This document shows positions 1 to 64,000 of a stretch of DNA of 64,000 nt, in pieces; within the stretch, counting starts at the first letter, position 1, and the number at the start of each line of letters is the position of its first letter. Location: positions 372,001 through 436,000 of the forward strand of contig NZ_QJSP01000003.1 of the NCBI RefSeq assembly GCF_003217475.1, read 5' to 3'. The notes under the pieces are model-generated. The model was given only the letters and a program-made list of their open reading frames with translations. It was not told the origin of the DNA and did no database searches. A program made the translations under genes and the position numbers. Origin of the DNA: Williamsia limnetica. Lineage in GTDB: Bacteria > Actinomycetota > Actinomycetes > Mycobacteriales > Mycobacteriaceae.

Positions 1-10
1 GAACTCCGTG

Positions 11-68
11 ATCCGGCACCGCGAATCTCGCCGCGCTTGCCGGATGGCCTCCGCGTTTGGCGGATCGC
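11..68. promoter_or_regulatory. Repeat cluster upstream of the hpaC-hpaB operon, candidate operator
   Basis: Two similar 12-mers, TTGCCGGATGGC at 37-48 and TTGGCGGATCGC at 57-68, lie 20 bp apart in direct orientation. An inverted copy of the core (ATCCGGCA) lies at 11-18. Two-turn spacing of direct repeats fits a dimeric activator site upstream of a catabolic operon. No regulator gene for this operon lies inside the window, so it may sit just to the left. The assignment is inference from repeat geometry only. Confidence 0.35.
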
Positions 69-135
69 GCTGTGGCCGCCGGGCCGCAATAGTGTTCTAC
101 ACCACATTCTGGCGATCCGAAAGGAGGCGTTGACG

Positions 136-714
136 ATGAACAAGGGCGATCTGCGAAACATTTTCGGCCAGTTTGCCAGCGGGGTCACCGTCATCACCTG
201 CACAAACGCCGACGGTGAGCCCCACGGCGCCACAGTCACGGCGTTCACGGCGATCTCGATGGAACCGCGACTGTGCCAGGTCACGATGACCCGGCAATCG
301 AAAGCGTGCGGCTTTCTCGGTGGCGCCCCGTTTGCGGTGAACATCCTCGCGGCCGACCAGGTCGACATCGCAATGCACTTCGCGGGTCGGCCCAGCGCGC
401 CCGGTCCGGTCTGGGCGGACGGGCCCACCGCCCCCGTGCTGTGCGGGGCCGCAGCCACGCTGTCCTGTGAGGCTTGGGCCGAGTACGACGGCGGTGACCA
501 TCTCATCTTCATCGGTGAGATCGTCGCCGCCGAGACCACCGACAAGAACCCGCTCCTCTACTACCGCAGCTCTTTCCACGAACTCGGACCGACGTCCGCC
601 AGCTCGGCGTGGCTCGGGTCCATGGACGACCCACACCGGGGCTGGTTCGACGCCGACACCAGCTTCGTTCCCCTACATCTCAATTCAGATCATCTGAGTC
701 CGACCCCTCGATAA
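136..714 (+). CDS. hpaC: Flavin reductase component of a two-component aromatic hydroxylase (HpaC-like)
   Basis: This 192-residue protein belongs to the flavin reductase-like FMN/FAD-binding split-barrel family. It would use NAD(P)H to make reduced flavin for the oxygenase encoded immediately downstream. The N-terminal segment ([13 protein letters not shown], about residues 9-21) and the [10 protein letters not shown] strand near residue 120 are typical of the family. I chose the ATG at 136 because AAGGAGG stands 8 bases upstream. An in-frame start at 37 lies before that ribosome-binding site. Only 10 bases separate it from hpaB, so the two genes are surely co-transcribed. The cytosolic pair could act on 4-hydroxyphenylacetate, phenol or another simple phenol, and the sequence alone does not decide which. 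Confidence 0.85.
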
Positions 715-724
715 AGGAGACACC

Positions 725-2347
725 ATGACCACTGTCGAAGACCGCGAAAGCGCACCGCTCGATGTCGACCCCATGCAGGTGAACCCCGCCGCCGACCATC
801 CGGCCAACAACACCAAGAACTTCGCGTCGCGCCCGATGACCGGCGACGAGTACATCGAGTCACTACGCGACGACCGCGAAATCTGGCTCCACGGCGAACG
901 CGTCAAAGACGTCACCACCCATGCGGCATTCCGTAACCCCATCCGGATGACCGCGCGGCTGTACGACTCCATGCACACCGGCCCCGACGTCGACAAGGTG
1001 ACGGTTCCCACCGACACCGGCAACGGCGGCGTCACCATGCCCTTCTTCAAGGCCTCGACCAGTTCTGCCGACCTCATCAAAGAGCGCGACGCAATTGCGA
1101 CCTGGGCCCGAAAGACCTATGGCTGGATGGGACGCTCGCCCGACTACAAGGCCAGCTTCCTCGGCACTCTGCACGCGAACAAAGAGCTGTATTCACCCTT
1201 CCAGGCCAACGCCGAACGGTGGTATCGCGAATCGCAGGAGAAGGTCCTGTACTGGAACCACGCGATCATCAATCCCCCGGTCGACCGCCAGTTGCCGCCC
1301 GACGAGGTCGGTGACGTGTTCATGAAGGTGGAGAAGGAAACCGATGCCGGCCTCATCGTGTCCGGCGCCAAAGTCGTCGCCACCGGGTCCGCGATCACCA
1401 ACTACAACTTCATCGCGCACTACGGGTTGCCCATCAAGAAGAAGCAGTTCGCGCTGATCTGCACGGTGCCGATGGATGCGCCTGGCGTGAAGCTGATCTG
1501 CCGGTCGTCCTACACCCAGAATGCGGCCGTGATGGGGACGCCCTTCGATTACCCGCTCTCGAGCCGGATGGACGAGAACGACACCATCTTCATCTTCGAC
1601 AAGGTGCTGGTGCCGTGGGAGAACGTCTTCATGTACGGCGATGTCGAGAAGATCAACGCGTTCTTCCCGCAATCAGGGTTTTTGCCGCGCTTCACCTTCC
1701 AGGGCTGCACCCGCCTCGCCGTCAAGCTCGACTTCATCGCCGGCCTGCTCATGAAGGCTCTCGACGCCACCGGGTCCGGCGGCTTCCGCGGGGTGCAGAC
1801 CAGGGTCGGTGAGGTGATCGGTTGGCGCAACCTCTTCTGGACCCTGACCGACGCGATGGCCCACAACCCGGAACCATGGATCGGCGACACCGTGATCCCC
1901 CGTCTCGAGTACGGCCTGACCTACCGGATGTTCATGATGCAGGGCTACCCGCGTATCAAGGAGATCATCGAACAGGACGTCGCCTCCGGCCTTATCTACC
2001 TTCCCTCCGGCGCAGCCGACTTCAAGAGCCCCGACGTCCGGCCATATCTCGACAAGTACGTTCGCGGCTCCGATGGCATCACCGCCGTCGACCGGGTCAA
2101 AGTCATGAAGGCGCTCTGGGATTCGATCGGCTCCGAGTTCGGAGGACGCCACGAGCTGTACGAACGGAACTACTCGGGCAACCACGAGAACGTCAAGGCC
2201 GAACTGCTGTTCGCAGCTCAGAATCGTGGTGGCGTAGACCAGATGAAAGGTCTCGCCGAGCAATGCCTCGCCGAATACGACCTGGACGGCTGGACCGTGC
2301 CCGATCTCATCGGCAACGACGACGTCAGCTACTTCGGCAACAAGTAG
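725..2347 (+). CDS. hpaB: 4-hydroxyphenylacetate 3-monooxygenase / phenol hydroxylase, oxygenase component
   Basis: This 540-residue protein is a full-length HpaB/PheA1-family FADH2-dependent aromatic hydroxylase. It introduces an ortho hydroxyl into a phenolic ring, using FADH2 delivered by the HpaC-like reductase encoded 10 bases upstream. The N-terminal [14 protein letters not shown] block (about residues 36-49) is the family signature. The helical acyl-CoA-dehydrogenase-like core follows, with conserved stretches such as [10 protein letters not shown]-type and [20 protein letters not shown] (near residue 320). It starts at ATG 725 after AAAGGAGA. The closest relatives known to me are actinobacterial phenol hydroxylases of the PheA1 type, so the hpaB name describes the family and not the substrate. 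A terminator-like hairpin follows the gene. Confidence 0.88.
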
Positions 2348-2358
2348 GCGACGGTCAG

Positions 2359-2393
2359 GTCGAGGGCGGGGCCACCAAGGCCTCGCCCTCGAC
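2359..2393 (+). terminator. Hairpin after hpaB
   Basis: A 15-base stem with a single mismatch (GTCGAGGGCGGGGCC against GGCCTCGCCCTCGAC) and a 5-base loop sits 11 bases after the hpaB stop. It has no U-tract, which is common in high-GC actinobacteria. It separates the hydroxylase operon from the sigma-factor gene. Confidence 0.6.
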
Positions 2394-2418
2394 GACGTGG
2401 CGAACTACCATCGACACC

Positions 2419-3372
2419 ATGGCTGCGCTCGCGGATCAGTTCGAAGATCAGCGCAGACGACTGCTGGCGGTGGCGTACCGCATCACCGGCAGCATCAGCG
2501 ACGCCGAGGATGCGGTTCAAGAGACCTGGCTTCGGCTGGCCGACAGCGACGTCGACGCCATCGATGACCTGGGCGCGTGGCTGTCCACCGTCGTCGGCCG
2601 AATCTGTCTCGATCGGTTGAAGTCCGCGGCCGTTCGACGCGAGCAGTACATCGGCCAGTGGCTACCGGAGCCGATCGTGACATCGTTCGCGCCGGAGTTC
2701 AGCGACCCCCTGCATGCGGTCGTCGCGGCCGAAGACAGCAGGTACGCAGCGATGGTCGTCCTCGAAACCCTCAGCCCGGCAATGCGAGTGGCCTTCGTGA
2801 TGCACGACGGGTTCGCCGTCCCCTTCGCCGAGGTCGCCGAGATCTTGGGCATCGAGGTTCCTGCCGCCCGGCAACTCGCCTCCCGCGCCCGCCGGATCGT
2901 CTCGGCCGCACCGGCCCCGGTACCCGATTCCGAACAAGCCGAGGCCATCGGTCGCCTCGTCGCGGCATTGATGTCCGGCGACATGGGTGCCGTTGTGGCG
3001 GCGCTTGATCCGGAGGCGATGATCGTCGGAGACGCGAACCGTACCGCCCCGACCGCCGTCAAGCCGATCCACGGCGCCGTCGCTGTCGCCCGCTTTTTGT
3101 TCGGACTGGTGCGGCGTTACGACGGAGCTGCGACACTCACCGATCAGATCCCGGTCCGGATCAACGGCGAACTCGGTTCGTACAGCACCGGGTGGGAGGC
3201 CCTCGGTGACCGCCGGGCCTCACCTCCCCGTGCCATCAGCTACGTCGTCAAGGACGGACGGGTGGCAGCCATCTACGACATAGCCGATCCGGTCAAACTC
3301 GCTGCAGTCCAGCCGGATCAGCTGGTCGACTCCGCCCAGGGCACGCGACAGGAATCGGTCGAGAAACCCTGA
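2419..3372 (+). CDS. sigJ: ECF41-family RNA polymerase sigma factor with SnoaL-like C-terminal domain (SigJ type)
   Basis: This 317-residue extracytoplasmic-function sigma factor has region 2 at about residues 5-75 and region 4 at about 105-165. A fused SnoaL/NTF2-like domain of about 130 residues follows, which in ECF41 proteins modulates activity in place of an anti-sigma factor. The linker carries the diagnostic WLPEP motif (residues 81-85). The C-terminal motif usually written NPDKL appears as DPVKL, and the DGGGK-type motif has diverged. I chose ATG 2419, where homology begins. The open frame continues upstream inside hpaB but in the wrong phase for that gene. The 3' end overlaps the convergent partner gene by 55 bases, and that gene has a matching ECF41 promoter. 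Confidence 0.9.
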   Translation: MAALADQFEDQRRRLLAVAYRITGSISDAEDAVQETWLRLADSDVDAIDDLGAWLSTVVGRICLDRLKSAAVRREQYIGQWLPEPIVTSFAPEFSDPLHAVVAAEDSRYAAMVVLETLSPAMRVAFVMHDGFAVPFAEVAEILGIEVPAARQLASRARRIVSAAPAPVPDSEQAEAIGRLVAALMSGDMGAVVAALDPEAMIVGDANRTAPTAVKPIHGAVAVARFLFGLVRRYDGAATLTDQIPVRINGELGSYSTGWEALGDRRASPPRAISYVVKDGRVAAIYDIADPVKLAAVQPDQLVDSAQGTRQESVEKP

Positions 3373-3893
3373 TCGGTGATGCCCAACGCCGCGTTCGTGC
3401 GGGCGCGTTGGTTCTCCACCCCTATTTGATAGGTGAGCTCGATGACGCCCTTGTTCCCGAACCGCCGCTGCAGATCAGCGACCTGGTCGTCCGTCACCGT
3501 CATCGGGGTCGTCGTCATCGCATCCGCGTAGGCGATCACAGCGCGTTCGTCGTCGCTGTACAGCGGTGAGGTCTCGTAGTCGGCGATGTGCTCGAGTCGC
3601 TCCACATCGAGGTCGTCGAGACGTTGGAGCATGGCCCCGAAGTCGACGCACCAGGAGCACCCGACCGTCCAGGCCACCCGGTAGACAGCGATCTCACGAA
3701 TGTTCGCCGGCAACACCGTCGACGCCCTCTCGACCGCGGTCTCGCTGAGCCCGAAGGCCATCAGCAGACGGGGGTGATGTGCGAACACAGCCATCGGTTC
3801 GGGTACCGAACCGAATCTACGTGCGGCGTAGCGGTAGGTTGCTTTCACCATCAAGCCGGCCTGGTCCGGGGTTACTGCCGCAATCCGTGCCAT
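3318..3893 (-). CDS. Carboxymuconolactone decarboxylase-like (AhpD fold) protein, ECF41 partner
   Basis: This 191-residue protein of the carboxymuconolactone decarboxylase/AhpD-like superfamily carries a CSWC redox motif at residues 79-82. The His that usually lies four residues after the second Cys in AhpD-type active sites is Gly here. ECF41 sigma factors are almost always encoded beside such a 'COE' gene (carboxymuconolactone decarboxylase, oxidoreductase or epimerase), and this pair fits exactly. Its start at 3893 follows GAGGGAGGTG. A TGTCACA-N16-CGTC promoter lies about 48 bases upstream of the start. Its 3' end overlaps the sigma factor gene on the other strand. Its substrate is unknown. 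A peroxide or thiol-redox role is possible but not shown. Confidence 0.85.
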   Translation of the reverse strand: MARIAAVTPDQAGLMVKATYRYAARRFGSVPEPMAVFAHHPRLLMAFGLSETAVERASTVLPANIREIAVYRVAWTVGCSWCVDFGAMLQRLDDLDVERLEHIADYETSPLYSDDERAVIAYADAMTTTPMTVTDDQVADLQRRFGNKGVIELTYQIGVENQRARTNAALGITDQGFSTDSCRVPWAESTS

Positions 3894-3940
3894 CGTGGTT
3901 CACCTCCCTCTGGCGACGCCTGGTGCGCCGCTACCGAGGA

Positions 3941-3967
3941 GACGAGACAGCCCTCGAAAATGTGACA
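3941..3967 (-). promoter_or_regulatory. ECF41-dependent promoter of the CMD-like gene
   Basis: On the minus strand TGTCACA (3967-3961) is followed by exactly 16 bases and then CGTC (3944-3941). This is the published consensus for ECF41 sigma factors. It lies 48 bases upstream of the CMD-like start codon, on the correct strand. The adjacent sigJ-type gene is therefore its likely driver. Confidence 0.85.
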
Positions 3968-3977
3968 TCGCCGGTGG

Positions 3978-5474
3978 TCAACTGACCGGCAGGTCCACCC
4001 AGTCCGGAGCCCAGACGCGCTCATAGTGGTAGGGATCGAAGGTCCCGTTGCGGTCACGGAAGGACTGTCCGGTCCCCGGCCACAACAGCGTGAGCCGCCG
4101 ACTGAGTGGATCCAGATACCAGCTGCTGCAACCGCTGAGCCACACCGTCGACGCACTGCGCTCGTCGATCTCCCGCGTGTAGGCCTGTTCGGCAGCGGCC
4201 ATCACCTCCAGCGCTATCGGCCCGCCGGCGCTCAGGTGATCCATCGCCCCGAGGACGTAGTCGATCTGTGTCTCGATCATGAAGATCGCCGAGTTGTGGC
4301 CGAGCGCGGCGTTGGGTCCGTCCAGGACGAACATGTTCGGGTATCCGCTGACTGCGGTGGACGCATACGAGACCATGCCCGCCTGCCAGTGCTCGGACAG
4401 TCGCTCACCGCCGACACCCACGATGCGGGTGGCGAACTCCGGGCGGGCGGCCTCGAACCCGGTGGCCAGCACCACCGTGTCGAGCTCGAATGACCTACCG
4501 CTGGCAGCGACGGCCCGCGATCCGTCGAACTCCGCCAACGCCGACGGCTCGAGCGTGACATGGGAACTGGTCATGGTCGGAAAGAACTCGTCGCTGAGCA
4601 ATATTCGCTTGCAACCGATTTCGTAGTTCGGGGTCAGATCGGCGCGCAGACCCGGGTCGCTCACCTGTGCGTGGAGATGACCTAGCGCGCGGTCGCGGAT
4701 CTCGTCGATCGCGGGGTGCAGACCGCGGCGCTGCGCGAAGGCTTTGTCGGCTTCGGAGAACAGTCGCGCCCGCAACTGGTCGGCATTGGCCTTGACCCGC
4801 AGGTGTTCTCGTTCGGCTTCGCTGTATTGCCGGTCCCCGCGAGGCACGACATACGGGGCCGATCGAGAGAACACAACCAACTCCCCCGCCCGCCGCGCGA
4901 GCTCGGGGACCAACTGAACCGCCGAGGCGCCGGTGCCCACCACACCCACCCGGGCACCGTCGATCGGTGCATCACCGTCCCACTGGGCGGTATGAAAGAC
5001 CTTGCCCGGGAACGACTCGACCCCGGCGAAGTCCGGCACCATGGGATTCGCCAGCCGACCGACAGCGACGACCAGCACCCGCGCCCGCAACTCACCCGCG
5101 GTACTCGACACCGCCCAGCAGAGTTCGTCGGGTAGCCACCGGGTCTCGGTGACGTCGACGTTCAAGTGCAGGTGGGGACGGATCCCCTCGTCGGTGGCAG
5201 CTCGCTCGAGATAGTCGTGGATCGCCGCGCCGTCGGCGAACAGCGAATCCCAGTCGCCCGGAGGGCGGAACGAGTAGGAGTAGACGTGCGCGGGAACATC
5301 GCACGAGACGCCCGGATACCGGTTGTCACGCCAGGTGCCTCCCACCGAGTCACCGCGTTCGAGGACGACAAAACTCTCGCTGCCCCGCCTGGCAGTGCGA
5401 ATGGCCATGCCCAGCCCGGCAAATCCGGCGCCGACGATCGCGACGTCGACGTACGCAGGCAAGCGGCCGTTCAC
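3978..5474 (-). CDS. FAD-dependent Baeyer-Villiger-type monooxygenase
   Basis: This 498-residue class B flavoprotein monooxygenase uses FAD and NADPH to insert oxygen into a ketone or hydroxylate a heteroatom. An N-terminal Rossmann motif GAGFAG (residues 15-20) binds FAD. The BVMO fingerprint F-x-G-x3-H-x3-W is present as FPGKVFHTAQW, and a second nucleotide motif, GTGASA, binds NADPH. ATG-box-like residues ATGFEA follow near residue 340. The start is GTG at 5474. That codon overlaps the stop of the upstream CofH-like gene as GTGA, which implies translational coupling and co-function. The substrate is unknown, and no ketone-producing neighbour is obvious. Confidence 0.88.
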   Translation of the reverse strand: MNGRLPAYVDVAIVGAGFAGLGMAIRTARRGSESFVVLERGDSVGGTWRDNRYPGVSCDVPAHVYSYSFRPPGDWDSLFADGAAIHDYLERAATDEGIRPHLHLNVDVTETRWLPDELCWAVSSTAGELRARVLVVAVGRLANPMVPDFAGVESFPGKVFHTAQWDGDAPIDGARVGVVGTGASAVQLVPELARRAGELVVFSRSAPYVVPRGDRQYSEAEREHLRVKANADQLRARLFSEADKAFAQRRGLHPAIDEIRDRALGHLHAQVSDPGLRADLTPNYEIGCKRILLSDEFFPTMTSSHVTLEPSALAEFDGSRAVAASGRSFELDTVVLATGFEAARPEFATRIVGVGGERLSEHWQAGMVSYASTAVSGYPNMFVLDGPNAALGHNSAIFMIETQIDYVLGAMDHLSAGGPIALEVMAAAEQAYTREIDERSASTVWLSGCSSWYLDPLSRRLTLLWPGTGQSFRDRNGTFDPYHYERVWAPDWVDLPVS

Positions 5475-6589
5475 GCGAACACCTTCTGGAGAACGGCTTG
5501 TCGATCGTCTGGGGCCGTCTCATAGAGCGTGGTGCGCTGACGTGTGGTGCGGCCCAGAGCCCCGGCTATCTCGGCTACCTGCGCTGGTACCAGCTGTCTG
5601 CCACTCTCGGGTCCGGCGTCCGGCCGCAGACGCCCGTCGATCAGCACGCCCCCGACGTCGTCGGCGCCCCCGCGGAGCACGGCGTCCAGCGCGACCTCAT
5701 CGAGTTTGGTCCACGCGGCCTGCAGGTGATCGATGGCGCCCAGGGTCAGCAACCGCGCCACGGCATGCAGTGCCCGCGTCTCGTCGAGCGAGGGGCCGCG
5801 CACGGCCTGGGCCCGCAAGTGCGGTGGGGCATTCTCCGGGAGCATCGGCATCAGGATCAGTTCCGTGAAGCCACCGGTGCGCCGTTGGATGTCGACGAGC
5901 AGACGTAGATGCGCGATTTGCTGCGCCGGTGTCTCGACATGGCCGTAGAGCATCGTCGCGGTGGATCGCAGGCCGATGCCGTGGGCGGTGGTGATGGTCT
6001 CGACCCACTCCGCCACCGACAGACCGTCCGGGGTCAGGACGCCGCGTACTTCGTCGTCGAGCACCTGCGCGGCGGTTCCGGGCACCGTCCCGACGCCGGC
6101 GTCGCGGGCTGCCTCCAGGAACTCGCGCGGCGTGAGTGCCAGTCTGTTGGCAGCATCGCGGACCTCCGGTACCCGGTACGCGTGCAGGTGCATGTCGGGG
6201 GCGGTGGCCGAAATCCGGCGGACCAGCCCGAGATAGGCGTCTGCAGATTCGGACTGCGGCACCGGTCCTTGCAGACAGATTTCGGTCGCGCCCAGCTCCC
6301 ACGCCTCGGCGACAAGATCCTCGACAGACGCCGATGATCCGGAGCCGATCACCGCACCGGTTTCCAGGTTGCGATTTGCGACGAATGTCAGTTCGTCGCC
6401 GACGACGTCGCGGCGCGCGGAGTCCGCGAGGGCGCAGAGTTCGTCCAGTTCAGCGCCCTGTGCGCCCAGCAGTACGGCCCATTGCCGATCGTCTATCGAG
6501 GACGGATCGGCCACCAGCGACCGCAGCATCGGCGCCACCTGATCCCCGGGTAGCCGAGTGTCTTCGGCCCAGGAACTTCGCAACGTCAT
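5471..6589 (-). CDS. FbiC/CofH-like protein lacking the radical-SAM cluster motif
   Basis: This 372-residue protein aligns by eye over its whole length with the CofH domain of F420 synthase FbiC. Shared blocks include an opening like ELDELCALADSARRDVVGDE (residues 48-67), NRN at 72-74, GATEICLQG, TTAHGIGLRSTATMLYGHVE, RRTGGFTE and a closing RQRTTLY. In true CofH the NRN is followed by a loop with CX3CX2C that binds the 4Fe-4S cluster. Here that loop is shortened and carries no cysteine. The whole protein has only two Cys (52 and 105). Radical-SAM chemistry is therefore unlikely. It is translationally coupled to the monooxygenase at 3978-5474. It might bind a deazaflavin, flavin or aromatic substrate, or be structural. 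The function is unknown. Confidence 0.72.
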   Translation of the reverse strand: MTLRSSWAEDTRLPGDQVAPMLRSLVADPSSIDDRQWAVLLGAQGAELDELCALADSARRDVVGDELTFVANRNLETGAVIGSGSSASVEDLVAEAWELGATEICLQGPVPQSESADAYLGLVRRISATAPDMHLHAYRVPEVRDAANRLALTPREFLEAARDAGVGTVPGTAAQVLDDEVRGVLTPDGLSVAEWVETITTAHGIGLRSTATMLYGHVETPAQQIAHLRLLVDIQRRTGGFTELILMPMLPENAPPHLRAQAVRGPSLDETRALHAVARLLTLGAIDHLQAAWTKLDEVALDAVLRGGADDVGGVLIDGRLRPDAGPESGRQLVPAQVAEIAGALGRTTRQRTTLYETAPDDRQAVLQKVFA

Positions 6590-6656
6590 CCCACGACTCT
6601 AGAACGAGCCACTCGCAGCCCTCGGTCAAGTGCCCTGATCCGCAGCTGCCCCGCGC

Positions 6657-7499
6657 TCACAGCGCTTGGTCGACCCAGTCGTCGAACGATTGCCAACCCA
6701 CCTCGGGATATTGCTTTCGCAGCCCGGCGAGGTCGGCGGAGTACCCGGTCGACGAGAGGAAGGTGAACATCGCGCGCATGTCGTCCGACTCGATCTGAGC
6801 CGGATCACCGGTGTGCAGTCGCACCTCGCGACCGAGCCGGCGTGTCAGAGATGCGGCCATCTGGGTCGGCGTCGGGTTGTCGGAAGCGATATCGACACGG
6901 GCCCCGAGGAATCGTTGCGGATCGGCGAAGACAGTCGCGACGAACTCCCCCAGGTCGCGCCGCGACAACTGCTGCAGTGGGACATCGGCAGGCACCGGGA
7001 GGTCGAGTACGCCCTCCCGGATCTGCTCGAGACCGCCGAGAAGGTTGTCGTAGAAGTACGTGGGTCCGACGATCGTGTACGGGATCCCGGACGCGGCGAG
7101 CGCAGCCTCTACGACCACCTTGCTCTCGAAGTGCGGAACCCCGGTGTGCTGATCGGCACTGGCGACAGACGAGAACACCAGATGTCCGACACCCGCGCTC
7201 GAGGCGGCCTCGATGATCGACCGCCCCTGCGTCACCTCTTCCTCGGGGCCGCGTTCGAACGGCGTCGTCAGGGCGAACACGCCGGCGGCACCGGTGAACG
7301 CGACCGCCAGCGACTGCGGGTCGTCGAGGTCGGCCACTGCGAGCTCTGCGCCGCGGTCGGCGAGACGCACCGCTCCTGCCGAATCGGGCCGGCGCACCAC
7401 CGCCCGCACCGGCAGTCCCCGGCTCAGCAGAGCTGCTGCGACAGCTCCTCCCTGAGCGCCGGTCGCGCCGATCACCACATACGTATCTGCCACGATCAA
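6657..7499 (-). CDS. NmrA-family NAD(P)-binding oxidoreductase or redox sensor
   Basis: This 280-residue atypical short-chain dehydrogenase has an N-terminal GATGAQG dinucleotide motif (about residues 12-18) and a VRAVVRRPDSAGA segment that follows the second strand. The conserved VFSSVAS strand and a PYTIVGPTYFYDNLLG block (about residue 145) are typical of NmrA/HSCARG and TMR-like proteins. These bind NADP(H) and act either as redox-sensing regulators or as reductases. It lacks a canonical YxxxK, which favours a sensor role. It is probably transcribed alone, since 67 bases separate it from the upstream CofH-like gene start and 48 bases from the downstream operon end. Confidence 0.75.
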   Translation of the reverse strand: MIVADTYVVIGATGAQGGAVAAALLSRGLPVRAVVRRPDSAGAVRLADRGAELAVADLDDPQSLAVAFTGAAGVFALTTPFERGPEEEVTQGRSIIEAASSAGVGHLVFSSVASADQHTGVPHFESKVVVEAALAASGIPYTIVGPTYFYDNLLGGLEQIREGVLDLPVPADVPLQQLSRRDLGEFVATVFADPQRFLGARVDIASDNPTPTQMAASLTRRLGREVRLHTGDPAQIESDDMRAMFTFLSSTGYSADLAGLRKQYPEVGWQSFDDWVDQAL

Positions 7500-7547
7500 T
7501 CCCTTCGCCGTCTGACCTCACCAGTATCTCGGTCCGGGAGGACACGG

Positions 7548-8240
7548 TCAGCGCGGCACCCGCTTGTGCGCGAGGCCGCCCGCGATCACCTGGTCTCGGA
7601 CCAGCGCACTCGCGTCCTCGGGGTGGAGGTGGCCGTACCACTCGCCGGGCGGGTTCACGATCGCCAGCGGACCCAGATTGCAAGGGCTCAGGCAGCCGGT
7701 CCCGGTCACCTTGGTCTCCGTGTTCTTCGAGTTCGCCGTCAGCGCACGATGCAGCGGCCCGGCGCCGTACGCCATACACCGAGGACCCTTGCAGATCAGC
7801 ACATGTCGATCGTGCGCTTCGATCGTCGACCACGCCGGACTCCGGTACGACGCCGGACTGTCCCGAATCGGTGTCCCCGGCTCGTCGAGGAGTCCGCCGA
7901 GATGCGACGCGACTGCATCGGCCAGCGAATCCGGCTCGTGCATCGTCACAGTCAGCTGCTTTGCGGGCCGCGTCTCCGACCAGTTCGCCACCGCGCGTCT
8001 GGTCCAGGTCGTCAGATACTTGTCGCGGGGCACGGCGACCGGGAGCAGTACGACGTCACTCACACCGTCCACCACAGCCTCGTCGAGCACCTCGTGGACA
8101 CTCGGCGACCCGACGTCGAGGTAGGCCAACCGCACGTCCTGTTGCGCTGCCGACCGCACCTGATCGATCAGCCTTCGGGTGGCGACCTCGTCGATACCGC
8201 TGACCGTCGGGCGCACCACGACAACCGTTCGCCGACTCAC
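7548..8240 (-). CDS. CbiX-like domain fused to a thioredoxin-fold [2Fe-2S] ferredoxin domain
   Basis: This 230-residue protein has two parts. Residues 1-120 resemble a CbiX/sirohydrochlorin-chelatase half (alternating strands, DVVLLPVAVPRDKY). The HGS motif expected near the N-terminus and the second metal-site His are not visible, so chelatase activity is doubtful. Residues about 135-225 form a thioredoxin-like [2Fe-2S] domain with CKGPRC and CLSPC cysteine pairs. The gene is the last of a four-gene operon that begins with a cobalamin riboswitch, and its GTG start overlaps the upstream stop as GTGA. A role in reductive handling or trafficking of imported corrinoid is a reasonable inference, not a demonstrated one. 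Confidence 0.78.
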   Translation of the reverse strand: MSRRTVVVVRPTVSGIDEVATRRLIDQVRSAAQQDVRLAYLDVGSPSVHEVLDEAVVDGVSDVVLLPVAVPRDKYLTTWTRRAVANWSETRPAKQLTVTMHEPDSLADAVASHLGGLLDEPGTPIRDSPASYRSPAWSTIEAHDRHVLICKGPRCMAYGAGPLHRALTANSKNTETKVTGTGCLSPCNLGPLAIVNPPGEWYGHLHPEDASALVRDQVIAGGLAHKRVPR

Positions 8241-9301
8241 TGGTTCGGCGCCGCAGACCAGTCGGCACCGCTCTCGGGCACCAGTGCGAATTCTTCGAGT
8301 TTGCCGCGCAGCTGTTCTGCACCATAGATGTTGGGAAACCCACTGGTGAACATCGCGAGAGGTAAGACGACAAATCGGTTCTGCTTGACCGCGTCCAGGT
8401 CGCGCAAGCCTTCACGGGCCTTGATCGCGTCGATCTTGCCCTGCACCTCATCAGAGCTCTTCTTGTAGTCCATGATCACGATGACGTCTGGTTCGGCACC
8501 GGCGACGGTCTCCCAGCTCGCCCGGAACCAGGTGTTGTCGACATCGGCGAAGACGTTCGTCCCGCCAGCAGCGTCGATGATGCCGTTGGGCGCGCCGTTT
8601 CCACCGCTGGTGTACAGATCTTCTTCGCCGCTGTCGTAGATCAGGACCTGCGGCGCAGTGTCGGGCTGCGGCGCTTGCTCGAGGCGATCGAGGCGGGTGT
8701 CGAGTTCGGTTGCGGCCTCCGTTGCCTCGTCCTGCGTCCCGAACAGGCTGCCGTAGTTGGCGACGTCCGCACGCAGGGCGTCCCACGGTCCCATCGTCCC
8801 CATCGGCGCATCCTGCGCAGTACCCTGCCGGCAACTGTCGGAGATGATGTACGCTCCGATGCCGTTCTGCCCGAGTGACTCCGGCGTCACCCCGGATGCA
8901 CCCTTGAACAGACCGCTGTATGAACCGACGACCAGGTCGGCCTGCTTGCCCAAGACGGTTTCCATCGTGATCGTCCCGTCGAGGTGAGGTACGCCGGCGA
9001 TGCCGGGACCGAACATCGACTCCATCACCGCATCATTGTTGGCGTTCAACGTCACTGCCGCGAGCTTGTCGAGTCCACCCACCCGCAGGATCGTGCCGAT
9101 GTTCGCACTATTGCTGGTGGCGACCACCTTCTCGATCGGCAGATCGTAGGTGACCTCGGTCCCGCAGTTCTCGAGTGTCACCGAGGTGGCGGATTCGGTC
9201 TCCTCGATCGGGTCGGTGGCCGAGCACGCACCCAGTGCGAGTACAGCCACAGCCGGTAGCGCCACCGCCATGGAACGCCGCCGCATCACAGTTGGCTTCA
9301 T
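8237..9301 (-). CDS. btuF: Corrinoid ABC importer, substrate-binding lipoprotein
   Basis: This 354-residue periplasmic-binding protein belongs to the iron-siderophore/B12 class (two lobes joined by a rigid helix). A signal peptide ends in a lipobox (LALGAC, Cys at about residue 26), so the mature protein is a lipoprotein anchored outside the membrane. The body has typical segments such as KQADLVVGSYSGLF and GAEPDVIVIMDY. It overlaps both neighbours by 4 bases. The family alone cannot separate siderophore from corrinoid substrates. The riboswitch upstream of the operon points to cobalamin or cobinamide. I therefore use the btuF name with moderate confidence about substrate. Confidence 0.78.
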   Translation of the reverse strand: MKPTVMRRRSMAVALPAVAVLALGACSATDPIEETESATSVTLENCGTEVTYDLPIEKVVATSNSANIGTILRVGGLDKLAAVTLNANNDAVMESMFGPGIAGVPHLDGTITMETVLGKQADLVVGSYSGLFKGASGVTPESLGQNGIGAYIISDSCRQGTAQDAPMGTMGPWDALRADVANYGSLFGTQDEATEAATELDTRLDRLEQAPQPDTAPQVLIYDSGEEDLYTSGGNGAPNGIIDAAGGTNVFADVDNTWFRASWETVAGAEPDVIVIMDYKKSSDEVQGKIDAIKAREGLRDLDAVKQNRFVVLPLAMFTSGFPNIYGAEQLRGKLEEFALVPESGADWSAAPNQ

Positions 9302-10134
9302 TTCGTCTCTTCTCCTCTTGGTACACGTGCGAGAGTGTCTTCGAAAACAAGGTGGGTGCGACCGGTTGCGACGTTCTCCAACCGAAAAGCCTGCACGCCG
9401 AACACTTCCGCGAGGACTTCGACGCTCAGCGCCACCTCGGGTGCGCCGTGCGCGAGCACCTTTCCTTCATGCAGGACGTAGACGCGGTCGCAGACGGCTG
9501 CAGCGAGGTTCAGGTCGTGCATCGCCATCAGAATGGTCCGGCCCTGTCGACGCAGCAGACCGAGAAGCTCGAGTTGGTGCCTGATGTCGAGGTGGTTGGT
9601 CGGTTCGTCGAGAACGACGAGACCGCAATCCTGGGCAAGACCGCGAGCGAGAACAACTCTGCGCCGTTCGCCGCCTGACAGATTGTCGACCGGACTGTGC
9701 GCGAGTGCGGCCATGCCGACGGCGTCGAGCGCCTTGTCCACTGCGCGGTCATCTCGGGCCCGGCCCATGCTCCACGGCCGGGCGTGTGGAAGCCGTCCCA
9801 GCGCAACGTATTCGTGCACCAGGAGGTCGGACGGCATCTCCTCCTCCTGCGCCACGAACGCGACCAGGCGTGCGCGGCGCCGCGCGGACAGAGATTCCAA
9901 CGCCAGATCACCGAGGTGCACCGAACCCTGGTGACGTGGGCCGAGGCCGACAAGCGCCCGCAGCAGGGTCGACTTGCCCGAGCCGTTGGGTCCGACGAGA
10001 CCGACGACGCTGCCCGCGTCGACCTGCATGTCGACTCCGTCGATGATCGCGCGTCCGTCGATCCTCACCCGAACATCTGCGGCCGACAGTGAAACAGGGG
10101 CCACCGGGGCAACAGGAATCACCGCATCGCTCAC
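9298..10134 (-). CDS. btuD: Corrinoid ABC importer, ATP-binding protein
   Basis: This 278-residue ABC ATPase of the FecE/BtuD type has a Walker A GPNGSGKST (near residue 49), an LSGGERRRV signature and a Walker B GLVVLDEPTNHLD. It would power the membrane permease encoded directly upstream, on the cytoplasmic face. Starts and stops overlap by 4 bases with both the permease and the binding protein. The C-terminal segment after the H-loop (MAMHDLNLAAAVCDRVYVL) is normal length for importers of this class. The substrate inference rests on the operon's riboswitch. Confidence 0.85.
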   Translation of the reverse strand: MSDAVIPVAPVAPVSLSAADVRVRIDGRAIIDGVDMQVDAGSVVGLVGPNGSGKSTLLRALVGLGPRHQGSVHLGDLALESLSARRRARLVAFVAQEEEMPSDLLVHEYVALGRLPHARPWSMGRARDDRAVDKALDAVGMAALAHSPVDNLSGGERRRVVLARGLAQDCGLVVLDEPTNHLDIRHQLELLGLLRRQGRTILMAMHDLNLAAAVCDRVYVLHEGKVLAHGAPEVALSVEVLAEVFGVQAFRLENVATGRTHLVFEDTLARVPRGEETK

Positions 10135-11228
10135 GCGCTGCCCCCGAACATGTACCTACGTCGCCCGAGGATGAACAAGAACAACGGGGCCCCGATGACA
10201 CCGGTGACAACGCTGAGGGGAATCTCCGTGGGCCGCAGCGCAGTGCGAGCCACCACGTCGACCCAGACGAGAAACGCAGCCCCGATCAAGGCAGCGGCCG
10301 GTAGAACCCATCGATGACGGGCACCTACCAGCATCCGGGTGATATGCGGGATGACCAGGCCGACAAAGGCGATGGCTCCCGACACCGCCACCATCGTGCC
10401 GACCATGGCGGCGAGCACAACGAACAGGAAGTTACGCAAGGCCCGGACCGGGACACCGCTGGAGGCAGCGACATCAGGGCCTGCGGCAAGCGCATCGAGC
10501 CACCCGTGAATGGCCGCAACCGCGCAGGTCAGCAACACGATGACCACCGCCGGTAGCCACAGTTTGTCCCAGGACGCACCCGCCAAACTGCCGAGTAACC
10601 AAAACAGGACCGACTGTGCGGCTTGAGAGTCGTTGTCACGCAGAACCAGGAAGCTCGCGATGGCCGAGAGTGCCGACGCCATGACAGTTCCGGTCAGCAC
10701 CAGCCGCAAGGGGGTTATCCCGCCTTGCATCACAGCGATGGAGAACACCAGCGCGGCAGCGGCGAGCGCGCCGATCATCGCGCCCAAGCTCAGCGACCAG
10801 ATGCCGAAGCTCGCGAGAAATCCGGTCGTGATGACGGCGGTGGCGCCCACACTGGCGCCGGAGGAGACTCCGAGCAGATGCGGGTCGGCCAGGGCGTTGC
10901 GCACCAGCGTCTGAACCACCGCGCCTGCCACGGCCAGCCCGGCGCCGACGATGAGACCCATCAGCACCCGCGGCGCACGGATGCCCCAGACGATCGCCAG
11001 TTCCGAACGGGTCACCGCGGGCCCACCGAACCGGGAATGGATGACGTCGACGACCGTGGAGACCGGCAACATCTCGGCCCCGAAGCCCAGCGCACAGATC
11101 GCCGACACCAGCGTGAACAAGGCCAACACGGGCAGCACCACGAGCGGGCGGAGCCGCTTGCGGCGTCGCTCCAACTGCTCAGGGGGTGCTGCGCGTAACG
11201 GAGACAGAGCTCCGCCATGAGTTCTCAA
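10131..11228 (-). CDS. btuC: Corrinoid ABC importer, FecCD/BtuC-type permease
   Basis: This FecCD-family permease has about ten membrane segments. It carries the conserved GLIVGAGLAVAGAVVQTLVRN block, the ADPHLLGVSSGASVGA block and the cytoplasmic IAFVGLVIPHITRMLVGARH loop that contacts the ATPase. The open frame reaches TTG 11309, but that codon lies inside the cobalamin riboswitch. The next usable start is TTG 11228, which gives 365 residues and begins just after the aptamer. I prefer TTG 11228. No in-frame ATG or GTG lies between the two. It heads the operon permease-ATPase-binding protein-ferredoxin. Confidence 0.82.
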   Translation of the reverse strand: MRTHGGALSPLRAAPPEQLERRRKRLRPLVVLPVLALFTLVSAICALGFGAEMLPVSTVVDVIHSRFGGPAVTRSELAIVWGIRAPRVLMGLIVGAGLAVAGAVVQTLVRNALADPHLLGVSSGASVGATAVITTGFLASFGIWSLSLGAMIGALAAAALVFSIAVMQGGITPLRLVLTGTVMASALSAIASFLVLRDNDSQAAQSVLFWLLGSLAGASWDKLWLPAVVIVLLTCAVAAIHGWLDALAAGPDVAASSGVPVRALRNFLFVVLAAMVGTMVAVSGAIAFVGLVIPHITRMLVGARHRWVLPAAALIGAAFLVWVDVVARTALRPTEIPLSVVTGVIGAPLFLFILGRRRYMFGGSA

Positions 11229-11261
11229 AGTGCCGCCATTCCATCCTCGTGGGGTGACCGT

Positions 11262-11380
11262 GCTGCGTCGAGGGTGGTATCTGGCTGGTTCACTCGCGTC
11301 GGCGAGCAAACATCACAGTGGCGGGACCGCGCCGGAGTTACACCGACTTCCCAGGGACCTCAACGACCAGAACACTACGA
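11262..11380 (-). promoter_or_regulatory. Cobalamin riboswitch
   Basis: Read on the minus strand, the leader of the transporter operon contains the ordered conserved elements of a B12 riboswitch. They are GGGAAG, then CGGTG with a pairing CTCCGG, then CGCGGTCCCGCCACTGTGA with the B12 box core at 11324-11313, and finally CAGCCAGATACC at about 11287-11276. The aptamer ends some 35 bases before the TTG start of the permease, which fits control of translation initiation. One base is missing in the last box relative to the usual CAGGAUACC form. That variation is common enough not to weaken the call. Confidence 0.85.
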
Positions 11381-11419
11381 CATTCCGAACATCGCGTTGT
11401 CGCCGCCACCGCACAAACG

Positions 11420-12013
11420 TCAGTTACGGACGGCGATGGAGATTCCCGTGAACCGACGTCTGATGGCGAAACCGAGGGACTCGTACAGCCCGATGGCTGG
11501 ATTCGTGTCGACAGCATGCAGGAAGACCTGCTCACCGCGCTGATTGATCTGATGCACCAGAGAACGGATCAACCGCACCGACAGCCCTTTTCCGCGATGC
11601 TCTGGTGCGGTGCAGATGGCACTGATCTCCGTCCAGCCCGGAGCGCGCATCCTCTCTCCCGCCATGGCGACCAATTTGCCTTCGTCGCGAATCCCGAAAT
11701 AGTTGCCGAGTTCGATAGTCCGGTCGAGGAACGGGCCGGGTTTGGTCAGCGCTGTCAGGGCAAGGATCTCGGGAACGTCCGCGTACGTCAATTGCTCCAC
11801 CGCGGGATCGACGACCCCGGCGACGTCGCGGGCGACCATCTGTACCAACCCCAGACTCGACGTCACGGCGTCGAAAGTCGGTGCGAGCGGCGCCGACGCG
11901 AAGACGATCGCGTGCGACGTCCCGATCAGCGCCGCGGCGTCCGCCCAGTCCTGCGGTGCCGGCTCCTGCGGAATCGCCATGAAGGGCCCTACATCAAGCG
12001 GGTAGCGCCGCAC
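11420..12013 (-). CDS. GNAT-family N-acetyltransferase
   Basis: This 197-residue protein has a C-terminal GNAT fold (FR47-like). Motif A is visible as EISAICTAPEHRGKGLSVRL (about residues 128-147), which binds the acetyl-CoA pyrophosphate. A late DTNPAIGLYESLGF segment closes the fold. The N-terminal 90 residues are less conserved, as in FR47-like members. It ends 40 bases before the riboswitch of the transporter operon and does not belong to that unit functionally. The acetyl acceptor cannot be inferred. Confidence 0.82.
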   Translation of the reverse strand: MRRYPLDVGPFMAIPQEPAPQDWADAAALIGTSHAIVFASAPLAPTFDAVTSSLGLVQMVARDVAGVVDPAVEQLTYADVPEILALTALTKPGPFLDRTIELGNYFGIRDEGKLVAMAGERMRAPGWTEISAICTAPEHRGKGLSVRLIRSLVHQINQRGEQVFLHAVDTNPAIGLYESLGFAIRRRFTGISIAVRN

Positions 12014-12089
12014 CCGCCCCGCGGTCTCGGCGAGATGGGCGTGGAAGCCTGTGAGTGAGGCAGATACCGGATCATCCAGTACGTGTCGG

Positions 12090-12761
12090 TCAGAAGAAAA
12101 AATAGTCTTGCCTCGTCACACTGAAACCTTTCCCGCTGTCGTCCTGCCGACAACTCACGCCGGTCGATTCTGCGACGGCACAGGTGAATCCGAACGCGGT
12201 CACCTGATTTCCGTACGGAAACACATGCTTACCGATCTCGGGCCTGTCGATCAGCTTCTCCGACCCCGACGACAGCGTCGCCAGTTCGGTGTTTCCCGCC
12301 TCGTCGACGGAAATCGCATTGACGGTCTGACCGTTGATGAGCTTCTCACCCCGGGGCGCCGTGCACGTGGCGCGCGCGGCATCGATGTAACACATGAAGT
12401 TGCCCGTCGGGCTGGACAGCCGGCACAGCCCGTTCGACTCACACATTCCGGGCGAGAGCGGCGCGTTGCCGAACAGCCCCGCCGGGGACCGGGTGGGTTT
12501 CGTCGTCGTGGTGGCGCTACTGGCAGGAGACCGACTCGTGGTCGTCGCCGGGCTCTGTGCGGTCGACGGCGGGGTCTCGGTCACCGTGACCGTGGACTTT
12601 CCGCGGTTGGTGGTTCCGTCGTTGTCCAGGACGAGTCCGATGGCAAAGACCACCAGGCCGACGGTCACGAGCACAGCAAGCGTGATCAGCAGACCTATCA
12701 CCAGACGCGACGGACCCCGCGACGGCGGTTCCGGTGGTTCCACCGGGTACGGCGACGTCAT
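12090..12761 (-). CDS. Membrane-anchored secreted protein with Cys-rich C-terminal domain (DUF6636-like)
   Basis: The 223-residue product starts at ATG 12761 behind AGAAGGGTGG. An earlier in-frame start at 12788 lacks this site. A short Pro-rich cytoplasmic tail precedes one transmembrane helix (about residues 20-45). A Ser/Thr/Pro-rich linker of about 50 residues and an extracytoplasmic domain with six cysteines (SPTGNFMCYI, GVSCRQD) follow. The pattern of 'SPTGNF.C' with paired cysteines resembles the DUF6636 domain of mycolate actinobacteria. No catalytic motif is seen. It lies divergent from the ClC gene, and the roughly 105-base gap should hold both promoters. Confidence 0.7.
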   Translation of the reverse strand: MTSPYPVEPPEPPSRGPSRLVIGLLITLAVLVTVGLVVFAIGLVLDNDGTTNRGKSTVTVTETPPSTAQSPATTTSRSPASSATTTTKPTRSPAGLFGNAPLSPGMCESNGLCRLSSPTGNFMCYIDAARATCTAPRGEKLINGQTVNAISVDEAGNTELATLSSGSEKLIDRPEIGKHVFPYGNQVTAFGFTCAVAESTGVSCRQDDSGKGFSVTRQDYFFF

Positions 12762-12867
12762 GGGTCCACCCTTCTGCTCGGCGATCACCGAAGTGCGTTA
12801 CTTGATACAACTACAGGTACCGCGCATCGTGTGATGCGGGTATTCGTCGGCCGCTTGGGGAGAGAAG

Positions 12868-14265
12868 ATGGCGGAACCTTCGGAAGGTTCGGATCAGGGC
12901 GGGGGCTCGGATAAGGGCACGGGCTCAGATCAGGGCGGGGGTTCAGATCAGGGTGAAGGTTCGGATCAGGCCGGTGCGTCGATGCGCGGTATGGCCACGC
13001 TGTGTGGGCTGGCCATCGTTGCCGGCGTCGCCATCGGGTTCATCGGCGGTGCATTCAGGTGGTGTCTACGCGAAGCGGACGAATGGCGGGTCGAGATGCT
13101 CCGGTGGGCCCACGAGCTGCCCGGACCCGGCTGGCTCGTCCCTGTTGCCATCACCGCGACCGGGGCTGCGCTGGCGGCACTGATCGTCCGGCAGATCCCC
13201 CTCGCCTCCGGCAGCGGCATCCAGCACGTGGAGGCCGTCTCCCGAGGTGAATCAGACCCGCCGCCGCTGCTGGTGCTGCCCGCGAAGTTCGTCGGTGGAT
13301 TGCTCTCGATCGGCTCGGGAATGATCCTGGGCCGCGAAGGCCCGACGGTGCACATGGGTGCCACCATCGGTGCCGAAGCAGGCCGGCGCGCTCATCTCGA
13401 TGACGACGACGTCCGGCTGATGCAGACCTCCGTGGCCGGCGCCGGCCTGGCGGTCGCGTTCAACGCGCCCATCGGTGGTGCGTTGTTCGTCTTCGAAGAG
13501 GTCACCAAGACTTTTCGGATGCGAACCGTCATCCCGACGCTCCTCGCGGTGGCGGTCGGCGTGGGGTGCTCGCGCATCATCATGGGCGATCGACCTGACT
13601 TCCTGGTGGGTGCGGTGCAGTCCCCGTCGGTCGCGTTGCTGCCCGTCTTCGTCGTCTTCGGTCTGCTGACAGGGCTACTAGGGATCTTCTACAACCGGGT
13701 GATCCTCGGATTACTCCAACTCGTGTCGCGAGTCGGTCGTGTTCCGGGCGTTTCGAAAGCCGCCATCATCGGGGCGATCATCGGTGCGTTGCTGGCGATC
13801 GATCCGCTCACCGCGGGTGGTGGCGACACCCTTGCTCAGAAGCTGATCGGCGGCGGGAGCGTGGCCCTACCCGTGATCGCCGGGTATCTCGCCGTGCGAT
13901 TGATCGCCGGACCACTGTCGTACGCATCGGCGGCACCGGGCGGCCTGTTCGCTCCGCTGCTGGCGGTCGGCGCACTGTGGGGTGTGCTGTTCGTCGGTCT
14001 CGCCGATGCGGTTGTGCCGGGCGTCGATTCGTCGCTGACCGTCGCGATGGCCTTGGTGGGGATGGCGGCGTTCTTCGGGGCCGTCGTCCGGGCACCCATC
14101 ACCGGCGTCGTCATCGTCATCGAGATGACTGCCACCACGTCGGTCACCGTACCGATGATTGCCGCAACGGCCGCTGCCGTCCTGGTCGCTCAGCTCGCGG
14201 GCTCACCGCCGATCTACGACAGCCTCCGCGAGCGGATGTTGGACGCCCAGAAGCCAAAGCCCTGA
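12868..14265 (+). CDS. ClC-family chloride channel or Cl-/H+ antiporter
   Basis: This 465-residue membrane protein has the ClC selectivity motifs GSGIQ (115-119, usually GSGIP), GREGP (155-159, containing the gating Glu157) and a later GGLFAP. The FVFEE segment retains a Glu where antiporters have the internal proton glutamate. That suggests H+/Cl- exchange rather than a channel. No C-terminal CBS domains are present. An unusual acidic N-terminal tail of five GSDQGG-like hexapeptides (residues 7-36) precedes the first helix. ATG 12868 follows GGGGAGAGAAG. A large dyad-symmetric element lies directly after the stop. Confidence 0.9.
   Translation: MAEPSEGSDQGGGSDKGTGSDQGGGSDQGEGSDQAGASMRGMATLCGLAIVAGVAIGFIGGAFRWCLREADEWRVEMLRWAHELPGPGWLVPVAITATGAALAALIVRQIPLASGSGIQHVEAVSRGESDPPPLLVLPAKFVGGLLSIGSGMILGREGPTVHMGATIGAEAGRRAHLDDDDVRLMQTSVAGAGLAVAFNAPIGGALFVFEEVTKTFRMRTVIPTLLAVAVGVGCSRIIMGDRPDFLVGAVQSPSVALLPVFVVFGLLTGLLGIFYNRVILGLLQLVSRVGRVPGVSKAAIIGAIIGALLAIDPLTAGGGDTLAQKLIGGGSVALPVIAGYLAVRLIAGPLSYASAAPGGLFAPLLAVGALWGVLFVGLADAVVPGVDSSLTVAMALVGMAAFFGAVVRAPITGVVIVIEMTATTSVTVPMIAATAAAVLVAQLAGSPPIYDSLRERMLDAQKPKP
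12886..12975 (+). repeat. Five-copy 18-bp in-frame tandem repeat in the ClC gene
   Basis: Five consecutive 18-base units resembling GGTTCGGATCAGGGCGGG encode GSDQGG, GSDKGT, GSDQGG, GSDQGE and GSDQAG. Copy number can change without shifting frame. The tail is cytoplasmic and probably disordered. Confidence 0.9.
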
Positions 14266-14275
14266 CCCCGCAGCG

Positions 14276-14355
14276 CAAATGCTCCACTTCTCGCAAGATG
14301 CTCCACTTCCAGGGCCCTGGAACTGGAGCAGATCACTAGAAGTGGAGCAGATTTG
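14276..14355. terminator. Two-tier nested dyad between convergent genes (bidirectional terminator candidate)
   Basis: Between the ClC stop and the convergent DUF3253 stop lies an 80-base element. Each side carries two tandem copies of a GCTCCACTTC-type arm (14281-14290 and 14300-14309). The inverted copies follow in mirror order (14321-14333 and 14337-14355). A perfect 12-base palindrome, CCAGGGCCCTGG (14309-14320), forms the centre. It could fold into one long hairpin on either strand. The position between convergent genes supports transcription termination in both directions. Confidence 0.7.
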
Positions 14356-14359
14356 TCGC

Positions 14360-14629
14360 TCAGCGCGCCCAGCGGATACGTATCGGTCCACGCACGGTAG
14401 CGAGGTCGACGACTTCACCTTTCTGGGTGATGTCGACTTCCCCGGCGTCGACCATCGCACCCGCGGCCTCGCGAACCGGGTCCATCAACGGCCGCCAGTC
14501 ATCGGGACTCATTGCGCGAGCGACGTCGGACGGGCAGATACTCGAGTCTGACGACCTGGCGCTGAGGAGTTCACGGATCTTCTCCGTCAATTCAGCGCTG
14601 CTCGGTTTCTTCTCTGCTCCGGAAGCCAT
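14360..14629 (-). CDS. DUF3253 family protein
   Basis: This 89-residue protein matches the small DUF3253 family, with CPSDVARAMSPDDWRPLM in the middle and EVDITQKGEVVDLATVRGPIRIR at the end. The pattern resembles a compact winged helix in which ITQKG forms the wing. The biological role is unknown. I chose ATG 14629 (MASGAEKK), where family similarity starts. A start 12 codons upstream is less likely. Confidence 0.75.
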   Translation of the reverse strand: MASGAEKKPSSAELTEKIRELLSARSSDSSICPSDVARAMSPDDWRPLMDPVREAAGAMVDAGEVDITQKGEVVDLATVRGPIRIRWAR

Positions 14630-14763
14630 GCCGCCAGTGTCCCCGAGACCCACTCTCAACGCCACGTCCGATTTCCGCCAGCGACGTACTGCTCGGCCGA
14701 CAGAGGATGTAAGGACGGTCAGTGAACGCGCCGAAGTGGTTGGCGGAGAACAAGGGAGAAGTC

Positions 14764-15501
14764 ATGTCGAGAACAGCGTTGGTCACCGGGTCCACGGGCG
14801 GTCTTGGATTTGCGGTCGCTTCCGCTCTCGGGCGAGCCGGCCACACTGTCATCGTCAGTGGGCGGACGTCCGGCCGAGTTGCGGCGGCCGTTGCGGAACT
14901 GCAGGCGAGCGGGATCGATGCAGTAGGGCAGAGACTCGACGTCAGCTCGTTCGAGAGTGCCCGCTGCGCTGCGAGCGAACTGCGCACCCGGTACGGCCGT
15001 CTCGATGTGCTGGTGAACAACGCCGGAGTGCTGCCGGAAGCCACTGCCGCCGGCGACATCGAGTTCGTCCATCCTGGAGCCGCGGCACAGACGTTCTACA
15101 CGAACACGGTCGGTCCCTTGTATGTGATCGAGGCGATGCTGCCCCTGCTCCGACGCAGTGACGCGGGACGAATTGTCAACGTCTCCAGTACGTTCGGTTC
15201 GCTGAGCGAACAACAAGACCCGATGTCGCAGTACTTCTCGATGATCGTGCCCGCGTATCAGGCATCCAAAGCCGCACTCAACAGCATCACGATCGGTCTG
15301 TCGAAGATGCTCGCGGACTCCCCGATCAAGGTGACCTCGGTGTGCCCGGGGTACGTCCAGACCGACCTCACACCGGGCAACAAGTCACAAGCGCCGCTGA
15401 CCGCCGACGAGGCCGCCGAGGTGGTGGTGCGGGCCGCGTTGCTGCCGGCGAATGCGGTCTCCGGAACATTCGTCGACGCCGGTGGCCCCGTGCCTTGGTG
15501 A
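14764..15501 (+). CDS. Short-chain dehydrogenase/reductase
   Basis: This classical SDR of 245 residues has the cofactor motif TGSTGGLG (about residues 8-15) and NNAG near 89. The catalytic triad is Ser (VNVSST), Tyr and Lys in YQASK. ATG 14764 is preceded by GGGAGAAG. The frame remains open upstream to 14722, but that stretch lacks similarity. The basic residue after the first strand pair suggests NADP(H). The substrate is unknown. It lies alone between DUF3253 and a DUF998 membrane protein. Confidence 0.85.
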   Translation: MSRTALVTGSTGGLGFAVASALGRAGHTVIVSGRTSGRVAAAVAELQASGIDAVGQRLDVSSFESARCAASELRTRYGRLDVLVNNAGVLPEATAAGDIEFVHPGAAAQTFYTNTVGPLYVIEAMLPLLRRSDAGRIVNVSSTFGSLSEQQDPMSQYFSMIVPAYQASKAALNSITIGLSKMLADSPIKVTSVCPGYVQTDLTPGNKSQAPLTADEAAEVVVRAALLPANAVSGTFVDAGGPVPW

Positions 15502-15561
15502 GAAGGTTCCGTACGTTGGTGGTCAGTGGCGAACAGCGGCACAACGACTACAGGAGCCTCC

Positions 15562-16140
15562 ATGGCGGGAACCGCGTCAGTTCGGACGTCTGCGTTGTTG
15601 TCCGCCTTTGCCGCACCTGTTGTTCTGGTCGCGACCATCGTCATCGCCGGCATCATGGCGCCCGACAGCTACGACGCCGCGCGGCAGACCATCAGCGACC
15701 TCGCAACCATCGACCCCGGCGGCTGGGTGATGACGCTGGGCATCGGGTTGAGCGGTGCGTTGACGATCGTCACCGCCTTGGGGCTCAATGGGGTTCGCCG
15801 CGTCGCGCGGATGACGCTGATGGTTGCCGGCGTGTGTGGCGTCCTGGTCGCGCTCATCCCCGTCGATCTGAACGAAAGTGCCCACCTCGTCGTGGCCGGC
15901 GGCAACCTGGGGTTGTATGCGGTGTGGCCGGTGACCGCGCTGTCGAGGTCACCGGCAGCGCCCCGTGCAGTTGGCCCCGGAGTGTCGATCGCCGCCGCTG
16001 GTGTGTTGCTCGCCGTGCTCGGCTGGGTGCTGTACGAGACGCAGGGCGGTGACCTGCTGGGGCTTTCCGAGAGGATCTGCGTGACGGCAAACCTGATCTG
16101 GCCCTTGATCGTGGCGTTCAGCCTTCGACGAGACCCTTAG
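15562..16140 (+). CDS. DUF998 family integral membrane protein
   Basis: The 192-residue product has six predicted membrane segments and the DUF998 pattern. A first helix is followed by a loop with SYDAARQTISDLATIDPGGW, and a short conserved LIPVDLNESAH segment comes later. ATG 15562 follows CAGGAG at good spacing, and the in-frame ATG at 15526 does not. The function of the family is not known. The small gap after the SDR (60 bases) allows co-transcription. Confidence 0.75.
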   Translation: MAGTASVRTSALLSAFAAPVVLVATIVIAGIMAPDSYDAARQTISDLATIDPGGWVMTLGIGLSGALTIVTALGLNGVRRVARMTLMVAGVCGVLVALIPVDLNESAHLVVAGGNLGLYAVWPVTALSRSPAAPRAVGPGVSIAAAGVLLAVLGWVLYETQGGDLLGLSERICVTANLIWPLIVAFSLRRDP

Positions 16141-16285
16141 ACCTTTCCCTCCCTTCGACCATGCCCGGGCTACCGAGTTCGTTCCTGGAGCCTGTGGCGC
16201 CAGATTGCAGTTTTCGGCAACCTGCCGTCGGCGTCTTGTTAGGTTGACGGGAACTGGGCTGATCAGCGCGTGGAGAGGACCGACA

Positions 16286-17119
16286 GTGGCACGTGAACTG
16301 GACGGACGGGTGGCCATCGTCACCGGTGGAGCCCGTGGGCAGGGACGCGCGCACGCTCGTGCGCTCGCCGCAGCGGGCGCCCATGTCATCGTCGCCGATA
16401 TCGCCCGCCAGATCGAGACCGTCCCGTACGAGATGCCGACGGAGGACGACCTGGACGCCACGGTCGACATGATCCGCAGCGAGGGCGGGGTCGCCACCGC
16501 CACCGTGGTCGACGTCCGCGACAGCGAGGCCGTCGATGATCTCGTACAACGCGCAGTGGTCGATCTGGGCGGCGTCGAGATACTGATCGCCAACGCGGGC
16601 ATCTGCGGGTTCTCTACGGTCTCCGAGATCAGCGACGAGGTCTGGCGCGACATGATCGACACCAACCTCACCGGCACCTTCAACTGCATCCGCTCCGTGC
16701 TCCCGACGATGGCGTCGGCGGGCTTCGGCCGAATCATCGCCATCTCGTCCGGTGCCGGGCGCAGCGGTATGGCCAATCTCGGCCACTACGGTGCCAGCAA
16801 GTGGGGCATCATCGGCCTCATCAAAACCGTCGCCATCGAAAACGGACCGTTCGGGATCACCGCCAATGTCGTCTGCCCCACCACGGTCAACACCCCGATG
16901 GTGATGAATCCCAGTACCTTCGGTGTTTTCTGCCCCGACATCGAATCCCCCACCATCGATGATGCGACACCGAGGTTCGCCGCGTTGAGTCCGCTTGGCA
17001 TCCCCTGGCTCGAACCCGAAGACGTCACCCGCGCAGTGATGTATCTGGTCAACGATCCCGGATACACCAGCGGCACGGTCCTGGAAGTCAATCTCGCCAC
17101 GTCAGCGAGCCGTCTGTAG
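16286..17119 (+). CDS. Mycofactocin-coupled SDR-family oxidoreductase
   Basis: This 277-residue SDR has the TGGARGQGRAHA cofactor segment (about residues 14-25). A long insertion after the second strand (VADIARQIETVPYEMPTEDD) is the hallmark of the mycofactocin-linked SDR subfamily, which keeps NAD(H) tightly bound and exchanges electrons with mycofactocin. The active site has Ser in AISSGAG and YGASK. The start is GTG 16286 after GAGAGGA. The frame is open to 16205, but that part is non-conserved. It lies 14 bases from an amidohydrolase gene, which suggests a short catabolic operon. The alcohol substrate is unknown. Confidence 0.85.
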   Translation: MARELDGRVAIVTGGARGQGRAHARALAAAGAHVIVADIARQIETVPYEMPTEDDLDATVDMIRSEGGVATATVVDVRDSEAVDDLVQRAVVDLGGVEILIANAGICGFSTVSEISDEVWRDMIDTNLTGTFNCIRSVLPTMASAGFGRIIAISSGAGRSGMANLGHYGASKWGIIGLIKTVAIENGPFGITANVVCPTTVNTPMVMNPSTFGVFCPDIESPTIDDATPRFAALSPLGIPWLEPEDVTRAVMYLVNDPGYTSGTVLEVNLATSASRL

Positions 17120-17133
17120 TCGAGGAGGTAACT

Positions 17134-17985
17134 GTGTCCACACCCGTCGTCGACGCACATGTTCACCTGTGGGAAGTCAGCAGGCGTGACTGGTACCCCG
17201 GTTTGGAGGACTTCGCGACCAGCGTCGGCACAGACCTGTACCGCGACTTCCTCATCGACGATTACCGCTCAGCGGCAGGCGATTTCGACGTGAAGAAGTT
17301 CGTGCACGTATCCGCGGTCACCAAACCCGGTAGCTATCTCGACGAGACCGAGTGGATCGATGCCTACGCCGGCGAACGCGACCTCGACCTGGTGATCATC
17401 GGATCGGTGGATCCCACCCTGGCCGCAGGCAAACTCATGACCGACCTCGAGCGTCAGGCGGCCTCGACGCGCTTCCGCGGCGTCCGGGTGCTGTACGGCC
17501 TACAACCCGGGTCCGAGGCCGCCAAGACCGTGCTGTCGTGGCTGCAGGCCCACAACTTCATCTTCGAGGTGTCCTCACAGTCCGACACGGCGGCCGACTG
17601 GATCGAGATCCTGCGTCGTTATCCCGAGCTCGATGTGGTCGTCGAGCACACCGGCTGGCCGGTCGGCACCGACCCGTTCTCGCGGTCGACATGGGAAGCA
17701 GCGGTGAGTGCGTACGCGACAGAGACGAACGCTCTGTGCAAGATCTCCGGTCTGGGCATGACCACACGCGACTTGTCGGCCGCGGTGCTGCGCCCGTGGA
17801 TCGAGAAGGCGATCGATGTGTTCGGCTGGGACCGCGTCGCTTTCGGAAGCAACATACCCATCGAGCACATGGCGGGTGACTACGCGCAGCTGCAGGAATC
17901 GCTCGAAACGATCATCGGCGGCGCCGCCGAGCACGAGCAGGTGCGGTTCTACTCGGCGAACGCCGAGCGCGTGTACAAGTTCTGA
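17134..17985 (+). CDS. Amidohydrolase-family TIM-barrel hydrolase (COG3618-like)
   Basis: This 283-residue metal-dependent hydrolase resembles the lactonase/2-pyrone-dicarboxylate hydrolase branch. The N-terminal VVDAHVHLW supplies the HxH metal ligands, the VVEHTGWP block contributes a further His, and the terminal FGSNIPIE block carries the position of the usual catalytic Asp (FGSDfP in relatives), here Asn. The GTG start lies behind a strong GAGGAGGT site. The Asp-to-Asn change is worth attention because it may alter activity. Co-transcription with the mycofactocin-linked SDR suggests that the SDR oxidises an alcohol and this enzyme hydrolyses a lactone or ester. Confidence 0.8.
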   Translation: MSTPVVDAHVHLWEVSRRDWYPGLEDFATSVGTDLYRDFLIDDYRSAAGDFDVKKFVHVSAVTKPGSYLDETEWIDAYAGERDLDLVIIGSVDPTLAAGKLMTDLERQAASTRFRGVRVLYGLQPGSEAAKTVLSWLQAHNFIFEVSSQSDTAADWIEILRRYPELDVVVEHTGWPVGTDPFSRSTWEAAVSAYATETNALCKISGLGMTTRDLSAAVLRPWIEKAIDVFGWDRVAFGSNIPIEHMAGDYAQLQESLETIIGGAAEHEQVRFYSANAERVYKF

Positions 17986-18088
17986 TCGCGCATCCCGCCG
18001 AGATGTATTCGGCTCTTGTCAGACCGCTGTCCTAACGTCTGCCCCAGAGCGACACCACGTCGCCGGCTCAGGCATCCGGGGGGACACA

Positions 18089-18257
18089 GTGAGCCGCAAC
18101 AGCCGACGCCGCCGAGCGTCACAACAACGCAACCGACTACCCTGCTACAACCCCGGTCACGCAGTCGGTCACCAACACCCGCGGATGGGTGGCCGGACGG
18201 GTGGCCGCCGACGCTGCCGACCTCACCGGCGGCCGCGAGAAGATCGATCGCTGGTAG
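18089..18257 (+). pseudogene. Internally deleted remnant of a DUF2786 gene
   Basis: GTG 18089 begins MSRNSRRRRASQQRNR, which resembles the start of the intact DUF2786 protein at 22039 (MSRHSQQRRTAKKKKQQR). After about 16 codons the frame shifts by one. The sequence up to TAG 18255 then encodes TQSVTNTRGWVAGR and DLTGGREKIDRW, matching the end of the intact protein (TSQSVSNAHGWAAGR, DLTGGREEIDR). About 1.2 kb of the middle is gone. A ribosome-binding site (GGGGGGACA) survives. The rest of the 421-base gap (17986-18406) holds no other gene that I can support. Confidence 0.8.
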
Positions 18258-18406
18258 CCCGATGACCGAGTACAGCTTCCAGATCGGGGACAGAGACGCA
18301 GCGGCCGGGCTACCGAGGCATCGAGCGCCCGACATCCTCATTCGCCCAGCGGCGGTCATGAGACGATGGCAAGCACTTGCATCGACCTTTCGGACGGAGT
18401 TACGAC

Positions 18407-19948
18407 CTGACGACCGACACCGCGTCGCCGGCCGCGCGGGGCTCTCTGCTCCGACGCGCGCCAGTGATCGACGCGATCCTCATCGCCGTGTTGGCACTCG
18501 TCGTCAGCATCATCGGATCGGCGAATCCGTCGTTCTGGTACGACGAGGCCGCGACCATTTCGGCATCGACAAGGCCGTTGCCCGAACTGTTCGAGCTCGT
18601 GTCCTCGACAGACTCGGCGCACACTTTTTACTACCTGCTGATGCACGGGTGGTTCGAGATCTTCCCGCACACGGAGCTGTGGTCACGGATACCCAGCAGC
18701 CTCGCGGTTGGCGTTGCGGCCGCAGGTGTGGTGACGCTGGGGCGGCTCTTGTCGACGCGGTCGGTTGCGCTCAGCGCAGGGGTGATCTTCGCGGTTCTAC
18801 CGCGCATCACGTCAGCCGGTATCGAAGCGCGACCCTACGCGCTGGCGACCCTGGCATCGGTTTGGTTGACCGTCATCCTGATCGTCGCCGCCCGTCGAAC
18901 GTCTCGCTTGATGTGGCTGCTGTACGCGGTCGGGGTGGTGTTTGCTGTCTTGGTCAACATTCACCTGCTGATGCTGATCGGTGTGCATCTGTGCGCGTTG
19001 GTGATGCTCCGCCTCCCTTGGGTCGTCCTGCGGTCGTGGGCCCTGTCTGCCGCCGGCGCACTCGTCGTGCTCATTCCCTATCTCGTCTTCATGAGGGCGC
19101 AGTCGGGGCAACTCAGCTGGATCGACCCACTCGACCACAAGACTTTCGGCAACGTGCTGCTCACGCAATACTTCGACTTCTCGATGCTGTTCGGAGTCCT
19201 CGCGTACGTCGTCGTCGCGATCGCAGCATGGCTCTATGTGCGGCGACGGAAGGTGGTGGCGTTCGAAGGCCAGGCCGAGACCGCTGCGATCTCAGTGGTG
19301 TGGATGGTCGTGCCCACCGTCGGCCTGCTCGTGTATTCGATCGTCTCCCAGCCGATCTACGTCGACCGGTATCTCTCGTTCACCGCACCTGGCGCGGCTC
19401 TCTTGCTGGGGGTCAGCGTGGTGACAGTCGCCCGCAAGCCGCGACTGATCGCCGCACTACTGCTGGCGTTCGCGATCGCGGCCGTTCCGAACTGGATCAC
19501 CCAACGCGGGGACTACGCGAAGTTCAAGATGGATTACAGCCAGGTCGCCGACACCATTGCTGCGCAGTCCTCGCCCGGCGACTGTCTGCTGCTCGACGAC
19601 AACGTCACGTGGGAACCAGGACCGATCCGGCCGCTCCTGTCGGCCCGTCCGGATGCGTACGCCGACTTGGTCGACGTCGGCCTCGGCAGGACGGGTCGCG
19701 AAGAGGGGCGGCTGTGGGACGACAACATCGCGCCCCACCTGATCCGCGACAAGATCAACGCGTGCTCTGTCATCTGGACGATCGCCGAACGCGACCCCGC
19801 TCTCGGCTCACGCGACGTCGGGCCGAACCTCGCCCCGGGCGGTCCTTTTGGGACGACGTACGCCTACCGGGTTCCGGCCAGGTTGGGCTTCCACATCGTG
19901 GAGCGTTGGCAGTTCAACATCAGTCAGGTCACCAAGTCAGTGCGGTGA
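18407..19948 (+). CDS. GT-C family membrane glycosyltransferase, paralogue 1 (probable CTG start)
   Basis: This polytopic membrane protein of about 513 residues belongs to the GT-C fold (GT39/ArnT-like). It would transfer a sugar from a polyprenyl-phosphate donor outside the membrane. FWYDEAAT after the first helix carries the catalytic Asp-Glu pair. About ten helices and an extracytoplasmic domain follow (from about residue 375). It is closely similar along its length to the protein at 37900-39435. The frame also offers TTG 18377. CTG 18407 has GGAG exactly 7 bases upstream, and the paralogue has the same LTT(D/T)TA start with no alternative. The 3' end overlaps the convergent permease by 12 bases. 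Substrate unknown, possibly mannose or arabinose for the cell envelope. Confidence 0.8.
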   Translation: MTTDTASPAARGSLLRRAPVIDAILIAVLALVVSIIGSANPSFWYDEAATISASTRPLPELFELVSSTDSAHTFYYLLMHGWFEIFPHTELWSRIPSSLAVGVAAAGVVTLGRLLSTRSVALSAGVIFAVLPRITSAGIEARPYALATLASVWLTVILIVAARRTSRLMWLLYAVGVVFAVLVNIHLLMLIGVHLCALVMLRLPWVVLRSWALSAAGALVVLIPYLVFMRAQSGQLSWIDPLDHKTFGNVLLTQYFDFSMLFGVLAYVVVAIAAWLYVRRRKVVAFEGQAETAAISVVWMVVPTVGLLVYSIVSQPIYVDRYLSFTAPGAALLLGVSVVTVARKPRLIAALLLAFAIAAVPNWITQRGDYAKFKMDYSQVADTIAAQSSPGDCLLLDDNVTWEPGPIRPLLSARPDAYADLVDVGLGRTGREEGRLWDDNIAPHLIRDKINACSVIWTIAERDPALGSRDVGPNLAPGGPFGTTYAYRVPARLGFHIVERWQFNISQVTKSVR

Positions 19949-21241
19949 GTCCGCATCGGCTTTGTCCACCACCACAGTCCCGCGCCAGCCCCCGACAACG
20001 CGCATGACGTGATAGATCAGCAAAGCGGCGATGGCGCCCAGAGCGATCCCGCCAAAGCTCAGATCGCCGAGCGTCCAGGAGAAGTCGGCGATACCGATCA
20101 CCAGCGCGATCGCGGCGGTGAACTGGTTGACCGGCTTGGAGAAATCGACCTTGTTGGTCACCCAGATGTGCACACCCAGGATGCCGACCAGACCGTACAG
20201 CGCAGTCGTCACTCCGCCGAGCACACCCGGCGGCACCGATGCGATCACCGCACCGACCTTGGGCGAAAGACCCAGGAGGACGGCCGCGACGCCCGCCACC
20301 CAGTAGGCAGCCGTCGAGTAGACCTTGGTGGCGGCCATGACGCCGATGTTCTCGGCGTAGGTGGTGGTGGCAGAACCGCCCCCGCTGCCGGCGAGCACGG
20401 TGGCCAGACCGTCGGCCGCGAGTGCGCGACCGATCTTTTTGTCGTAGTTCAGTCCGGTCATGGTGTTGATGGACTTCACGTGCCCGATGTTCTCGACCAC
20501 CAGCACCAGGACCACCGGCAGGAACATCGGCAGCACCGACAGATGAAAGGTCGGCGATTGGAATTCCGGGAAGCCGATCCAGTCGGCAGCCCCGATGGGG
20601 TCGGTGTCGACCTTGTCGCGCACCAGCGCAAAGAAGTAACCCAGCACCACGCTGACGAAGATGGCCAGCCGGCCGATCAGTCCTTTGAACAGGATCAGCG
20701 ATGCGATCAGCAGGACCAGCACCAGTGTCGCGGTGAGCGCGTCCTGCTCGTAGTTGGTCTTCGCGGTCGGCGCCAGGTTCAATCCAATCAGCGCCACGAT
20801 CGTGCCGGTGACGATCGGAGGCATGAGCGCGTGAATCCAGCCGGTTCCGGCGAAGTGGACCACGACGCCGATGATCACCAGCAGCGCACCGACCAGGACG
20901 ATGCCGCCGAGCGCCGAACCCTGGCCGTGGGATGCGGTCGCGGCCAGCACCGGCGCGATGATCGCGAAGCTGGAGCCGAGGTAGCTGGGCAGCTGATTGC
21001 GGGTGATGATCAGGAACAGGATGGTGCCGATACCGGAGAACAACAGCGTCGTTGCGGGCGGGAATCCGGCGAGTACGGGCACGAGGAAGGTGGCGCCGAA
21101 CATGGCCACCACGTGCTGCAACCCGATGCCCACGGTTTTCGGCCAGCTCAGTCGCTCGTGCGGGGCCACCACGGCCGTGTCGCCGGCCAACTGCCAGCCG
21201 AAGAACGGCCTCTTATCCGAATCCTGCTCAGTCATGGCCAT
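19937..21241 (-). CDS. NCS2-family uracil/xanthine permease
   Basis: This 434-residue nucleobase:cation symporter-2 protein has about 14 membrane segments in the UraA fold. Signature segments are GLQHVVAMFGATFLVPVL (near residue 40), the VVENIGH segment with its substrate-site Glu, and GSGGGSATTTYAENIGV. The last is the family motif that separates uracil from xanthine permeases, and the pattern here favours uracil (UraA/PyrP-like). The N-terminal block (LSWPKTVGIG) is normal. It is transcribed alone, and an inverted repeat lies upstream. Confidence 0.88.
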   Translation of the reverse strand: MAMTEQDSDKRPFFGWQLAGDTAVVAPHERLSWPKTVGIGLQHVVAMFGATFLVPVLAGFPPATTLLFSGIGTILFLIITRNQLPSYLGSSFAIIAPVLAATASHGQGSALGGIVLVGALLVIIGVVVHFAGTGWIHALMPPIVTGTIVALIGLNLAPTAKTNYEQDALTATLVLVLLIASLILFKGLIGRLAIFVSVVLGYFFALVRDKVDTDPIGAADWIGFPEFQSPTFHLSVLPMFLPVVLVLVVENIGHVKSINTMTGLNYDKKIGRALAADGLATVLAGSGGGSATTTYAENIGVMAATKVYSTAAYWVAGVAAVLLGLSPKVGAVIASVPPGVLGGVTTALYGLVGILGVHIWVTNKVDFSKPVNQFTAAIALVIGIADFSWTLGDLSFGGIALGAIAALLIYHVMRVVGGWRGTVVVDKADADSPH

Positions 21242-21277
21242 CAGTCTGAGGCATCGCGGTTCGAACGTCTTGAAACC

Positions 21278-21293
21278 GATCCGAAGTCGGATC
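21278..21293. promoter_or_regulatory. Inverted repeat between the uracil permease and vapBC
   Basis: GATCCGA, 2 bases, TCGGATC is a perfect 7+2+7 inverted repeat 37 bases upstream of the permease start. It is a candidate repressor operator for the permease. It is too short for a terminator in this position. Confidence 0.4.
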
Positions 21294-21331
21294 CGTCTAA
21301 ATCTATGAACGGTGGGCTCCAGCAGACTCAG

Positions 21332-21343
21332 TATATATACTCA
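21332..21343. promoter_or_regulatory. AT-rich palindrome in the vapBC promoter region
   Basis: AGTATATATACT is a perfect 12-base palindrome 33 bases before the antitoxin start, in otherwise GC-rich DNA. A GCATATAC half-site follows at about 21357. VapBC complexes bind such palindromes overlapping their own promoter, so autoregulation is the natural reading. Confidence 0.5.
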
Positions 21344-21375
21344 GCTTGTCTGCAGCATATACACCTGGAGGATCT

Positions 21376-21582
21376 GTGACCAAGCGCCTGATCGACCTCG
21401 ACGACGACCTGCTGGCGTCCGCCCAACTCGAGTTGGGGACGTCGGGCGTCTCCGACACGGTCCGTGCGGCATTGCGTCATGCGGCCGCGATGTCGGCTCG
21501 TGCCAGGGAGATCGAGTGGCTGTCACAGGGCGGGCTGGAATCGATGGCCGACAGAAATCTTCGGGACCAGGTATGGCGGTAG
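21376..21582 (+). CDS. vapB: VapB-family antitoxin
   Basis: The 68-residue protein starts at GTG 21376 behind TGGAGGATC. RLIDLDDDLLASAQLELGT followed by SDTVRAALRHAA is the ribbon-helix-helix VapB pattern found with actinobacterial PIN toxins. The C-terminal third would wrap the toxin. It overlaps the toxin gene by 10 bases, as is usual for these pairs. The complex should bind the palindrome upstream and repress the operon. Confidence 0.85.
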   Translation: MTKRLIDLDDDLLASAQLELGTSGVSDTVRAALRHAAAMSARAREIEWLSQGGLESMADRNLRDQVWR

Positions 21583-21989
21583 TCGCCCGGTACATCATCG
21601 ACACCAGCGCGGCAGCGCGGATGCGGAGTCCACAAGTCGCGTCGCAAGTGATCCCGTTGATCGAGAGCGGCCAAGTGGCAACGTGGGCGGGCCTTGACGC
21701 CGAAGCGTTGTATTCAGCCAGGACACCCGATGAATACGAACGGGTTCGGGACAACCGTCGCCTGTCCTACGAGTACCTCGCCGCGGACGACGAGCAGTGG
21801 CAATCGGCCTTCGACGTCCAGAGGATTCTCGCCGAGCAGGGACGACACCGCGCGGTGGGCATGATCGATCTGCTGACCGCGGTCCTGGCTCGGCGACACG
21901 ACCTGACCGTCGTTCATCACGACCACGACTTCGAAATACTGTCGACGGTGCTGGATTTCAGGCATCGCTGGGTGCCGGTGTCACCGTGA
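21573..21989 (+). CDS. vapC: VapC-family PIN-domain ribonuclease toxin
   Basis: This 138-residue PIN-domain protein has the expected acidic residues: Asp10 (IIDTSA), Glu44, Asp99 (GMIDLLTAV) and Asp in HHDHDFE near 117-119. It is a Mg-dependent site-specific RNase when freed from VapB. ATG 21573 lies inside the antitoxin gene. Both genes look intact. A hairpin (CGGGGA/TCCCCG, 21998-22011) follows the stop. Confidence 0.85.
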   Translation: MAVVARYIIDTSAAARMRSPQVASQVIPLIESGQVATWAGLDAEALYSARTPDEYERVRDNRRLSYEYLAADDEQWQSAFDVQRILAEQGRHRAVGMIDLLTAVLARRHDLTVVHHDHDFEILSTVLDFRHRWVPVSP

Positions 21990-22038
21990 CCAATCCACGG
22001 GGATTTCCCCGAAGAATGCAAAGTGCAGCGAGGGAACA

Positions 22039-23394
22039 ATGAGCCGTCACAGCCAGCAACGCCGCACCGCCAAGAAAAAGAAGCAGCAGCGGGCTTCCGG
22101 TAAGCCCCAACGCGCCGAGGGTCAGGACACACACCAGACCCGCCGAAGTGCGCAGCACGAGAACCTCAACATCTCCGAGCTGATCAGGAAGGGCACGGTG
22201 TACGCGGTCGGTCCGAGCAAGGATCCGGCCGCGTTGCAAGACGTCATCGGCGAGGTGCTGGCCCTCGAACAGGACGGTCACGCAGTCCTCGTTCGTCGCG
22301 ATGCGGCTCGCGTCCTCGACTGGGCGGTCGACGAAGTGTTCCTGAACGGATGGCAACCTAGCGAGTTCCTCCATGCCCTCGCGCGCGATCTGGACAAGCT
22401 CGAGATGTACCTGGCATTTGAAACGCTGCGGTCCCACTCGAGCCGAACATCGGCACGGGCGAAGGCTCCCGGCGACTGGATCCGTCAGCTCGACGAACTC
22501 GGCGTCGATGATGGCGACCCATCGATCTCGCCGGTGGTGGACACCTTGCGGACGCGACCGACCACCGACCCGACCGCCTTCTGGACCTTCCTTCTCACCG
22601 TGATCGGGAGCATCAGGTACCTCCAGTCGATGACCCCTCTGATGGCCGTCCCCTCCGAGTGGGACGGCTCGGTCGTTCGCACAACGGGGCCCAAGAAGGA
22701 CTCCAAAGTCCTGAACACTGTCCGGAATTTATTGGCCAAAGCCGAGGCCACCACGTATGCCGCCGAAGCTGAAGCCCTGTCAGCCAAGGCTCAAGACCTG
22801 ATGACGCGGTACGCAATCGACAGCGCTGTGCTCGAGGCCAAACGGCACATCTCGTTGTCCGACGAGGTCGAGACCCGCCGGTTCCTGATCGACAATCCTT
22901 ACCCCGAGGCCAAGGTGTCACTCGTGCAGGCGGTGTCGGATGCCAACGCGGCCAAGGTGATTTGGTTCAAGCATTACGGCCTGGTCAGTGTGGTCGGGAT
23001 GCCCGTGGACCTGGATCTGGTCGAACTGCTCTTCACGTCGCTGCTGGTGCAAAGCGCGCATGCGCTGGCCGAAGCGGGCCGCGATCGCGCCAGTCGCTCG
23101 CCGAGCTTTCGGCGATCGTTCCTGCTGGCGTACGCATCCCGGATCGGCGAGCGACTCAGCGAGGCCCGTGAACGCGCGACAGCAAGTGCGTCGATCAGCT
23201 ACGGCTCCGCGCTGATCCCGATCATCACCGAACGAGACGAGGCCGTAAGCGCGGCTTTCGCGGAACAGTTCCCGAGCATGTCCTCGACATCGCAGTCGGT
23301 ATCCAACGCGCATGGCTGGGCGGCGGGCCGGGAGGCCGCGGACACCGCCGACCTCACCGGCGGCCGCGAAGAGATCGACCGCTCACGTCGCTGA
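22039..23394 (+). CDS. DUF2786 domain protein
   Basis: This 451-residue soluble protein has a Lys/Arg/Gln-rich N-terminus that could bind nucleic acid (MSRHSQQRRTAKKKKQQR). A DUF2786 segment lies near residues 228-262 (VRNLLAKAEATTYAAEAEAL followed by KAQDLMTRYAID). DUF2786 occurs alone in actinobacteria and beside metallopeptidase-like domains elsewhere, and its role is unknown. The last 30 residues (GWAAGREAADTADLTGGRE) are strongly conserved with the remnant at 18089-18257, so the C-terminus appears important. It follows vapBC by 49 bases but has its own AGCGAGGGA site. Confidence 0.75.
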   Translation: MSRHSQQRRTAKKKKQQRASGKPQRAEGQDTHQTRRSAQHENLNISELIRKGTVYAVGPSKDPAALQDVIGEVLALEQDGHAVLVRRDAARVLDWAVDEVFLNGWQPSEFLHALARDLDKLEMYLAFETLRSHSSRTSARAKAPGDWIRQLDELGVDDGDPSISPVVDTLRTRPTTDPTAFWTFLLTVIGSIRYLQSMTPLMAVPSEWDGSVVRTTGPKKDSKVLNTVRNLLAKAEATTYAAEAEALSAKAQDLMTRYAIDSAVLEAKRHISLSDEVETRRFLIDNPYPEAKVSLVQAVSDANAAKVIWFKHYGLVSVVGMPVDLDLVELLFTSLLVQSAHALAEAGRDRASRSPSFRRSFLLAYASRIGERLSEARERATASASISYGSALIPIITERDEAVSAAFAEQFPSMSSTSQSVSNAHGWAAGREAADTADLTGGREEIDRSRR

Positions 23395-23421
23395 ACGACC
23401 GAATCTGCAGGCGTAGGGACC

Positions 23422-23439
23422 GTTGTGGAACCCGACAAC
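23422..23439. promoter_or_regulatory. GTTGT-N8-ACAAC inverted repeat upstream of the first LLM operon
   Basis: GTTGTGGAACCCGACAAC lies 87 bases before the first LLM gene. A near-identical 18-mer of equal length lies at 28985-29002, upstream of the second LLM transcription unit. Shared, dyad-symmetric and correctly placed, it looks like an operator for one regulator of both units. Confidence 0.5.
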
Positions 23440-23525
23440 ACCGCCGCCGACAACCCCTTTGTGATCGGAACCACAGCAGGTCTCCTGGAAGCAGACACAT
23501 TCACCGCTGCTGAGGAGACGACGAC

Positions 23526-24557
23526 GTGAGCGACTGCAGTTTCGGACTCTGGTACGACTTCCGCAATCCCGCCGGGGCGAATCGAGGATTCGCCAGTTTC
23601 TACCAGCAGACCATGGACCAGATCAGCTGGGCTGAATCCATGGGCATCGATTCGGTCTGGCTGACCGAACACCACTTCATGGACGACGGATACACACCGT
23701 CGCCGTTCGTCCTCGCCGGCGCGATCGGCGAACGCACCACCACCATGCGGATCGGCACCAACCTCGTCGTCTCCCCACTGCACAACCCGATACGGCTGGC
23801 CGAGGACGCAGCCACGCTCTCACTGCTGACGGGCGGCCGGTTCTCGCTCGGCATCGGCCAGGGCTACTGGGCCCCGGAGTTCGAGGCTTTCGACCGCAAC
23901 CTCATCAATCGCCCGAGCCTGTTGGAAGAAGGCGCCGAGATCATCCGGCGGTCGTGGTCGGGGTCGTCCGAGGAGTTCACCGGCAAACGCTTCAGCAAGC
24001 CGGGCCTACCGGTGACGCCCGTCCCCGAGTCGAACCCCGAACTCCTCGTCGGAGCCATGGCGGATGTCGCCATCGAACGCGCCGCCCGCATCGCCGACGG
24101 CTTCCTCAGTACCCAGAACCATCACCACCCGATCTACCTCGACGCCCTCGACAAGGTCGGGAAATCGCGCGCGGACGGCAAGGTCTACGCCGGGCAGTGG
24201 GCCATCATCGCCGACGATCCCGAACGCGAGTGGGCGCGCATCGGCGAGTACGCGATGTACCAGATCAACATGTACATCGGCATGGGCGCGTTCGGTCCTG
24301 TCGGAACAATTCCCCAATTCACCGACCCCGCCCAGCTCCTGCAGGCCGGATCGTTCACCTTGTACGACCCCGACACCGCGATCGAGGCCTTCACGACGAT
24401 GCTGCGCGCGACACCGCAAATCAAGGACGTGCACTTCTGGGCACAACTTCCGGGCGAATCGGTGGACAGCGGAAGTGCCCGCATCGAGCTGCTGGCATCG
24501 CGAGTCGTACCGGCCGTGCGTGCGCGCCTGGCCGAGAACGCGGAGGTGCCTGCGTGA
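23526..24557 (+). CDS. LLM-class flavin-dependent monooxygenase A
   Basis: This 343-residue luciferase-like TIM-barrel oxidoreductase has the WLTEHHF motif (residues 46-52), the GTNLVVSPLHNPIRLAEDAA block and GGRFSLGIGQGY for flavin binding. Such enzymes use FMNH2 from a reductase (or, in some branches, F420H2) and insert oxygen into ketones, thioethers or amines. A flavin reductase and RibBA in the same cluster favour FMNH2. The GTG start is at 23526. Its stop overlaps the acyl-CoA synthetase start as GTGA. It heads the first transcription unit of the cluster. Confidence 0.85.
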   Translation: MSDCSFGLWYDFRNPAGANRGFASFYQQTMDQISWAESMGIDSVWLTEHHFMDDGYTPSPFVLAGAIGERTTTMRIGTNLVVSPLHNPIRLAEDAATLSLLTGGRFSLGIGQGYWAPEFEAFDRNLINRPSLLEEGAEIIRRSWSGSSEEFTGKRFSKPGLPVTPVPESNPELLVGAMADVAIERAARIADGFLSTQNHHHPIYLDALDKVGKSRADGKVYAGQWAIIADDPEREWARIGEYAMYQINMYIGMGAFGPVGTIPQFTDPAQLLQAGSFTLYDPDTAIEAFTTMLRATPQIKDVHFWAQLPGESVDSGSARIELLASRVVPAVRARLAENAEVPA

Positions 24558-26209
24558 ACCAGCTCTCCCCCATCGGCGGCCAGTTACTGATCACCGATTT
24601 TCTGTTCCGTGCCCGAGACATGTTCGGCCGCAAAGAGATCATAGAGTACACCGAGGGCGTCGAGACCCATCGCTACGACTACGCGACGTACGCCGATCGG
24701 GTGATCCGGTTGGCGGGAGCACTTGTCGAACTGGGCGTCAGGCCAGGCGACCGCGTCGCGACGCTGGCGTGGAATCACCATCGCCATCTCGAGTTGTACA
24801 TGGCCATACCCCTTGCGGGCGCCGTTCTCCACACGGTGAACTTGCGCCTGGAGCCCGACGAGATCGCCTACATCGTCGACCACGCCGATGACACGATGAT
24901 CTTCGCCGATGCATCCTTACTGCCACTGCTGGACGTCACACGGTCGCGCCGACCGCAGATGAAGGTGGTGGTCACCGACGAGCCCGAATACGCCGACGCT
25001 GTTGCCGGATACGAACAACTGATCGCCGAGTCGACACTCCTCGCCGAAATCCCACCGCGCACGGAAAACGATCTCGCGGCACTCTGTTACACCTCCGGGA
25101 CCACGGGTGCTCCCAAAGGCGTCGGGTACACCCACCGCGCGCTGTACCTGCACACGTTCGCTGCATGCCTTGCCGATGGTCATGCGATCAGCGAGCGGGA
25201 TCGGGTGTGCCATGTGGTCCCGATGTTCCACGCCAACGCCTGGGGAATCCCGTTCGCCGCGTTGATGTCCGGCGCTGAACAGGTTCTGCCCGGGCCCCAT
25301 CCGACTCCGCCTCAGATAGCCACCATCGTCGCCGCCGAGTCCGTGACGTATACAGGCATGGTTCCGACGGTCGCCGTCGACCTGCTCGACCACGCGGTCG
25401 CCTCAGGAACCGATTTCAGCAGCTTGCGGGCCCTGGTCCTCGGCGGGTCCACGCCGTCGGTCCGGTTGATCGCCGACCTCGAGGACAAGCTCGGGGTGCG
25501 GGTGTTTCAAGGCTGGGGCATGACCGAGATCTCGCCCATGGCAACCTTTTCCCGCCCTCCGGCCGCAGCAGACGATGACCCCGCACTGCGGCACGACCAT
25601 GTCCGCAAACAGGGGCGGCTGCTGCCGGGGTTGCATTGGAAACTCGTCGATGCCGAAGGCTCCGAGGTGCCGCAGGACGGCAAGTCGCAAGGCGAGGTGC
25701 TGATGCGCGGACCCTGGGTGGCGACGACCTATTACAACGAATCACACCCCGACAAGTTCGTCGACGGTTGGCTGCGCACCGGCGACATCGGCATCATCGA
25801 CGAGCAGGGCTACCTCGAGATCGTCGACCGCGCGAAGGATCTCATCAAGAGCGGCGGCGAGTGGATCAGCTCGGTCGCATTGGAGCAGGCTCTCCTGCAG
25901 AACTCGGCGGTCGCCGATGCCGCTGTGATCGCGGTCAAACATCCACGCTGGCAAGAACGACCCGTCGCCTTCGTGGTGTTCCACCAAGGCGAGCGCCTGT
26001 CCTCGCAGGCCGTACTCGACGAGCTCGCCGAGCGCGTCCCCAAGTGGTGGCTACCCGAGCAGATCGTCGCCACCGACGTGTTGCCACGCACCAGCGTCGG
26101 GAAGGTCGACAAGAAGACGTTGCGAACCTCGGCATCGGAGCAAGCTGATTTGTGGGATCCCACAAACGCCACCATCGCCGCTGTTCCGCACGGCGGTGTG
26201 AGTTCGTAA
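24554..26209 (+). CDS. Long-chain/medium-chain acyl-CoA synthetase (AMP-forming)
   Basis: This 551-residue member of the ANL superfamily activates a carboxylate to its CoA thioester through an acyl-adenylate. The AMP-binding P-loop reads YTSGTTGAPKGV (179-190). The motif GWGMTEISP, the hinge motif WLRTGDIG and the C-terminal SVGKVDKKTLR with the catalytic Lys are all present. The GTG start at 24554 overlaps the LLM stop. Of the family branches it most resembles FadD/medium-chain ligases with a K-FVDGW segment. It would activate the acid produced by ring or chain cleavage in this cluster. Confidence 0.88.
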   Translation: MNQLSPIGGQLLITDFLFRARDMFGRKEIIEYTEGVETHRYDYATYADRVIRLAGALVELGVRPGDRVATLAWNHHRHLELYMAIPLAGAVLHTVNLRLEPDEIAYIVDHADDTMIFADASLLPLLDVTRSRRPQMKVVVTDEPEYADAVAGYEQLIAESTLLAEIPPRTENDLAALCYTSGTTGAPKGVGYTHRALYLHTFAACLADGHAISERDRVCHVVPMFHANAWGIPFAALMSGAEQVLPGPHPTPPQIATIVAAESVTYTGMVPTVAVDLLDHAVASGTDFSSLRALVLGGSTPSVRLIADLEDKLGVRVFQGWGMTEISPMATFSRPPAAADDDPALRHDHVRKQGRLLPGLHWKLVDAEGSEVPQDGKSQGEVLMRGPWVATTYYNESHPDKFVDGWLRTGDIGIIDEQGYLEIVDRAKDLIKSGGEWISSVALEQALLQNSAVADAAVIAVKHPRWQERPVAFVVFHQGERLSSQAVLDELAERVPKWWLPEQIVATDVLPRTSVGKVDKKTLRTSASEQADLWDPTNATIAAVPHGGVSS

Positions 26210-26269
26210 CGTTCATCACACAGGACCTACGGCCGCTGCGCCACCCGTCCCGGTGAATGGAGATCAGAC

Positions 26270-27472
26270 GTGAAGTTCGGCGTGTTCTACGTGCTGGAGT
26301 GTCCCGACCAGGACTTTCGGCGCGCCTACGACGAGATGCTCACGCAAGTTGCCATCGCCGAAGATCTCGGATTCGACGAGGTCTGGCTCGCCGAGCACCA
26401 CGGCAGCGACTACGGATCGATGCCATCGCCGCAGGTCGCCGCAGCCGCAATCGCCGCCCGCACCGAGCGCATGCGGATCGGGATCGCCGTCAGCAACCTG
26501 ACCTTCAACTGGCCGGTCCGCGTGGCCGAGGACTATGCGATGGTCGACGTGCTCTCCGGGGGCCGCCTCGACTTCGGCGTCGGCCGCGGCTACCAGCCGC
26601 ACGAGTTCGCGTCGATGGGCGCAGCCGACAAACAGTCCGTCAGCCGTGAAGTCTTCGCCGAGGCGTTGCAGATCATCACCGGACTGTGGACCAAACCCGT
26701 CGGTGAGCCGTACACCTTCGTCGGCAAGCACTTTCAGGTGTTCGACGCCGACTGTCGCCCCACTCCGCTGCAGCGCCCTACCCCGCCCATCTACGTCGCG
26801 TCGATCAGCCCCGAATCATTTGATCTGGTCGCCGAATACGGTCACAACATGCTCATCACGCCGACCCTGATGACGTTGCCCGAGCTCAACAGCTTCGTCA
26901 TCAAGGCCAAACGTGCACTGATGCAACGCGGCGTCAGCCCGCTGTCCATGGATTTCCCGATGAATTGGCAGATCCACCTCGCCGACACCGACGAGCACGC
27001 CATCGACAACGCGCGCGAGTCGCTGGAGTGGTACTTCCGCTCCGCCATGAGCAACGCACCGCACGGACCCGAGACGCCGGAGACGTATGAGCGATACGCC
27101 GACCTGGCCGCAGCCGCCGGGGAGGCGGGCGGCATGACCGTCAGCGGACTGCGCGAGGGCGGTGTGGTCTACGTGGGCGACGCCGACGGGCTGATCCGCG
27201 AGATCGAGATCTTGCGCGAGGAAACAGGTTTGCAGCACCTGATCTGCTGGATGCGGTTCGGCGACATGAAGCACGACCACGTCGTCGAATCGATGAAGAT
27301 CTTCGCCGACAAGGTGATGCCGCACTTCCGCGACCTGCCACCGGTGGTCCCACGCGCCCTGCGCGACGAGGACGATGCCGACTGGTCGGGCGCACATCTT
27401 CATCTCGACATCACCGACGACGAGCTGGAACACCAAGGAGAAGGAGAAGTTTCATGGGTTATCTCGCGGTAG
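26270..27472 (+). CDS. LLM-class flavin-dependent monooxygenase B
   Basis: This 400-residue luciferase-like enzyme is longer than the other two in the cluster because of a C-terminal extension. It has VWLAEHHGSDYG near residue 42, the RIGIAVSNLTFNWPVRVAED block and GGRLDFGVGRGYQPHEF. The GTG start is at 26270, preceded by a modest GGAGA. It overlaps the next gene by 19 bases. Its sequence is well diverged from the other two LLM proteins, so the three are not recent duplicates and may act on different intermediates. Confidence 0.85.
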   Translation: MKFGVFYVLECPDQDFRRAYDEMLTQVAIAEDLGFDEVWLAEHHGSDYGSMPSPQVAAAAIAARTERMRIGIAVSNLTFNWPVRVAEDYAMVDVLSGGRLDFGVGRGYQPHEFASMGAADKQSVSREVFAEALQIITGLWTKPVGEPYTFVGKHFQVFDADCRPTPLQRPTPPIYVASISPESFDLVAEYGHNMLITPTLMTLPELNSFVIKAKRALMQRGVSPLSMDFPMNWQIHLADTDEHAIDNARESLEWYFRSAMSNAPHGPETPETYERYADLAAAAGEAGGMTVSGLREGGVVYVGDADGLIREIEILREETGLQHLICWMRFGDMKHDHVVESMKIFADKVMPHFRDLPPVVPRALRDEDDADWSGAHLHLDITDDELEHQGEGEVSWVISR

Positions 27473-28254
27473 AGAACGACAAGCGCATCTACTTCGAACA
27501 CCATGCCGGCGAGGGCAGGCCCATCGTGCTGGTGCATGGGTGGGGCGCGAACACCCGCTGCTGGGACACCACTGCGCCGGCGTTGCGAGCGGCCGGCCAC
27601 GAGGTCGTGCTCGTGGATCTGCGTGCCTGTGGGCGGTCGGACAAGGACTTCGACGATGTCTCCATCGCGACCCTCGGCGCCGATGTCGCCGCGTTGGCCG
27701 AGCATCTGAACCTGAAGAACCCCGTCATCAACGGCTGGTCGCTGGGCGGCGGCGTCGCCACCGAGGCCGTCGCGGCGCTGGGCTCACGGGCCGGCGGCCT
27801 TGTCCTCACCGGCGGCGCATCACCCCGCTACACCGCCACCGACGACTGGCCGCACGGCAGCACCGTCGAGGACGTCGAAGGCGTGCTGGCCGGCGCCGCA
27901 GCCAACCGCGCCGACACGTTCCGGGCCGTGGCCGGTGCCGTCTGCGCCACCACCCCGAGCGATGACACCCTGAACTGGATCTGGGGCATGTTCATGGAGA
28001 TGGGGCCTCGCGGCGACGACTCGCTCCGCGACCTGGCCACCATCGACCTGCGCAAGCACCTCACGTCGCTGGAGGTCCCGATCCTGGTGCTGCACGGCCG
28101 CGAGGACGGCTTTGTGCCCTTCTCCAACGCCGAGGCGATCCCGTCGCTCAACGCCCGGGCCACGGTTGTGGAGTTCACCGACTGTGGGCACGCGCCGTTC
28201 CTGGAATACCGCGACAAGTATCTGTCCGAGCTGATGGGATTCCTCTCCGCATGA
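27454..28254 (+). CDS. Alpha/beta-hydrolase fold protein
   Basis: This 266-residue hydrolase has the oxyanion segment LVHGWG (26-31), the nucleophile elbow GWSLGGG with Ser96, the acid in HGREDGFVP and the catalytic His in CGHAPF. The overall pattern fits esterases, lactonases or C-C hydrolases. In a cluster of oxygen-inserting LLM enzymes, ester or lactone hydrolysis is the likely job. Its ATG lies within the preceding LLM gene with AAGGAGAAGGAG upstream, and its stop overlaps the next start as ATGA. Confidence 0.85.
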   Translation: MGYLAVENDKRIYFEHHAGEGRPIVLVHGWGANTRCWDTTAPALRAAGHEVVLVDLRACGRSDKDFDDVSIATLGADVAALAEHLNLKNPVINGWSLGGGVATEAVAALGSRAGGLVLTGGASPRYTATDDWPHGSTVEDVEGVLAGAAANRADTFRAVAGAVCATTPSDDTLNWIWGMFMEMGPRGDDSLRDLATIDLRKHLTSLEVPILVLHGREDGFVPFSNAEAIPSLNARATVVEFTDCGHAPFLEYRDKYLSELMGFLSA

Positions 28255-28979
28255 GCAACTCACCGAAAACGTGGATCGTCACGGGCGGGTCGCGCGGCAT
28301 CGGCCGGGCGGTGGTCGAACGGGCCACCGCGGACGGCGACCGTGTCGCGTCGCTGGCCCGCGGGGTGTCGTCCACGCCGTATTCGTTCCCTGACCAGGTG
28401 CTCGAGCTGAAAACCGATATCACCGACCGCGACTCGGTCGACCGGGCGATCGCCGCGGTCACCGAGGAGTTCGGTACCTGCGACGTACTCGTCAACGGGG
28501 CAGGCGTGCACCGCGGCGGCCGGGTCGAGGATCTGAGCCGCGACTCCTGGGATCTGGTGCTGGCCACCAACCTGACGGCAGCGTTCGAGATGTGCCGCGC
28601 CACCCTGCCGTTGTTCGACGGCGGCGGATCGATCGTGAACGTCGGCGCGGTCGTCGGCTTCCGCGGCTTCCCGGGCGACGTGGCGTACGGATCGGCCAAG
28701 GCCGGCCTCAGTGGACTCACCCAGGTGCTCGCCGCCGAACTCGCACCCCGAAACATTCGGGTCAACCTGGTGATCCCTGGTTTTGTGGATACCGACATGA
28801 CATCGGGACTGAGCGAACGGGCCCGCGCCAAGATCGTCCGGTCGATCCCCGCCGGACGGACCGGAACAGCCCAGGAAGTGGCCCAGGTGATCGTCGATGT
28901 GGCTGCCGCGACCTATATGTACGGCGCCATCGTCCCCGCTGACGGCGGATTGATGAACTCGTTCAGCGGCGGCCAGTAG
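28251..28979 (+). CDS. SDR-family oxidoreductase of the LLM cluster
   Basis: This 242-residue classical SDR has TGGSRGIG (about 10-17), NGAG in place of NNAG, and YGSAK as the Tyr-Lys pair. It starts at ATG 28251, overlapping the hydrolase stop by 4 bases, and ends the first five-gene unit. It probably oxidises the hydroxyl exposed by hydrolysis of the oxygenated substrate. The cofactor choice is uncertain. The residue after the second strand suggests NADP(H). Confidence 0.85.
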   Translation: MSNSPKTWIVTGGSRGIGRAVVERATADGDRVASLARGVSSTPYSFPDQVLELKTDITDRDSVDRAIAAVTEEFGTCDVLVNGAGVHRGGRVEDLSRDSWDLVLATNLTAAFEMCRATLPLFDGGGSIVNVGAVVGFRGFPGDVAYGSAKAGLSGLTQVLAAELAPRNIRVNLVIPGFVDTDMTSGLSERARAKIVRSIPAGRTGTAQEVAQVIVDVAAATYMYGAIVPADGGLMNSFSGGQ

Positions 28980-28984
28980 CTGCG

Positions 28985-29002
28985 GTTGTGACAACCCACA
29001 AC
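28985..29002. promoter_or_regulatory. Second GTTGT-N8-ACAAC inverted repeat
   Basis: GTTGTGACAACCCACAAC begins 6 bases after the SDR stop and lies 130 bases before the SnoaL-like gene. It matches the 18-mer at 23422-23439 in both half-sites and in length. Its place at the head of the second LLM unit supports co-regulation. Confidence 0.5.
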
Positions 29003-29131
29003 GGCCCGCAAATCACCGATAGTGACCGAGGCCACACGACCGATAGCGTGGTGTTTGCAACGAACAGTTACCCCAAATCGCGCCGGACACAACATATTCG
29101 GTAGCCGAGTCTAGATCCGAGGAGTCTGCCA

Positions 29132-29554
29132 GTGAGCACCACCGCCCCCACCGTCAGTATCGAGGAGAAGAACAAGGAGCTCGTCGCCGACTTCATGAAG
29201 GTGTTTTCCGCCGGCGACGTCGACAAGATACTGAGTTTCCTCTCACCGACCGCCACCTGGTGGGTGGCAGGCACCATCGACGGCATCTCCGGGTCGAAGA
29301 ACAAGCAAGAGTTCGGCGAGATGCTCAGCAGCCTGTCGTCGACATCCAAGAACGGCGCGATCGCACTCACGCCGCTGGCCTGGACCGCCGAGGGTGAGCG
29401 GGTCGCGGTCGAAACCGAGTCGTACGCCGAACTCGAAAACGGCAGGACCTACAACAATCTCTACCACTTCGTCTTCGTCATCAAGAACGGTGAGATCGAA
29501 TCCATCAAAGAGTTTCTCGATACCGAGCACACCCGCGCAGTCTTCCTCGGCTGA
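29132..29554 (+). CDS. SnoaL-like/NTF2-superfamily protein
   Basis: This 140-residue protein has a cone-shaped NTF2-like fold signature: an N-terminal helix (EEKNKELVADFMKVFSAGDV), TATWWVAG, and the late IESIKEFLDTEHTRAVF strand pair. The family includes limonene-1,2-epoxide hydrolase-like enzymes, polyketide cyclases and isomerases, as well as non-enzymatic partners. Its GTG start follows GAGGAGT. It leads the unit containing LLM C and could isomerise or hydrolyse an intermediate. The exact role is not evident. Confidence 0.75.
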   Translation: MSTTAPTVSIEEKNKELVADFMKVFSAGDVDKILSFLSPTATWWVAGTIDGISGSKNKQEFGEMLSSLSSTSKNGAIALTPLAWTAEGERVAVETESYAELENGRTYNNLYHFVFVIKNGEIESIKEFLDTEHTRAVFLG

Positions 29555-29599
29555 ACCGCCCACAACAACCAACCCTCAACTGATTCAGGAGTTTTCATC

Positions 29600-30691
29600 A
29601 TGGAATGTGGAGTCCTTCTCGTCTTCCAGAACTACCACGCGAACGCCACCGACCAAGAAGTGTTCACCCACGATCTGGGGCTCGGCCTCCTGGCCGAAAA
29701 GCACGGATTCGACTCGGTCTGGTCGGCCGAGCACCACTTCGACGACTACTCGATGTGCCCGGACAACATGCAGATCATGTCGTACCTCGCGGGCCAGACC
29801 TCACGCATCAAGCTCGGCCTGGGTGCGGTGATCCTGCCCTGGAACAACCCGCTGCGCGTGGTCGAAAAGGTCATCATGCTCGATCAGATGTCCGGTGGGC
29901 GTGTGCTTCTCGGTATGGGCCGCGGCCTGGCGAAGATGGAATACGAGGCCTTCGGCATTCCGATGGAAGAGGCCCGTGCACGCTTCAACGAGTCCGCCGA
30001 AGTGGTCATGCGCGGTCTGCGCACTGGCATCGTCGAGAGCGACGGCCCGATGTATCCGCAGATCCCCACCGCCGTGCGTCCCGCACCAGGACCCGAGAAC
30101 AACTGGGATGGGCGACTCTTCGCGGCCGCGATGTCGCCGGACTCGGTTCCCATCGTCGCCGACCTGGGTGTGCAGATGATGACCTTCATGCAGTTCCCCT
30201 TCGAGAAGCATGCTGAAGCGATCAACGGCTGGAAAGATCTGTTCCGCGCTGCGCAGGGCCGCGAGCCCGGCCCCGCCGTCATCCAGGACTTCGTCATCTG
30301 CCACGAGGACGAGGAAGAGGCCCGCCGCCTGGCCTACGAGCACATCAACCGTTACTTCCTGTCGGTCATCAAGCACTACGACTTTGCAGGCAAGCACTGG
30401 CGCGAGACACCCGGCTACGAGACCTACCAGGCCGGCGCCGACATGATCCGCGAAGCCGGCATGGAGAACGCCGCCAACGCGTATGTCGAGGCCAATATCT
30501 ATGGCACGCCGGAGCAGTGCGTCGAGAAGTACGCGCACCGCCACGAACTGATCGGCGACTTCTTGCCGAACGCCGCGTTCTCCTTCGGCGGCATCCCGTT
30601 CGACACGGCCGAATCAAGCCTGAAGCTGTTCGGCGAGAAAGTTGTTCCTGAGCTCCACAAGATGAAAGCTCCTGCAACAGCGGGAGTCTAG
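29600..30691 (+). CDS. LLM-class flavin-dependent monooxygenase C
   Basis: This 363-residue luciferase-like enzyme has VWSAEHHFDDYS near residues 40-51, GAVILPWNNPLRVVEK and GGRVLLGMGRG. It starts at ATG 29600 behind CAGGAG. A strong hairpin follows its stop, so it ends the second transcription unit, or at least that unit is attenuated before the flavin genes. With 23526 and 26270 it makes three unlike LLM proteins within 7 kb. Confidence 0.85.
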   Translation: MECGVLLVFQNYHANATDQEVFTHDLGLGLLAEKHGFDSVWSAEHHFDDYSMCPDNMQIMSYLAGQTSRIKLGLGAVILPWNNPLRVVEKVIMLDQMSGGRVLLGMGRGLAKMEYEAFGIPMEEARARFNESAEVVMRGLRTGIVESDGPMYPQIPTAVRPAPGPENNWDGRLFAAAMSPDSVPIVADLGVQMMTFMQFPFEKHAEAINGWKDLFRAAQGREPGPAVIQDFVICHEDEEEARRLAYEHINRYFLSVIKHYDFAGKHWRETPGYETYQAGADMIREAGMENAANAYVEANIYGTPEQCVEKYAHRHELIGDFLPNAAFSFGGIPFDTAESSLKLFGEKVVPELHKMKAPATAGV

Positions 30692-30698
30692 ATACTGC

Positions 30699-30735
30699 GG
30701 TGACGCCAGAGGCGAGTCATCCCTCTGGCGTCACC
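30699..30735 (+). terminator. Perfect 14-bp hairpin after LLM C
   Basis: GGTGACGCCAGAGG, a 9-base loop, then CCTCTGGCGTCACC forms a perfect stem immediately after the LLM C stop. There is no U-tract. It should end or attenuate transcription between the LLM unit and the flavin reductase-ribBA unit. Confidence 0.75.
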
Positions 30736-30776
30736 GTTCACCAACTGTTCGTTCCATCGCGAAGAGGTCATCACCA

Positions 30777-31277
30777 GTGAATACCAACCACGAATCCGTA
30801 GCCGCCCAGTTCCGCGACGTCATGTCCCGGGTGTGTACGCCGGTATCGGTGATCACCTCGCTCGACGGCAACCGCCCCCACGGCACCACCGTGAGTGCTT
30901 TCGCCTCACTGTCGATGGACCCGCCGATGGTGCTCGTATCGCTGGACCGCGGCTCCGACCTGCTGGCCATCGTCCGAGACACTGGGCAATTCGGGATGAA
31001 CATCTTGGCTCACAACCAATCCGAGCTGGCGATGACGTTCGCACGCAAAGGTTCGGACAAGTTCTCGAGAGTCGATTGGCAGACCTCGTCTGGCGTGCCG
31101 CAGCTGCCCGACGTCTCTGGCTTTCTGGCCTGCTCGGTCTCCACCCTCGTCGAAGGCGGCGACCACATCGTGGTTCTCGGTTCGGTACTGGCCTCCGAGT
31201 CCAGCACCGCTCCGCCCCTGACCTACCACGATCGGGCTTTCGGCACCCACCGCGCGCTGGAGGTGTGCGCGCGATGA
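30777..31277 (+). CDS. Flavin reductase for the LLM monooxygenases
   Basis: This 166-residue flavin reductase-like split-barrel protein (VMSRVCTPVSVITSLDGNRP, then GTTVSAFASLSMDPPMVLVS, then GGDHIVVLG) reduces FMN or FAD with NAD(P)H and releases it. It is distinct from the HpaC-like reductase at 136-714. The GTG start is at 30777. It overlaps the RibBA gene by 4 bases, which ties flavin reduction to flavin synthesis and supports an FMNH2-dependent role for the LLM enzymes nearby. Confidence 0.85.
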   Translation: MNTNHESVAAQFRDVMSRVCTPVSVITSLDGNRPHGTTVSAFASLSMDPPMVLVSLDRGSDLLAIVRDTGQFGMNILAHNQSELAMTFARKGSDKFSRVDWQTSSGVPQLPDVSGFLACSVSTLVEGGDHIVVLGSVLASESSTAPPLTYHDRAFGTHRALEVCAR

Positions 31278-32539
31278 AGACCCCGAGCGAAGCTGTGTCG
31301 CATGCCGTCGCCGCCCTGGCCGAAGGCCGGATGATCGTCGTGATCGACGACGCCGACCGCGAGAACGAAGGTGATCTGATCGCCTGCGCGTCCATGATCA
31401 CCGCCGATCAGATGGCGTTCATGGTGCGCCACACCACCGGCATCGTGTGCGTGCCGATGTCCGCCGAACGCGCCACCAGACTGCAGTTGCCGCAGATGGT
31501 GCAGAACAACACCGATTCCCACGGGACCGCGTTCACCGTCAGCGTCGACCACATGGGTGTCACCACCGGCGTCTCCGCCCACGACCGGACCCGCACTGTC
31601 CGAGCCCTTGCCGACGACGCCACCTCCCCCAACGACCTTCGCAGGCCCGGACACCTCTTTCCGCTGCAGGCCCGCGCGGGCGGCGTCTTGACGCGCGCCG
31701 GCCACACCGAAGCCGCCGTCGACCTCGTGAGCCTGGCCGGAGCCGGTGATGTCGGGGTGATCAGCGAATTGGTCGCCGACGACGGCAGCATGATGCGCGG
31801 CGAACAACTCATGGAGTTCGCCGCCGCACACGACCTCCCGGTACTCGAGATCGCCGACCTGGTACGCCATCGCAACGCCACCGAATCGATGGTCGAACGC
31901 ATTGCCACATCCAGCATGCCGACGCTGTTCGGACAGTTCCGTGCCGTCGCATATCGCTCCGTGGTCGATCAGACCGAGCACCTCGCGCTCGTGATGGGCG
32001 ACGTCGCCGAAGCCGGTGCCACCGACGCCGGAGCGCTGGTCCGGGTGCACAGCGAATGCCTCACCGGCGACATCATCGGCTCACTGCGCTGCGACTGCGG
32101 CGAACAGTTCGAGCAGGCCATGGCCGCCATCGCCGCCGAAGGCGCCGGGGCCGTGATCTACCTGCGTGGACACGAGGGCCGCGGCATCGGCCTCGCCCAC
32201 AAGATCCGCGCGTACGCCCTGCAGGAGGAAGGTCTCGACACCATCGAGGCCAACCTCGCGCAGGGCCTGCCGGTCGATTCCCGCAACTACGGGGTCGGTG
32301 CGCATATTCTCGCCGACCTCGGGATCCGGCGGCTGCGCCTCATCACCAACAACCCGGCCAAGTACGGCGGCCTCGACGGCTATCCGTTGGAGATCGTCGA
32401 TCGCGTCGGACTCCCCGCGCGGCCCACCGAGCAGAACGTGCGCTATCTGCGCACCAAGCGCGATCGGATGGGCCATGAGTTCATCGGCATCCACGACCCG
32501 GAAACCGACCCCGGGAAACTTGAGAGCCTCAACAGATAG
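31274..32539 (+). CDS. ribBA: Bifunctional RibBA: DHBP synthase / GTP cyclohydrolase II
   Basis: The 421-residue fusion catalyses both entry reactions of riboflavin synthesis: ribulose 5-phosphate to 3,4-dihydroxy-2-butanone 4-phosphate, and GTP to the diaminopyrimidine. The N-terminal half has DADRENEGDL (metal ligands) and RAGHTEAAVD. The C-terminal half has the zinc site ECLTGD...RCDCGEQ, the GRGIGLAHKI loop and LITNNPAKYGG. Both halves look complete and active. Housekeeping ribBA normally sits in the rib operon, whereas here it is coupled to a flavin reductase in a catabolic cluster. I saw no FMN riboswitch. It ends 38 bases before the regulator gene. Confidence 0.92.
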   Translation: MKTPSEAVSHAVAALAEGRMIVVIDDADRENEGDLIACASMITADQMAFMVRHTTGIVCVPMSAERATRLQLPQMVQNNTDSHGTAFTVSVDHMGVTTGVSAHDRTRTVRALADDATSPNDLRRPGHLFPLQARAGGVLTRAGHTEAAVDLVSLAGAGDVGVISELVADDGSMMRGEQLMEFAAAHDLPVLEIADLVRHRNATESMVERIATSSMPTLFGQFRAVAYRSVVDQTEHLALVMGDVAEAGATDAGALVRVHSECLTGDIIGSLRCDCGEQFEQAMAAIAAEGAGAVIYLRGHEGRGIGLAHKIRAYALQEEGLDTIEANLAQGLPVDSRNYGVGAHILADLGIRRLRLITNNPAKYGGLDGYPLEIVDRVGLPARPTEQNVRYLRTKRDRMGHEFIGIHDPETDPGKLESLNR

Positions 32540-32577
32540 CCGGTAGTGTGACGTAGAGCATAGCCAGCCGATGTGAA

Positions 32578-34476
32578 GTGGCGGAGATGACCGTAGAACG
32601 AACGGTGAGCACGGCGGCCCTCGACGACGAGGACCACCGGAACGGCCTGTCGATACAGGTCGCGGCAAGTGCTGCCGACTCGAGTTCCACTCGCGAGCGC
32701 GAGGTCATCGCGGCATTCAGCGAGATCACCACCGAGGCCATCACCGACGCCAAACTCGAGGATCTGCTCTGCCTCGTCGGCCAGAAACTGTGCCAGCTGA
32801 TGGGTGTGACCCGGTGTTCGCTGTATCTGCGTCACGCCGGCGGTAAGTACCGCGGCGCCGCCGGATACTGCGAGGAAACCGGCAACATCAGCGAGGCGGT
32901 CAAGCGCCAGGAATCGGGTTTCGCCGACGACCTCTTCAGCCAGGAGGTCATCAGCACCAAGCAGCCCGTCGTGATCCACGACGCGCTGAACGACCCCCGG
33001 CCGCATCACCGGACGATGGCCCACTGGGACGTCCGCGCGATGCTCGGGGTCCCGCTGATCTTCGACGACGAGGTCATCGGGCTGATCTTCGTCGACACCC
33101 GCGGTCGGGAACATCGGTACACCGATGAGGACATCGAGGTCGCGCGGCTGTTCGCGCGGCTCAGTGCCCTGTTCATCAGCCAGGCGATGCTCAACGCCCG
33201 GCTACGCGGTCAAGCCGCCGAGATCGCCCGCAACAACGCGACCCTCGCCTATCTCGGCGACGTCCACCACAAGCTGACCAGCGCCGTGCTCGAAGGCGCC
33301 GACATCACCACCGTCGTCCGCCTCCTCAGCGAACTGTCGGCGAAGCCGGTGGTGCTCTACAACAACAACTTCGAAGTGCTCACCTGGGCCGCGCCTCCGG
33401 CGCTCGCTTTCGATGCGCCTCCGGTCCTGACGGAGAAGGTGCGGGCGATGCCGTCGGTGCGGCAGACACTCAGCGAGTTGAGTGTGTCGACGCCGTCTGC
33501 GGTGGTTCCGGCCAGCCTCGCCGTCGGACTCGGACGTCGTCATCTGCTGTGTCGCATGGTGATCGAAGGCACCCCCAGCGGATTCCTCGGCATCGTCGAG
33601 GTGGGACGCAGCCTCGAACCCATCGACGCCAACATCGCCGAGCGCGGCGCCATGGTGCTGGCGTTGCAGATGCTCTCGGAACGGCGGCAGATAGAGACCG
33701 AGGGACAGGCCCGCGACGACTACCTCTCCGACCTGCTCCGCAACAGCCGCGACAAGGAACATCTGGTCCGGCGCGGACCCCAGTTCGGCATCGACCTGTC
33801 CATCCCCCATGTCCTGATTCGCTTCTCGGTCGACGACGCACCGGGAAAACTGTCGGCGTCGGCGACGCAGAACCTCGTGACCCGCACCTTCCAGGATGTA
33901 CTGGGCATCCCCGCGCCTCCGGCGGTGCGCCTTCCTGGCGCAGTCATCGTGCTCATCCCCCTGACCACCGGGGACAACGCCGAGATCGAAGCCCTGCGTC
34001 AGCAGGTCACCGCCGTGCGCGACCGGTTGAGCGGACAACTCGCCCTCGGCGCCACCATCATCTCCAGCGCATGCCACACCTCCGTCGACTATCCGCACGC
34101 CCACCGAGAGCTGCGTGAAATCGGCTCCATCGCGCGATCTTTCGACTGGCATAGCCGCATCCTGACCCTCGACGAATTGGGTCTGTTCCGCGTGGTGATC
34201 AGCAGCGGGCACGTCAAGGAGGCCGTCCACTTCGCTCACACCTTCGTGCGCGCGGTCCGCGACCACGACGACGGCACCTTGCTCGAGACCTGGCGGGCCT
34301 TCGTTGCCGCCGAGGGCAAAGCACAGGCGACGGCTGTGGCGCTGGGCGTCCACGAGAACACCATCCGGTACCGGCTCGGCAAGATCAAGGAGATCACCCA
34401 GAAAGACCCGACCGGTTTGGACAGTCTGCTGTCGGCGCGGATGGCCTTTCAGGTGCTGGATCTGGCCGGGGAGTAG
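32578..34476 (+). CDS. GAF-domain PucR/CdaR-type transcriptional regulator
   Basis: This 632-residue regulator has a GAF sensor domain at about residues 40-205 (TDAKLEDLLCLVGQKLCQLM to ARLSALFISQ), a middle GGDEF-like/CdaR region, and a PucR-type helix-turn-helix at the C-terminus (ALGVHENTIRYRLGKIKEIT). Such proteins sense a small metabolite and activate catabolic genes. The start may be GTG 32578 or ATG 32587, and neither has a strong ribosome-binding site. Placed after ribBA and before the acyl-CoA dehydrogenase unit, it is the best candidate to control the whole LLM cluster. Confidence 0.85.
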   Translation: MAEMTVERTVSTAALDDEDHRNGLSIQVAASAADSSSTREREVIAAFSEITTEAITDAKLEDLLCLVGQKLCQLMGVTRCSLYLRHAGGKYRGAAGYCEETGNISEAVKRQESGFADDLFSQEVISTKQPVVIHDALNDPRPHHRTMAHWDVRAMLGVPLIFDDEVIGLIFVDTRGREHRYTDEDIEVARLFARLSALFISQAMLNARLRGQAAEIARNNATLAYLGDVHHKLTSAVLEGADITTVVRLLSELSAKPVVLYNNNFEVLTWAAPPALAFDAPPVLTEKVRAMPSVRQTLSELSVSTPSAVVPASLAVGLGRRHLLCRMVIEGTPSGFLGIVEVGRSLEPIDANIAERGAMVLALQMLSERRQIETEGQARDDYLSDLLRNSRDKEHLVRRGPQFGIDLSIPHVLIRFSVDDAPGKLSASATQNLVTRTFQDVLGIPAPPAVRLPGAVIVLIPLTTGDNAEIEALRQQVTAVRDRLSGQLALGATIISSACHTSVDYPHAHRELREIGSIARSFDWHSRILTLDELGLFRVVISSGHVKEAVHFAHTFVRAVRDHDDGTLLETWRAFVAAEGKAQATAVALGVHENTIRYRLGKIKEITQKDPTGLDSLLSARMAFQVLDLAGE

Positions 34477-34487
34477 CGATTCGGTCT

Positions 34488-34553
34488 GAGATCGTCCGTT
34501 TGACGTGGGTCCAAGGGCATATTGCCCTCCGCCACCCTGAATCGGACGATCTC
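34488..34553. promoter_or_regulatory. Composite inverted repeats between the PucR-type gene and the APH-like gene
   Basis: An outer pair, GAGATCGTCCG (34488-34498) and CGGACGATCTC (34543-34553), encloses a compact inner repeat AGGGCA-TAT-TGCCCT (34514-34528). The outer arms are too far apart for a simple hairpin. It may be a looped terminator or paired operator sites controlling the next unit (34633-37813). Confidence 0.5.
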
Positions 34554-34632
34554 GGGGTCGGTTTGGGGAAAACCACAATGGTTCTCGGCCAAGGCCTGTT
34601 GACCGGCACCGACCCGCAATAACGTGGCACAT

Positions 34633-35691
34633 ATGGGTACACCGTCGACGCCGACCACCGAGATGACCGTGGACCTGCGCGCCGTCAGCGACTGGATGGA
34701 CACCCGCGGCCTGCCCGATGGCGACATCGTCGACGCGAACGCACTGGGCGGCGGTACCCAGAACATCATGATCGCGTTCACCCGCGGCGACCGCTCATAT
34801 GTCCTGCGCCGCGGTCCGCGGCATCTGCGGCCACAGTCGAACAAGGTGATCACCCGCGAGATCGAACTACTGGGAGCGCTCGCGACGACGGACGTCCCCC
34901 ATCCCCGCCTTGTCGCGGGGTGCACCGACGAGAACGTCCTCGGCGCGGTCTTCTACCTGATGGAACCGGTCGACGGATACAACGCAGCGGTGTCGCTGCC
35001 GTCGGCCTACGCGGCTGATCGCGCCGGCAGGCACACGATGGGTCTGGCACTCGTCGATGCACTCGCGACCCTGGGCGAGGTCGATCACCATGCGGCCGGC
35101 CTCTCTGACTTCGGGCGGCCCGACGGGTTCCTCGAACGGCAGGTACCGAGGTGGCTTGGAGAACTGGAGCGCTACGCGTCGACACCCGGCTATCCTGGAC
35201 CGCCCTTCCGCAACCTCGACGCCGTTGCCGACTGGCTACAACGCAACTGTCCGAACGATTTCACACCCGGTGTGCTGCATGGTGATTACCACGTCGCGAA
35301 TGTGATGTACGCCCCTGACGAACCTCGCGTCGCGGCCATTGTCGACTGGGAGATGGCCACGATCGGTGACCCTCTCCTCGACCTCGGCGCCCTGTTGGCG
35401 GTGTGGGTCGACGGTCCGGACAGCACCGATCTTCTCGACAGCGCGCTCGGCGCAGCAGGCGGGCTTCCCTCACGCGGCGAACTGATCGCCCGCTACGCCG
35501 AGACATCGTCCCGGGACCTCTCGGCGATCACCTGGTACATGGTGGTGGCCTGTTTCAAACTCGGTCTCATCCTCGAAGGCACCTACGCCCGGGCCTGCGC
35601 CGGCAAGGCACCACGAGAGGTCGGCGATCGCCTGCACCGCTACGCCACCGAACTGTTCGATCGCGCCGGAGCGTTCATCGCCCAGGCCTGA
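34633..35691 (+). CDS. Aminoglycoside phosphotransferase-like kinase (ACAD10/11 kinase-domain type)
   Basis: This 352-residue APH-fold protein has the catalytic HGDYHVANV loop (residue about 218) and the metal-binding IVDWEMATIGDPLLDLG. In bacteria these kinases are commonly paired with an acyl-CoA dehydrogenase, and in ACAD10/11 the two are fused. They phosphorylate a hydroxyacyl-CoA so that the dehydrogenase partner can process it. ATG 34633 is chosen, and GTG 34624 is an alternative. The acyl-CoA dehydrogenase gene starts 40 bases downstream, in agreement with that pairing. Antibiotic resistance is unlikely. Confidence 0.82.
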   Translation: MGTPSTPTTEMTVDLRAVSDWMDTRGLPDGDIVDANALGGGTQNIMIAFTRGDRSYVLRRGPRHLRPQSNKVITREIELLGALATTDVPHPRLVAGCTDENVLGAVFYLMEPVDGYNAAVSLPSAYAADRAGRHTMGLALVDALATLGEVDHHAAGLSDFGRPDGFLERQVPRWLGELERYASTPGYPGPPFRNLDAVADWLQRNCPNDFTPGVLHGDYHVANVMYAPDEPRVAAIVDWEMATIGDPLLDLGALLAVWVDGPDSTDLLDSALGAAGGLPSRGELIARYAETSSRDLSAITWYMVVACFKLGLILEGTYARACAGKAPREVGDRLHRYATELFDRAGAFIAQA

Positions 35692-35731
35692 TCACCACGA
35701 CCCCCGATCACCGAATGGAGTGAACAACCCT

Positions 35732-37018
35732 ATGTCATGGGATTTTTCAACTGAGCCGGAGTTTCAGAAGAAGCTCGACTGGATGGGCGAGTTCGTCCGC
35801 GAAGAGATCTGGCCGCTCGAAACGCTGGGCCTGGACTGGGACCAACTCCGCAAGGCCATCGCGCCCCTGCAACAGGAGGTCAAGGACCAGAACCTGTGGG
35901 CGGCGCATCTCGACCAAGAGCTCGGTGGTCAGGGATATGGCCAGGTCAAGCTCGGCCTGATGCACGAAATACTCGGTTCGTCGACCCTGGGTCCACTCGT
36001 ATTCGGCTGCCAGGCACCCGATTCGGGCAATTGCGAGATCCTCGCCGCGGTGGGCACCGACGTTCAGAAGAAGAAGTGGCTCGATCCGCTGTTGTCGGGT
36101 GAGTACTATTCGGCGTTCGCGCTGACCGAACTCGACAACGCAGGCGCCGACCCGACCAACCTCACGACGACCGCCGTGGCCGACGGCGACGATTGGATTC
36201 TCAACGGCCACAAATGGTTCATCAGCAACGCATCGACGTCCGACTTCATCATTGTTGTCGCCGTCACCGACCCCGGCGCCGAACGGCACCGCCGGACCTC
36301 ACAGTTCATCGTGCCCATCGGAACCCCGGGACTCGTCGTGGTCCGCGACATCGCGTCCATGGAGAACACCGCACCGCGGCCCAACACCTACGGCTCCCAC
36401 TGCGAGGTCACGCTCGAGAACGTGCGCGTCGACGCCGACGCCCTGCTGGGCAACGTGGGCGACGGTTTCCTCATCGCGCAGAAACGGTTGGGGCCCGGGC
36501 GCATTCATCACTGCATGCGGTGGATCGGGCAGTCGCAGCGAGCGTTCGACATGCTCTGCGAGCGTGCGACCTACCGTTTTGCACAGGGATCAGTGCTCGG
36601 CGAGAAGCAAACCATCCGTAATTGGATCGCCGATTCCGCTGCCGAGATCCAGGCCCTCAAGCTCATGACCCTGCACGCGGCATGGGTCATCGACGAGGAG
36701 GGCACCGCGAAGGCACGCAAAGACATCGCGCTGATCAAGTTCTACGGCGGCAAGGTCTTGCACGATGTGATCGACCGCGCCATCCAAATCCACGGATCGC
36801 TGGGCTTCAGCTCGGACCTGCCGCTGGAGTCGATGTACCGGGCCGCGCGCGCGGCGCGGCTTTACGACGGACCCGACGAAGTGCACCGCGACAGCGTCGC
36901 CAAGGCCTACCTGAAGGCGTACTCACCGCCCCCGAACAATGTCCCGACCCAACACATCCCTACCCGCCGGGCCGCGGCGCAAGAACGGTTCGCCGACCTG
37001 CTCGCCGAAATCGCCTGA
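35732..37018 (+). CDS. Acyl-CoA dehydrogenase (ACAD11-like)
   Basis: This 428-residue FAD acyl-CoA dehydrogenase has the N-terminal helical domain, AFALTELDNAGADPTNL near the flavin, the GHKWFISNA strand and the C-terminal catalytic Glu in YDGPDEVHR. It probably acts on 4-hydroxyacyl-CoA phosphorylated by the upstream APH-like kinase, as in ACAD10/11 chemistry, rather than on plain acyl-CoA. The start is ATG 35732, and GTG 35720 is an alternative. It is co-transcribed with the following SDR gene after 39 bases. Confidence 0.86.
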   Translation: MSWDFSTEPEFQKKLDWMGEFVREEIWPLETLGLDWDQLRKAIAPLQQEVKDQNLWAAHLDQELGGQGYGQVKLGLMHEILGSSTLGPLVFGCQAPDSGNCEILAAVGTDVQKKKWLDPLLSGEYYSAFALTELDNAGADPTNLTTTAVADGDDWILNGHKWFISNASTSDFIIVVAVTDPGAERHRRTSQFIVPIGTPGLVVVRDIASMENTAPRPNTYGSHCEVTLENVRVDADALLGNVGDGFLIAQKRLGPGRIHHCMRWIGQSQRAFDMLCERATYRFAQGSVLGEKQTIRNWIADSAAEIQALKLMTLHAAWVIDEEGTAKARKDIALIKFYGGKVLHDVIDRAIQIHGSLGFSSDLPLESMYRAARAARLYDGPDEVHRDSVAKAYLKAYSPPPNNVPTQHIPTRRAAAQERFADLLAEIA

Positions 37019-37057
37019 TTTCTCCCCGACAACCGCCACGAACAAAGGAGTTCAGTC

Positions 37058-37813
37058 ATGTCGCTCGAAGGAACACTCGCCATCGTCACCGGGGCCGCGC
37101 AGGGCATCGGGCAGGCCACCGCGAAGAAGCTCGCCGCCGACGGCGCCCACGTCGTCGCCGCCGATATTCAGGACTGCGACGTCACGGTCAAGGAAGTGTC
37201 CGATGCCGGGGGCTCGATCCAAGCGGTGCGCCTCGACGTACGCGAAGCCGAGAACTGGGCGTCGGTGGTCGCCGACCTCAAGGCCGAACACGGTAAGCCC
37301 GTTCAGCGGCTTGCCAACATCGCCGGTGTGGTCAACATGCTCAGCGAGGACTCCGTTGTCGGACTCACCGAAGACGCCTGGAACGTCGTCATCAACACCG
37401 ACCTCAAAGGCGTCTGGCTCGGTATGCAGGCCGTGATTCCCGGGATGATCGAGGATGGCGGCGGTCGCATCGTCAACATCTCGTCGATGGCCGCACTGCG
37501 CGGTCTGCCCAACCTCGCGTCGTACTCTGCGGCCAAGGGCGGCGTCGTCGGACTCACCAAACAGGCCGCCTATGAGTACGGGCCGCACAACGTGCTGATC
37601 AACGCGATCGCGCCCGGCACCATCGACACCCCGATTCTCGCGGACATCACCGAGGAGATGCGTCAGGCCAACGCCAATGCGCACATCGTCAAGCGTCTCG
37701 GACTGCCGTCCGAGATCGCCTCGATGGTCGCCTATCTCATGCGGGAAGGTGACTTTCTCACCGGCGAGATCTATCCGGTCGACGGTGGTTGGGCCGCGAA
37801 AGGCAATTTCTGA
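37058..37813 (+). CDS. SDR-family oxidoreductase ending the acyl-CoA unit
   Basis: This 251-residue SDR of the FabG/3-hydroxyacyl-CoA dehydrogenase type has TGAAQGIG (10-17), NIAG, the Ser in ISSMAA and YSAAK. It starts at ATG 37058 behind AAAGGAG. As the third gene of the kinase-dehydrogenase-SDR unit, it probably oxidises a hydroxy intermediate during beta-oxidation-like breakdown. Asp after the second strand (AADIQDC) favours NAD(H). Confidence 0.86.
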   Translation: MSLEGTLAIVTGAAQGIGQATAKKLAADGAHVVAADIQDCDVTVKEVSDAGGSIQAVRLDVREAENWASVVADLKAEHGKPVQRLANIAGVVNMLSEDSVVGLTEDAWNVVINTDLKGVWLGMQAVIPGMIEDGGGRIVNISSMAALRGLPNLASYSAAKGGVVGLTKQAAYEYGPHNVLINAIAPGTIDTPILADITEEMRQANANAHIVKRLGLPSEIASMVAYLMREGDFLTGEIYPVDGGWAAKGNF

Positions 37814-37899
37814 GTCGGCTGCAATTCCGGAAGTTCGTCGGCACAGGTGGTCACCCGATAGGTTCTCCGTAGCCATCCGAACGAACCGAGGACGATCCA

Positions 37900-39435
37900 C
37901 TGACGACGACGACCGCTTCACAGGCCATCGCCCGGCGTCGCACCCTGCCGCGTGGCACCGACCCCGCGATCATCGGTGTCGTCGCCTTTGTCATCGGCAT
38001 CCTCGGCGCCGGGCGACCGTCGTTCTGGTTCGACGAAGCCGCCACGATCGCGGCGTCGACGCGGTCGAGCAAAGAACTCTTCGAGCTGGTGTCGCAGCAC
38101 GACTCCGCGCACTCGTTGTACTACCTGCTCATGCACGGCTGGTTCTCGATCTTTCCGCCCACCGAGTTCTGGGCCCGTGTCCCAAGTGTGCTCGCGGTCG
38201 GCCTGGGTGGGGCAGGCGTCGTCGTCCTGGGCAAGAAGCTCTCGACCCGAGCAGTCGGGATCAGCGCCGGCCTCTTCTTCGCTGCCCTGCCCAGGGTCAC
38301 GTGGGCTGCGATCGAAGCGCGCCCCTACGCGCTGGCCGCAGGTGTTGCGGTGTGGGCGACCGTCGCATTGCTCGTCGCGGTCGAGCGGCGGAAGGTCGGG
38401 TTCTGGGCTCTGTACGCAGCTGCGGTGATGCTGTCGATCCTGGTCAACATCCACCTGCTCATGATGGTGTTCGTCTATCTGTGCGTGATGGTCATCGTCC
38501 GCGTACCACGCGCGGTGTTCTTCTCTTGGTGTCTGGCAACCGGGCTGGCCCTGGCAGTGCTGCTGCCGTACATCCAGTTCATGAGGTCGAAGGCTGACCA
38601 GATCAACTGGATCCGGCCGCTCGACAAGCGAGTGCTCTTCACAGTCGTCCAAGGCCAGTACTTCGAAACTGCCGTCTGGGCCGTGGGTACAAGTGTCGCG
38701 CTGATCGCCGGCGTGGCCGTCGTACTCCTTTTGCGTAAGGCCGCGATCACCGGTTTTTGGCGCACCATCGGTGTGGCCGCGGCGTGGATCATCGTCCCTA
38801 CCGCCGGGATGCTGCTGTACTCGGTTTTCGTCAAGGTCATCTACGTCGACCGGTATCTGACGTTCACCGCCCCCGCGATGGCATTGCTGCTCGGGGTCTG
38901 CACCGTGCAGATCGCCGCCCGATCGATTGTGCGCATCGAGGTGGTGCTGGTCATCTTCGCCGTCGCAGCCCTGCCGAACTACGTTCAGCAGCGCGGCGAT
39001 TATGCCAAGTTCGGTGCCGACTACAGCCAGGTCGCCGACACCATCGCCGCGCAGTCGTCCCCCGGCGACTGCTTTCTGCTCGACGAGACCGTCCCCTGGC
39101 GGCCGCGGCCGATCCGTGCGCTGCCGGCGTCTCGCCCTGAGGCGTTCGAAGATCTCGTCGACGTCGGCCTGCGTGAACCTGCCACCGTCCCCAATTTTCT
39201 GTGGGATCGCAATCTGCCCCCGGAACGGGTGGTCGACCGGATCGCCGCGTGTGACGTGCTCTGGACGATCGCGGGCAAGAATCCCGCCCGCCCGGACTAC
39301 GAGGAAGGCGCAGCGCTCGCGCCTGGGCCGAGGTTCGCCGCCTCATCCGCGTTCACCGTGCCCGATGCGCTGGGTTTCCAGATCGTCAAGCGGTGGCAGT
39401 TCAACTACACCGCGCTGAACAAGTCCGTCCGGTAG
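37900..39435 (+). CDS. GT-C family membrane glycosyltransferase, paralogue 2 (CTG start)
   Basis: This 511-residue polytopic GT-C glycosyltransferase matches the protein at 18407-19948 along its length (FWFDEAAT, EARPYALA, SGDYSQVADTIAAQSSPGDC-like stretch). The first canonical start in frame is GTG 38089. That start would remove the first helix and the FWFDEAAT catalytic Asp. An in-frame TAG at 37870 bars any earlier start. CTG 37900 is the only near-cognate start with GAGGA at 7 bases, and it encodes the same LTT-type N-terminus as the paralogue. The 3' end is 3 bases from the convergent LuxR-type gene. The substrate is probably a polyprenyl-linked pentose or hexose. Confidence 0.8.
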   Translation: MTTTTASQAIARRRTLPRGTDPAIIGVVAFVIGILGAGRPSFWFDEAATIAASTRSSKELFELVSQHDSAHSLYYLLMHGWFSIFPPTEFWARVPSVLAVGLGGAGVVVLGKKLSTRAVGISAGLFFAALPRVTWAAIEARPYALAAGVAVWATVALLVAVERRKVGFWALYAAAVMLSILVNIHLLMMVFVYLCVMVIVRVPRAVFFSWCLATGLALAVLLPYIQFMRSKADQINWIRPLDKRVLFTVVQGQYFETAVWAVGTSVALIAGVAVVLLLRKAAITGFWRTIGVAAAWIIVPTAGMLLYSVFVKVIYVDRYLTFTAPAMALLLGVCTVQIAARSIVRIEVVLVIFAVAALPNYVQQRGDYAKFGADYSQVADTIAAQSSPGDCFLLDETVPWRPRPIRALPASRPEAFEDLVDVGLREPATVPNFLWDRNLPPERVVDRIAACDVLWTIAGKNPARPDYEEGAALAPGPRFAASSAFTVPDALGFQIVKRWQFNYTALNKSVR

Positions 39436-39438
39436 CGG

Positions 39439-39705
39439 CTACAGCTCGTCGACGCTGATGAGCCCGTCTTGCAGCGCGCGAGCGAGTAGCGCCGACTTGG
39501 TGGCGCCGGAGCGGCCGACAGCGTCGTATTTGTCCCGGATCCGCGTGATGTGGGTATTGACCGTTGCCGGGGTGATGAACAGCTTCCGGGCGGCCTCACT
39601 CTTCGAATCACAGGTGAACCATGTTCGGAGAACTTCGATTTCGCGTGCGCTGAGCGTCGGAACGGACGTGACGGCGACATCAGGTTCGGGGTTCATCGTG
39701 TACAT
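39439..39705 (-). CDS. Stand-alone LuxR-type HTH protein
   Basis: This 88-residue protein consists almost wholly of a LuxR/FixJ-type helix-turn-helix (TLSAREIEVLRTWFTCDSKS, then AARKLFITPATVNTHITRI). It has no receiver or ligand domain. Such minimal LuxR proteins act as DNA-binding regulators, often on their own promoter. ATG 39705 or ATG 39696 could start it. A perfect 20-base palindrome lies about 100 bases upstream of its start and is a plausible binding site. Confidence 0.78.
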   Translation of the reverse strand: MYTMNPEPDVAVTSVPTLSAREIEVLRTWFTCDSKSEAARKLFITPATVNTHITRIRDKYDAVGRSGATKSALLARALQDGLISVDEL

Positions 39706-40114
39706 GGCGTGGGTCCGATCTACTTTCGGCGGCAGTTTTGCTAACTGCCAGTCGAGAGAACACTATCGGCGAAGTCGGACACTCACCAACTGAAACTTGC
39801 AGTGACCCCAGTACTGGGGTCATGCTTAGCACCAACAACCGAACATCCTGCGTTGTAACAGTTTATCGTCCGATAATGCCCCGGCGACCGGACCGAACTC
39901 CACCGCGATGCGTTGGATCGCCCCTGAAGTGATAGACCTCCCCCGGGCTCTGGGCGTTGCGCCCCTTCAATAACGTTGATGCTCTTCCGATTTGGGTGTT
40001 CATATCTTCGTACGACTCGCGTGGCCACAGCGACACCGCCGACCGGGCACATCGGCAAACACATGACGACGGCCCGGCCCGGCAGCACCTCGGCGATGAT
40101 GAAGCGCCGCCGAG
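39706..40114. other. Long intergenic region between the LuxR-type gene and the HhH-like gene
   Basis: This 409-base gap has no supported gene. It contains a perfect 20-base palindrome (39803-39822), a second inverted repeat TTATCG-TC-CGATAA (39863-39876), and a comparatively AT-rich stretch around 39820-39880. It is the likely promoter region of the LuxR-type gene. The downstream part up to 40114 lies after the end of the minus-strand gene at 40115 and shows nothing distinctive. Confidence 0.6.
39803..39822. promoter_or_regulatory. Perfect 20-bp palindrome upstream of the LuxR-type gene
   Basis: TGACCCCAGTACTGGGGTCA is identical to its reverse complement over all 20 bases. Its centre lies 108 bases upstream of the LuxR-type start. 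LuxR-family dimers bind palindromes of this size. A strong operator is the simplest reading. Confidence 0.6.
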
Positions 40115-40822
40115 TCAGCGGCCGCCGCTGCTCCTCGCTCGCTGCTCGGCCCGCCAGATCGCCGTCGGGATGTCGGTGTCGAGCCACTCATTACGGCGTG
40201 CGACCTGGTCGATCAGCTCCGATACCAGGTCGTCGTCTATGTCGTCTCCGGAAACATCAAGGGCTCGAGCCACGTACGTCGCCACGATTCCGTCCACCTG
40301 CACCGCCGGAATACCGGCTAGCAAGAGCAGGTATGACCACGTGAAGCCCGACCGCTGACCGGGCACTTCCCGCCACACCGCCTTCACCACGTGAAGCGCA
40401 TCGCAATCTGCGGCCACCCGAAGGTCTTCGGAGGTCGCGATGCCGGCTGCGTGAAGCCTGGTCGCGGCCTCCTTGACCGCCTCGGCCTTGAGCGGCGCAC
40501 CGGGTGTCGTCGAGGTCGGCCGACGGTTGCCGATATCTTGCGCCCAGGCCTCAGAGCTCCCCAGTTCCGCAAAAGTGGCGAGCAGCTCAGGCGCGCCGTC
40601 CCCGGTCGCGTCCCCATCCTGCGCCTCCCGGTAGGCGATGTACCGGTCGAGGATGTTCTCGACCGTCGCGTACCGCGCGCCCGTCGAGAAGATCGCGTCG
40701 ATGATGCTCAGCGCCAATGAATCCCGATACCGCCGCGGCCGGAACCACTGCGCGTGATCCCCCAAGTCCGACTGCAACGCACTCTCCAGCGCATCCACCC
40801 GAACGTCCACCCCTGCTGACAT
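40115..40822 (-). CDS. Hypothetical protein, possibly helix-hairpin-helix-like
   Basis: I do not recognise this 235-residue protein. It is acidic and mostly helical. The segment VPGQRSGFTWSYLLLLAGIP near residue 165 resembles the helix-hairpin-helix/GPD-like region of some DNA glycosylase-related proteins, but no catalytic residues stand out. ATG 40822 follows GGGGGAAAC and is preferred over the open frame to 40945, which would overlap the next gene. No signal peptide or membrane segment is seen. Its neighbour is a small DUF4190 membrane protein. Confidence 0.6.
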   Translation of the reverse strand: MSAGVDVRVDALESALQSDLGDHAQWFRPRRYRDSLALSIIDAIFSTGARYATVENILDRYIAYREAQDGDATGDGAPELLATFAELGSSEAWAQDIGNRRPTSTTPGAPLKAEAVKEAATRLHAAGIATSEDLRVAADCDALHVVKAVWREVPGQRSGFTWSYLLLLAGIPAVQVDGIVATYVARALDVSGDDIDDDLVSELIDQVARRNEWLDTDIPTAIWRAEQRARSSGGR

Positions 40823-40877
40823 GTTTCCCCCTACGAAATTTGGCCGCCCACTCCCCATGAGCGACTCGTGAAGGAGG

Positions 40878-41216
40878 CTAGCGCGGGCCTCCGACAAACG
40901 ACTCCGAGGCCGACGTCGACTCGGTCGCGGAAGCGTTGTAGTCATCGAGCGAGTTCCAGAACGTCAGCGCGACAATGACGCTGAGAATGCCTGCCGCGGT
41001 CATGATGTAGCCGATCACCGTCGCGGCCAGAGCCACGCCCCGCCCGTCCGCGCCGGTCTTCTTGATCTGCCGCAGGGCCATATGTCCGAGCACGATGCCG
41101 AGGGGCCCGAAGATGATGCTCGCAACCATGGCGCTCAGTGTCAGCCCGCTCATCGGGCCGGACTCCGCGCGCCGCGGACCCTTCTCAGGCTGTCCGGTTC
41201 CCTGCGATGGGTGCAT
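40878..41216 (-). CDS. DUF4190 small membrane protein
   Basis: This 112-residue protein has two membrane helices joined by a short loop (GLTLSAMVASIIFGPLGIVL and GVALAATVIGYIMTAAGILS), with the GHMALRQIKKTGADGRG motif between them. This is the DUF4190 pattern common in mycobacteria and relatives. ATG 41216 is preceded by GGAGAAC. The family function is unknown, and many members flank signal-transduction genes. Confidence 0.78.
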   Translation of the reverse strand: MHPSQGTGQPEKGPRRAESGPMSGLTLSAMVASIIFGPLGIVLGHMALRQIKKTGADGRGVALAATVIGYIMTAAGILSVIVALTFWNSLDDYNASATESTSASESFVGGPR

Positions 41217-41391
41217 GTTCTCCACGATAACCAGGCCGTCGCCGCCCACCGCACGGCACAAGTAGCCCTGAAACCGGACCGCACGGGCCCCTCGAGGGAA
41301 AATACCCCTCGGCGCTTACCTATCTGCCGGTTTTCAGGGCGCGCCCAACGTGCCGGCCGGGTCCACCACACCCCAGTGATCTACTGATCTC

Positions 41392-41619
41392 ATGAGCTCA
41401 CCCGCGCCACTCGCTGCCGGCCTGGACATCTCCCCGGAGGCATTGACCCTCGGGATCTCGCTGTATTCGGCAGCGATCCTGGTCGGTATCGGTGTCGGCA
41501 TCAACGCCGCGGCCAAGCATCGGCGTCGGCTGGCCGTGGTCATGGCTGTCATCGTCACGGTGTTGGTCATCGCCGGAGTGATCGTCGCGATCTTGAGCAG
41601 CACCCACAATCCGCACTAG
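41392..41619 (+). CDS. Small two-helix membrane protein
   Basis: The 75-residue product has two hydrophobic helices (LGISLYSAAILVGIGVGI and VVMAVIVTVLVIAGVIVAIL) separated by a basic loop (KHRRR). It starts at ATG 41392. I do not recognise a family. It resembles small membrane proteins found beside transporters. Its position 174 bases before the OPT gene is the only context. Confidence 0.55.
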   Translation: MSSPAPLAAGLDISPEALTLGISLYSAAILVGIGVGINAAAKHRRRLAVVMAVIVTVLVIAGVIVAILSSTHNPH

Positions 41620-41792
41620 ATGCGCTCCCCGATGGTTCGCAACCGGCAAATGTCCGATTTGACCTGCTCCGACACGGCCAGCGGCTCGAATTGATGCGCG
41701 GTGTGACGAGTGGGTCTTAAAGTAATCCAGTCAACACCGCCGGATCCCGACGGAGCTCGCATCAGTCCCGTTCGGGGTGAGGGGTAATCGCT

Positions 41793-43808
41793 ATGACCAC
41801 AGACGATTCGGTCAAGGTGCAGAAGAGGGCACCCGGGCTGCGGGAGCTGACCCTGCGAGGTGTCATCCTCGGCGGTCTGATCACGTTGGTGTTCACTGCC
41901 GCGAATGTCTATCTCGGCCTGAAAGTCGGCTTGACGTTCGCCACCGCCATCCCTGCCGCGGTCATCTCGATGAGCATCCTGAGGTACTTCAAGAACCACT
42001 CGATCGTCGAGAACAACATCGTCCAGACCATCGCGTCCGCGGCGGGAACACTCTCGGCCATCATCTTCGTGCTGCCCGGCCTGATCATGGTCGGCTGGTG
42101 GACCGGGTTCCCCTACTGGATCACCGTGGCCGTCTGCGCCATCGGCGGCATCCTCGGCGTCATGTACTCCATCCCGCTGCGCCGGGCGCTGGTGACGGGC
42201 TCCGATCTGCCCTACCCCGAAGGCGTCGCGGCCGCAGAGGTGCTGCGGGTCGGTGACACCACCCAGGGCGCCAACGAGAACAAAGGCGGCCTGCGGATCA
42301 TCCTGATCGGCTCGCTCGTCGCTGCGGGCTTCTCACTGCTGGCCTCGCTGAAGGTCATCAGCAACTCGCTGGCCGGAGCCATCAAGGTCGGCGCCGGTGG
42401 AACCATGTGGGGTGCAAGCCTGTCGCTGGCCCTGATCGGTGTCGGGCACCTGGTGGGCCTCACGGTCGGTATCGCCATGCTGGTCGGACTGGTCATCTCC
42501 TTCGGCATCCTGCTGCCCATCCAGACGAACGGCAGCCTGCCTGCGGGGGAAGACCTCCTCGACGGCGTCAGCAGCATCTTCTCCGCCGACGTCCGCTTCG
42601 TGGGTGCCGGCGCGATCGCCGTCGCCGCGATCTGGACCCTGCTCAAGATCATCGGCCCCATCATCAAGGGCATCAAGAACGCCATGGTGTCGGCCAACGC
42701 GCGCAAGGGCGGCAAGTCGGTCGACATCACCGAGCAGGACATCCCCATCACCTACGTCGGCCTGGTGATCGTCGTCGCGCTCATCCCGATCGGATTGTTG
42801 CTCTGGGACTTCGTCCACAACACGGCGCTGCACGGCACCGCGACCGGCATCATCGCCGTCAGCATCATCCTGGTGTTCGTGATCGGGCTCGTGGTCGCGG
42901 CCGTCTGCGGGTACATGGCCGGCCTCATCGGGTCGTCGAACAGCCCCATCTCCGGCGTCGGGATCCTGGTCGTCATCATCGCGGCCCTGCTCATCAAGAT
43001 GGTCTACGGCGACGCCACCGACGCGCAGAACACCGCGCTGATCGCTTTCACGTTGTTCGTGTCCGCGGTGATCTTCGGCGTGGCGACCATCTCCAACGAC
43101 AACCTCCAGGATCTCAAGACCGGCCAGCTCGTCGGCGCGACGCCGTGGAAACAGCAGGTGGCCTTGGTCATCGGTGTGATCTTCGGGTCTGCGGTCATCC
43201 CCCCGATCCTGCAGCTCATGCAGACCGCCTTCGGGTTCGTCGGGGCCCCCGGCGCCACGGACGATGCGCTTGCCGCACCACAGGCCGCACTGATCTCGTC
43301 ACTGGCGAAAGGCGTGTTCGGCGGCGACCTCGACTGGAACCTCATCGGTCTCGGCGCCCTCATCGGTGTCGGCATAATCATCGTGGATGAGGTGCTGTCC
43401 CGGACCACCGACAGCAAGTTCCGGCTCCCACCGCTGGCAGTGGGTATGGGTATGTACCTGCCCATCGCGCTGACGCTGGTCATCCCGATCGGCGCCATCC
43501 TCGGCACGCTCTACAACCGGTGGGCCGACAAGTCCGGCGGTGACGTCGAACGCAAGAAGCGGATGGGCATCCTGTTGGCGACCGGTCTGATCGTCGGCGA
43601 GAGCCTGTTCGGTGTCGTCTTCGCGGGCATCGTGGCGGCGACGGGTGACGACAACCCGATCGCGGTTGTCGGCGACGGCTTCGCGAAGACCTCCGAGTAC
43701 CTCGGGGTGATCCTCTTCGTCCTCGTTATTGCCTGGCTGTACAAGAAGACTCAGCAGATCGCGAACCGGCCCGTCGAGGACGAGCCGGCGGATCTGACCA
43801 AGTCCTAG
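41793..43808 (+). CDS. OPT-family oligopeptide/metal-chelate transporter
   Basis: This 671-residue protein has about 15 membrane segments of the oligopeptide transporter family (bacterial branch). The N-terminal ELTLRGVILGGLITLVFTAAN and YLGLKVGLTFATAIPAAVI segments, the SDLPYPEGVAAAEVLR loop and GSSNSPISGVGI are typical. It imports small peptides or metal chelates by proton symport. ATG 41793 follows a GGGGTGAGGGGT region. It seems to be transcribed alone or with the methyltransferase 36 bases downstream. Confidence 0.88.
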   Translation: MTTDDSVKVQKRAPGLRELTLRGVILGGLITLVFTAANVYLGLKVGLTFATAIPAAVISMSILRYFKNHSIVENNIVQTIASAAGTLSAIIFVLPGLIMVGWWTGFPYWITVAVCAIGGILGVMYSIPLRRALVTGSDLPYPEGVAAAEVLRVGDTTQGANENKGGLRIILIGSLVAAGFSLLASLKVISNSLAGAIKVGAGGTMWGASLSLALIGVGHLVGLTVGIAMLVGLVISFGILLPIQTNGSLPAGEDLLDGVSSIFSADVRFVGAGAIAVAAIWTLLKIIGPIIKGIKNAMVSANARKGGKSVDITEQDIPITYVGLVIVVALIPIGLLLWDFVHNTALHGTATGIIAVSIILVFVIGLVVAAVCGYMAGLIGSSNSPISGVGILVVIIAALLIKMVYGDATDAQNTALIAFTLFVSAVIFGVATISNDNLQDLKTGQLVGATPWKQQVALVIGVIFGSAVIPPILQLMQTAFGFVGAPGATDDALAAPQAALISSLAKGVFGGDLDWNLIGLGALIGVGIIIVDEVLSRTTDSKFRLPPLAVGMGMYLPIALTLVIPIGAILGTLYNRWADKSGGDVERKKRMGILLATGLIVGESLFGVVFAGIVAATGDDNPIAVVGDGFAKTSEYLGVILFVLVIAWLYKKTQQIANRPVEDEPADLTKS

Positions 43809-43844
43809 CTGACGCCATAATCCGCTCGGCTTCAGGAGGCCCCG

Positions 43845-44690
43845 ATGAGTCATGACGAGCAGGTCGCCGCCGAACAGGCGGCGCGCTGGAATGGCCCGTC
43901 GGGGCGGGCGTGGGCCGACAATCAGGACCTTCTCGATCGGCTGTATGAACCGTTTGAGAAACTGCTGGTCCGCTACGTCGACGATGCCTCCGGGCAGCAG
44001 GTTCTCGACGTCGGATGCGGCACGGGCAGCACGACATTGGCGGTGGGCCGGGTGTCTGGCGGTCGCGCCGTCGGCGTCGACATCTCCGAACCGATGATCG
44101 CGGTGGCACGTCGTCGTGCATCCTCCGCAGATGTGTCCGCCGACTTTGTCACTGCCGACATGCAGACCCATGAGTTCACCGACACCCGGTTCGACACCAT
44201 CGTTTCCCGTTTCGGGGTGATGTTCTTCAGCGACCCGGTGGCGGCGTTCCGAAACCTGCATCGGGCGACCACCGGCAGCGGCAACCTCCGAATGATCGTG
44301 TGGCGCAATCCCGATGACCGGGACATCATGGTGGCCGCCGAAAACGCGACCGCGTCGCTGCTGCCCGACCTGCCGCCGCGGCCTCCCAGCGTTCCGGCAA
44401 CACCCGGTCAATTCGCGTTCGCCGATCCGGACCTCGTCTCTCCCATCTTCCGCGAGAGCGGGTGGCGCGACGTTTCGATCGACCCGCTGGACGTTGATCT
44501 GAGCATGCCTGCCGGCGACATGCTGCGGTATGTGACGACGTTCGGCCGGGTGGGTGTCCAGTTACCGACCGTTGACGAAACGGTTCGAGCGCAGGTCATC
44601 GAGCGGGTGTCGGAGACGTTCACGGGGTTCGCAGACGGAGCCGATGTTCGCTACACCGCTGCGTGCTGGCTGGTCAGCGCTCAGGCTTAG
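43845..44690 (+). CDS. SAM-dependent class I methyltransferase
   Basis: This 281-residue enzyme has the SAM-binding VLDVGCGTGSTTLAV (about residues 51-65), the acidic VDISEPM and a later DTIVSRFGVMFFSDP in motif IV. The N-terminal ARWNGPSGRAWADNQDLLDR is common to a group of actinobacterial small-molecule methyltransferases. The acceptor is unknown. It starts at ATG 43845 behind CAGGAGG, closely following the OPT transporter. Confidence 0.84.
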   Translation: MSHDEQVAAEQAARWNGPSGRAWADNQDLLDRLYEPFEKLLVRYVDDASGQQVLDVGCGTGSTTLAVGRVSGGRAVGVDISEPMIAVARRRASSADVSADFVTADMQTHEFTDTRFDTIVSRFGVMFFSDPVAAFRNLHRATTGSGNLRMIVWRNPDDRDIMVAAENATASLLPDLPPRPPSVPATPGQFAFADPDLVSPIFRESGWRDVSIDPLDVDLSMPAGDMLRYVTTFGRVGVQLPTVDETVRAQVIERVSETFTGFADGADVRYTAACWLVSAQA

Positions 44691-44812
44691 GGCCCAGCCA
44701 CACGATCCGCTCCACTTTCGGGAAAGCGCTTGACCCCGAACGGGTAAAGGTTTCTCCCCCTACGACAACCGACCGCAACCTATTTCTCCGGTGTAGTGTC
44801 CGTCACACTGGA

Positions 44813-44832
44813 GATTCTACGACCGTAGAATC
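44813..44832. promoter_or_regulatory. 20-base inverted repeat upstream of the APC permease
   Basis: GATTCTACG-AC-CGTAGAATC is a perfect 9+2+9 inverted repeat centred 70 bases before the permease start. It is well placed to be an operator over the promoter. The gap of 202 bases contains no gene. Confidence 0.55.
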
Positions 44833-44892
44833 ACAGCCCTCTTCATGCAGGTGGAGCGGCGTTTCATCGCCGGGCCCGGAGAAAGGTCGATC

Positions 44893-46341
44893 ATGGTCGA
44901 ACAAGCAGTATCGTCGTCGGTTTCTGCTCCGCCACACAGACTCCGGGGGTCGATCGGGGTCAGCGGCATCGTCTTTCTTGTCATCGCAGCCGCCGCACCC
45001 TTGACCGCTGTTGCCGGCTCGCTCCCGGTCATGATCGCCCTGGGCAACGGCGCCGGAGCACCCCTGACCTACATCGTCGTGGCCGCAGTCCTGCTGGTCT
45101 TCAGCGTCGGCTACGCGACGATGAGCAGCGCGGTGACCGAGACGGGCGCGTTCTACGCCTACGTCACCAAGGGCCTCGGACGTGCTCCCGGACTCGGTGC
45201 CGCGGCGCTCGCGCTGCTCGCCTACACCGCAGTCCAGGCCGCGATCTACGGTCTCGCCGCCTCCACCATGGATGCCGTGATGGCGCGCTTCGGCGGACCG
45301 GATCTGCCGTGGTGGGTGTGGGCGTTCGCGTTGATGGCGTTGGTCGCTGTACTGGGGTACCGCAGCATCGATCTGGGCGCAAAAGTGTTGGGCGTGTTGC
45401 TGATCGCCGAGATCGGGCTCATCGTGGTGCTGTCCGGATCCATCCTCGGCCAGGGCGGCGCCGAAGGGATCGAGTTCTCGTCCTTCAGTCCCTCGTCGTT
45501 CTTCTCGGGCTCACCGGGCATCGCCCTGATGTTCGCGGTCGGCTCCTTCATCGGTTTCGAGGCCACCGCCATCTACGGCGAGGAAACCAAGAACCCCCGC
45601 CGAACGGTGCCCATCGCCACCTACGTTGCCGTCATCACCATCGGCGTCCTGTATGCCATCGCCAGCTGGGCGATCGTTCTCGCGTTCGGCTCCGACCAGG
45701 TGCAGGCGGTGGCCGCCGAGCACACCGGCGACCTGACGTTCATCGCCGCCACCGAGTACCTCGGCAGCGTGACGTCCGACGTCATGATGGTCATGCTCGT
45801 CACGAGCCTGTTCGCTGCACTGCTCGCCTTCCACAACGCCATCTCCCGGTATTCACATGCCCTCTCGCGCAGCGGTTTCGCTCCCCGCGGGTTGATGGGC
45901 GTGCACGCCCGGCACGGCTCACCCCATGTCGGATCGCTCGTTCAGACCGCGACCGCCTTCGTCCTCGTCGGGATCTTCGCGGTGGCCGGCGCCGACCCGG
46001 TGCTCGAGCTGTTCACCTGGATGGCCGGAGTCGCAACCGTCTCGATCCTGGTCGTCATGGTGCTCACCAGCATCGCGATCGTCGTCTACTTCGCCCGTTC
46101 GGGTGCTGACAAGCGGCTGTGGCACAGCAAGATCGCGCCGGTCCTCGGCGGGCTCGGCCTCTGCGCCATCACGGCCCTCGTCATCGCGAACTTCACCACC
46201 CTGATCGGTGGATCGCGAGTCCTCGCCAACGTCTTCCTCGCGATCATCGCGGGTACGTTCCTGCTGGCGTCGGTCACCGGGCACTTCGTCATCCGTGCGC
46301 GCCAACGCCGCGATGCGACCCCGATCTCGCAGCAACCCTGA
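44893..46341 (+). CDS. APC-superfamily amino acid permease
   Basis: This 482-residue transporter has 12 helices in the APC fold. The first helix carries the unwound GIVFLVIAAAAPLTAVAGSL segment, and GFEATAIYGEETKNPRRTVP after helix 6 is the family signature. ATG 44893 follows GGAGAAAGG. The frame is open to 44845, but that part is not conserved. Substrate unknown: one or more amino acids. An inverted repeat upstream suggests regulation. Confidence 0.86.
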   Translation: MVEQAVSSSVSAPPHRLRGSIGVSGIVFLVIAAAAPLTAVAGSLPVMIALGNGAGAPLTYIVVAAVLLVFSVGYATMSSAVTETGAFYAYVTKGLGRAPGLGAAALALLAYTAVQAAIYGLAASTMDAVMARFGGPDLPWWVWAFALMALVAVLGYRSIDLGAKVLGVLLIAEIGLIVVLSGSILGQGGAEGIEFSSFSPSSFFSGSPGIALMFAVGSFIGFEATAIYGEETKNPRRTVPIATYVAVITIGVLYAIASWAIVLAFGSDQVQAVAAEHTGDLTFIAATEYLGSVTSDVMMVMLVTSLFAALLAFHNAISRYSHALSRSGFAPRGLMGVHARHGSPHVGSLVQTATAFVLVGIFAVAGADPVLELFTWMAGVATVSILVVMVLTSIAIVVYFARSGADKRLWHSKIAPVLGGLGLCAITALVIANFTTLIGGSRVLANVFLAIIAGTFLLASVTGHFVIRARQRRDATPISQQP

Positions 46342-46440
46342 GTCAGCTTCACTTCAGGCGCCACTTCACGCCGACACCCACACAGGCACGACGTATTGTT
46401 CGACTGAACATGTAACCGTCGATCTGAGGAGGCGTCTGCA

Positions 46441-47391
46441 ATGGCTGGTGGTCTGGTCGCACTGTTGGACGACGTAGCGGCGATCACGCGTGCCGCTGCG
46501 GCAACACTCGACGACGTCGCAGCCGCCGCTGGTAAGGCGAGCGTGAAGGCGACCGGCGTGGTGGTCGACGACGCCGCGGTCACCCCGCGCTACGTCCACG
46601 GCTTCTCCCCCGACCGGGAACTGCCGATCATCGGCAAGATCGCTCTCGGGTCGATTCGCAACAAGCTGCTGATCATCCTCCCGGTCGCGATGTTGCTGAG
46701 CCAGTTCCTGCCGGGGGCGTTGCCGTACCTGCTGATCGTCGGCGGCGCGTTCCTCTGCTACGAGGGTGCCGAGAAGGTCTACGAAGCGCTCGGCGGCGGC
46801 CACGCTGCCGCCGAAGAACCCACCGAGCGCGGGCCGGCGTTCGAGAAGACGATGGTCAGCGGCGCCATCCGCACCGACCTCATCTTGTCGGCGGAGATCA
46901 TGATCATCTCGCTGTCGTCGGTCGAGGACGAACCGTTCGTCACCCGGCTCCTGGTGCTGATCGCCGTGGCATTCCTGATCACCGCACTCGTCTACGGCGT
47001 GGTCGCGTTGATCGTCAAGATGGACGACTTCGGTTTGGCGTTGGCCAAGCGCAAGTCCACGGTGAGCCAGAAGATCGGCCGCGGTCTCGTCTCGGCGATG
47101 CCCAAGCTGATGAACGTGCTCACCGTCGTCGGCATCGCGGCAATGCTGTGGGTCGGCGGACACATCCTGCTCGTCAACCTCGGCGAAGCCGGCTTCCACT
47201 GGCCTGCCGATCAGCTCCACCACCTCGAACACTGGGGCAAAGAACTCGTCCACGGCTGGTTCGGCGGAGTGCTCTCCTGGATTCTCGGCACCACCGTCTC
47301 CGCTGTGGTCGGCCTCATCCTGGGCGCGATCATCGTCGCGATCATGCACGTCATCCCTAAGCGCAAGAAGAAGACCGCTGCCGCCCACTGA
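46441..47391 (+). CDS. DUF808 family membrane protein (YedI-like)
   Basis: This 316-residue membrane protein matches DUF808. Its N-terminus is GGLVALLDDVAAITRAAAAT, and VTPRYVHGFSPDRELPIIGK and FLCYEGAEKVYEAL follow. It has about five to six membrane segments. The function is unknown. ATG 46441 is preceded by TGAGGAGGCG. It lies 9 bases from the end of the convergent GMC gene without an obvious terminator. Confidence 0.85.
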   Translation: MAGGLVALLDDVAAITRAAAATLDDVAAAAGKASVKATGVVVDDAAVTPRYVHGFSPDRELPIIGKIALGSIRNKLLIILPVAMLLSQFLPGALPYLLIVGGAFLCYEGAEKVYEALGGGHAAAEEPTERGPAFEKTMVSGAIRTDLILSAEIMIISLSSVEDEPFVTRLLVLIAVAFLITALVYGVVALIVKMDDFGLALAKRKSTVSQKIGRGLVSAMPKLMNVLTVVGIAAMLWVGGHILLVNLGEAGFHWPADQLHHLEHWGKELVHGWFGGVLSWILGTTVSAVVGLILGAIIVAIMHVIPKRKKKTAAAH

Positions 47392-47400
47392 CCCCCGGCG

Positions 47401-49173
47401 TCACAACCCTCGCCGCACCACCGCCTCGGTGACCCGATCGTCGATCGATGACACCGGGTTCTCGCGCCCGACCCACGGGTCGCCGCCGAAGTACTTCGTG
47501 AAGACGACCTCGGCTGTCCGCGTCGCGATCGCCTGGGTGGTCAGTGTCGGATTGGGGCCACCGAGCGAGTTGGCCAACGCCGAGTTGTCGGTGATGAACA
47601 GGTTGTTCACCCATCGCGCCTCGGCGTTGGAGTCCAGCACCGAGTTCGACTCCTGCTCGCCCATCCGCATGCTCGACTGAGAGTGCAGGATGAGCGGTGG
47701 CCAGTCCGACCGGTGGACGGTGCGTGCACCGGCCGCCCGCATCAGTTCGACAGCTTTCCGGCTGCAGTAGTCCCGGTTCCGACGGGTGCGTGCCGACCGG
47801 TTCCGGTGCTGCATGGTGACCCGTGGTGCCAGGCCGTGCTCGTCAGGCGGCAGGATGCCCGGCACCGTCACGGAGTTGCCGTATTCGACGTCGTCGTCGG
47901 TGATGACCAAGGCCGCCAGCGTCTTGTCGGCGTCGTCCAGCGTGGTGAGCAGGTCCCGTCCCACCAGGCGACCGTAGGTGTCCGCGCCCGCCGAGCCCAC
48001 GACGCCGCCTGCCCTGCCGTACCCCTGCGTTCCGGAGTCGCTGAAGTTCATCGCGTACGCCTGCAGCGCCGGGGGCAGACAGACCTGTTCGATGCCGCCG
48101 TAGCCGGGCAGGTCTACTCGAGCATTGGACCCGGCACCTTTCGTCTGCCCGGTGTACTCGTCGAAGATCCCGAACACCACGTCCATGTGGTGATCGGTCA
48201 GGCCGCGGCCCACCCACCCGTTCGGATTCGGCAGCAGCGACTGGAACCACAACCGCGGCGACTCGATGCATCCCGCGGCGAGGACGACGACCTTCGCGGT
48301 CTCCTCCTGGATCGCGCCATCGGCGCTCCGGAATTGCACGCCGTACGCGGTCATCTCGCCTCCACGCTCTGCGGCGAGGATGCGGGTCACCGTGGCGTCG
48401 GTGACGAGCCGGGCGGCGCGCCCACCCGGCGACCAGGCGTCTGCGCTGAGCATCATCGGCACGTACGAATTGTCCGTCGACCGCTTGGCCTTCAGATTGC
48501 GCGGCGCACCCTTGGGCAGGTAGCACCCCTGATAACAGTGCCCACACATGGTGCAGCCCTGCGCTTCCGGGTGACGCAGCCGCGCCGGATCGCTCGTTCG
48601 ACCGGCGGTGCCGCCCGGCTGGAGGATCGCGTTCTGCTGGGCACGATGTGCGGGGCCCGTGGTGTCGAGGGAGGTCTGGTGGGGCAGCCCCATCGCCGCA
48701 GCACCACGCAAGAACACCTCTTCTTTCGCTCCCATCGGGGCAGCGAGGATCGGCAACGTGGCCTCGCACCACTCGAAGTAGGGCCGCAGATCCTCGTACC
48801 CGAACGGGAACAGATGCGCGGTGTCGTACATGACGCGGTCTGGTCCGGTGTAGTCGTTGAACACACCCGGCGCCGGCCGCGGGCAGTTGCCGAAGTAGTG
48901 CAGCGTGGTGCCGCCGACGCCGTTGACCTGCCAGATGAAGGAACTCTGCGGGAGGTCACGCAACCAGGGTCCGCGGCTGCGGTCGCCCGGTCCCACCCGG
49001 AGGAATCCGGTGATCGGGTTGTTTGCGTCGTCCTCGAAGTGGGTCCATTCGTTCTCGGGGTCGCCGAACCGCGGACCCGATTCGATCACGAGGACATCGA
49101 GTCCACGGGCCGCGAGTTCTTTGGCCGCGACGGGTCCACCGCCGCCTGCGCCGATCACGATGACGTCGGTCAT
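47401..49173 (-). CDS. GMC-family FAD oxidoreductase with a four-cysteine motif
   Basis: This 590-residue glucose-methanol-choline dehydrogenase-type flavoprotein has an N-terminal GAGGGGPVAAKELA (8-21) for FAD and the C-terminal HSQSSMRMG/GPNPTLTTQA active-site region. A CX2CX2CX3C motif, CTMCGHCYQGC (207-217), resembles the iron-sulfur site of membrane-bound sugar/alcohol dehydrogenase large subunits. It has no signal peptide of its own. The upstream Tat-signal small subunit (31 bases away) could carry it across the membrane. The likely acceptor is a quinone or cytochrome. The substrate, a sugar or alcohol, is unknown. Confidence 0.85.
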   Translation of the reverse strand: MTDVIVIGAGGGGPVAAKELAARGLDVLVIESGPRFGDPENEWTHFEDDANNPITGFLRVGPGDRSRGPWLRDLPQSSFIWQVNGVGGTTLHYFGNCPRPAPGVFNDYTGPDRVMYDTAHLFPFGYEDLRPYFEWCEATLPILAAPMGAKEEVFLRGAAAMGLPHQTSLDTTGPAHRAQQNAILQPGGTAGRTSDPARLRHPEAQGCTMCGHCYQGCYLPKGAPRNLKAKRSTDNSYVPMMLSADAWSPGGRAARLVTDATVTRILAAERGGEMTAYGVQFRSADGAIQEETAKVVVLAAGCIESPRLWFQSLLPNPNGWVGRGLTDHHMDVVFGIFDEYTGQTKGAGSNARVDLPGYGGIEQVCLPPALQAYAMNFSDSGTQGYGRAGGVVGSAGADTYGRLVGRDLLTTLDDADKTLAALVITDDDVEYGNSVTVPGILPPDEHGLAPRVTMQHRNRSARTRRNRDYCSRKAVELMRAAGARTVHRSDWPPLILHSQSSMRMGEQESNSVLDSNAEARWVNNLFITDNSALANSLGGPNPTLTTQAIATRTAEVVFTKYFGGDPWVGRENPVSSIDDRVTEAVVRRGL

Positions 49174-49204
49174 AAATGACTCCCGTTCTGTTGCAGCACC
49201 ACCA

Positions 49205-49864
49205 TCACTGGACTCCCCGGTAGTACCCGCGGAACTCGTCCCACCCGTCGCTGACGCCGTCGTATTTGCTCAGCTCCCAGCCGACAGGTCGGCCGGTGAG
49301 TGTGCGCGTCCGGGGGTCGAACGCCGAGGTCTCCGAGTAGGCCGCGAACGCGGCAAGGGTCGGAATCGCGTTGACGGCGAACTTGATCGGGAGACCTGGG
49401 ATCAGCGGGTGAGTATCGAGAACGTCGAACACCTCGGCCTTGCGTGCGTGCGACAGGTTGGCGAACGGCGCGGAGAACGCGCCGCGTACCGAGTTCGGTT
49501 CGATGGACACCGCAATCAGGTTCAGCAGGGCGGCGATCGCGGCGGCACCAGGCAGGGTGATTCCGAACGCCGGGCCGAGTACCGGGAACGGCACCGCCCG
49601 ATCAAGAGTGCGGGTCAACGAATCGGCAGTGCCGGGCGTGACGCCGCCCGGACGGCCGGTGGCCATCCCCTGGGCCCGTGAATAGTGGTCGTCGCCGGGG
49701 ACGACGAAAGCCAGGACTCCGCAGACGGTTTCACGGACCGGCGGCAGCGAGTTGGCGTACGCGCGAGCGCTGGTGAAGACGCTGGGCACCACGGTGAGCG
49801 CGGTGAACCCGGCTCCGACCGCAGCCAGCCCGGTCAGAAAGTGACGACGATCGAACACGCCCAT
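49205..49864 (-). CDS. Twin-arginine small subunit of the GMC dehydrogenase
   Basis: The 219-residue protein begins MGVFDRRHFLTGLAAVGAG, a twin-arginine signal followed by a hydrophobic stretch ending near Ala-Tyr-Ala (about residue 38). The rest fits the gluconate 2-dehydrogenase subunit 3 family, the gamma/small subunits that pair with GMC flavoproteins and act as export escorts. ATG 49864 is preferred to the open frame extending to 50068, which has no conserved residues. Cotranscription with the GMC gene is implied by a 31-base gap. A TCGAG-N4-CTCGA repeat lies just upstream. Confidence 0.78.
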   Translation of the reverse strand: MGVFDRRHFLTGLAAVGAGFTALTVVPSVFTSARAYANSLPPVRETVCGVLAFVVPGDDHYSRAQGMATGRPGGVTPGTADSLTRTLDRAVPFPVLGPAFGITLPGAAAIAALLNLIAVSIEPNSVRGAFSAPFANLSHARKAEVFDVLDTHPLIPGLPIKFAVNAIPTLAAFAAYSETSAFDPRTRTLTGRPVGWELSKYDGVSDGWDEFRGYYRGVQ

Positions 49865-49949
49865 CCCCCGAGTCGAGAAACCTCGACAGCACAGGGCTGA
49901 ACTGTCCTTTATGACCGAACCATAACAAAGATGATGTCGAGGGGTTGCA

Positions 49950-50120
49950 GCAATAGGGCAGATCGCCGCCGCAGTGGTCGACGCGGGACGCAAGCCGCGC
50001 GCGCAATCCAGGGATCTACTCATCGCCGCCACCGCCCATGCGCACGATGCGCGCCTCTTCACTCGCAATCCCTCGGATTTCGCGGGGCTCGCCGACCTAC
50101 TCGAGGTCGTCGCAGTCTGA
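49950..50120 (+). pseudogene. C-terminal fragment of a VapC PIN-domain toxin
   Basis: This frame encodes 56 residues ending at TGA 50118. PRAQSRDLLIAATAHAH, DARLFTRNPSDFAGL and DLLEVVAV correspond to the last third of VapC toxins, including the C-terminal acidic residues. A stop at 49932 and lack of any start or upstream similarity show that the N-terminal two thirds and the antitoxin are gone. It lies in the gap between the GMC small-subunit gene and the PBP4-like gene. It is not related closely to the intact VapC at 21573. Confidence 0.75.
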
Positions 50121-50146
50121 AGTGACTTCCGCGCGTGCTCCTTGCC

Positions 50147-50217
50147 GCAAACCCACTCTTTCCGGTCAAACCCAAGGGTTTGCGCCTCGTGGGTTTGACC
50201 AGAACGGGTGGGTTTGC
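50147..50217. terminator. Two-tier nested dyad downstream of the PBP4-like gene
   Basis: Outer arms GCAAACCCAC (50147-50156) and GTGGGTTTGC (50208-50217) enclose inner arms GGTCAAACCCA (50164-50174) and TGGGTTTGACC (50190-50200), each perfectly paired. The two arms on each side are themselves related (CAAACCCA). The layout mirrors the element at 14276-14355. It lies 9 bases after the stop of the minus-strand PBP4-like gene and after the VapC remnant on plus, so it should terminate in both directions. Confidence 0.7.
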
Positions 50218-50225
50218 AGAGACGG

Positions 50226-51839
50226 CTACTTCTGCTGCGCCTGCTGGAACGCCGCCGCGACCATGCCCACGTCGTCGCCGACCTGGAACACCCCGCGCGG
50301 CAGATCAGGGAAGACGGCGTTGCTCACGGCAGTCACGAACAGCAGTCGCTTGCCGTCACCCACGTCGAGGTAACCCGACAGACCCTGGGTCGTGATGACA
50401 AGCCGCTCGGTACCCGGCTCCACGTCGGCGGACGTCGAGGTCTTGCCGATCACCTTGCCCTTGGCCGGGCTGTCGACACCGACCCCGGACAGCGACCCAC
50501 GCTCGCCGAGGATGGGCTGACCGCTCCAGAAGGTGTCGGCCCACGGCTGGTCGCTGACCCATTTGAGCCAGGTGGCCACCGCGGTCGGCGTCGCCGACGA
50601 CGGGTCACCGCCCTGGCCGTCCATGATCACGAAGTCCGATGCCGGGACACCGGCTTTGGCAGCCAGGTCCCGGATTGCGGGCAGCCCGTCTTCGCACTGG
50701 TCAGAACCGGCCTCGACGGCCAGCAGGCAGACGAACGTGTTGGCGCCGGTGTTGTAGCTGGTCGCCAGGATCATGCCGCCGGCTTCACCGAGTGGAGCCG
50801 ACTCGAGCGATGCCAGCCGCAAGTTGTCCTGATAGCTGCCGGTGGCCGGCAGTGCGGCATCATTGTTCGACTTCGACGTCGAGGCCACCGTGATGCCTTT
50901 ACGCTGCAACGCTTCGATGAACAGCTGACGAGCCCAACTCGAGGCATCGGTAATGCGGTAGACGGTCAGCGAGGTCTTGCCCGCCGGCACCGATCCGGTG
51001 ACGCGCAGCAGCGTCGGATTCGCTTCGTCGGCGGCTACTTTCAAGCTGGAGTCGCTGTCCGCGGCACCGGTGGTCACCTGCGAGTCGATGGTGAACAGGC
51101 CGTTGCCCGGCAGCATCTGGATCGTCGCGGGTTGCCCGGGCTCGCCCGGTGAGGCCTGGATGTCGACGAGGTTGTCGTTGACAAAGATCGACGGCACCAG
51201 GCCCTCGACGGTGTCGTAGGTTTCCCACAGTCGCGGGTCGACGAGGACGTCGCCGTCGACGCGGGTGACCCCCGATGCGGCAACCTGTTCGGCCATCGCG
51301 TCAAGGCCGGCCAGCGGGTTGCCGGGTGCCAGCACCGCACCGGGGAGAGCGTCGGCGTAGACATGGTCGATGCCGTCGGTGGCGAAGTCGAACTTGCCCT
51401 GGTCGGCGTTACGGCCACCGAGTGCCAGATCCCCCGACCCGACGAGCACCAGGTCGCCGGTGAGGGTCCCACCCGCGGGTGCGGCGGTTGCGTACACGGG
51501 GGTCGTGACCTTCTTGTCGACGCCCAGGTCGTCGAACACCGTTCCGACGGTGAAGTGCTTGGTCTGCGACGCCAGGAACATGAAGGTGTCGGCCTGATTG
51601 CTGTAGATGACCTCGTCGGTGTCAGGGTCGACCACCAGGTAGGACCACCGCGCCGCGGTGTAGGGATCGGTCTCCATGATCGCGGCGGCCTCGGCCGGGA
51701 TCTGCTGTGCCTGCGCCTCTTTCGAGTCCGAGTCGTCCGACGAGTCACCGGAGCACGCGGCCGTCAGCAGCAGTCCGGAGACCACCCCGACCGCGATGAG
51801 CGACTTGACTGCGCGTGTCTGCCGACGTCGCATGGGCAT
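50226..51839 (-). CDS. PBP4/DacB-type (S13) D-alanyl-D-alanine carboxypeptidase-like lipoprotein with altered motifs
   Basis: The 537-residue protein starts at ATG 51839 behind GAAGGTGG. A lipoprotein signal ends in LLLTAAC. The S13 fold is recognisable, with DLVLVGSGDLAL (the family block after the first motif), GDVLVD and NDNLVDI. The active-site motifs differ from the standard: SQTK for SxxK, SYN for the usual SDN, and KTS (in GKTST) where KTG is expected. It may be an active enzyme with changed specificity or a non-catalytic wall-binding protein. It is divergent from a beta-lactamase-like lipoprotein gene, 226 bases apart. Confidence 0.82.
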   Translation of the reverse strand: MPMRRRQTRAVKSLIAVGVVSGLLLTAACSGDSSDDSDSKEAQAQQIPAEAAAIMETDPYTAARWSYLVVDPDTDEVIYSNQADTFMFLASQTKHFTVGTVFDDLGVDKKVTTPVYATAAPAGGTLTGDLVLVGSGDLALGGRNADQGKFDFATDGIDHVYADALPGAVLAPGNPLAGLDAMAEQVAASGVTRVDGDVLVDPRLWETYDTVEGLVPSIFVNDNLVDIQASPGEPGQPATIQMLPGNGLFTIDSQVTTGAADSDSSLKVAADEANPTLLRVTGSVPAGKTSLTVYRITDASSWARQLFIEALQRKGITVASTSKSNNDAALPATGSYQDNLRLASLESAPLGEAGGMILATSYNTGANTFVCLLAVEAGSDQCEDGLPAIRDLAAKAGVPASDFVIMDGQGGDPSSATPTAVATWLKWVSDQPWADTFWSGQPILGERGSLSGVGVDSPAKGKVIGKTSTSADVEPGTERLVITTQGLSGYLDVGDGKRLLFVTAVSNAVFPDLPRGVFQVGDDVGMVAAAFQQAQQK

Positions 51840-52065
51840 GAAAACCACCTTCGAGTGTTCGACGCTACGCCGCGCCGTGCTTGCCGGGCCCCCGGCGGGC
51901 ATGTCGGCACCACCGCAATCTACCCGAGAGTTGGTGCAACTTGCATACTGTACTTTGCATTCAGAAGCGCTACTATCGTTTTACCAATCCTCCACCAAAG
52001 GATCGACAAGCGTCGGGCAAAGTCCGCACGCGGGCCAGCTTTTGGATCAGCTCAGACGGAGCATC

Positions 52066-53703
52066 ATGTTGTCACCGCGCGCCAACTTCCCACGACGGCG
52101 GCGACCCCGTACCTACATCACCACCGCAGTGGCTTTCGGCACTGCAGTTGCACTGGTGTTCTCGGGGTGCTCGTCCTCTGACGATTCATCCTCCACCTCG
52201 CTCGCCGAGGTTCCACCGAGCGTGCCGGCCCCCCAGATCGACCGCGCCGGCGTCGACTCGGCCATCGACCAGCTCGACGGGAACGTCGAGAAGATCATGG
52301 CCGACACCGGAGCTCCCGGAGTGGCGGTCGCGGTGGTCTACAAAGGTGAAGTCCTGTACGCCAAGGGGTTCGGCGTCAAGAAGGTCGGCGAATCCGGCAA
52401 GGTCGACACCAGCACCATGTTCCAACTGGCGTCGGTGTCGAAACCGTTGGCCTCGAGCGTGGTGGCAACCGTCGTCGGAGACGGCAAGATCAACTGGGAC
52501 GACCCGGTGAAGAGGTACGAGCCCGGGTTCGCCGTCGCCGATCCGTATGTCACCGCGAACGCCACCTACACCGATCTGATGTCGCACCGCTCCGGTCTGC
52601 CCGATCACGCCGGCGATCTGCTCGAAGACCTGGGATACAGCTATCCCGAGACGATCAGCCGACTCAACCAGTTTCCGCTGTATCCCTTCCGCGATCACTA
52701 CGACTACACCAACTACGGATTCTCGATTGCCGGCAATGCCGCGGCCAACGCCTCGGAGATGTCGTGGGCGGATCTGTCGGAGCAGGCGATCTACGAACCG
52801 CTCGGGATGGAGAACACCACCTCCCGGTACGACGAGTGGCTGAACTCCCCCAACCGCGCGTACAACCATCAGCTCTCCGACGCCGACGCCAAGACCTGGG
52901 CGGCGGAGTATGTCAGCAACCCCGCGGAGCAGGCTCCTGCCGGCGGCGCGATGTCGTCGGTCGACGACATGGCCAAGTGGGTTCAGATGGAACTGGCCGA
53001 CGGCATGTTCAACGGACAGCAGGTCGTCGACGCCGAGGAGCTGCAGTTCACCCATCAAGCCCATTCGTTCGCCCACCCGTCCACGACACCGGGCGCGCGA
53101 GATGGCTTCTACGGCATCGGTTTCAACGTCGACACCGACGCGCATGGCCGGGTACAGATCGGGCACGCCGGCGCCTTTGCGCTCGGCGCCAGCACCGACG
53201 TCAAGATGCTGCCCAGCGAACAACTCGGCATCGTCGTCCTGGCCAACACCGCGCCGGTCGGGGTCGCCGAGACGATCACGGCCCAGTTCCTGGACTACGT
53301 CAGCAACGGCAAGCTGACGGTCGATTGGGCCCCATTCATCGCCGGACAATTCGAAATGGTCATCAACGCCGGGCGCTCTGAAGTGGACTACGCCAACCCT
53401 CCGGCCGACGCCGCGCCCGCTCGGCCGGCGACCGACTACATCGGGAGGTATGTCAGCCCGCTCTACGGTCCGGCCGACGTGGTCGCCGAGGGCAACAACC
53501 TTGTCCTCAAGATCGGCAGGGATCTGCAGCAGAGCTACCCGCTCACCCACTACCAGGGCGACACCTACTGGTTCGATCCCGAGGGTGAAAACGCCGCAGG
53601 CCCAACCGGTGCCGAGTTCACCGGCGCCGGACCTGCGTCCTCGATGACCATCGAGTACTTCGACAGAGACGGCCTCGGCACGTTCACGCGAGCACCCCAA
53701 TGA
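52066..53703 (+). CDS. Serine beta-lactamase-like lipoprotein 1 (class C/PBP-type serine hydrolase)
   Basis: This 545-residue secreted serine hydrolase has a lipobox (VFSGC, Cys near residue 27). The motif SVSK (SxxK) is followed by the YTN triad and, near the end, a GHAGAF in place of KTG. Those are class C/AmpC-like features. The C-terminal about 120 residues form an additional domain (YIGRYVSPLYGPADVV), as in D-aminopeptidase or esterase-like relatives. ATG 52066 has GACGGAG upstream. Beta-lactam hydrolysis is possible but wall-peptide or ester hydrolysis is equally likely. Its stop overlaps an ATG of the next gene. Confidence 0.85.
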   Translation: MLSPRANFPRRRRPRTYITTAVAFGTAVALVFSGCSSSDDSSSTSLAEVPPSVPAPQIDRAGVDSAIDQLDGNVEKIMADTGAPGVAVAVVYKGEVLYAKGFGVKKVGESGKVDTSTMFQLASVSKPLASSVVATVVGDGKINWDDPVKRYEPGFAVADPYVTANATYTDLMSHRSGLPDHAGDLLEDLGYSYPETISRLNQFPLYPFRDHYDYTNYGFSIAGNAAANASEMSWADLSEQAIYEPLGMENTTSRYDEWLNSPNRAYNHQLSDADAKTWAAEYVSNPAEQAPAGGAMSSVDDMAKWVQMELADGMFNGQQVVDAEELQFTHQAHSFAHPSTTPGARDGFYGIGFNVDTDAHGRVQIGHAGAFALGASTDVKMLPSEQLGIVVLANTAPVGVAETITAQFLDYVSNGKLTVDWAPFIAGQFEMVINAGRSEVDYANPPADAAPARPATDYIGRYVSPLYGPADVVAEGNNLVLKIGRDLQQSYPLTHYQGDTYWFDPEGENAAGPTGAEFTGAGPASSMTIEYFDRDGLGTFTRAPQ

Positions 53704-53759
53704 TTTCGGAAATTGCCATGTCAGAAGATGCAGCACAACCACTGTCAAGGAGAAACACC

Positions 53760-55109
53760 ATGTCACCAGGTGGAGCAGTCCCCCGAGCCGATCGTCGGCG
53801 AATGCCACGTGGCGTTCGGTCGGCAGCGCTGGCCATGATGCTGTCGGCAGCGCTGGTCGCGACCGCCTGCTCGTCGGACGATTCGTCGGATTCGGCGAGT
53901 TCGTCGACGGCCAGCGGTTCGCCGAGTTCGGGCGGATCGTCGTCGAGCGCGCTCGTGCCGTTCGATACCGCGGCCATGGACAAGACCATCGACGACCTCG
54001 CCAAGGAGTACCGCGAGATCGGGATGATGGTGCTGATCCGCACCCCGCAGGGTGAGTACGTCAAGTCGTACGGCACCGTCTCCAGTGACTCGAAAGACGC
54101 ACCCAACCTCGACACCAAGGTGCGCATCGGCTCTAACACCAAGACCTGGACCGGCAGCGCGATCATGCAGATGGTGCAGGAAGGCAAGATCTCCGTCGAC
54201 GACCCGGTCAGCAAGTACCGTCCCGACGTCCCCAACGGTGCGAACATCACCATCGGTCAGCTGTTGGACATGCGCAGCGGCTTGTACAACTACACCGAGA
54301 CGGTCACCCTCAACGAGGCCCTCGACAACGACCCGCAGAAGGTGTGGACGCCTGAGCAGTTGCTGGGCCTGGCGTTCGCCAATCCGCCGTACTTCCCACC
54401 GGGCGGCGGCTATCACTACTCCAACACCAACACAGTGTTGCTCGGCCTCATCGCCGAGCAGCTGGACGGCAAACCGATCGCCCAGATCTTCCAGGATCGG
54501 TTCTTCAGCAAGCTGAACATGACGGACAGCTCGTTCCCCGCCAACACCGACACGTCCATCCCCGCCCCCTATGCCAGTGGCTACTCCTACAGCGGCAACG
54601 TCGAGACGCTCGACGAACCGGCGCTGTCCCCGGAGCGGATCGCGGCCATCGAAGCCGGTGGAGTCGCGCCTCGCGTGACCACCAACGACAACCCGTCGTG
54701 GACGTGGTCGGCCGGGCAGGGCATCTCGACCGCGAACGATCTGGCCACCTGGGTCAAGGCCATGGGTGACGGCGAACTGCTCGACGAGGCGACGCAGAAG
54801 CTGCGGATCGACAGTGTGCAGGCGACAGACCCGGCCAAGCCGGAAGGCGCAAGCTACGGATACGGGATCGCCCAGATGGGTCCGATGTACGGACACATCG
54901 GTGAGATGCCCGGGTACAACTCGTTCATGGGTTACGACCCGGCCAGCGGCGTGACCATGGTGGTGTGGGCAAACCTCGCCCCCACCATCGATGGCAACGC
55001 CGCCGCCGCCGTCGTCGCCTCGAAACTGGTGCCGTTCATCTACGGCAAGCCGCCCGCCGACACGGGCGGAGACATCGACGAGGTCGCTGACGACACCAGC
55101 GGCGGATAA
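53760..55109 (+). CDS. Serine beta-lactamase-like lipoprotein 2
   Basis: This 449-residue secreted serine hydrolase has the lipobox LVATAC, a Ser/Gly-rich linker and the motifs SNTK (SxxK), YSN and HIGEM (HxG in place of KTG), which match DD-carboxypeptidase/class C beta-lactamase relatives. ATG 53760 is chosen because AAGGAGA lies 5 bases upstream. The frame is open to 53700, where ATG overlaps the previous stop. It differs markedly from lipoprotein 1 in sequence and has no extra C-terminal domain. Both are in one operon and may act on the envelope with the divergent PBP4-like protein. Confidence 0.86.
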   Translation: MSPGGAVPRADRRRMPRGVRSAALAMMLSAALVATACSSDDSSDSASSSTASGSPSSGGSSSSALVPFDTAAMDKTIDDLAKEYREIGMMVLIRTPQGEYVKSYGTVSSDSKDAPNLDTKVRIGSNTKTWTGSAIMQMVQEGKISVDDPVSKYRPDVPNGANITIGQLLDMRSGLYNYTETVTLNEALDNDPQKVWTPEQLLGLAFANPPYFPPGGGYHYSNTNTVLLGLIAEQLDGKPIAQIFQDRFFSKLNMTDSSFPANTDTSIPAPYASGYSYSGNVETLDEPALSPERIAAIEAGGVAPRVTTNDNPSWTWSAGQGISTANDLATWVKAMGDGELLDEATQKLRIDSVQATDPAKPEGASYGYGIAQMGPMYGHIGEMPGYNSFMGYDPASGVTMVVWANLAPTIDGNAAAAVVASKLVPFIYGKPPADTGGDIDEVADDTSGG

Positions 55110-55223
55110 CACTCGTTCGACCGGTGATGGTGGGTGCTCGACACCCTGTCGGGCACCCACCCTCATCGTTGCTAAGCTGTCGGCCGCATTCATGTTGTCG
55201 CAGTTTTAGGAAGAGAGGTTGCT

Positions 55224-55880
55224 GTGCCACAAGGCGACCTCAACACGATGTCTTACGCCATCCTGGGCATTCTCTCGGCCCGGGACTGGTCGGCATACGA
55301 AGTGGCCGAGCAAATCGGCCGAGGCATGTCCGAAATCGTCCCCCGGGCCGATCGCCAGCGCTACAACGCACCCAAGAAGCTGGTGGAGCGTGGGCTGGTG
55401 ACGGCCCGCACCGAACCCACCGGCACGCAGCGCAGCCGGACCATCTACTCGATCACCCCGGAAGGTCGCGCCGCCATCACCGAGTGGATGGCGACCGAGA
55501 CCAAGGCCTCGACCATGGAGTTCGAAGGCCTCCTGCGGGTCTGTGTGGCCGACCTGGGGTCCATCGACGACCTCCGCAACACCCTGCGGACGGTGCGCGC
55601 TCAGGCGGAGATGAAGCGCCAGGTGTTCGTCGCCAACGCCCGACTGATCAAGACCCCCGGCGCCGGCTCGTTTCCCGGCCGTCAGCACGTGCTCGCGATG
55701 TCCGCGAAGTACATGGTCGGGCACTTCACCCACATCATCTCGTGGGTCGACTGGATGCTGGACGAAGTCGCAGACTGGCCCGACACCGTGACCCCCGTCG
55801 AGACCCACGCCGACCGCATCCAAGCCATCCTCGACGGGATCATCGAGGAGTACGGGGACAGCAGCCCGGCGCAGGAGTGA
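55224..55880 (+). CDS. PadR-family transcriptional regulator
   Basis: This 218-residue PadR regulator has an N-terminal winged helix (SYAILGILSARDWSAYEVAEQ, then RQRYNAPKKLVERGLV and the wing RTIYSITPEGR). A C-terminal helical dimerisation domain (Vir_act_alpha_C-like) follows. GTG 55224 follows GGAAGAGAGG. PadR proteins repress stress- or drug-response genes and respond to small aromatic or lipophilic ligands. Its neighbours upstream are the serine hydrolases, 115 bases away, and it converges with narK. Confidence 0.85.
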   Translation: MPQGDLNTMSYAILGILSARDWSAYEVAEQIGRGMSEIVPRADRQRYNAPKKLVERGLVTARTEPTGTQRSRTIYSITPEGRAAITEWMATETKASTMEFEGLLRVCVADLGSIDDLRNTLRTVRAQAEMKRQVFVANARLIKTPGAGSFPGRQHVLAMSAKYMVGHFTHIISWVDWMLDEVADWPDTVTPVETHADRIQAILDGIIEEYGDSSPAQE

Positions 55881-55907
55881 TCGGCCCGCGCCCCGGGATC
55901 CTCTCGA

Positions 55908-57125
55908 TCACCGCGTGAGCTTGCCCGGCTCCCGGTGCTTGATGCCGAACAGCGTGAACAGTGTGGCGAGCACCGCGGTGATCACCAGCAGGGTCAGCCC
56001 GATCGTGTAGCTGTGGTCGGCGGAGTCGTAGGTGGCTCCCATGACCAGTGGCGGGAAGAAGCCGCCGAGTCCACCCGCTGCACCGACGATGCCGGTGACC
56101 GACCCTGCCCGTTCCTGGGGCGCCTCTTTGGCGACCCAGCTGAACACCGAGCCCGACCCCAGGCCCATGAAGACGGCTGTCAGAACGAAGTCCAGGCCGG
56201 CCGGGAACTCAAGCGGAGGCTGGGTGATCATCCACACCGCCGTCACGGCGGCTCCACCGCAGGAGATTGCAGTGATCAGTCGCGCCCCGAAGCGGTCCGA
56301 CAGAACGCCGCCGACCGGCCGGGCGATGACCGCGGCGATCGCGAACCCTGCGGTGCGGGTGCCGGCTGCCTGGAGGTCGAAGTCGTACACGTCTTTGAGG
56401 TACGTGGGCAGGTAGGTCGAGAACGCGACAAAGCCACCGAACGCTGCCGCGTACAGAAACCCCATCTGCCAGGTGATCGGGAGCTTGGCGGCACCGACGA
56501 GTTTGGGCACCACCGCATCGTGGTTCGACGACCAGCGCGGCGAATCACGTAGGAACATCCAGCAGATGGCGGCGACCACCGTCAACGCCACCGCGATGAT
56601 GATGTGCGTCGCGACGTAGCCGAACCACTCGACGAACCGCGGGGTGAAGAACGCCGAGAGCGCGGTGCCGCCCATGCCGGCGCCGAAAATGCCGGTGGCA
56701 AATCCTCTGCGAGACTTGTCGTACCACGCCTGGACGAACGGAATGCCGACCGCAAACGAGGTGCCGGCGATACCGAGGAAGAACCCCGCCACGAGCAGGA
56801 TCGTGTAGTTGTCGAGGTGGCCGCCGAGGGCCACGAGTAGGACAAACGGCACGGATGCGAGGAGCAGGACGGGGAACATGATGCGGCCACCGAACCGATC
56901 GGTGAGCGCACCGGTGAGGATGCGTCCCAGCGAGCCGACCAGAATCGGGATGGCCACCAGCACCGACTTGGCGGTCGCCGACAGGTCCATGTCCGTGGCG
57001 TAGCGAACCCCTAAGGGCCCGATCAGGTTCCACGCCCAGAAGCTGATGGTGAACGCTACCGTCGCGAGGACCAAGTTCAGCGATTGCTGACGCCGATCAA
57101 CCGGAGTCTGTACTGCGGTGGTCAT
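55908..57125 (-). CDS. narK: Nitrate/nitrite transporter NarK
   Basis: This 405-residue MFS protein belongs to the nitrate/nitrite porter family. Twelve helices are present with the nitrate signature G-x-GNxGxG-like segments (AGFFLGIAGTSFAVGI and FGAGMGGTALSAF), a RFGGR loop between helices 2 and 3 and GLGSGSVFSWVAKEAP near helix 10. It is the last gene of the nar operon and overlaps narI by 4 bases. It would import nitrate for NarG or export nitrite. Confidence 0.9.
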   Translation of the reverse strand: MTTAVQTPVDRRQQSLNLVLATVAFTISFWAWNLIGPLGVRYATDMDLSATAKSVLVAIPILVGSLGRILTGALTDRFGGRIMFPVLLLASVPFVLLVALGGHLDNYTILLVAGFFLGIAGTSFAVGIPFVQAWYDKSRRGFATGIFGAGMGGTALSAFFTPRFVEWFGYVATHIIIAVALTVVAAICWMFLRDSPRWSSNHDAVVPKLVGAAKLPITWQMGFLYAAAFGGFVAFSTYLPTYLKDVYDFDLQAAGTRTAGFAIAAVIARPVGGVLSDRFGARLITAISCGGAAVTAVWMITQPPLEFPAGLDFVLTAVFMGLGSGSVFSWVAKEAPQERAGSVTGIVGAAGGLGGFFPPLVMGATYDSADHSYTIGLTLLVITAVLATLFTLFGIKHREPGKLTR

Positions 57126-57868
57126 CGTTCACGGTCCTTGACTCCGACCGGCGCCCAGCCACGCCGGTATTGCTGATTGCCTGGTACCGACTGTCGATCG
57201 CGGCTTCGATACACGATGTAGGGCCGGAACAGATAGTGCACCGGGGCGGTGAACATGTGCACCAGCCGCGTGAAGGGCACCGCTGCGAAGACGAGCATCC
57301 CGACGAGGACATGGATGTGAAAGCGCAGGGGCGCGTTGTTCATCGCTTCGACATCAGGGCGGAAGTAGAAGATGGACCGGAACCAGGGTGAGACGGTTTC
57401 CCGGTAGTTCACGCCTTTCTGATCGGGTAGGGCGCCGAGCAGGGTGCAGTAGAAGCCCAGCAGTAGTGCGGCGGTGAGCACGATGTACATCACCTTGTCG
57501 TTCCGGGTGGTGGCCATGAACACCGGGCCGGTGGTGCGGCGCCGGTAGACGAGGATCGCGAGACCGGTCAGCGTGCAGATTCCGGCTATGAGCCCGAAGA
57601 ACGCAGAGTTGAGGTGATACAGGTTCTCGGAGATCCCGAAGAACTCGGTCCACGACTCGGGGATGACCAGCCCGATCGCGTGACCGATGATGACCACCAG
57701 GATGCCGAAGTGGAAGAGCGGTGAACCGATGCGCAGCAACCGTGATTCGTACAACTCCGAGGACCGGGTGGTCCAGCCGAACTTGTCGTATCGGTAGCGC
57801 CAGATGGTGCCGCCGATGAGCAGTGCGATCACCAGGTACGGAAGAACACCCCAGAGGATCCAGTCCAT
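57122..57868 (-). CDS. narI: Respiratory nitrate reductase gamma subunit NarI
   Basis: This 248-residue cytochrome b subunit has five membrane helices that bind two hemes and pass electrons from quinol to NarH. The FHFGILVVIIGHAIG segment and HIHVLVGMLVFAAVPFTRLVH give the four His ligands. The ATG at 57868 follows GAGGTGACG. An earlier in-frame start at 57925 extends into narJ. It is separated from narJ by 4 bases and overlaps narK by 4. Confidence 0.92.
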   Translation of the reverse strand: MDWILWGVLPYLVIALLIGGTIWRYRYDKFGWTTRSSELYESRLLRIGSPLFHFGILVVIIGHAIGLVIPESWTEFFGISENLYHLNSAFFGLIAGICTLTGLAILVYRRRTTGPVFMATTRNDKVMYIVLTAALLLGFYCTLLGALPDQKGVNYRETVSPWFRSIFYFRPDVEAMNNAPLRFHIHVLVGMLVFAAVPFTRLVHMFTAPVHYLFRPYIVYRSRDRQSVPGNQQYRRGWAPVGVKDRER

Positions 57869-57872
57869 GTCG

Positions 57873-58520
57873 TCACCTCGTCTCGGCGATGGGCAGCAAG
57901 CGCGGGTCAAACGGTTCCAGTCCAACGGTTTCGGTGGGGATCGACGACTGCATGGCGAGCGCGGAGCGACGATCTGTGGGTGAGGCGCCGGGCAATCCGG
58001 TGCAGATCGCAGTCAACACCCCGGCGTAAGGGGTGCCGAGGTCGAGTAGCCCGAACCGGATGAGTTCGAGGGCGGGCCGGTACGTCGTCAGCAGCTCGAG
58101 TCCGGCGCCGGATTCGGCGCGGGCACAGTATTCGAGAACAACAGGAAGGAAGTCGGGCAGTTCGCCGTGCAGGTCGACGAGGTAGCCGCTGTCGCGATAG
58201 CGTTGCTTGAACTCGCCGAGGGCTGCTCCGCGCCGGCGGGTGTCCCCGTCGGTCCAATACGACAGGTAGAGCGTCTGTTTCCTCGACAGATCGAACACGT
58301 CGACGTACTCACGCCGTAGGGCTTCACCATCGGACCCGGCCAAATACTCGACGAAGCGCGCCAGCGGGTCTGCCGTGGTGCGGTCAGGGTGCTCGGCGAG
58401 CGCCGCGCGCAACAGGTCCACTCTCGAGAGCAGCTCGGCATCCGGGTAGCCCAGAGACCACGCGGCGGCTTGGTAGATCACCCGATGATCGACCTCACGG
58501 GCTCCGCGCCGCCACTTCAC
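57873..58520 (-). CDS. narJ: Nitrate reductase assembly chaperone NarJ
   Basis: This 215-residue helical chaperone of the TorD/NarJ family holds NarGH until the molybdenum cofactor is inserted. Typical segments are YQAAAWSLGYPDAELLSRVDLL, REYVDVFDLSRKQTLYLSYW and SGYLVDLHGELPDFLP. The start is GTG 58520, overlapping the narH stop as GTGA. The open frame extends far upstream in narH, but only this part is NarJ. Confidence 0.92.
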   Translation of the reverse strand: MKWRRGAREVDHRVIYQAAAWSLGYPDAELLSRVDLLRAALAEHPDRTTADPLARFVEYLAGSDGEALRREYVDVFDLSRKQTLYLSYWTDGDTRRRGAALGEFKQRYRDSGYLVDLHGELPDFLPVVLEYCARAESGAGLELLTTYRPALELIRFGLLDLGTPYAGVLTAICTGLPGASPTDRRSALAMQSSIPTETVGLEPFDPRLLPIAETR

Positions 58521-60181
58521 GGCGTCTCCGAGTTCTTCGGGAACATCCCGGACGGCACACCATTTCCGTCCCAGTTGAGCAGGTTCACCCGGCCGGCCAG
58601 GCTGTCGGCGCCGGCGGCGGTGTCGCTGGTCTGGCGCTGCTTGAGAGCGTGGAACGTCTCGACCGACACCGGTGCCGGTGTCCCACTGGCCTCCCCAAAC
58701 GAGCCCGACTCGAACATGCCGGGGCCCTCGTCGTAGTCGAGGGAACAGCCCATCTCGTCCAGCTTTTCGGCCTGTTCGAGGTGCGCAGTCGGGATCACGT
58801 ACCGGTCCTCGTATTTGGCGATGGCCATGAGGCGGTACATCTCGTACACCTGCTCCTCCGTCATACCCACCGACGCCGGGATGTCGGGGTTCGGTTCGCG
58901 ACCGAGAGTGACGTCGCGCATGTACGCGCGCATGGCGGCCAGACGTTTGAGGACGGTGTCGATGACGTCGGTGTCGCCTGCGGTGAACATCTCGGCGAGG
59001 TACTCGACCGGGATCCGCAGCGCATCGATCGCGCCGAACAAGGTGCCGTAACCCTCCGCGTCGTGCCCCTGTTCGGCGAGGAGATCGACGATCGGCGACA
59101 GCGGCGGGACGTACCAAACCATGGGCATGGTGCGGTATTCCGGATGCAGCGGAAGGGCCACCCGGTACTTCTTGGCCAGTGCATAGACCGGGGACCGGCG
59201 AGCGGCGTCGAGCCAGTCGTCGGGGATCCCGTCGGCCCGGGCGGCCGCGATCACGACGGGGTCATCAGGATCGAGCATCAGATCGAGTTGCGCCTCGTAC
59301 AGGTCTTTCTCGTCCGGGGTCGACGCAGCGTCGGCGACGGCATCGGCGTCGTAGAGGAAGATCCCGAGATACCGCAGCCGGCCCACGCACGTTTCCGAGC
59401 AGACCGTCGGCTGGCCGACCTCGATCCGTGGATAACACAGCGTGCATTTTTCTGCCTTACCCGACTTGTGGTTGAAATAGATCTTCTTGTAAGGACATCC
59501 GGTGATGCACTGGCGCCAGCCGCGGCAGCGATCCTGGTCGACCAGCACGATCCCGTCTTCGCTGCGCTTGTAGATCGCCCCCGACGGGCACGACGCCATA
59601 CACGACGGATTGAGACAGTGTTCGCAGATCCGCGGTAGGTAGAACATGAAGGTCTGCTCGAAACTGAACTTCACTGCGTCTTCGCAGTCGCGGCGTAGTT
59701 TCGCGACAATTGGATCGAGGTCTCCGTACTGCGTTGCGCCGCCGAGGTTGTCGTCCCAGTTCGCCGACCAGCTGATCTTCGTGTCCTCACCGGTGAGCAG
59801 CGATTTGGGCTTGGCCACCGGAAAGTCGTCGCCCAAGGGTGCGTCGATGAGCGTTTGGTAGTCGTATGTCCAGGGCTCGTAGTAGTCGGAGATCGTGGGC
59901 TGGACCGGGCTGGCGAAGAGGGTAAGCAGCTTTTGCAACCGGCCTCCGGTCCGCAGCCGCAGCTTGCCCTTGGAGTTCAAATGCCAGCCGCCGCGCCACT
60001 TCTCTTGGTCCTCGTACTGACGCGGATACCCCTGCCCAGGCCTGGTCTCGACGTTGTTGAACCACACGTACTCGGTGCCGGCGCGGTTGGTCCACGCCTG
60101 CTTGCACGTCACTGAGCACGTATGGCACCCGATGCACTTGTCCAGATTCATCACCATGCCCACCTGGGCCATGACTCGCAT
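58517..60181 (-). CDS. narH: Respiratory nitrate reductase beta subunit NarH
   Basis: This 554-residue iron-sulfur subunit carries the Cys motifs CIGCHTCSVTCKQAW (18-32), CEHCLNPSC, CRGWRQCITGCPYK and CTLC...CSETC. They bind three [4Fe-4S] clusters and one [3Fe-4S] cluster (the Trp in CRGWRQC marks the 3Fe site). It transfers electrons from NarI hemes to NarG. Its ATG overlaps the narG stop as TGATG. Length and spacing are normal for actinobacterial NarH. Confidence 0.95.
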   Translation of the reverse strand: MRVMAQVGMVMNLDKCIGCHTCSVTCKQAWTNRAGTEYVWFNNVETRPGQGYPRQYEDQEKWRGGWHLNSKGKLRLRTGGRLQKLLTLFASPVQPTISDYYEPWTYDYQTLIDAPLGDDFPVAKPKSLLTGEDTKISWSANWDDNLGGATQYGDLDPIVAKLRRDCEDAVKFSFEQTFMFYLPRICEHCLNPSCMASCPSGAIYKRSEDGIVLVDQDRCRGWRQCITGCPYKKIYFNHKSGKAEKCTLCYPRIEVGQPTVCSETCVGRLRYLGIFLYDADAVADAASTPDEKDLYEAQLDLMLDPDDPVVIAAARADGIPDDWLDAARRSPVYALAKKYRVALPLHPEYRTMPMVWYVPPLSPIVDLLAEQGHDAEGYGTLFGAIDALRIPVEYLAEMFTAGDTDVIDTVLKRLAAMRAYMRDVTLGREPNPDIPASVGMTEEQVYEMYRLMAIAKYEDRYVIPTAHLEQAEKLDEMGCSLDYDEGPGMFESGSFGEASGTPAPVSVETFHALKQRQTSDTAAGADSLAGRVNLLNWDGNGVPSGMFPKNSETP

Positions 60182-63100
60182 CAGTACGTCACCTCCTGGC
60201 TACGTTTGCGAATGGTGGCCACCATGTCGCGTTGATTGCCTGCCGGCCCGAGATAGTTGAAGGCGTAGGACAATTGGGCATAGCCACCGATGAGATGCGT
60301 CGGTTTGACCAAGAGCCGGGTGACCGAGTTGTGCATGCCGCCGCGGCGACCGGTCGCCTCCGACTTCGGAACGTCGATGGTGCGTTCCTGCGCGTGATAG
60401 ACGAACGTCACGCCTTCGGGCATCCGGTGGCTGACGATGGCCCGGCACACCAAAACGCCGTTGGCGTTGACGCATTCGATCCAATCGTTGTCGACCACAT
60501 CTATGGCGGCGGCATCCTGCGGGCTGAGCCACGCTGTCGGACCACCCCGCGACAGCGACAACATGAACAGGTTGTCCTGGTACTCCGAGTGGATCGACCA
60601 TTTCGAGTGAGGCGTCAGGTAACGGACGGTGATCTGTTGCGCACCGTCGGATCCCAGACGCGGCTCGCCGAACAGCCGGTGCATATCCAGGGGCGGGCGA
60701 TAGATCGGTAGCGCTTCACCCATGTCGATCATCCAGTCGTGGTCGAGATAGAAGTGCATTCGACCGGTCAGGGTGTGGAAGGGCTTGAGCCGTTCGATGT
60801 TCACAGTGAACGGTGCGTAGCGGCGCCCACCGGTCTCCGATCCCGACCACTCCGGCGACGTGATGACCGGGACCGGCGCACGCTGGGTGTCGGCGAAGGT
60901 GATGCGTTTTTCTTCCGACCCGGCCGCCAGATCGTCGAGCTTTTTCCCGACGCGCTTCTGCAACTTGTCGAAGCCGTCCAGCGCCAAAGCCCCGTTGGTC
61001 GTCCCGGAGTAGGTCAGGATCGCCTCCGCCATCTTCACGTCGGTGTCGATCGCCGGGCGTCCCTCGGCGGGGCCCGACGGCATCACGCCGTTGCTCGCGG
61101 CCAGCCGATCGCTCTGCTCGGCGACGTCGTATGTGACGTTCTTGACCGTGAATCCGAGCTTGTCGGCCAACGGTCCGACGGCTGCGAGCTTGTGCGCGAT
61201 GGCGGTGTAATCGCGTTCGACGACAGTGAAGTTCGGCAGGTTCTTCCCCGGCGTTCCCGGGGTCGGCGCGTCTTTCCAGTCGGTTACCCGGCCGTGGGGT
61301 TGAGCCATCTCACCGGGGGTGTCGTGCTGCATCGGGACGCTGACGAGATCATGACGCACCCCGAGGTGGGTCTTTGCCAGCGCCGAGAACTTCTCGGCGA
61401 GCAGGTGGAAGAGGTCGAAGTCGGACTTGGCTTCCCACGGCGGGTCGATCGCCGGAGAGAACGCGTGAACGAACGGGTGCATGTCTGTCGAGGACAGATC
61501 GTGCTTCTCGTACCAGGTGGCAGCCGGGAAGACGATGTCGGAGAGCAGCGTCGTCGACGTCATCCGGAAGTCCGCTGACATCAGCAGGTCGAGCTTGCCC
61601 TCGGGTGCTTCGTCGTGCCACCGCACGTCTTTCGGTCGCGGTGTCTGCGGGTTCTCGGTGCCCAGCACGTTGTGGTGGGTGCCGAGAAGATTGCGCAAGA
61701 AGTACTCGTTGCCCTTGGCCGAGGACCCCATGAGGTTCGAGCGCCACAGCACCAGGGTCCGCGGCCAGTTCTCGGGTGCGTCGACGTCGGTGATCGCCGG
61801 TGTGAGGCCGCCGTCGTGCAACTTCTCGGCGACATAACTCCCGACAGTGTCTGCGGCCCCGGCGTCAACTGCGGCGTTCGCCTCGTCTGCGAGATCAAGA
61901 GGGTTGCGATCGAACTGTGGGTAGAACGGCATCCACCCCATGCGCGCCGATTGCGCGATGGCGTCGGCGGTGTGTTCGTGTGTCAGTGTGCCTTTGGACA
62001 GCGGGGAGGCCAGCGATGCCGTCGAGTAGCCGTCGTTGCGCCACTGGTCGGTGTGCATGTACCAGTACGAGGTTCCGGTCATGGTCCGTGGCGGTCGCGA
62101 CCAGTCGAGCGCGTTGGCCAGCGAGATCCACCCGGTGATGGGGCGGCACTTCTCTTGGCCGACGTAGTGGGCCCAGCCGCCGCCGTTGCGGCCCATGCAT
62201 CCGGTGAGGATGAGCAGCGACAGGATGGCGCGGTAGGTGGCGTCGCCGTGGAACCACTGGCAGATGCCGGCGCCCATGATGATCATCGATCGTCCGCCGG
62301 AATCGATGGAATTGGTGGCGAACTCGCGGGCCACCCGGATCGCGGCGTCGGCGGGGACTCCTGTGATCTCGGCCTGCCATGCGGGGGTGTACGGCGTGGT
62401 GGCGTCGTCGTATCCGGTGGGCCACTGCCCGGGAAGCCCGTCGCGGGCGACGCCGTATTGCGCGAACATGAGGTCGAAGACCGTGGTCACCAGTGCGCCG
62501 TTGACTCGGGTCGCCGGCACTCCGCGACGTAGGACCGAGCCGGAGCCGTCGGGGGCGTCGAAGGCTGGGAGCAGGATCTCGACGTTGTCGGCGCCGTCGC
62601 GGTCCAGCAACGTCAGCACAGGCTCGATGTCGCCGAGGTCGAGGTTCCAGCGACCTTCGCCTGCCGCGGAGAACCGGAACCCGAGCGACCCGTTCGGCAC
62701 CGCGGGGTCGCCGGTGGTGTCGTCGAGAACCACCGTCTTCCAGACGTCGTCGTCAGCCTCTGCGCCGTCAGGCAAGCTCGCGAGTTCGTCGGCGGTGACG
62801 AACTTCCCGGGCACGTAGGCACCCTCGTGTTCGTCGAGATGGATGAGGAACGGCAGGTCGCTGTAGGTCTTGATGTAGTCGGTGAAGAACGGTACCGACT
62901 TCTTGACGAAGAACTCGGTGAGAATGACGTGTCCCATGGCCATCGCGAGCGCGGCGTCGGTGCCGGCCTGGGCGGGCAACCATTCGTCGGCGAACTTGCT
63001 GTTGTCAGCGTAGTCGGGGCTGACGGCGACCACCTTGGTGCCGCGGTACCGAACCTCGGCCATCCAGTGCGCGTCCGGCGTACGCGTGACCGGGACGTTC

Positions 63101-63909
63101 GAGCCCCACATCATCAGGTATGTGGCGTCCCACCAGTCGCCTGATTCGGGGACGTCGGTTTGGTCGCCGAACACCTGTGGGCTGGCGACCGGTAGGTCGG
63201 CGTACCAGTCGTAGAACGACGTCATCACCCCACCGATGAGTTGGATGAAACGGGTACCCACGCAGTGCGACACCATCGACATCGCCGGGATCGGGGAGAA
63301 GCCGGCGCAGCGGTCGGGACCATAGGTCTTGATGGTGTGAACGTGCGCGGCGGCGGCCATCTCGATGGCCTCATCCCAGGAGACCCGCACCAGGCCGCCC
63401 TTGCCCCGGGCCTGCTGATACGACTTTCGGCGCAGCGGATCCCCGACCACGTCGGCCCAGGCGAGCACCGGATCTTTGAGCTGGGCTTTTGCCGCGCGAT
63501 ACATCTCGACCAGAACACCGCGGGCGTAGGGATGGCGAACACGCGTAGGTGAGTAGGTGTACCAGGAGAACGCGGCGCCGCGGGGACAGCCGCGGGGCTC
63601 GTACTCGGGGCTGTCCGGGCCGACCGAGGGGTAGTCGGTTTCCTGGGTTTCCCAGGTGATGATGCCGTCCTTGACGTACACCTTCCACGAGCACGATCCG
63701 GTGCAGTTCACGCCGTGGGTGGAGCGGACGATTTTGTCATGACTCCAACGGTCCCGGTAGAACACGTCGCCCGCTCGGCCGCCTTGACGAAAGACCATCC
63801 GGCCGTCTTCGCTCTCATCCCAGCGTGTAAAGAACTTACCCACGTCGAGAAGTGCTTTGGCGGCGTCACCCTGGACCCCGTGTGAATCAACATACGTTGG
63901 CCGAGCCAT
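60181..63909 (-). CDS. narG: Respiratory nitrate reductase alpha subunit NarG
   Basis: This 1242-residue molybdenum catalytic subunit reduces nitrate to nitrite at the inner face of the membrane. The FS0 cluster ligands fall at His65, Cys69, Cys73 and Cys108 (THGVNCTGSCSWK, RGCPRG), the same spacing as in E. coli NarG. The YDWYADLP block holds the Asp ligand of Mo. The C-terminal half has the molybdopterin-dinucleotide-binding domain. ATG 63909 starts it. There is no Tat signal, as expected for NarG. It heads the five-gene operon narGHJIK. Confidence 0.96.
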   Translation of the reverse strand: MARPTYVDSHGVQGDAAKALLDVGKFFTRWDESEDGRMVFRQGGRAGDVFYRDRWSHDKIVRSTHGVNCTGSCSWKVYVKDGIITWETQETDYPSVGPDSPEYEPRGCPRGAAFSWYTYSPTRVRHPYARGVLVEMYRAAKAQLKDPVLAWADVVGDPLRRKSYQQARGKGGLVRVSWDEAIEMAAAAHVHTIKTYGPDRCAGFSPIPAMSMVSHCVGTRFIQLIGGVMTSFYDWYADLPVASPQVFGDQTDVPESGDWWDATYLMMWGSNVPVTRTPDAHWMAEVRYRGTKVVAVSPDYADNSKFADEWLPAQAGTDAALAMAMGHVILTEFFVKKSVPFFTDYIKTYSDLPFLIHLDEHEGAYVPGKFVTADELASLPDGAEADDDVWKTVVLDDTTGDPAVPNGSLGFRFSAAGEGRWNLDLGDIEPVLTLLDRDGADNVEILLPAFDAPDGSGSVLRRGVPATRVNGALVTTVFDLMFAQYGVARDGLPGQWPTGYDDATTPYTPAWQAEITGVPADAAIRVAREFATNSIDSGGRSMIIMGAGICQWFHGDATYRAILSLLILTGCMGRNGGGWAHYVGQEKCRPITGWISLANALDWSRPPRTMTGTSYWYMHTDQWRNDGYSTASLASPLSKGTLTHEHTADAIAQSARMGWMPFYPQFDRNPLDLADEANAAVDAGAADTVGSYVAEKLHDGGLTPAITDVDAPENWPRTLVLWRSNLMGSSAKGNEYFLRNLLGTHHNVLGTENPQTPRPKDVRWHDEAPEGKLDLLMSADFRMTSTTLLSDIVFPAATWYEKHDLSSTDMHPFVHAFSPAIDPPWEAKSDFDLFHLLAEKFSALAKTHLGVRHDLVSVPMQHDTPGEMAQPHGRVTDWKDAPTPGTPGKNLPNFTVVERDYTAIAHKLAAVGPLADKLGFTVKNVTYDVAEQSDRLAASNGVMPSGPAEGRPAIDTDVKMAEAILTYSGTTNGALALDGFDKLQKRVGKKLDDLAAGSEEKRITFADTQRAPVPVITSPEWSGSETGGRRYAPFTVNIERLKPFHTLTGRMHFYLDHDWMIDMGEALPIYRPPLDMHRLFGEPRLGSDGAQQITVRYLTPHSKWSIHSEYQDNLFMLSLSRGGPTAWLSPQDAAAIDVVDNDWIECVNANGVLVCRAIVSHRMPEGVTFVYHAQERTIDVPKSEATGRRGGMHNSVTRLLVKPTHLIGGYAQLSYAFNYLGPAGNQRDMVATIRKRSQEVTY

Positions 63910-64000
63910 AGGGCCACCATACGAAAAAGAAATGTCTTGAGAGACTCATTGAGAAAAACGCGAACTTTCGCTACAAAAAACTTCAGTGTTGTTTAGTCGC
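63910..64000 (-). promoter_or_regulatory. AT-rich narG upstream region
   Basis: The 91 bases upstream of narG are far richer in A and T than the rest of the window, with runs of A at about 63926 and 63976. On the plus strand TTGAGA occurs twice, about 15 bases apart, next to GAGACTCATTGAG. This is likely the nar promoter, perhaps with a regulator site. I found no clear FNR/CRP half-site. Confidence 0.45.

Follow-up and report, generated by a model that had tools for sequence, protein, structure and literature searches.

The pairs HemF/HemN and AcsF/BchE each comprise an oxygen-dependent and a radical-SAM enzyme for one and the same biosynthetic step. For FO, the precursor of cofactor F420, a passage of a 2021 review describes a universal mechanism in all studied F420 producers, carried out by two radical-SAM domain enzymes (PMC8498797). 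Oxygen sensitivity is suspected, in a section of another paper, of limiting FO production (PMC11917521).

This article describes a gene pair found in some Williamsia, Gordonia (among them Gordonia jacobaea) and relatives, whose genomes appear to break this two-radical-SAM rule. A homologue of CofH that has lost the cluster cysteines, here termed CofHx, is encoded next to a Baeyer-Villiger-type flavin monooxygenase (BVMO). On the basis of sequence comparisons it is probable, at roughly three chances in four, that both proteins jointly perform the CofH step of FO synthesis with O2 and reduced flavin in place of an Fe-S cluster and SAM. This arrangement would resemble HemF/HemN and AcsF/BchE in the O2-using replacement of a radical-SAM step, and would differ from them in that the radical-SAM protein stays, as the cluster-free partner of the oxygenase.

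The CofH homologue and its cluster loop

The window, that is, the whole stretch of 64,000 nucleotides of Williamsia limnetica DNA that was analyzed, contains the following features of the pair.

5471..6589, minus strand: clusterless CofH homologue (CofHx), 372 aa, recognized from its open reading frame, the CofH profile and an AlphaFold model
6320..6367, minus strand: CofHx residues 75-90, the shortened Cys-free loop after NRN, where canonical CofH has CX3CX2C
6263..6268, minus strand: CofHx Gly108-Pro109, aligned with Gly-Gly of canonical CofH
5471..5474, minus strand: GTGA, in which the CofHx stop codon overlaps the BVMO start codon, read from the window sequence
3978..5474, minus strand: Baeyer-Villiger-type flavin monooxygenase (BVMO), 498 aa, assigned from sequence and structure relatives
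5298..5342, minus strand: BVMO motif GGTWRDNRYPGVSCD (GGxWxxxxYPGxxxD), pattern retained in 10/10 rows
4977..5012, minus strand: BVMO fingerprint FPGKVFHTAQWD (FxGxxxHxxxW[P/D]), complete in the window protein

The first-pass annotation had located CofHx at 5471-6589 with the correct strand and length, and had rightly counted Cys52 and Cys105 as the only cysteines of the 372-aa translation. Its claim of end-to-end homology to the FbiC C-terminal (CofH) half agrees with the TIGR03551 (CofH) alignment, which spans residues 34-358 and model positions 3-344 of 345 (E 1e-92). The window protein scores 310.7 bits, under the curated cut-off of 374.1; elsewhere CofHx reaches 245-290 bits in 37 carriers of the same family and 260 in G275, a genome of another family.

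The loop after NRN, also described at first reading as shortened and free of Cys, falls short of its canonical FbiC counterpart by about 18 residues in the alignment. Cysteine occupies the three cluster columns in none of the 48 CofHx orthologue rows and appears as CYTGCRFC in 30/30 canonical rows; the alignment script split the rows by CX3CX2C itself, and no row switched sides, the 48 being loci retrieved as high-scoring orthologues and the 30 loci retrieved as FbiC. The count remains 0/50 when two fused forms are added, with gaps in two of the three columns throughout. Neither of the two results that would have overturned the first-pass annotation was obtained: homologues beside monooxygenases do not keep the motif, and an error of sequencing or assembly is contradicted by the same deletion in Williamsia, Gordonia and Actinomycetospora genomes that were assembled separately and by purifying selection on the gene (dN/dS 0.08-0.14, six pairs among four Williamsia genomes). 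The motif is present in 45/45 inspected non-carrier loci (27 and 18 from two search lists, the second class-wide).

The divergence extends beyond the cluster loop, which counts against the proposed role: 102/221 canonical conserved positions are lost in CofHx, individual rows retaining 114-131. In the canonical CMQGGI, whose Gly-Gly we take to be a SAM-contact motif, the second G is P in the window protein and in 90% of the 48 CofHx sequences; L133 is an example that retains GG. CofHx forms a single clade in the tree (support 100/100). The AlphaFold model (pLDDT 81.4) has a CofH-like fold, and its best solved match is MqnE (aminofutalosine synthase, 6xig/6xi9), a radical-SAM enzyme of menaquinone synthesis, with TM 0.75-0.77 by query length at just 23-24% identity. 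By domain homology and CofH/MqnE-type fold CofHx belongs with CofH, as it does by being genetically associated with CofG and the other F420 pathway genes; by the CX3CX2C motif for the 4Fe-4S cluster and by the TIGR03551 cut-off it falls outside, the latter also being true of a fused protein from G442 (335 bits).

The adjoining monooxygenase

Both GGxWxxxxYPGxxxD and FxGxxxHxxxW[P/D], presumably the defining motifs of type I BVMOs, occur in the window protein. Within the second, G157, H161 and W165 are invariant in 10/10 rows, and departures are limited to Y for F in L009 and to the last residue, which is H (L010) or R (L011). The nearest solved relatives are steroid monooxygenase (4ap3) and phenylacetone monooxygenase (1w4x), and the protein is accordingly a predicted type I BVMO. 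It has, in addition, a weak match to an N-monooxygenase model (Lys_Orn_oxgnase, 1.8e-7). The structure model is poor (pLDDT 58.7) and its pocket uninformative. This enzyme shares sequence family and fingerprints with known type I BVMOs and is set apart from them by forming a high-scoring group of its own, which among 401 genomes occurs exclusively next to CofHx, and by its proposed role in cofactor synthesis.

Orthologues of CofHx were detected in 46/401 sampled genomes of the window's family, and the BVMO gene adjoins in 46/46, although these carriers are related and do not count as independent events; the same pairing occurs in G275. The association with a monooxygenase suggested from the window is thus conserved, and the GTGA overlap noted there (5474-5471, minus strand) recurs as a spacing of -4 in 26/46 other loci, the remaining 20 being 2 to 56 bases apart, with start codons chosen by script. 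The order CofHx-BVMO-cofG is found in 36/37 family carriers outside Williamsia and cofG-CofHx-BVMO in G275; in Williamsia cofG is present and lies away from the pair. Genes that flank canonical fbiC loci are shared by 7/9 CofHx loci compared and absent from G351 and G275.

BVMO relatives are widespread (246/401 genomes at E <= 1e-110), so the co-occurrence with CofHx depends on a gap in scores: matches of at least 637 bits occur in 45/401 genomes, every one a CofHx carrier, and the next score is 533. The matches at 533 and 523 bits belong to two genomes with a fused clusterless FbiC, and in G418, the next genome inspected (492 bits), the BVMO gene lacks both CofH and CofG as neighbors. A class-wide profile search of 394 genomes gave 704 bits for the own genome, 624 for G089 and at most 391 for all others. 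The scores of the fused clusterless forms (289 and 317 bits) resemble those of canonical FbiC, so that this search and those of the family may miss more of them.

Other neighbors in the window, namely flavin reductase/HpaB-like genes, a sigma factor, a CMD protein, an NmrA protein and an ABC cassette, were rejected as partners of CofHx; among 17 window proteins compared, the BVMO alone adjoins CofHx in 9/9 loci. Three luciferase-like proteins of the window score under the cut-offs of all families listed.

Probable replacement of canonical CofH and a putative route to FO

In the own genome, the TIGR03551 search returned CofHx and a weak cross-hit to CofG, which is encoded as a stand-alone ORF; a normal fbiC, which the first-pass annotation had proposed to look for, is missing. 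Its picture of a repurposed spare paralogue does not hold, CofHx being the sole CofH homologue found there. Matches over the cut-off are likewise missing from 9/9 Williamsia genomes and from 38/38 other carriers (37 of the family and G275), where further matches are cross-hits of at most 43.8 bits. Canonical FbiC occurs in 3/3 controls of genus g5 without CofHx (G082, G144 and G293; 531-533 bits), which were chosen from genomes already showing an FbiC-type match. CofG is present in the carriers and CofE exceeds its cut-off in 47/47 searched. As judged from gene content, the place of canonical CofH is taken by CofHx in all 47 carrier genomes tested. Its likely function, as the only CofH homologue in genomes devoid of the canonical one, is therefore the CofH step itself, rather than a deazaflavin-binding fold put to another use, as had at first been thought possible. 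The predicted assignment of CofHx and the BVMO to the FO pathway is strong.

That carriers have ceased to make FO, import FO or F420-0 and use CofHx, BVMO and CofG to make another deazaflavin-like metabolite is distinctly unlikely. The idea draws on the ABC cassette near the pair in the window, whose three proteins have their best matches among models of putative F420-0 transporters (139.9, 259 and 247 bits, each under cut-off). Its substrate-binding and permease genes are, however, unmatched in 9/9 related loci, its ATPase is matched in just 3/9 (33-35% identity, about 7 kb off), and the conservation of CofG and the presence of CofE in 47/47 carriers searched also speak against it.

A putative chemistry can be outlined for how the pair would make the CofH product. 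Phenylacetone monooxygenase yields a benzyl ester, and the same reaction type is proposed for the window BVMO. This enzyme would insert an oxygen atom adjacent to the carbonyl group of a 4-hydroxyphenyl compound derived from tyrosine, most obviously 4-hydroxyphenylpyruvate or 4-hydroxyphenylacetaldehyde. The resulting 4-hydroxybenzyl ester would shed carboxylate to give p-quinone methide, the electrophilic counterpart of the p-hydroxybenzyl radical made by CofH. CofHx, which is predicted to retain the CofH barrel and many conserved residues, may bind 5-amino-6-ribitylaminouracil and direct the nucleophilic C5 of this uracil to the quinone methide, so that the usual product of CofH would form, after which radical-SAM CofG would close the ring to FO. 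A second, O2-dependent FO synthase of this kind, in which a clusterless radical-SAM protein directs monooxygenase-made p-quinone methide (or an equivalent hydroxybenzyl electrophile) onto C5 of the flavin precursor and two-electron chemistry replaces one radical-SAM step, is put forward with somewhat better than even confidence.

The genomic evidence fits equally a variant in which CofHx and BVMO replace CofH and the oxygenase, with no Baeyer-Villiger insertion, performs tyrosine N-oxidation, leading to C-alpha/C-beta cleavage, or gives a hydroxybenzyl radical. The Lys_Orn_oxgnase match points this way, as does the start of canonical CofH at the tyrosine amine, given in a passage of the review cited above (PMC8498797); both fingerprints in the window protein and BVMOs as its closest solved relatives speak against it, and this variant is rather unlikely.

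Formation of the CofH product by the pair would mean that F420 synthesis includes an aerobic branch and that a radical-SAM protein has been turned into the cluster-free partner of an oxygenase; oxygen sensitivity could then ease for the CofH step. The vitamin-like cofactor F420 would be assembled in a new manner, with the first of two Fe-S radical steps replaced. At first reading, no coupled pair of this sort was known to be described, and open-access PMC titles and abstracts yielded no description of a clusterless CofH or of a BVMO in F420 synthesis, nor an open PMC paper joining F420, CofH and Gordonia, F420 and Williamsia, or FO synthase, F420 and quinone methide.

Fused and degenerate FbiC forms

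CofG is a neighbor of CofHx in many carriers and, in the two fused forms, its partner within one protein. In G442 and G468, which lie outside the 47 genomes searched whole for a second CofH, a fused FbiC joins an intact CofG half to a clusterless CofH half and overlaps the BVMO gene. These fusions and the constant BVMO are left unexplained if CofHx is a non-catalytic scaffold or precursor binder and CofG, perhaps with an unrelated enzyme, does both radical steps. Loss of the cluster and of most GG motifs would suit such a role, as would the 19/176 conserved CofG positions changed in carriers; CofG nonetheless keeps the other 157/176, and the proposal seems quite improbable.

An FbiC with a degenerate CofH half is kept in 4/46 carriers, all Williamsia, and a CofG-only ORF is found in 5/9 Williamsia. 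The degenerate half has the three cluster cysteines in 4/4, lacks 34/82 positions common to canonical CofH and CofHx, and retains 106-107/221 canonical positions, only slightly fewer than the individual CofHx rows. Both the cysteines and the missing shared positions might suggest a split CofH in Williamsia, made of the cluster-bearing half and CofHx. This is hardly credible: it finds no counterpart in the Williamsia with CofG alone or in the 38 other carriers with their low cross-hits, and the degenerate half is under relaxed constraint, its dN/dS being 0.17-0.36 and that of the CofG half 0.02-0.06. Through the fused form and the degenerate FbiC halves the evolutionary change can be traced.

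A clusterless CofH homologue and its monooxygenase neighbor

Two neighboring genes of the window are considered here, encoding a clusterless CofH homologue (CofHx) and a Baeyer-Villiger-type monooxygenase (BVMO):

5471-6589, minus strand: CofHx, 372 aa, matching the CofH model TIGR03551
3978-5474, minus strand: BVMO, 498-aa flavin monooxygenase with a GTG start, overlapping the CofHx gene

The first-pass annotation described CofHx as a CofH homologue devoid of the radical-SAM cysteines, which is borne out by the match of residues 34-358 to positions 3-344 of the 345 in TIGR03551, almost full length (310.7 bits, cut-off 374.1), and by alignment with canonical CofH, in which the cluster-cysteine loop is deleted and the GG that follows it becomes GP. 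At least 90% of CofHx rows keep 89 of the 221 canonical conserved positions, 102 are lost, and among the newly conserved residues is Arg139, which replaces Ser. The predicted structure (pLDDT 81.4, pTM 0.83) best matches MqnE (TM 0.75-0.77, 23-24% identity) and then other radical-SAM barrels; dN/dS among Williamsia is 0.08-0.14. Since testing showed the defining motif to be missing, CofHx is not to be named a CofH (radical-SAM) enzyme; it is a clusterless CofH homologue, probably doing the same job by other means.

The annotated coupling of both genes as GTGA was read directly in the window sequence, where the CofHx stop codon and the GTG start of BVMO overlap. The closest solved relatives of BVMO are steroid and phenylacetone monooxygenases, and both Baeyer-Villiger fingerprints are present. 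Its predicted structure was too poor for use, and its dN/dS in Williamsia is 0.03-0.10.

Replacement of the canonical CofH

The host genome (6.35 Mb, rated 100% complete, window on contig C3) has other Williamsia genomes as its nearest named relatives (88-89% identity). Searched as a whole with TIGR03551, it yielded CofHx, a 22.9-bit cross-hit to CofG and no second CofH, so that the earlier view of CofHx as a spare paralogue does not agree with its being the sole CofH found. Nor is there a normal fbiC, whose presence the annotation had proposed to check: the CofG (466 bits, cut-off 213) lies in a 503-aa frame ending after the CofG domain. A CofE gene (249 bits, cut-off 180.65) adjoins a CofD-family gene about 22 kb from cofG, and the later F420 steps are therefore present.

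At E <= 1e-98, CofHx was matched in 46 of the 401 genomes sampled from the family: nine of its own genus, 34 of g5 and a single one from each of g81, g89 and g94. Three carriers stand out among 298 genomes sampled from the order, the third (G275) belonging to another family, and in a class-wide profile search (394 genomes) only the own genome (704 bits) and G089 (624) were well separated from the next match (391). Fused clusterless forms would not be conspicuous in the family-, order- or class-wide search. Named carriers are Williamsia (six records), Gordonia sp. ABSL49_1, Gordonia jacobaea and Actinomycetospora termitidis.

No TIGR03551 match over the cut-off occurs in the nine Williamsia genomes, the 37 other family carriers or G275; CofHx itself scores 245-290 bits in the latter 38. 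Three g5 genomes without CofHx, picked as controls for an FbiC-type match in the order-wide search, have a normal FbiC (531-533 bits). CofG is present in all 47 carriers, and CofE exceeds its cut-off in all 50 genomes tested, the genome-wide CofH and CofE searches having covered these 47 carriers and the three controls. Carriers thus retain the genes around the CofH step without the usual CofH.

CofHx and BVMO are same-strand neighbors in all 37 non-Williamsia family carriers, followed by cofG in 36; in the remaining one (G351) cofG is on a separate contig. The order in G275 is cofG-CofHx-BVMO, and in the window's genome and the other eight Williamsia CofHx adjoins BVMO with cofG elsewhere. 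In 26 of the 46 loci stop and start share 4 bases; in the other 20 they are separated by 2 to 56 bases. Among the matches listed for nine CofHx loci (L132-L135, L141, L142, L155, L162, L170), seven have flanking genes in common with fbiC loci of the canonical kind (L171, L182, L183) as well as with cofG loci of Williamsia (L172, L174, L175, L178); thus, in these the CofHx operon occupies the place of the relatives' fbiC. Among the same matches, L135 (G351) and L170 (G275) lack such flanks, which are found at the G351 cofG locus, L136.

BVMO relatives occur in 246 of the 401 family genomes at E <= 1e-110, and the 45 genomes with matches of at least 637 bits are all CofHx carriers. The 46th carrier, G606, is the one genome in which the gene spans two frames, through an assembly error or because the gene is broken:

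L162:4394-5844: two-frame BVMO gene of G606

The next matches (533 and 523 bits) are both from g6, and G418 (492 bits, the next genome inspected) has a BVMO without adjoining CofH or CofG. By these matches, BVMO is tied to CofHx as tightly as CofHx to BVMO.

Possible route to the F420 precursor FO

According to a review (PMC8498797), canonical CofH converts tyrosine to a p-hydroxybenzyl radical added to 5-amino-6-ribitylaminouracil, CofG performs the subsequent ring closure, and two radical-SAM domain enzymes are called universal for FO synthesis. Lacking the cluster, a CofH cannot generate this radical by the established route. Replacement, linkage and conservation are what the genomic evidence shows, whereas the chemistry is what we infer on chemical grounds. 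Participation of CofHx in the CofH step is strongly favored (probability about 0.85), and its acting there jointly with BVMO is likely. An oxygen-dependent FO synthase using a p-quinone methide or equivalent electrophile is slightly favored. More tentatively, BVMO would convert a 4-hydroxyphenylacetyl-type carbonyl compound, by Baeyer-Villiger oxidation, to a 4-hydroxybenzyl ester, which would expel carboxylate to give a p-quinone methide; attack by the uracil C5 (enamine carbon) would then give the CofH product with no radical. No title or abstract listed in searches of the open PMC library, outside which most subscription papers lie, describes such a pair.

Fused and degenerate FbiC, and further genes of the window

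The two g6 genomes (G442 and G468) have no CofHx at the threshold; on inspection, both encode an FbiC fusion whose CofG half is intact (CRDRCHYC or CQDRCHYC) and whose CofH half is clusterless, and the fusion gene overlaps the BVMO gene (G442: CofG 466 bits, CofH 335 bits). These fusions place clusterless CofH within FO synthase. In a tree built from 50 CofHx sequences, 48 canonical CofH and 4 degenerate ones, CofHx forms one clade (support 100/100), in which the fused forms split off first if canonical sequences are taken as outside; branches are long for several CofHx rows. The simplest history would be that an FbiC fusion encoded next to a BVMO gene lost its cluster, and that the fusion was then split and the genes spread. 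Since carriers are related, 46 genomes do not represent 46 events; replacement or transfer may have happened several times over, to judge from the g5 controls with normal FbiC, the degenerate halves in Williamsia, the fused forms of g6 and the Actinomycetospora-type gene order.

L175, L176, L177, L178 (four of nine Williamsia genomes): degenerate FbiC, 829-aa frame, normal CofG half

The degenerate CofH half falls with canonical FbiC of g5, at the end of a very long branch, and keeps the three cluster cysteines (CX3CX2C) in all four. It lacks 34 of 82 positions common to canonical CofH and CofHx, a measure that by its design favors CofHx; counted over the full 221 canonical positions, it keeps 106-107 and CofHx rows 114-131. 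With a dN/dS of 0.17-0.36, compared with 0.02-0.06 in the gene's own CofG half, it is relaxed relative to the CofG half, CofHx and BVMO, which fits a displaced domain, yet one not free of constraint.

In both g6 genomes a luciferase-like gene lies 3' of the genes for the FbiC fusion and BVMO (L212:8458-9459; similar in L213, by eye); the L212 copy scores 197 bits for TIGR03557 (F420 G6PD family; cut-off 210) and, against a cut-off of 399, 213 bits for TIGR03885. Three luciferase-like oxidoreductases in the window (23526-24557, 26270-27472 and 29600-30691, plus strand) match several F420- and FMN-dependent families without reaching the cut-off for any of those listed. The proteins of a three-gene ABC cassette (8237-11309, minus strand) have their best matches, none of them reaching cut-off, in TIGR03868, TIGR03873 and TIGR03869, models of a putative F420-0 transporter. 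In nine related loci compared, neither the substrate-binding nor the permease gene had a match; possible roles of the cassette are F420-0 salvage and transport of a corrinoid or siderophore. Overlapping its substrate-binding gene is that of a 230-aa protein (7548-8240, minus strand) with CbiX-like and 2Fe-2S ferredoxin-like stretches. A flavin reductase and HpaB-like hydroxylase pair occupies 37-2347 (plus strand), the HpaB having no match in six of nine loci and being 98.5-98.9% identical, in the same place, in three other Williamsia. Two large genes at 58517-63909 (minus strand; 554 and 1242 aa) look by eye like nitrate reductase beta and alpha subunits.
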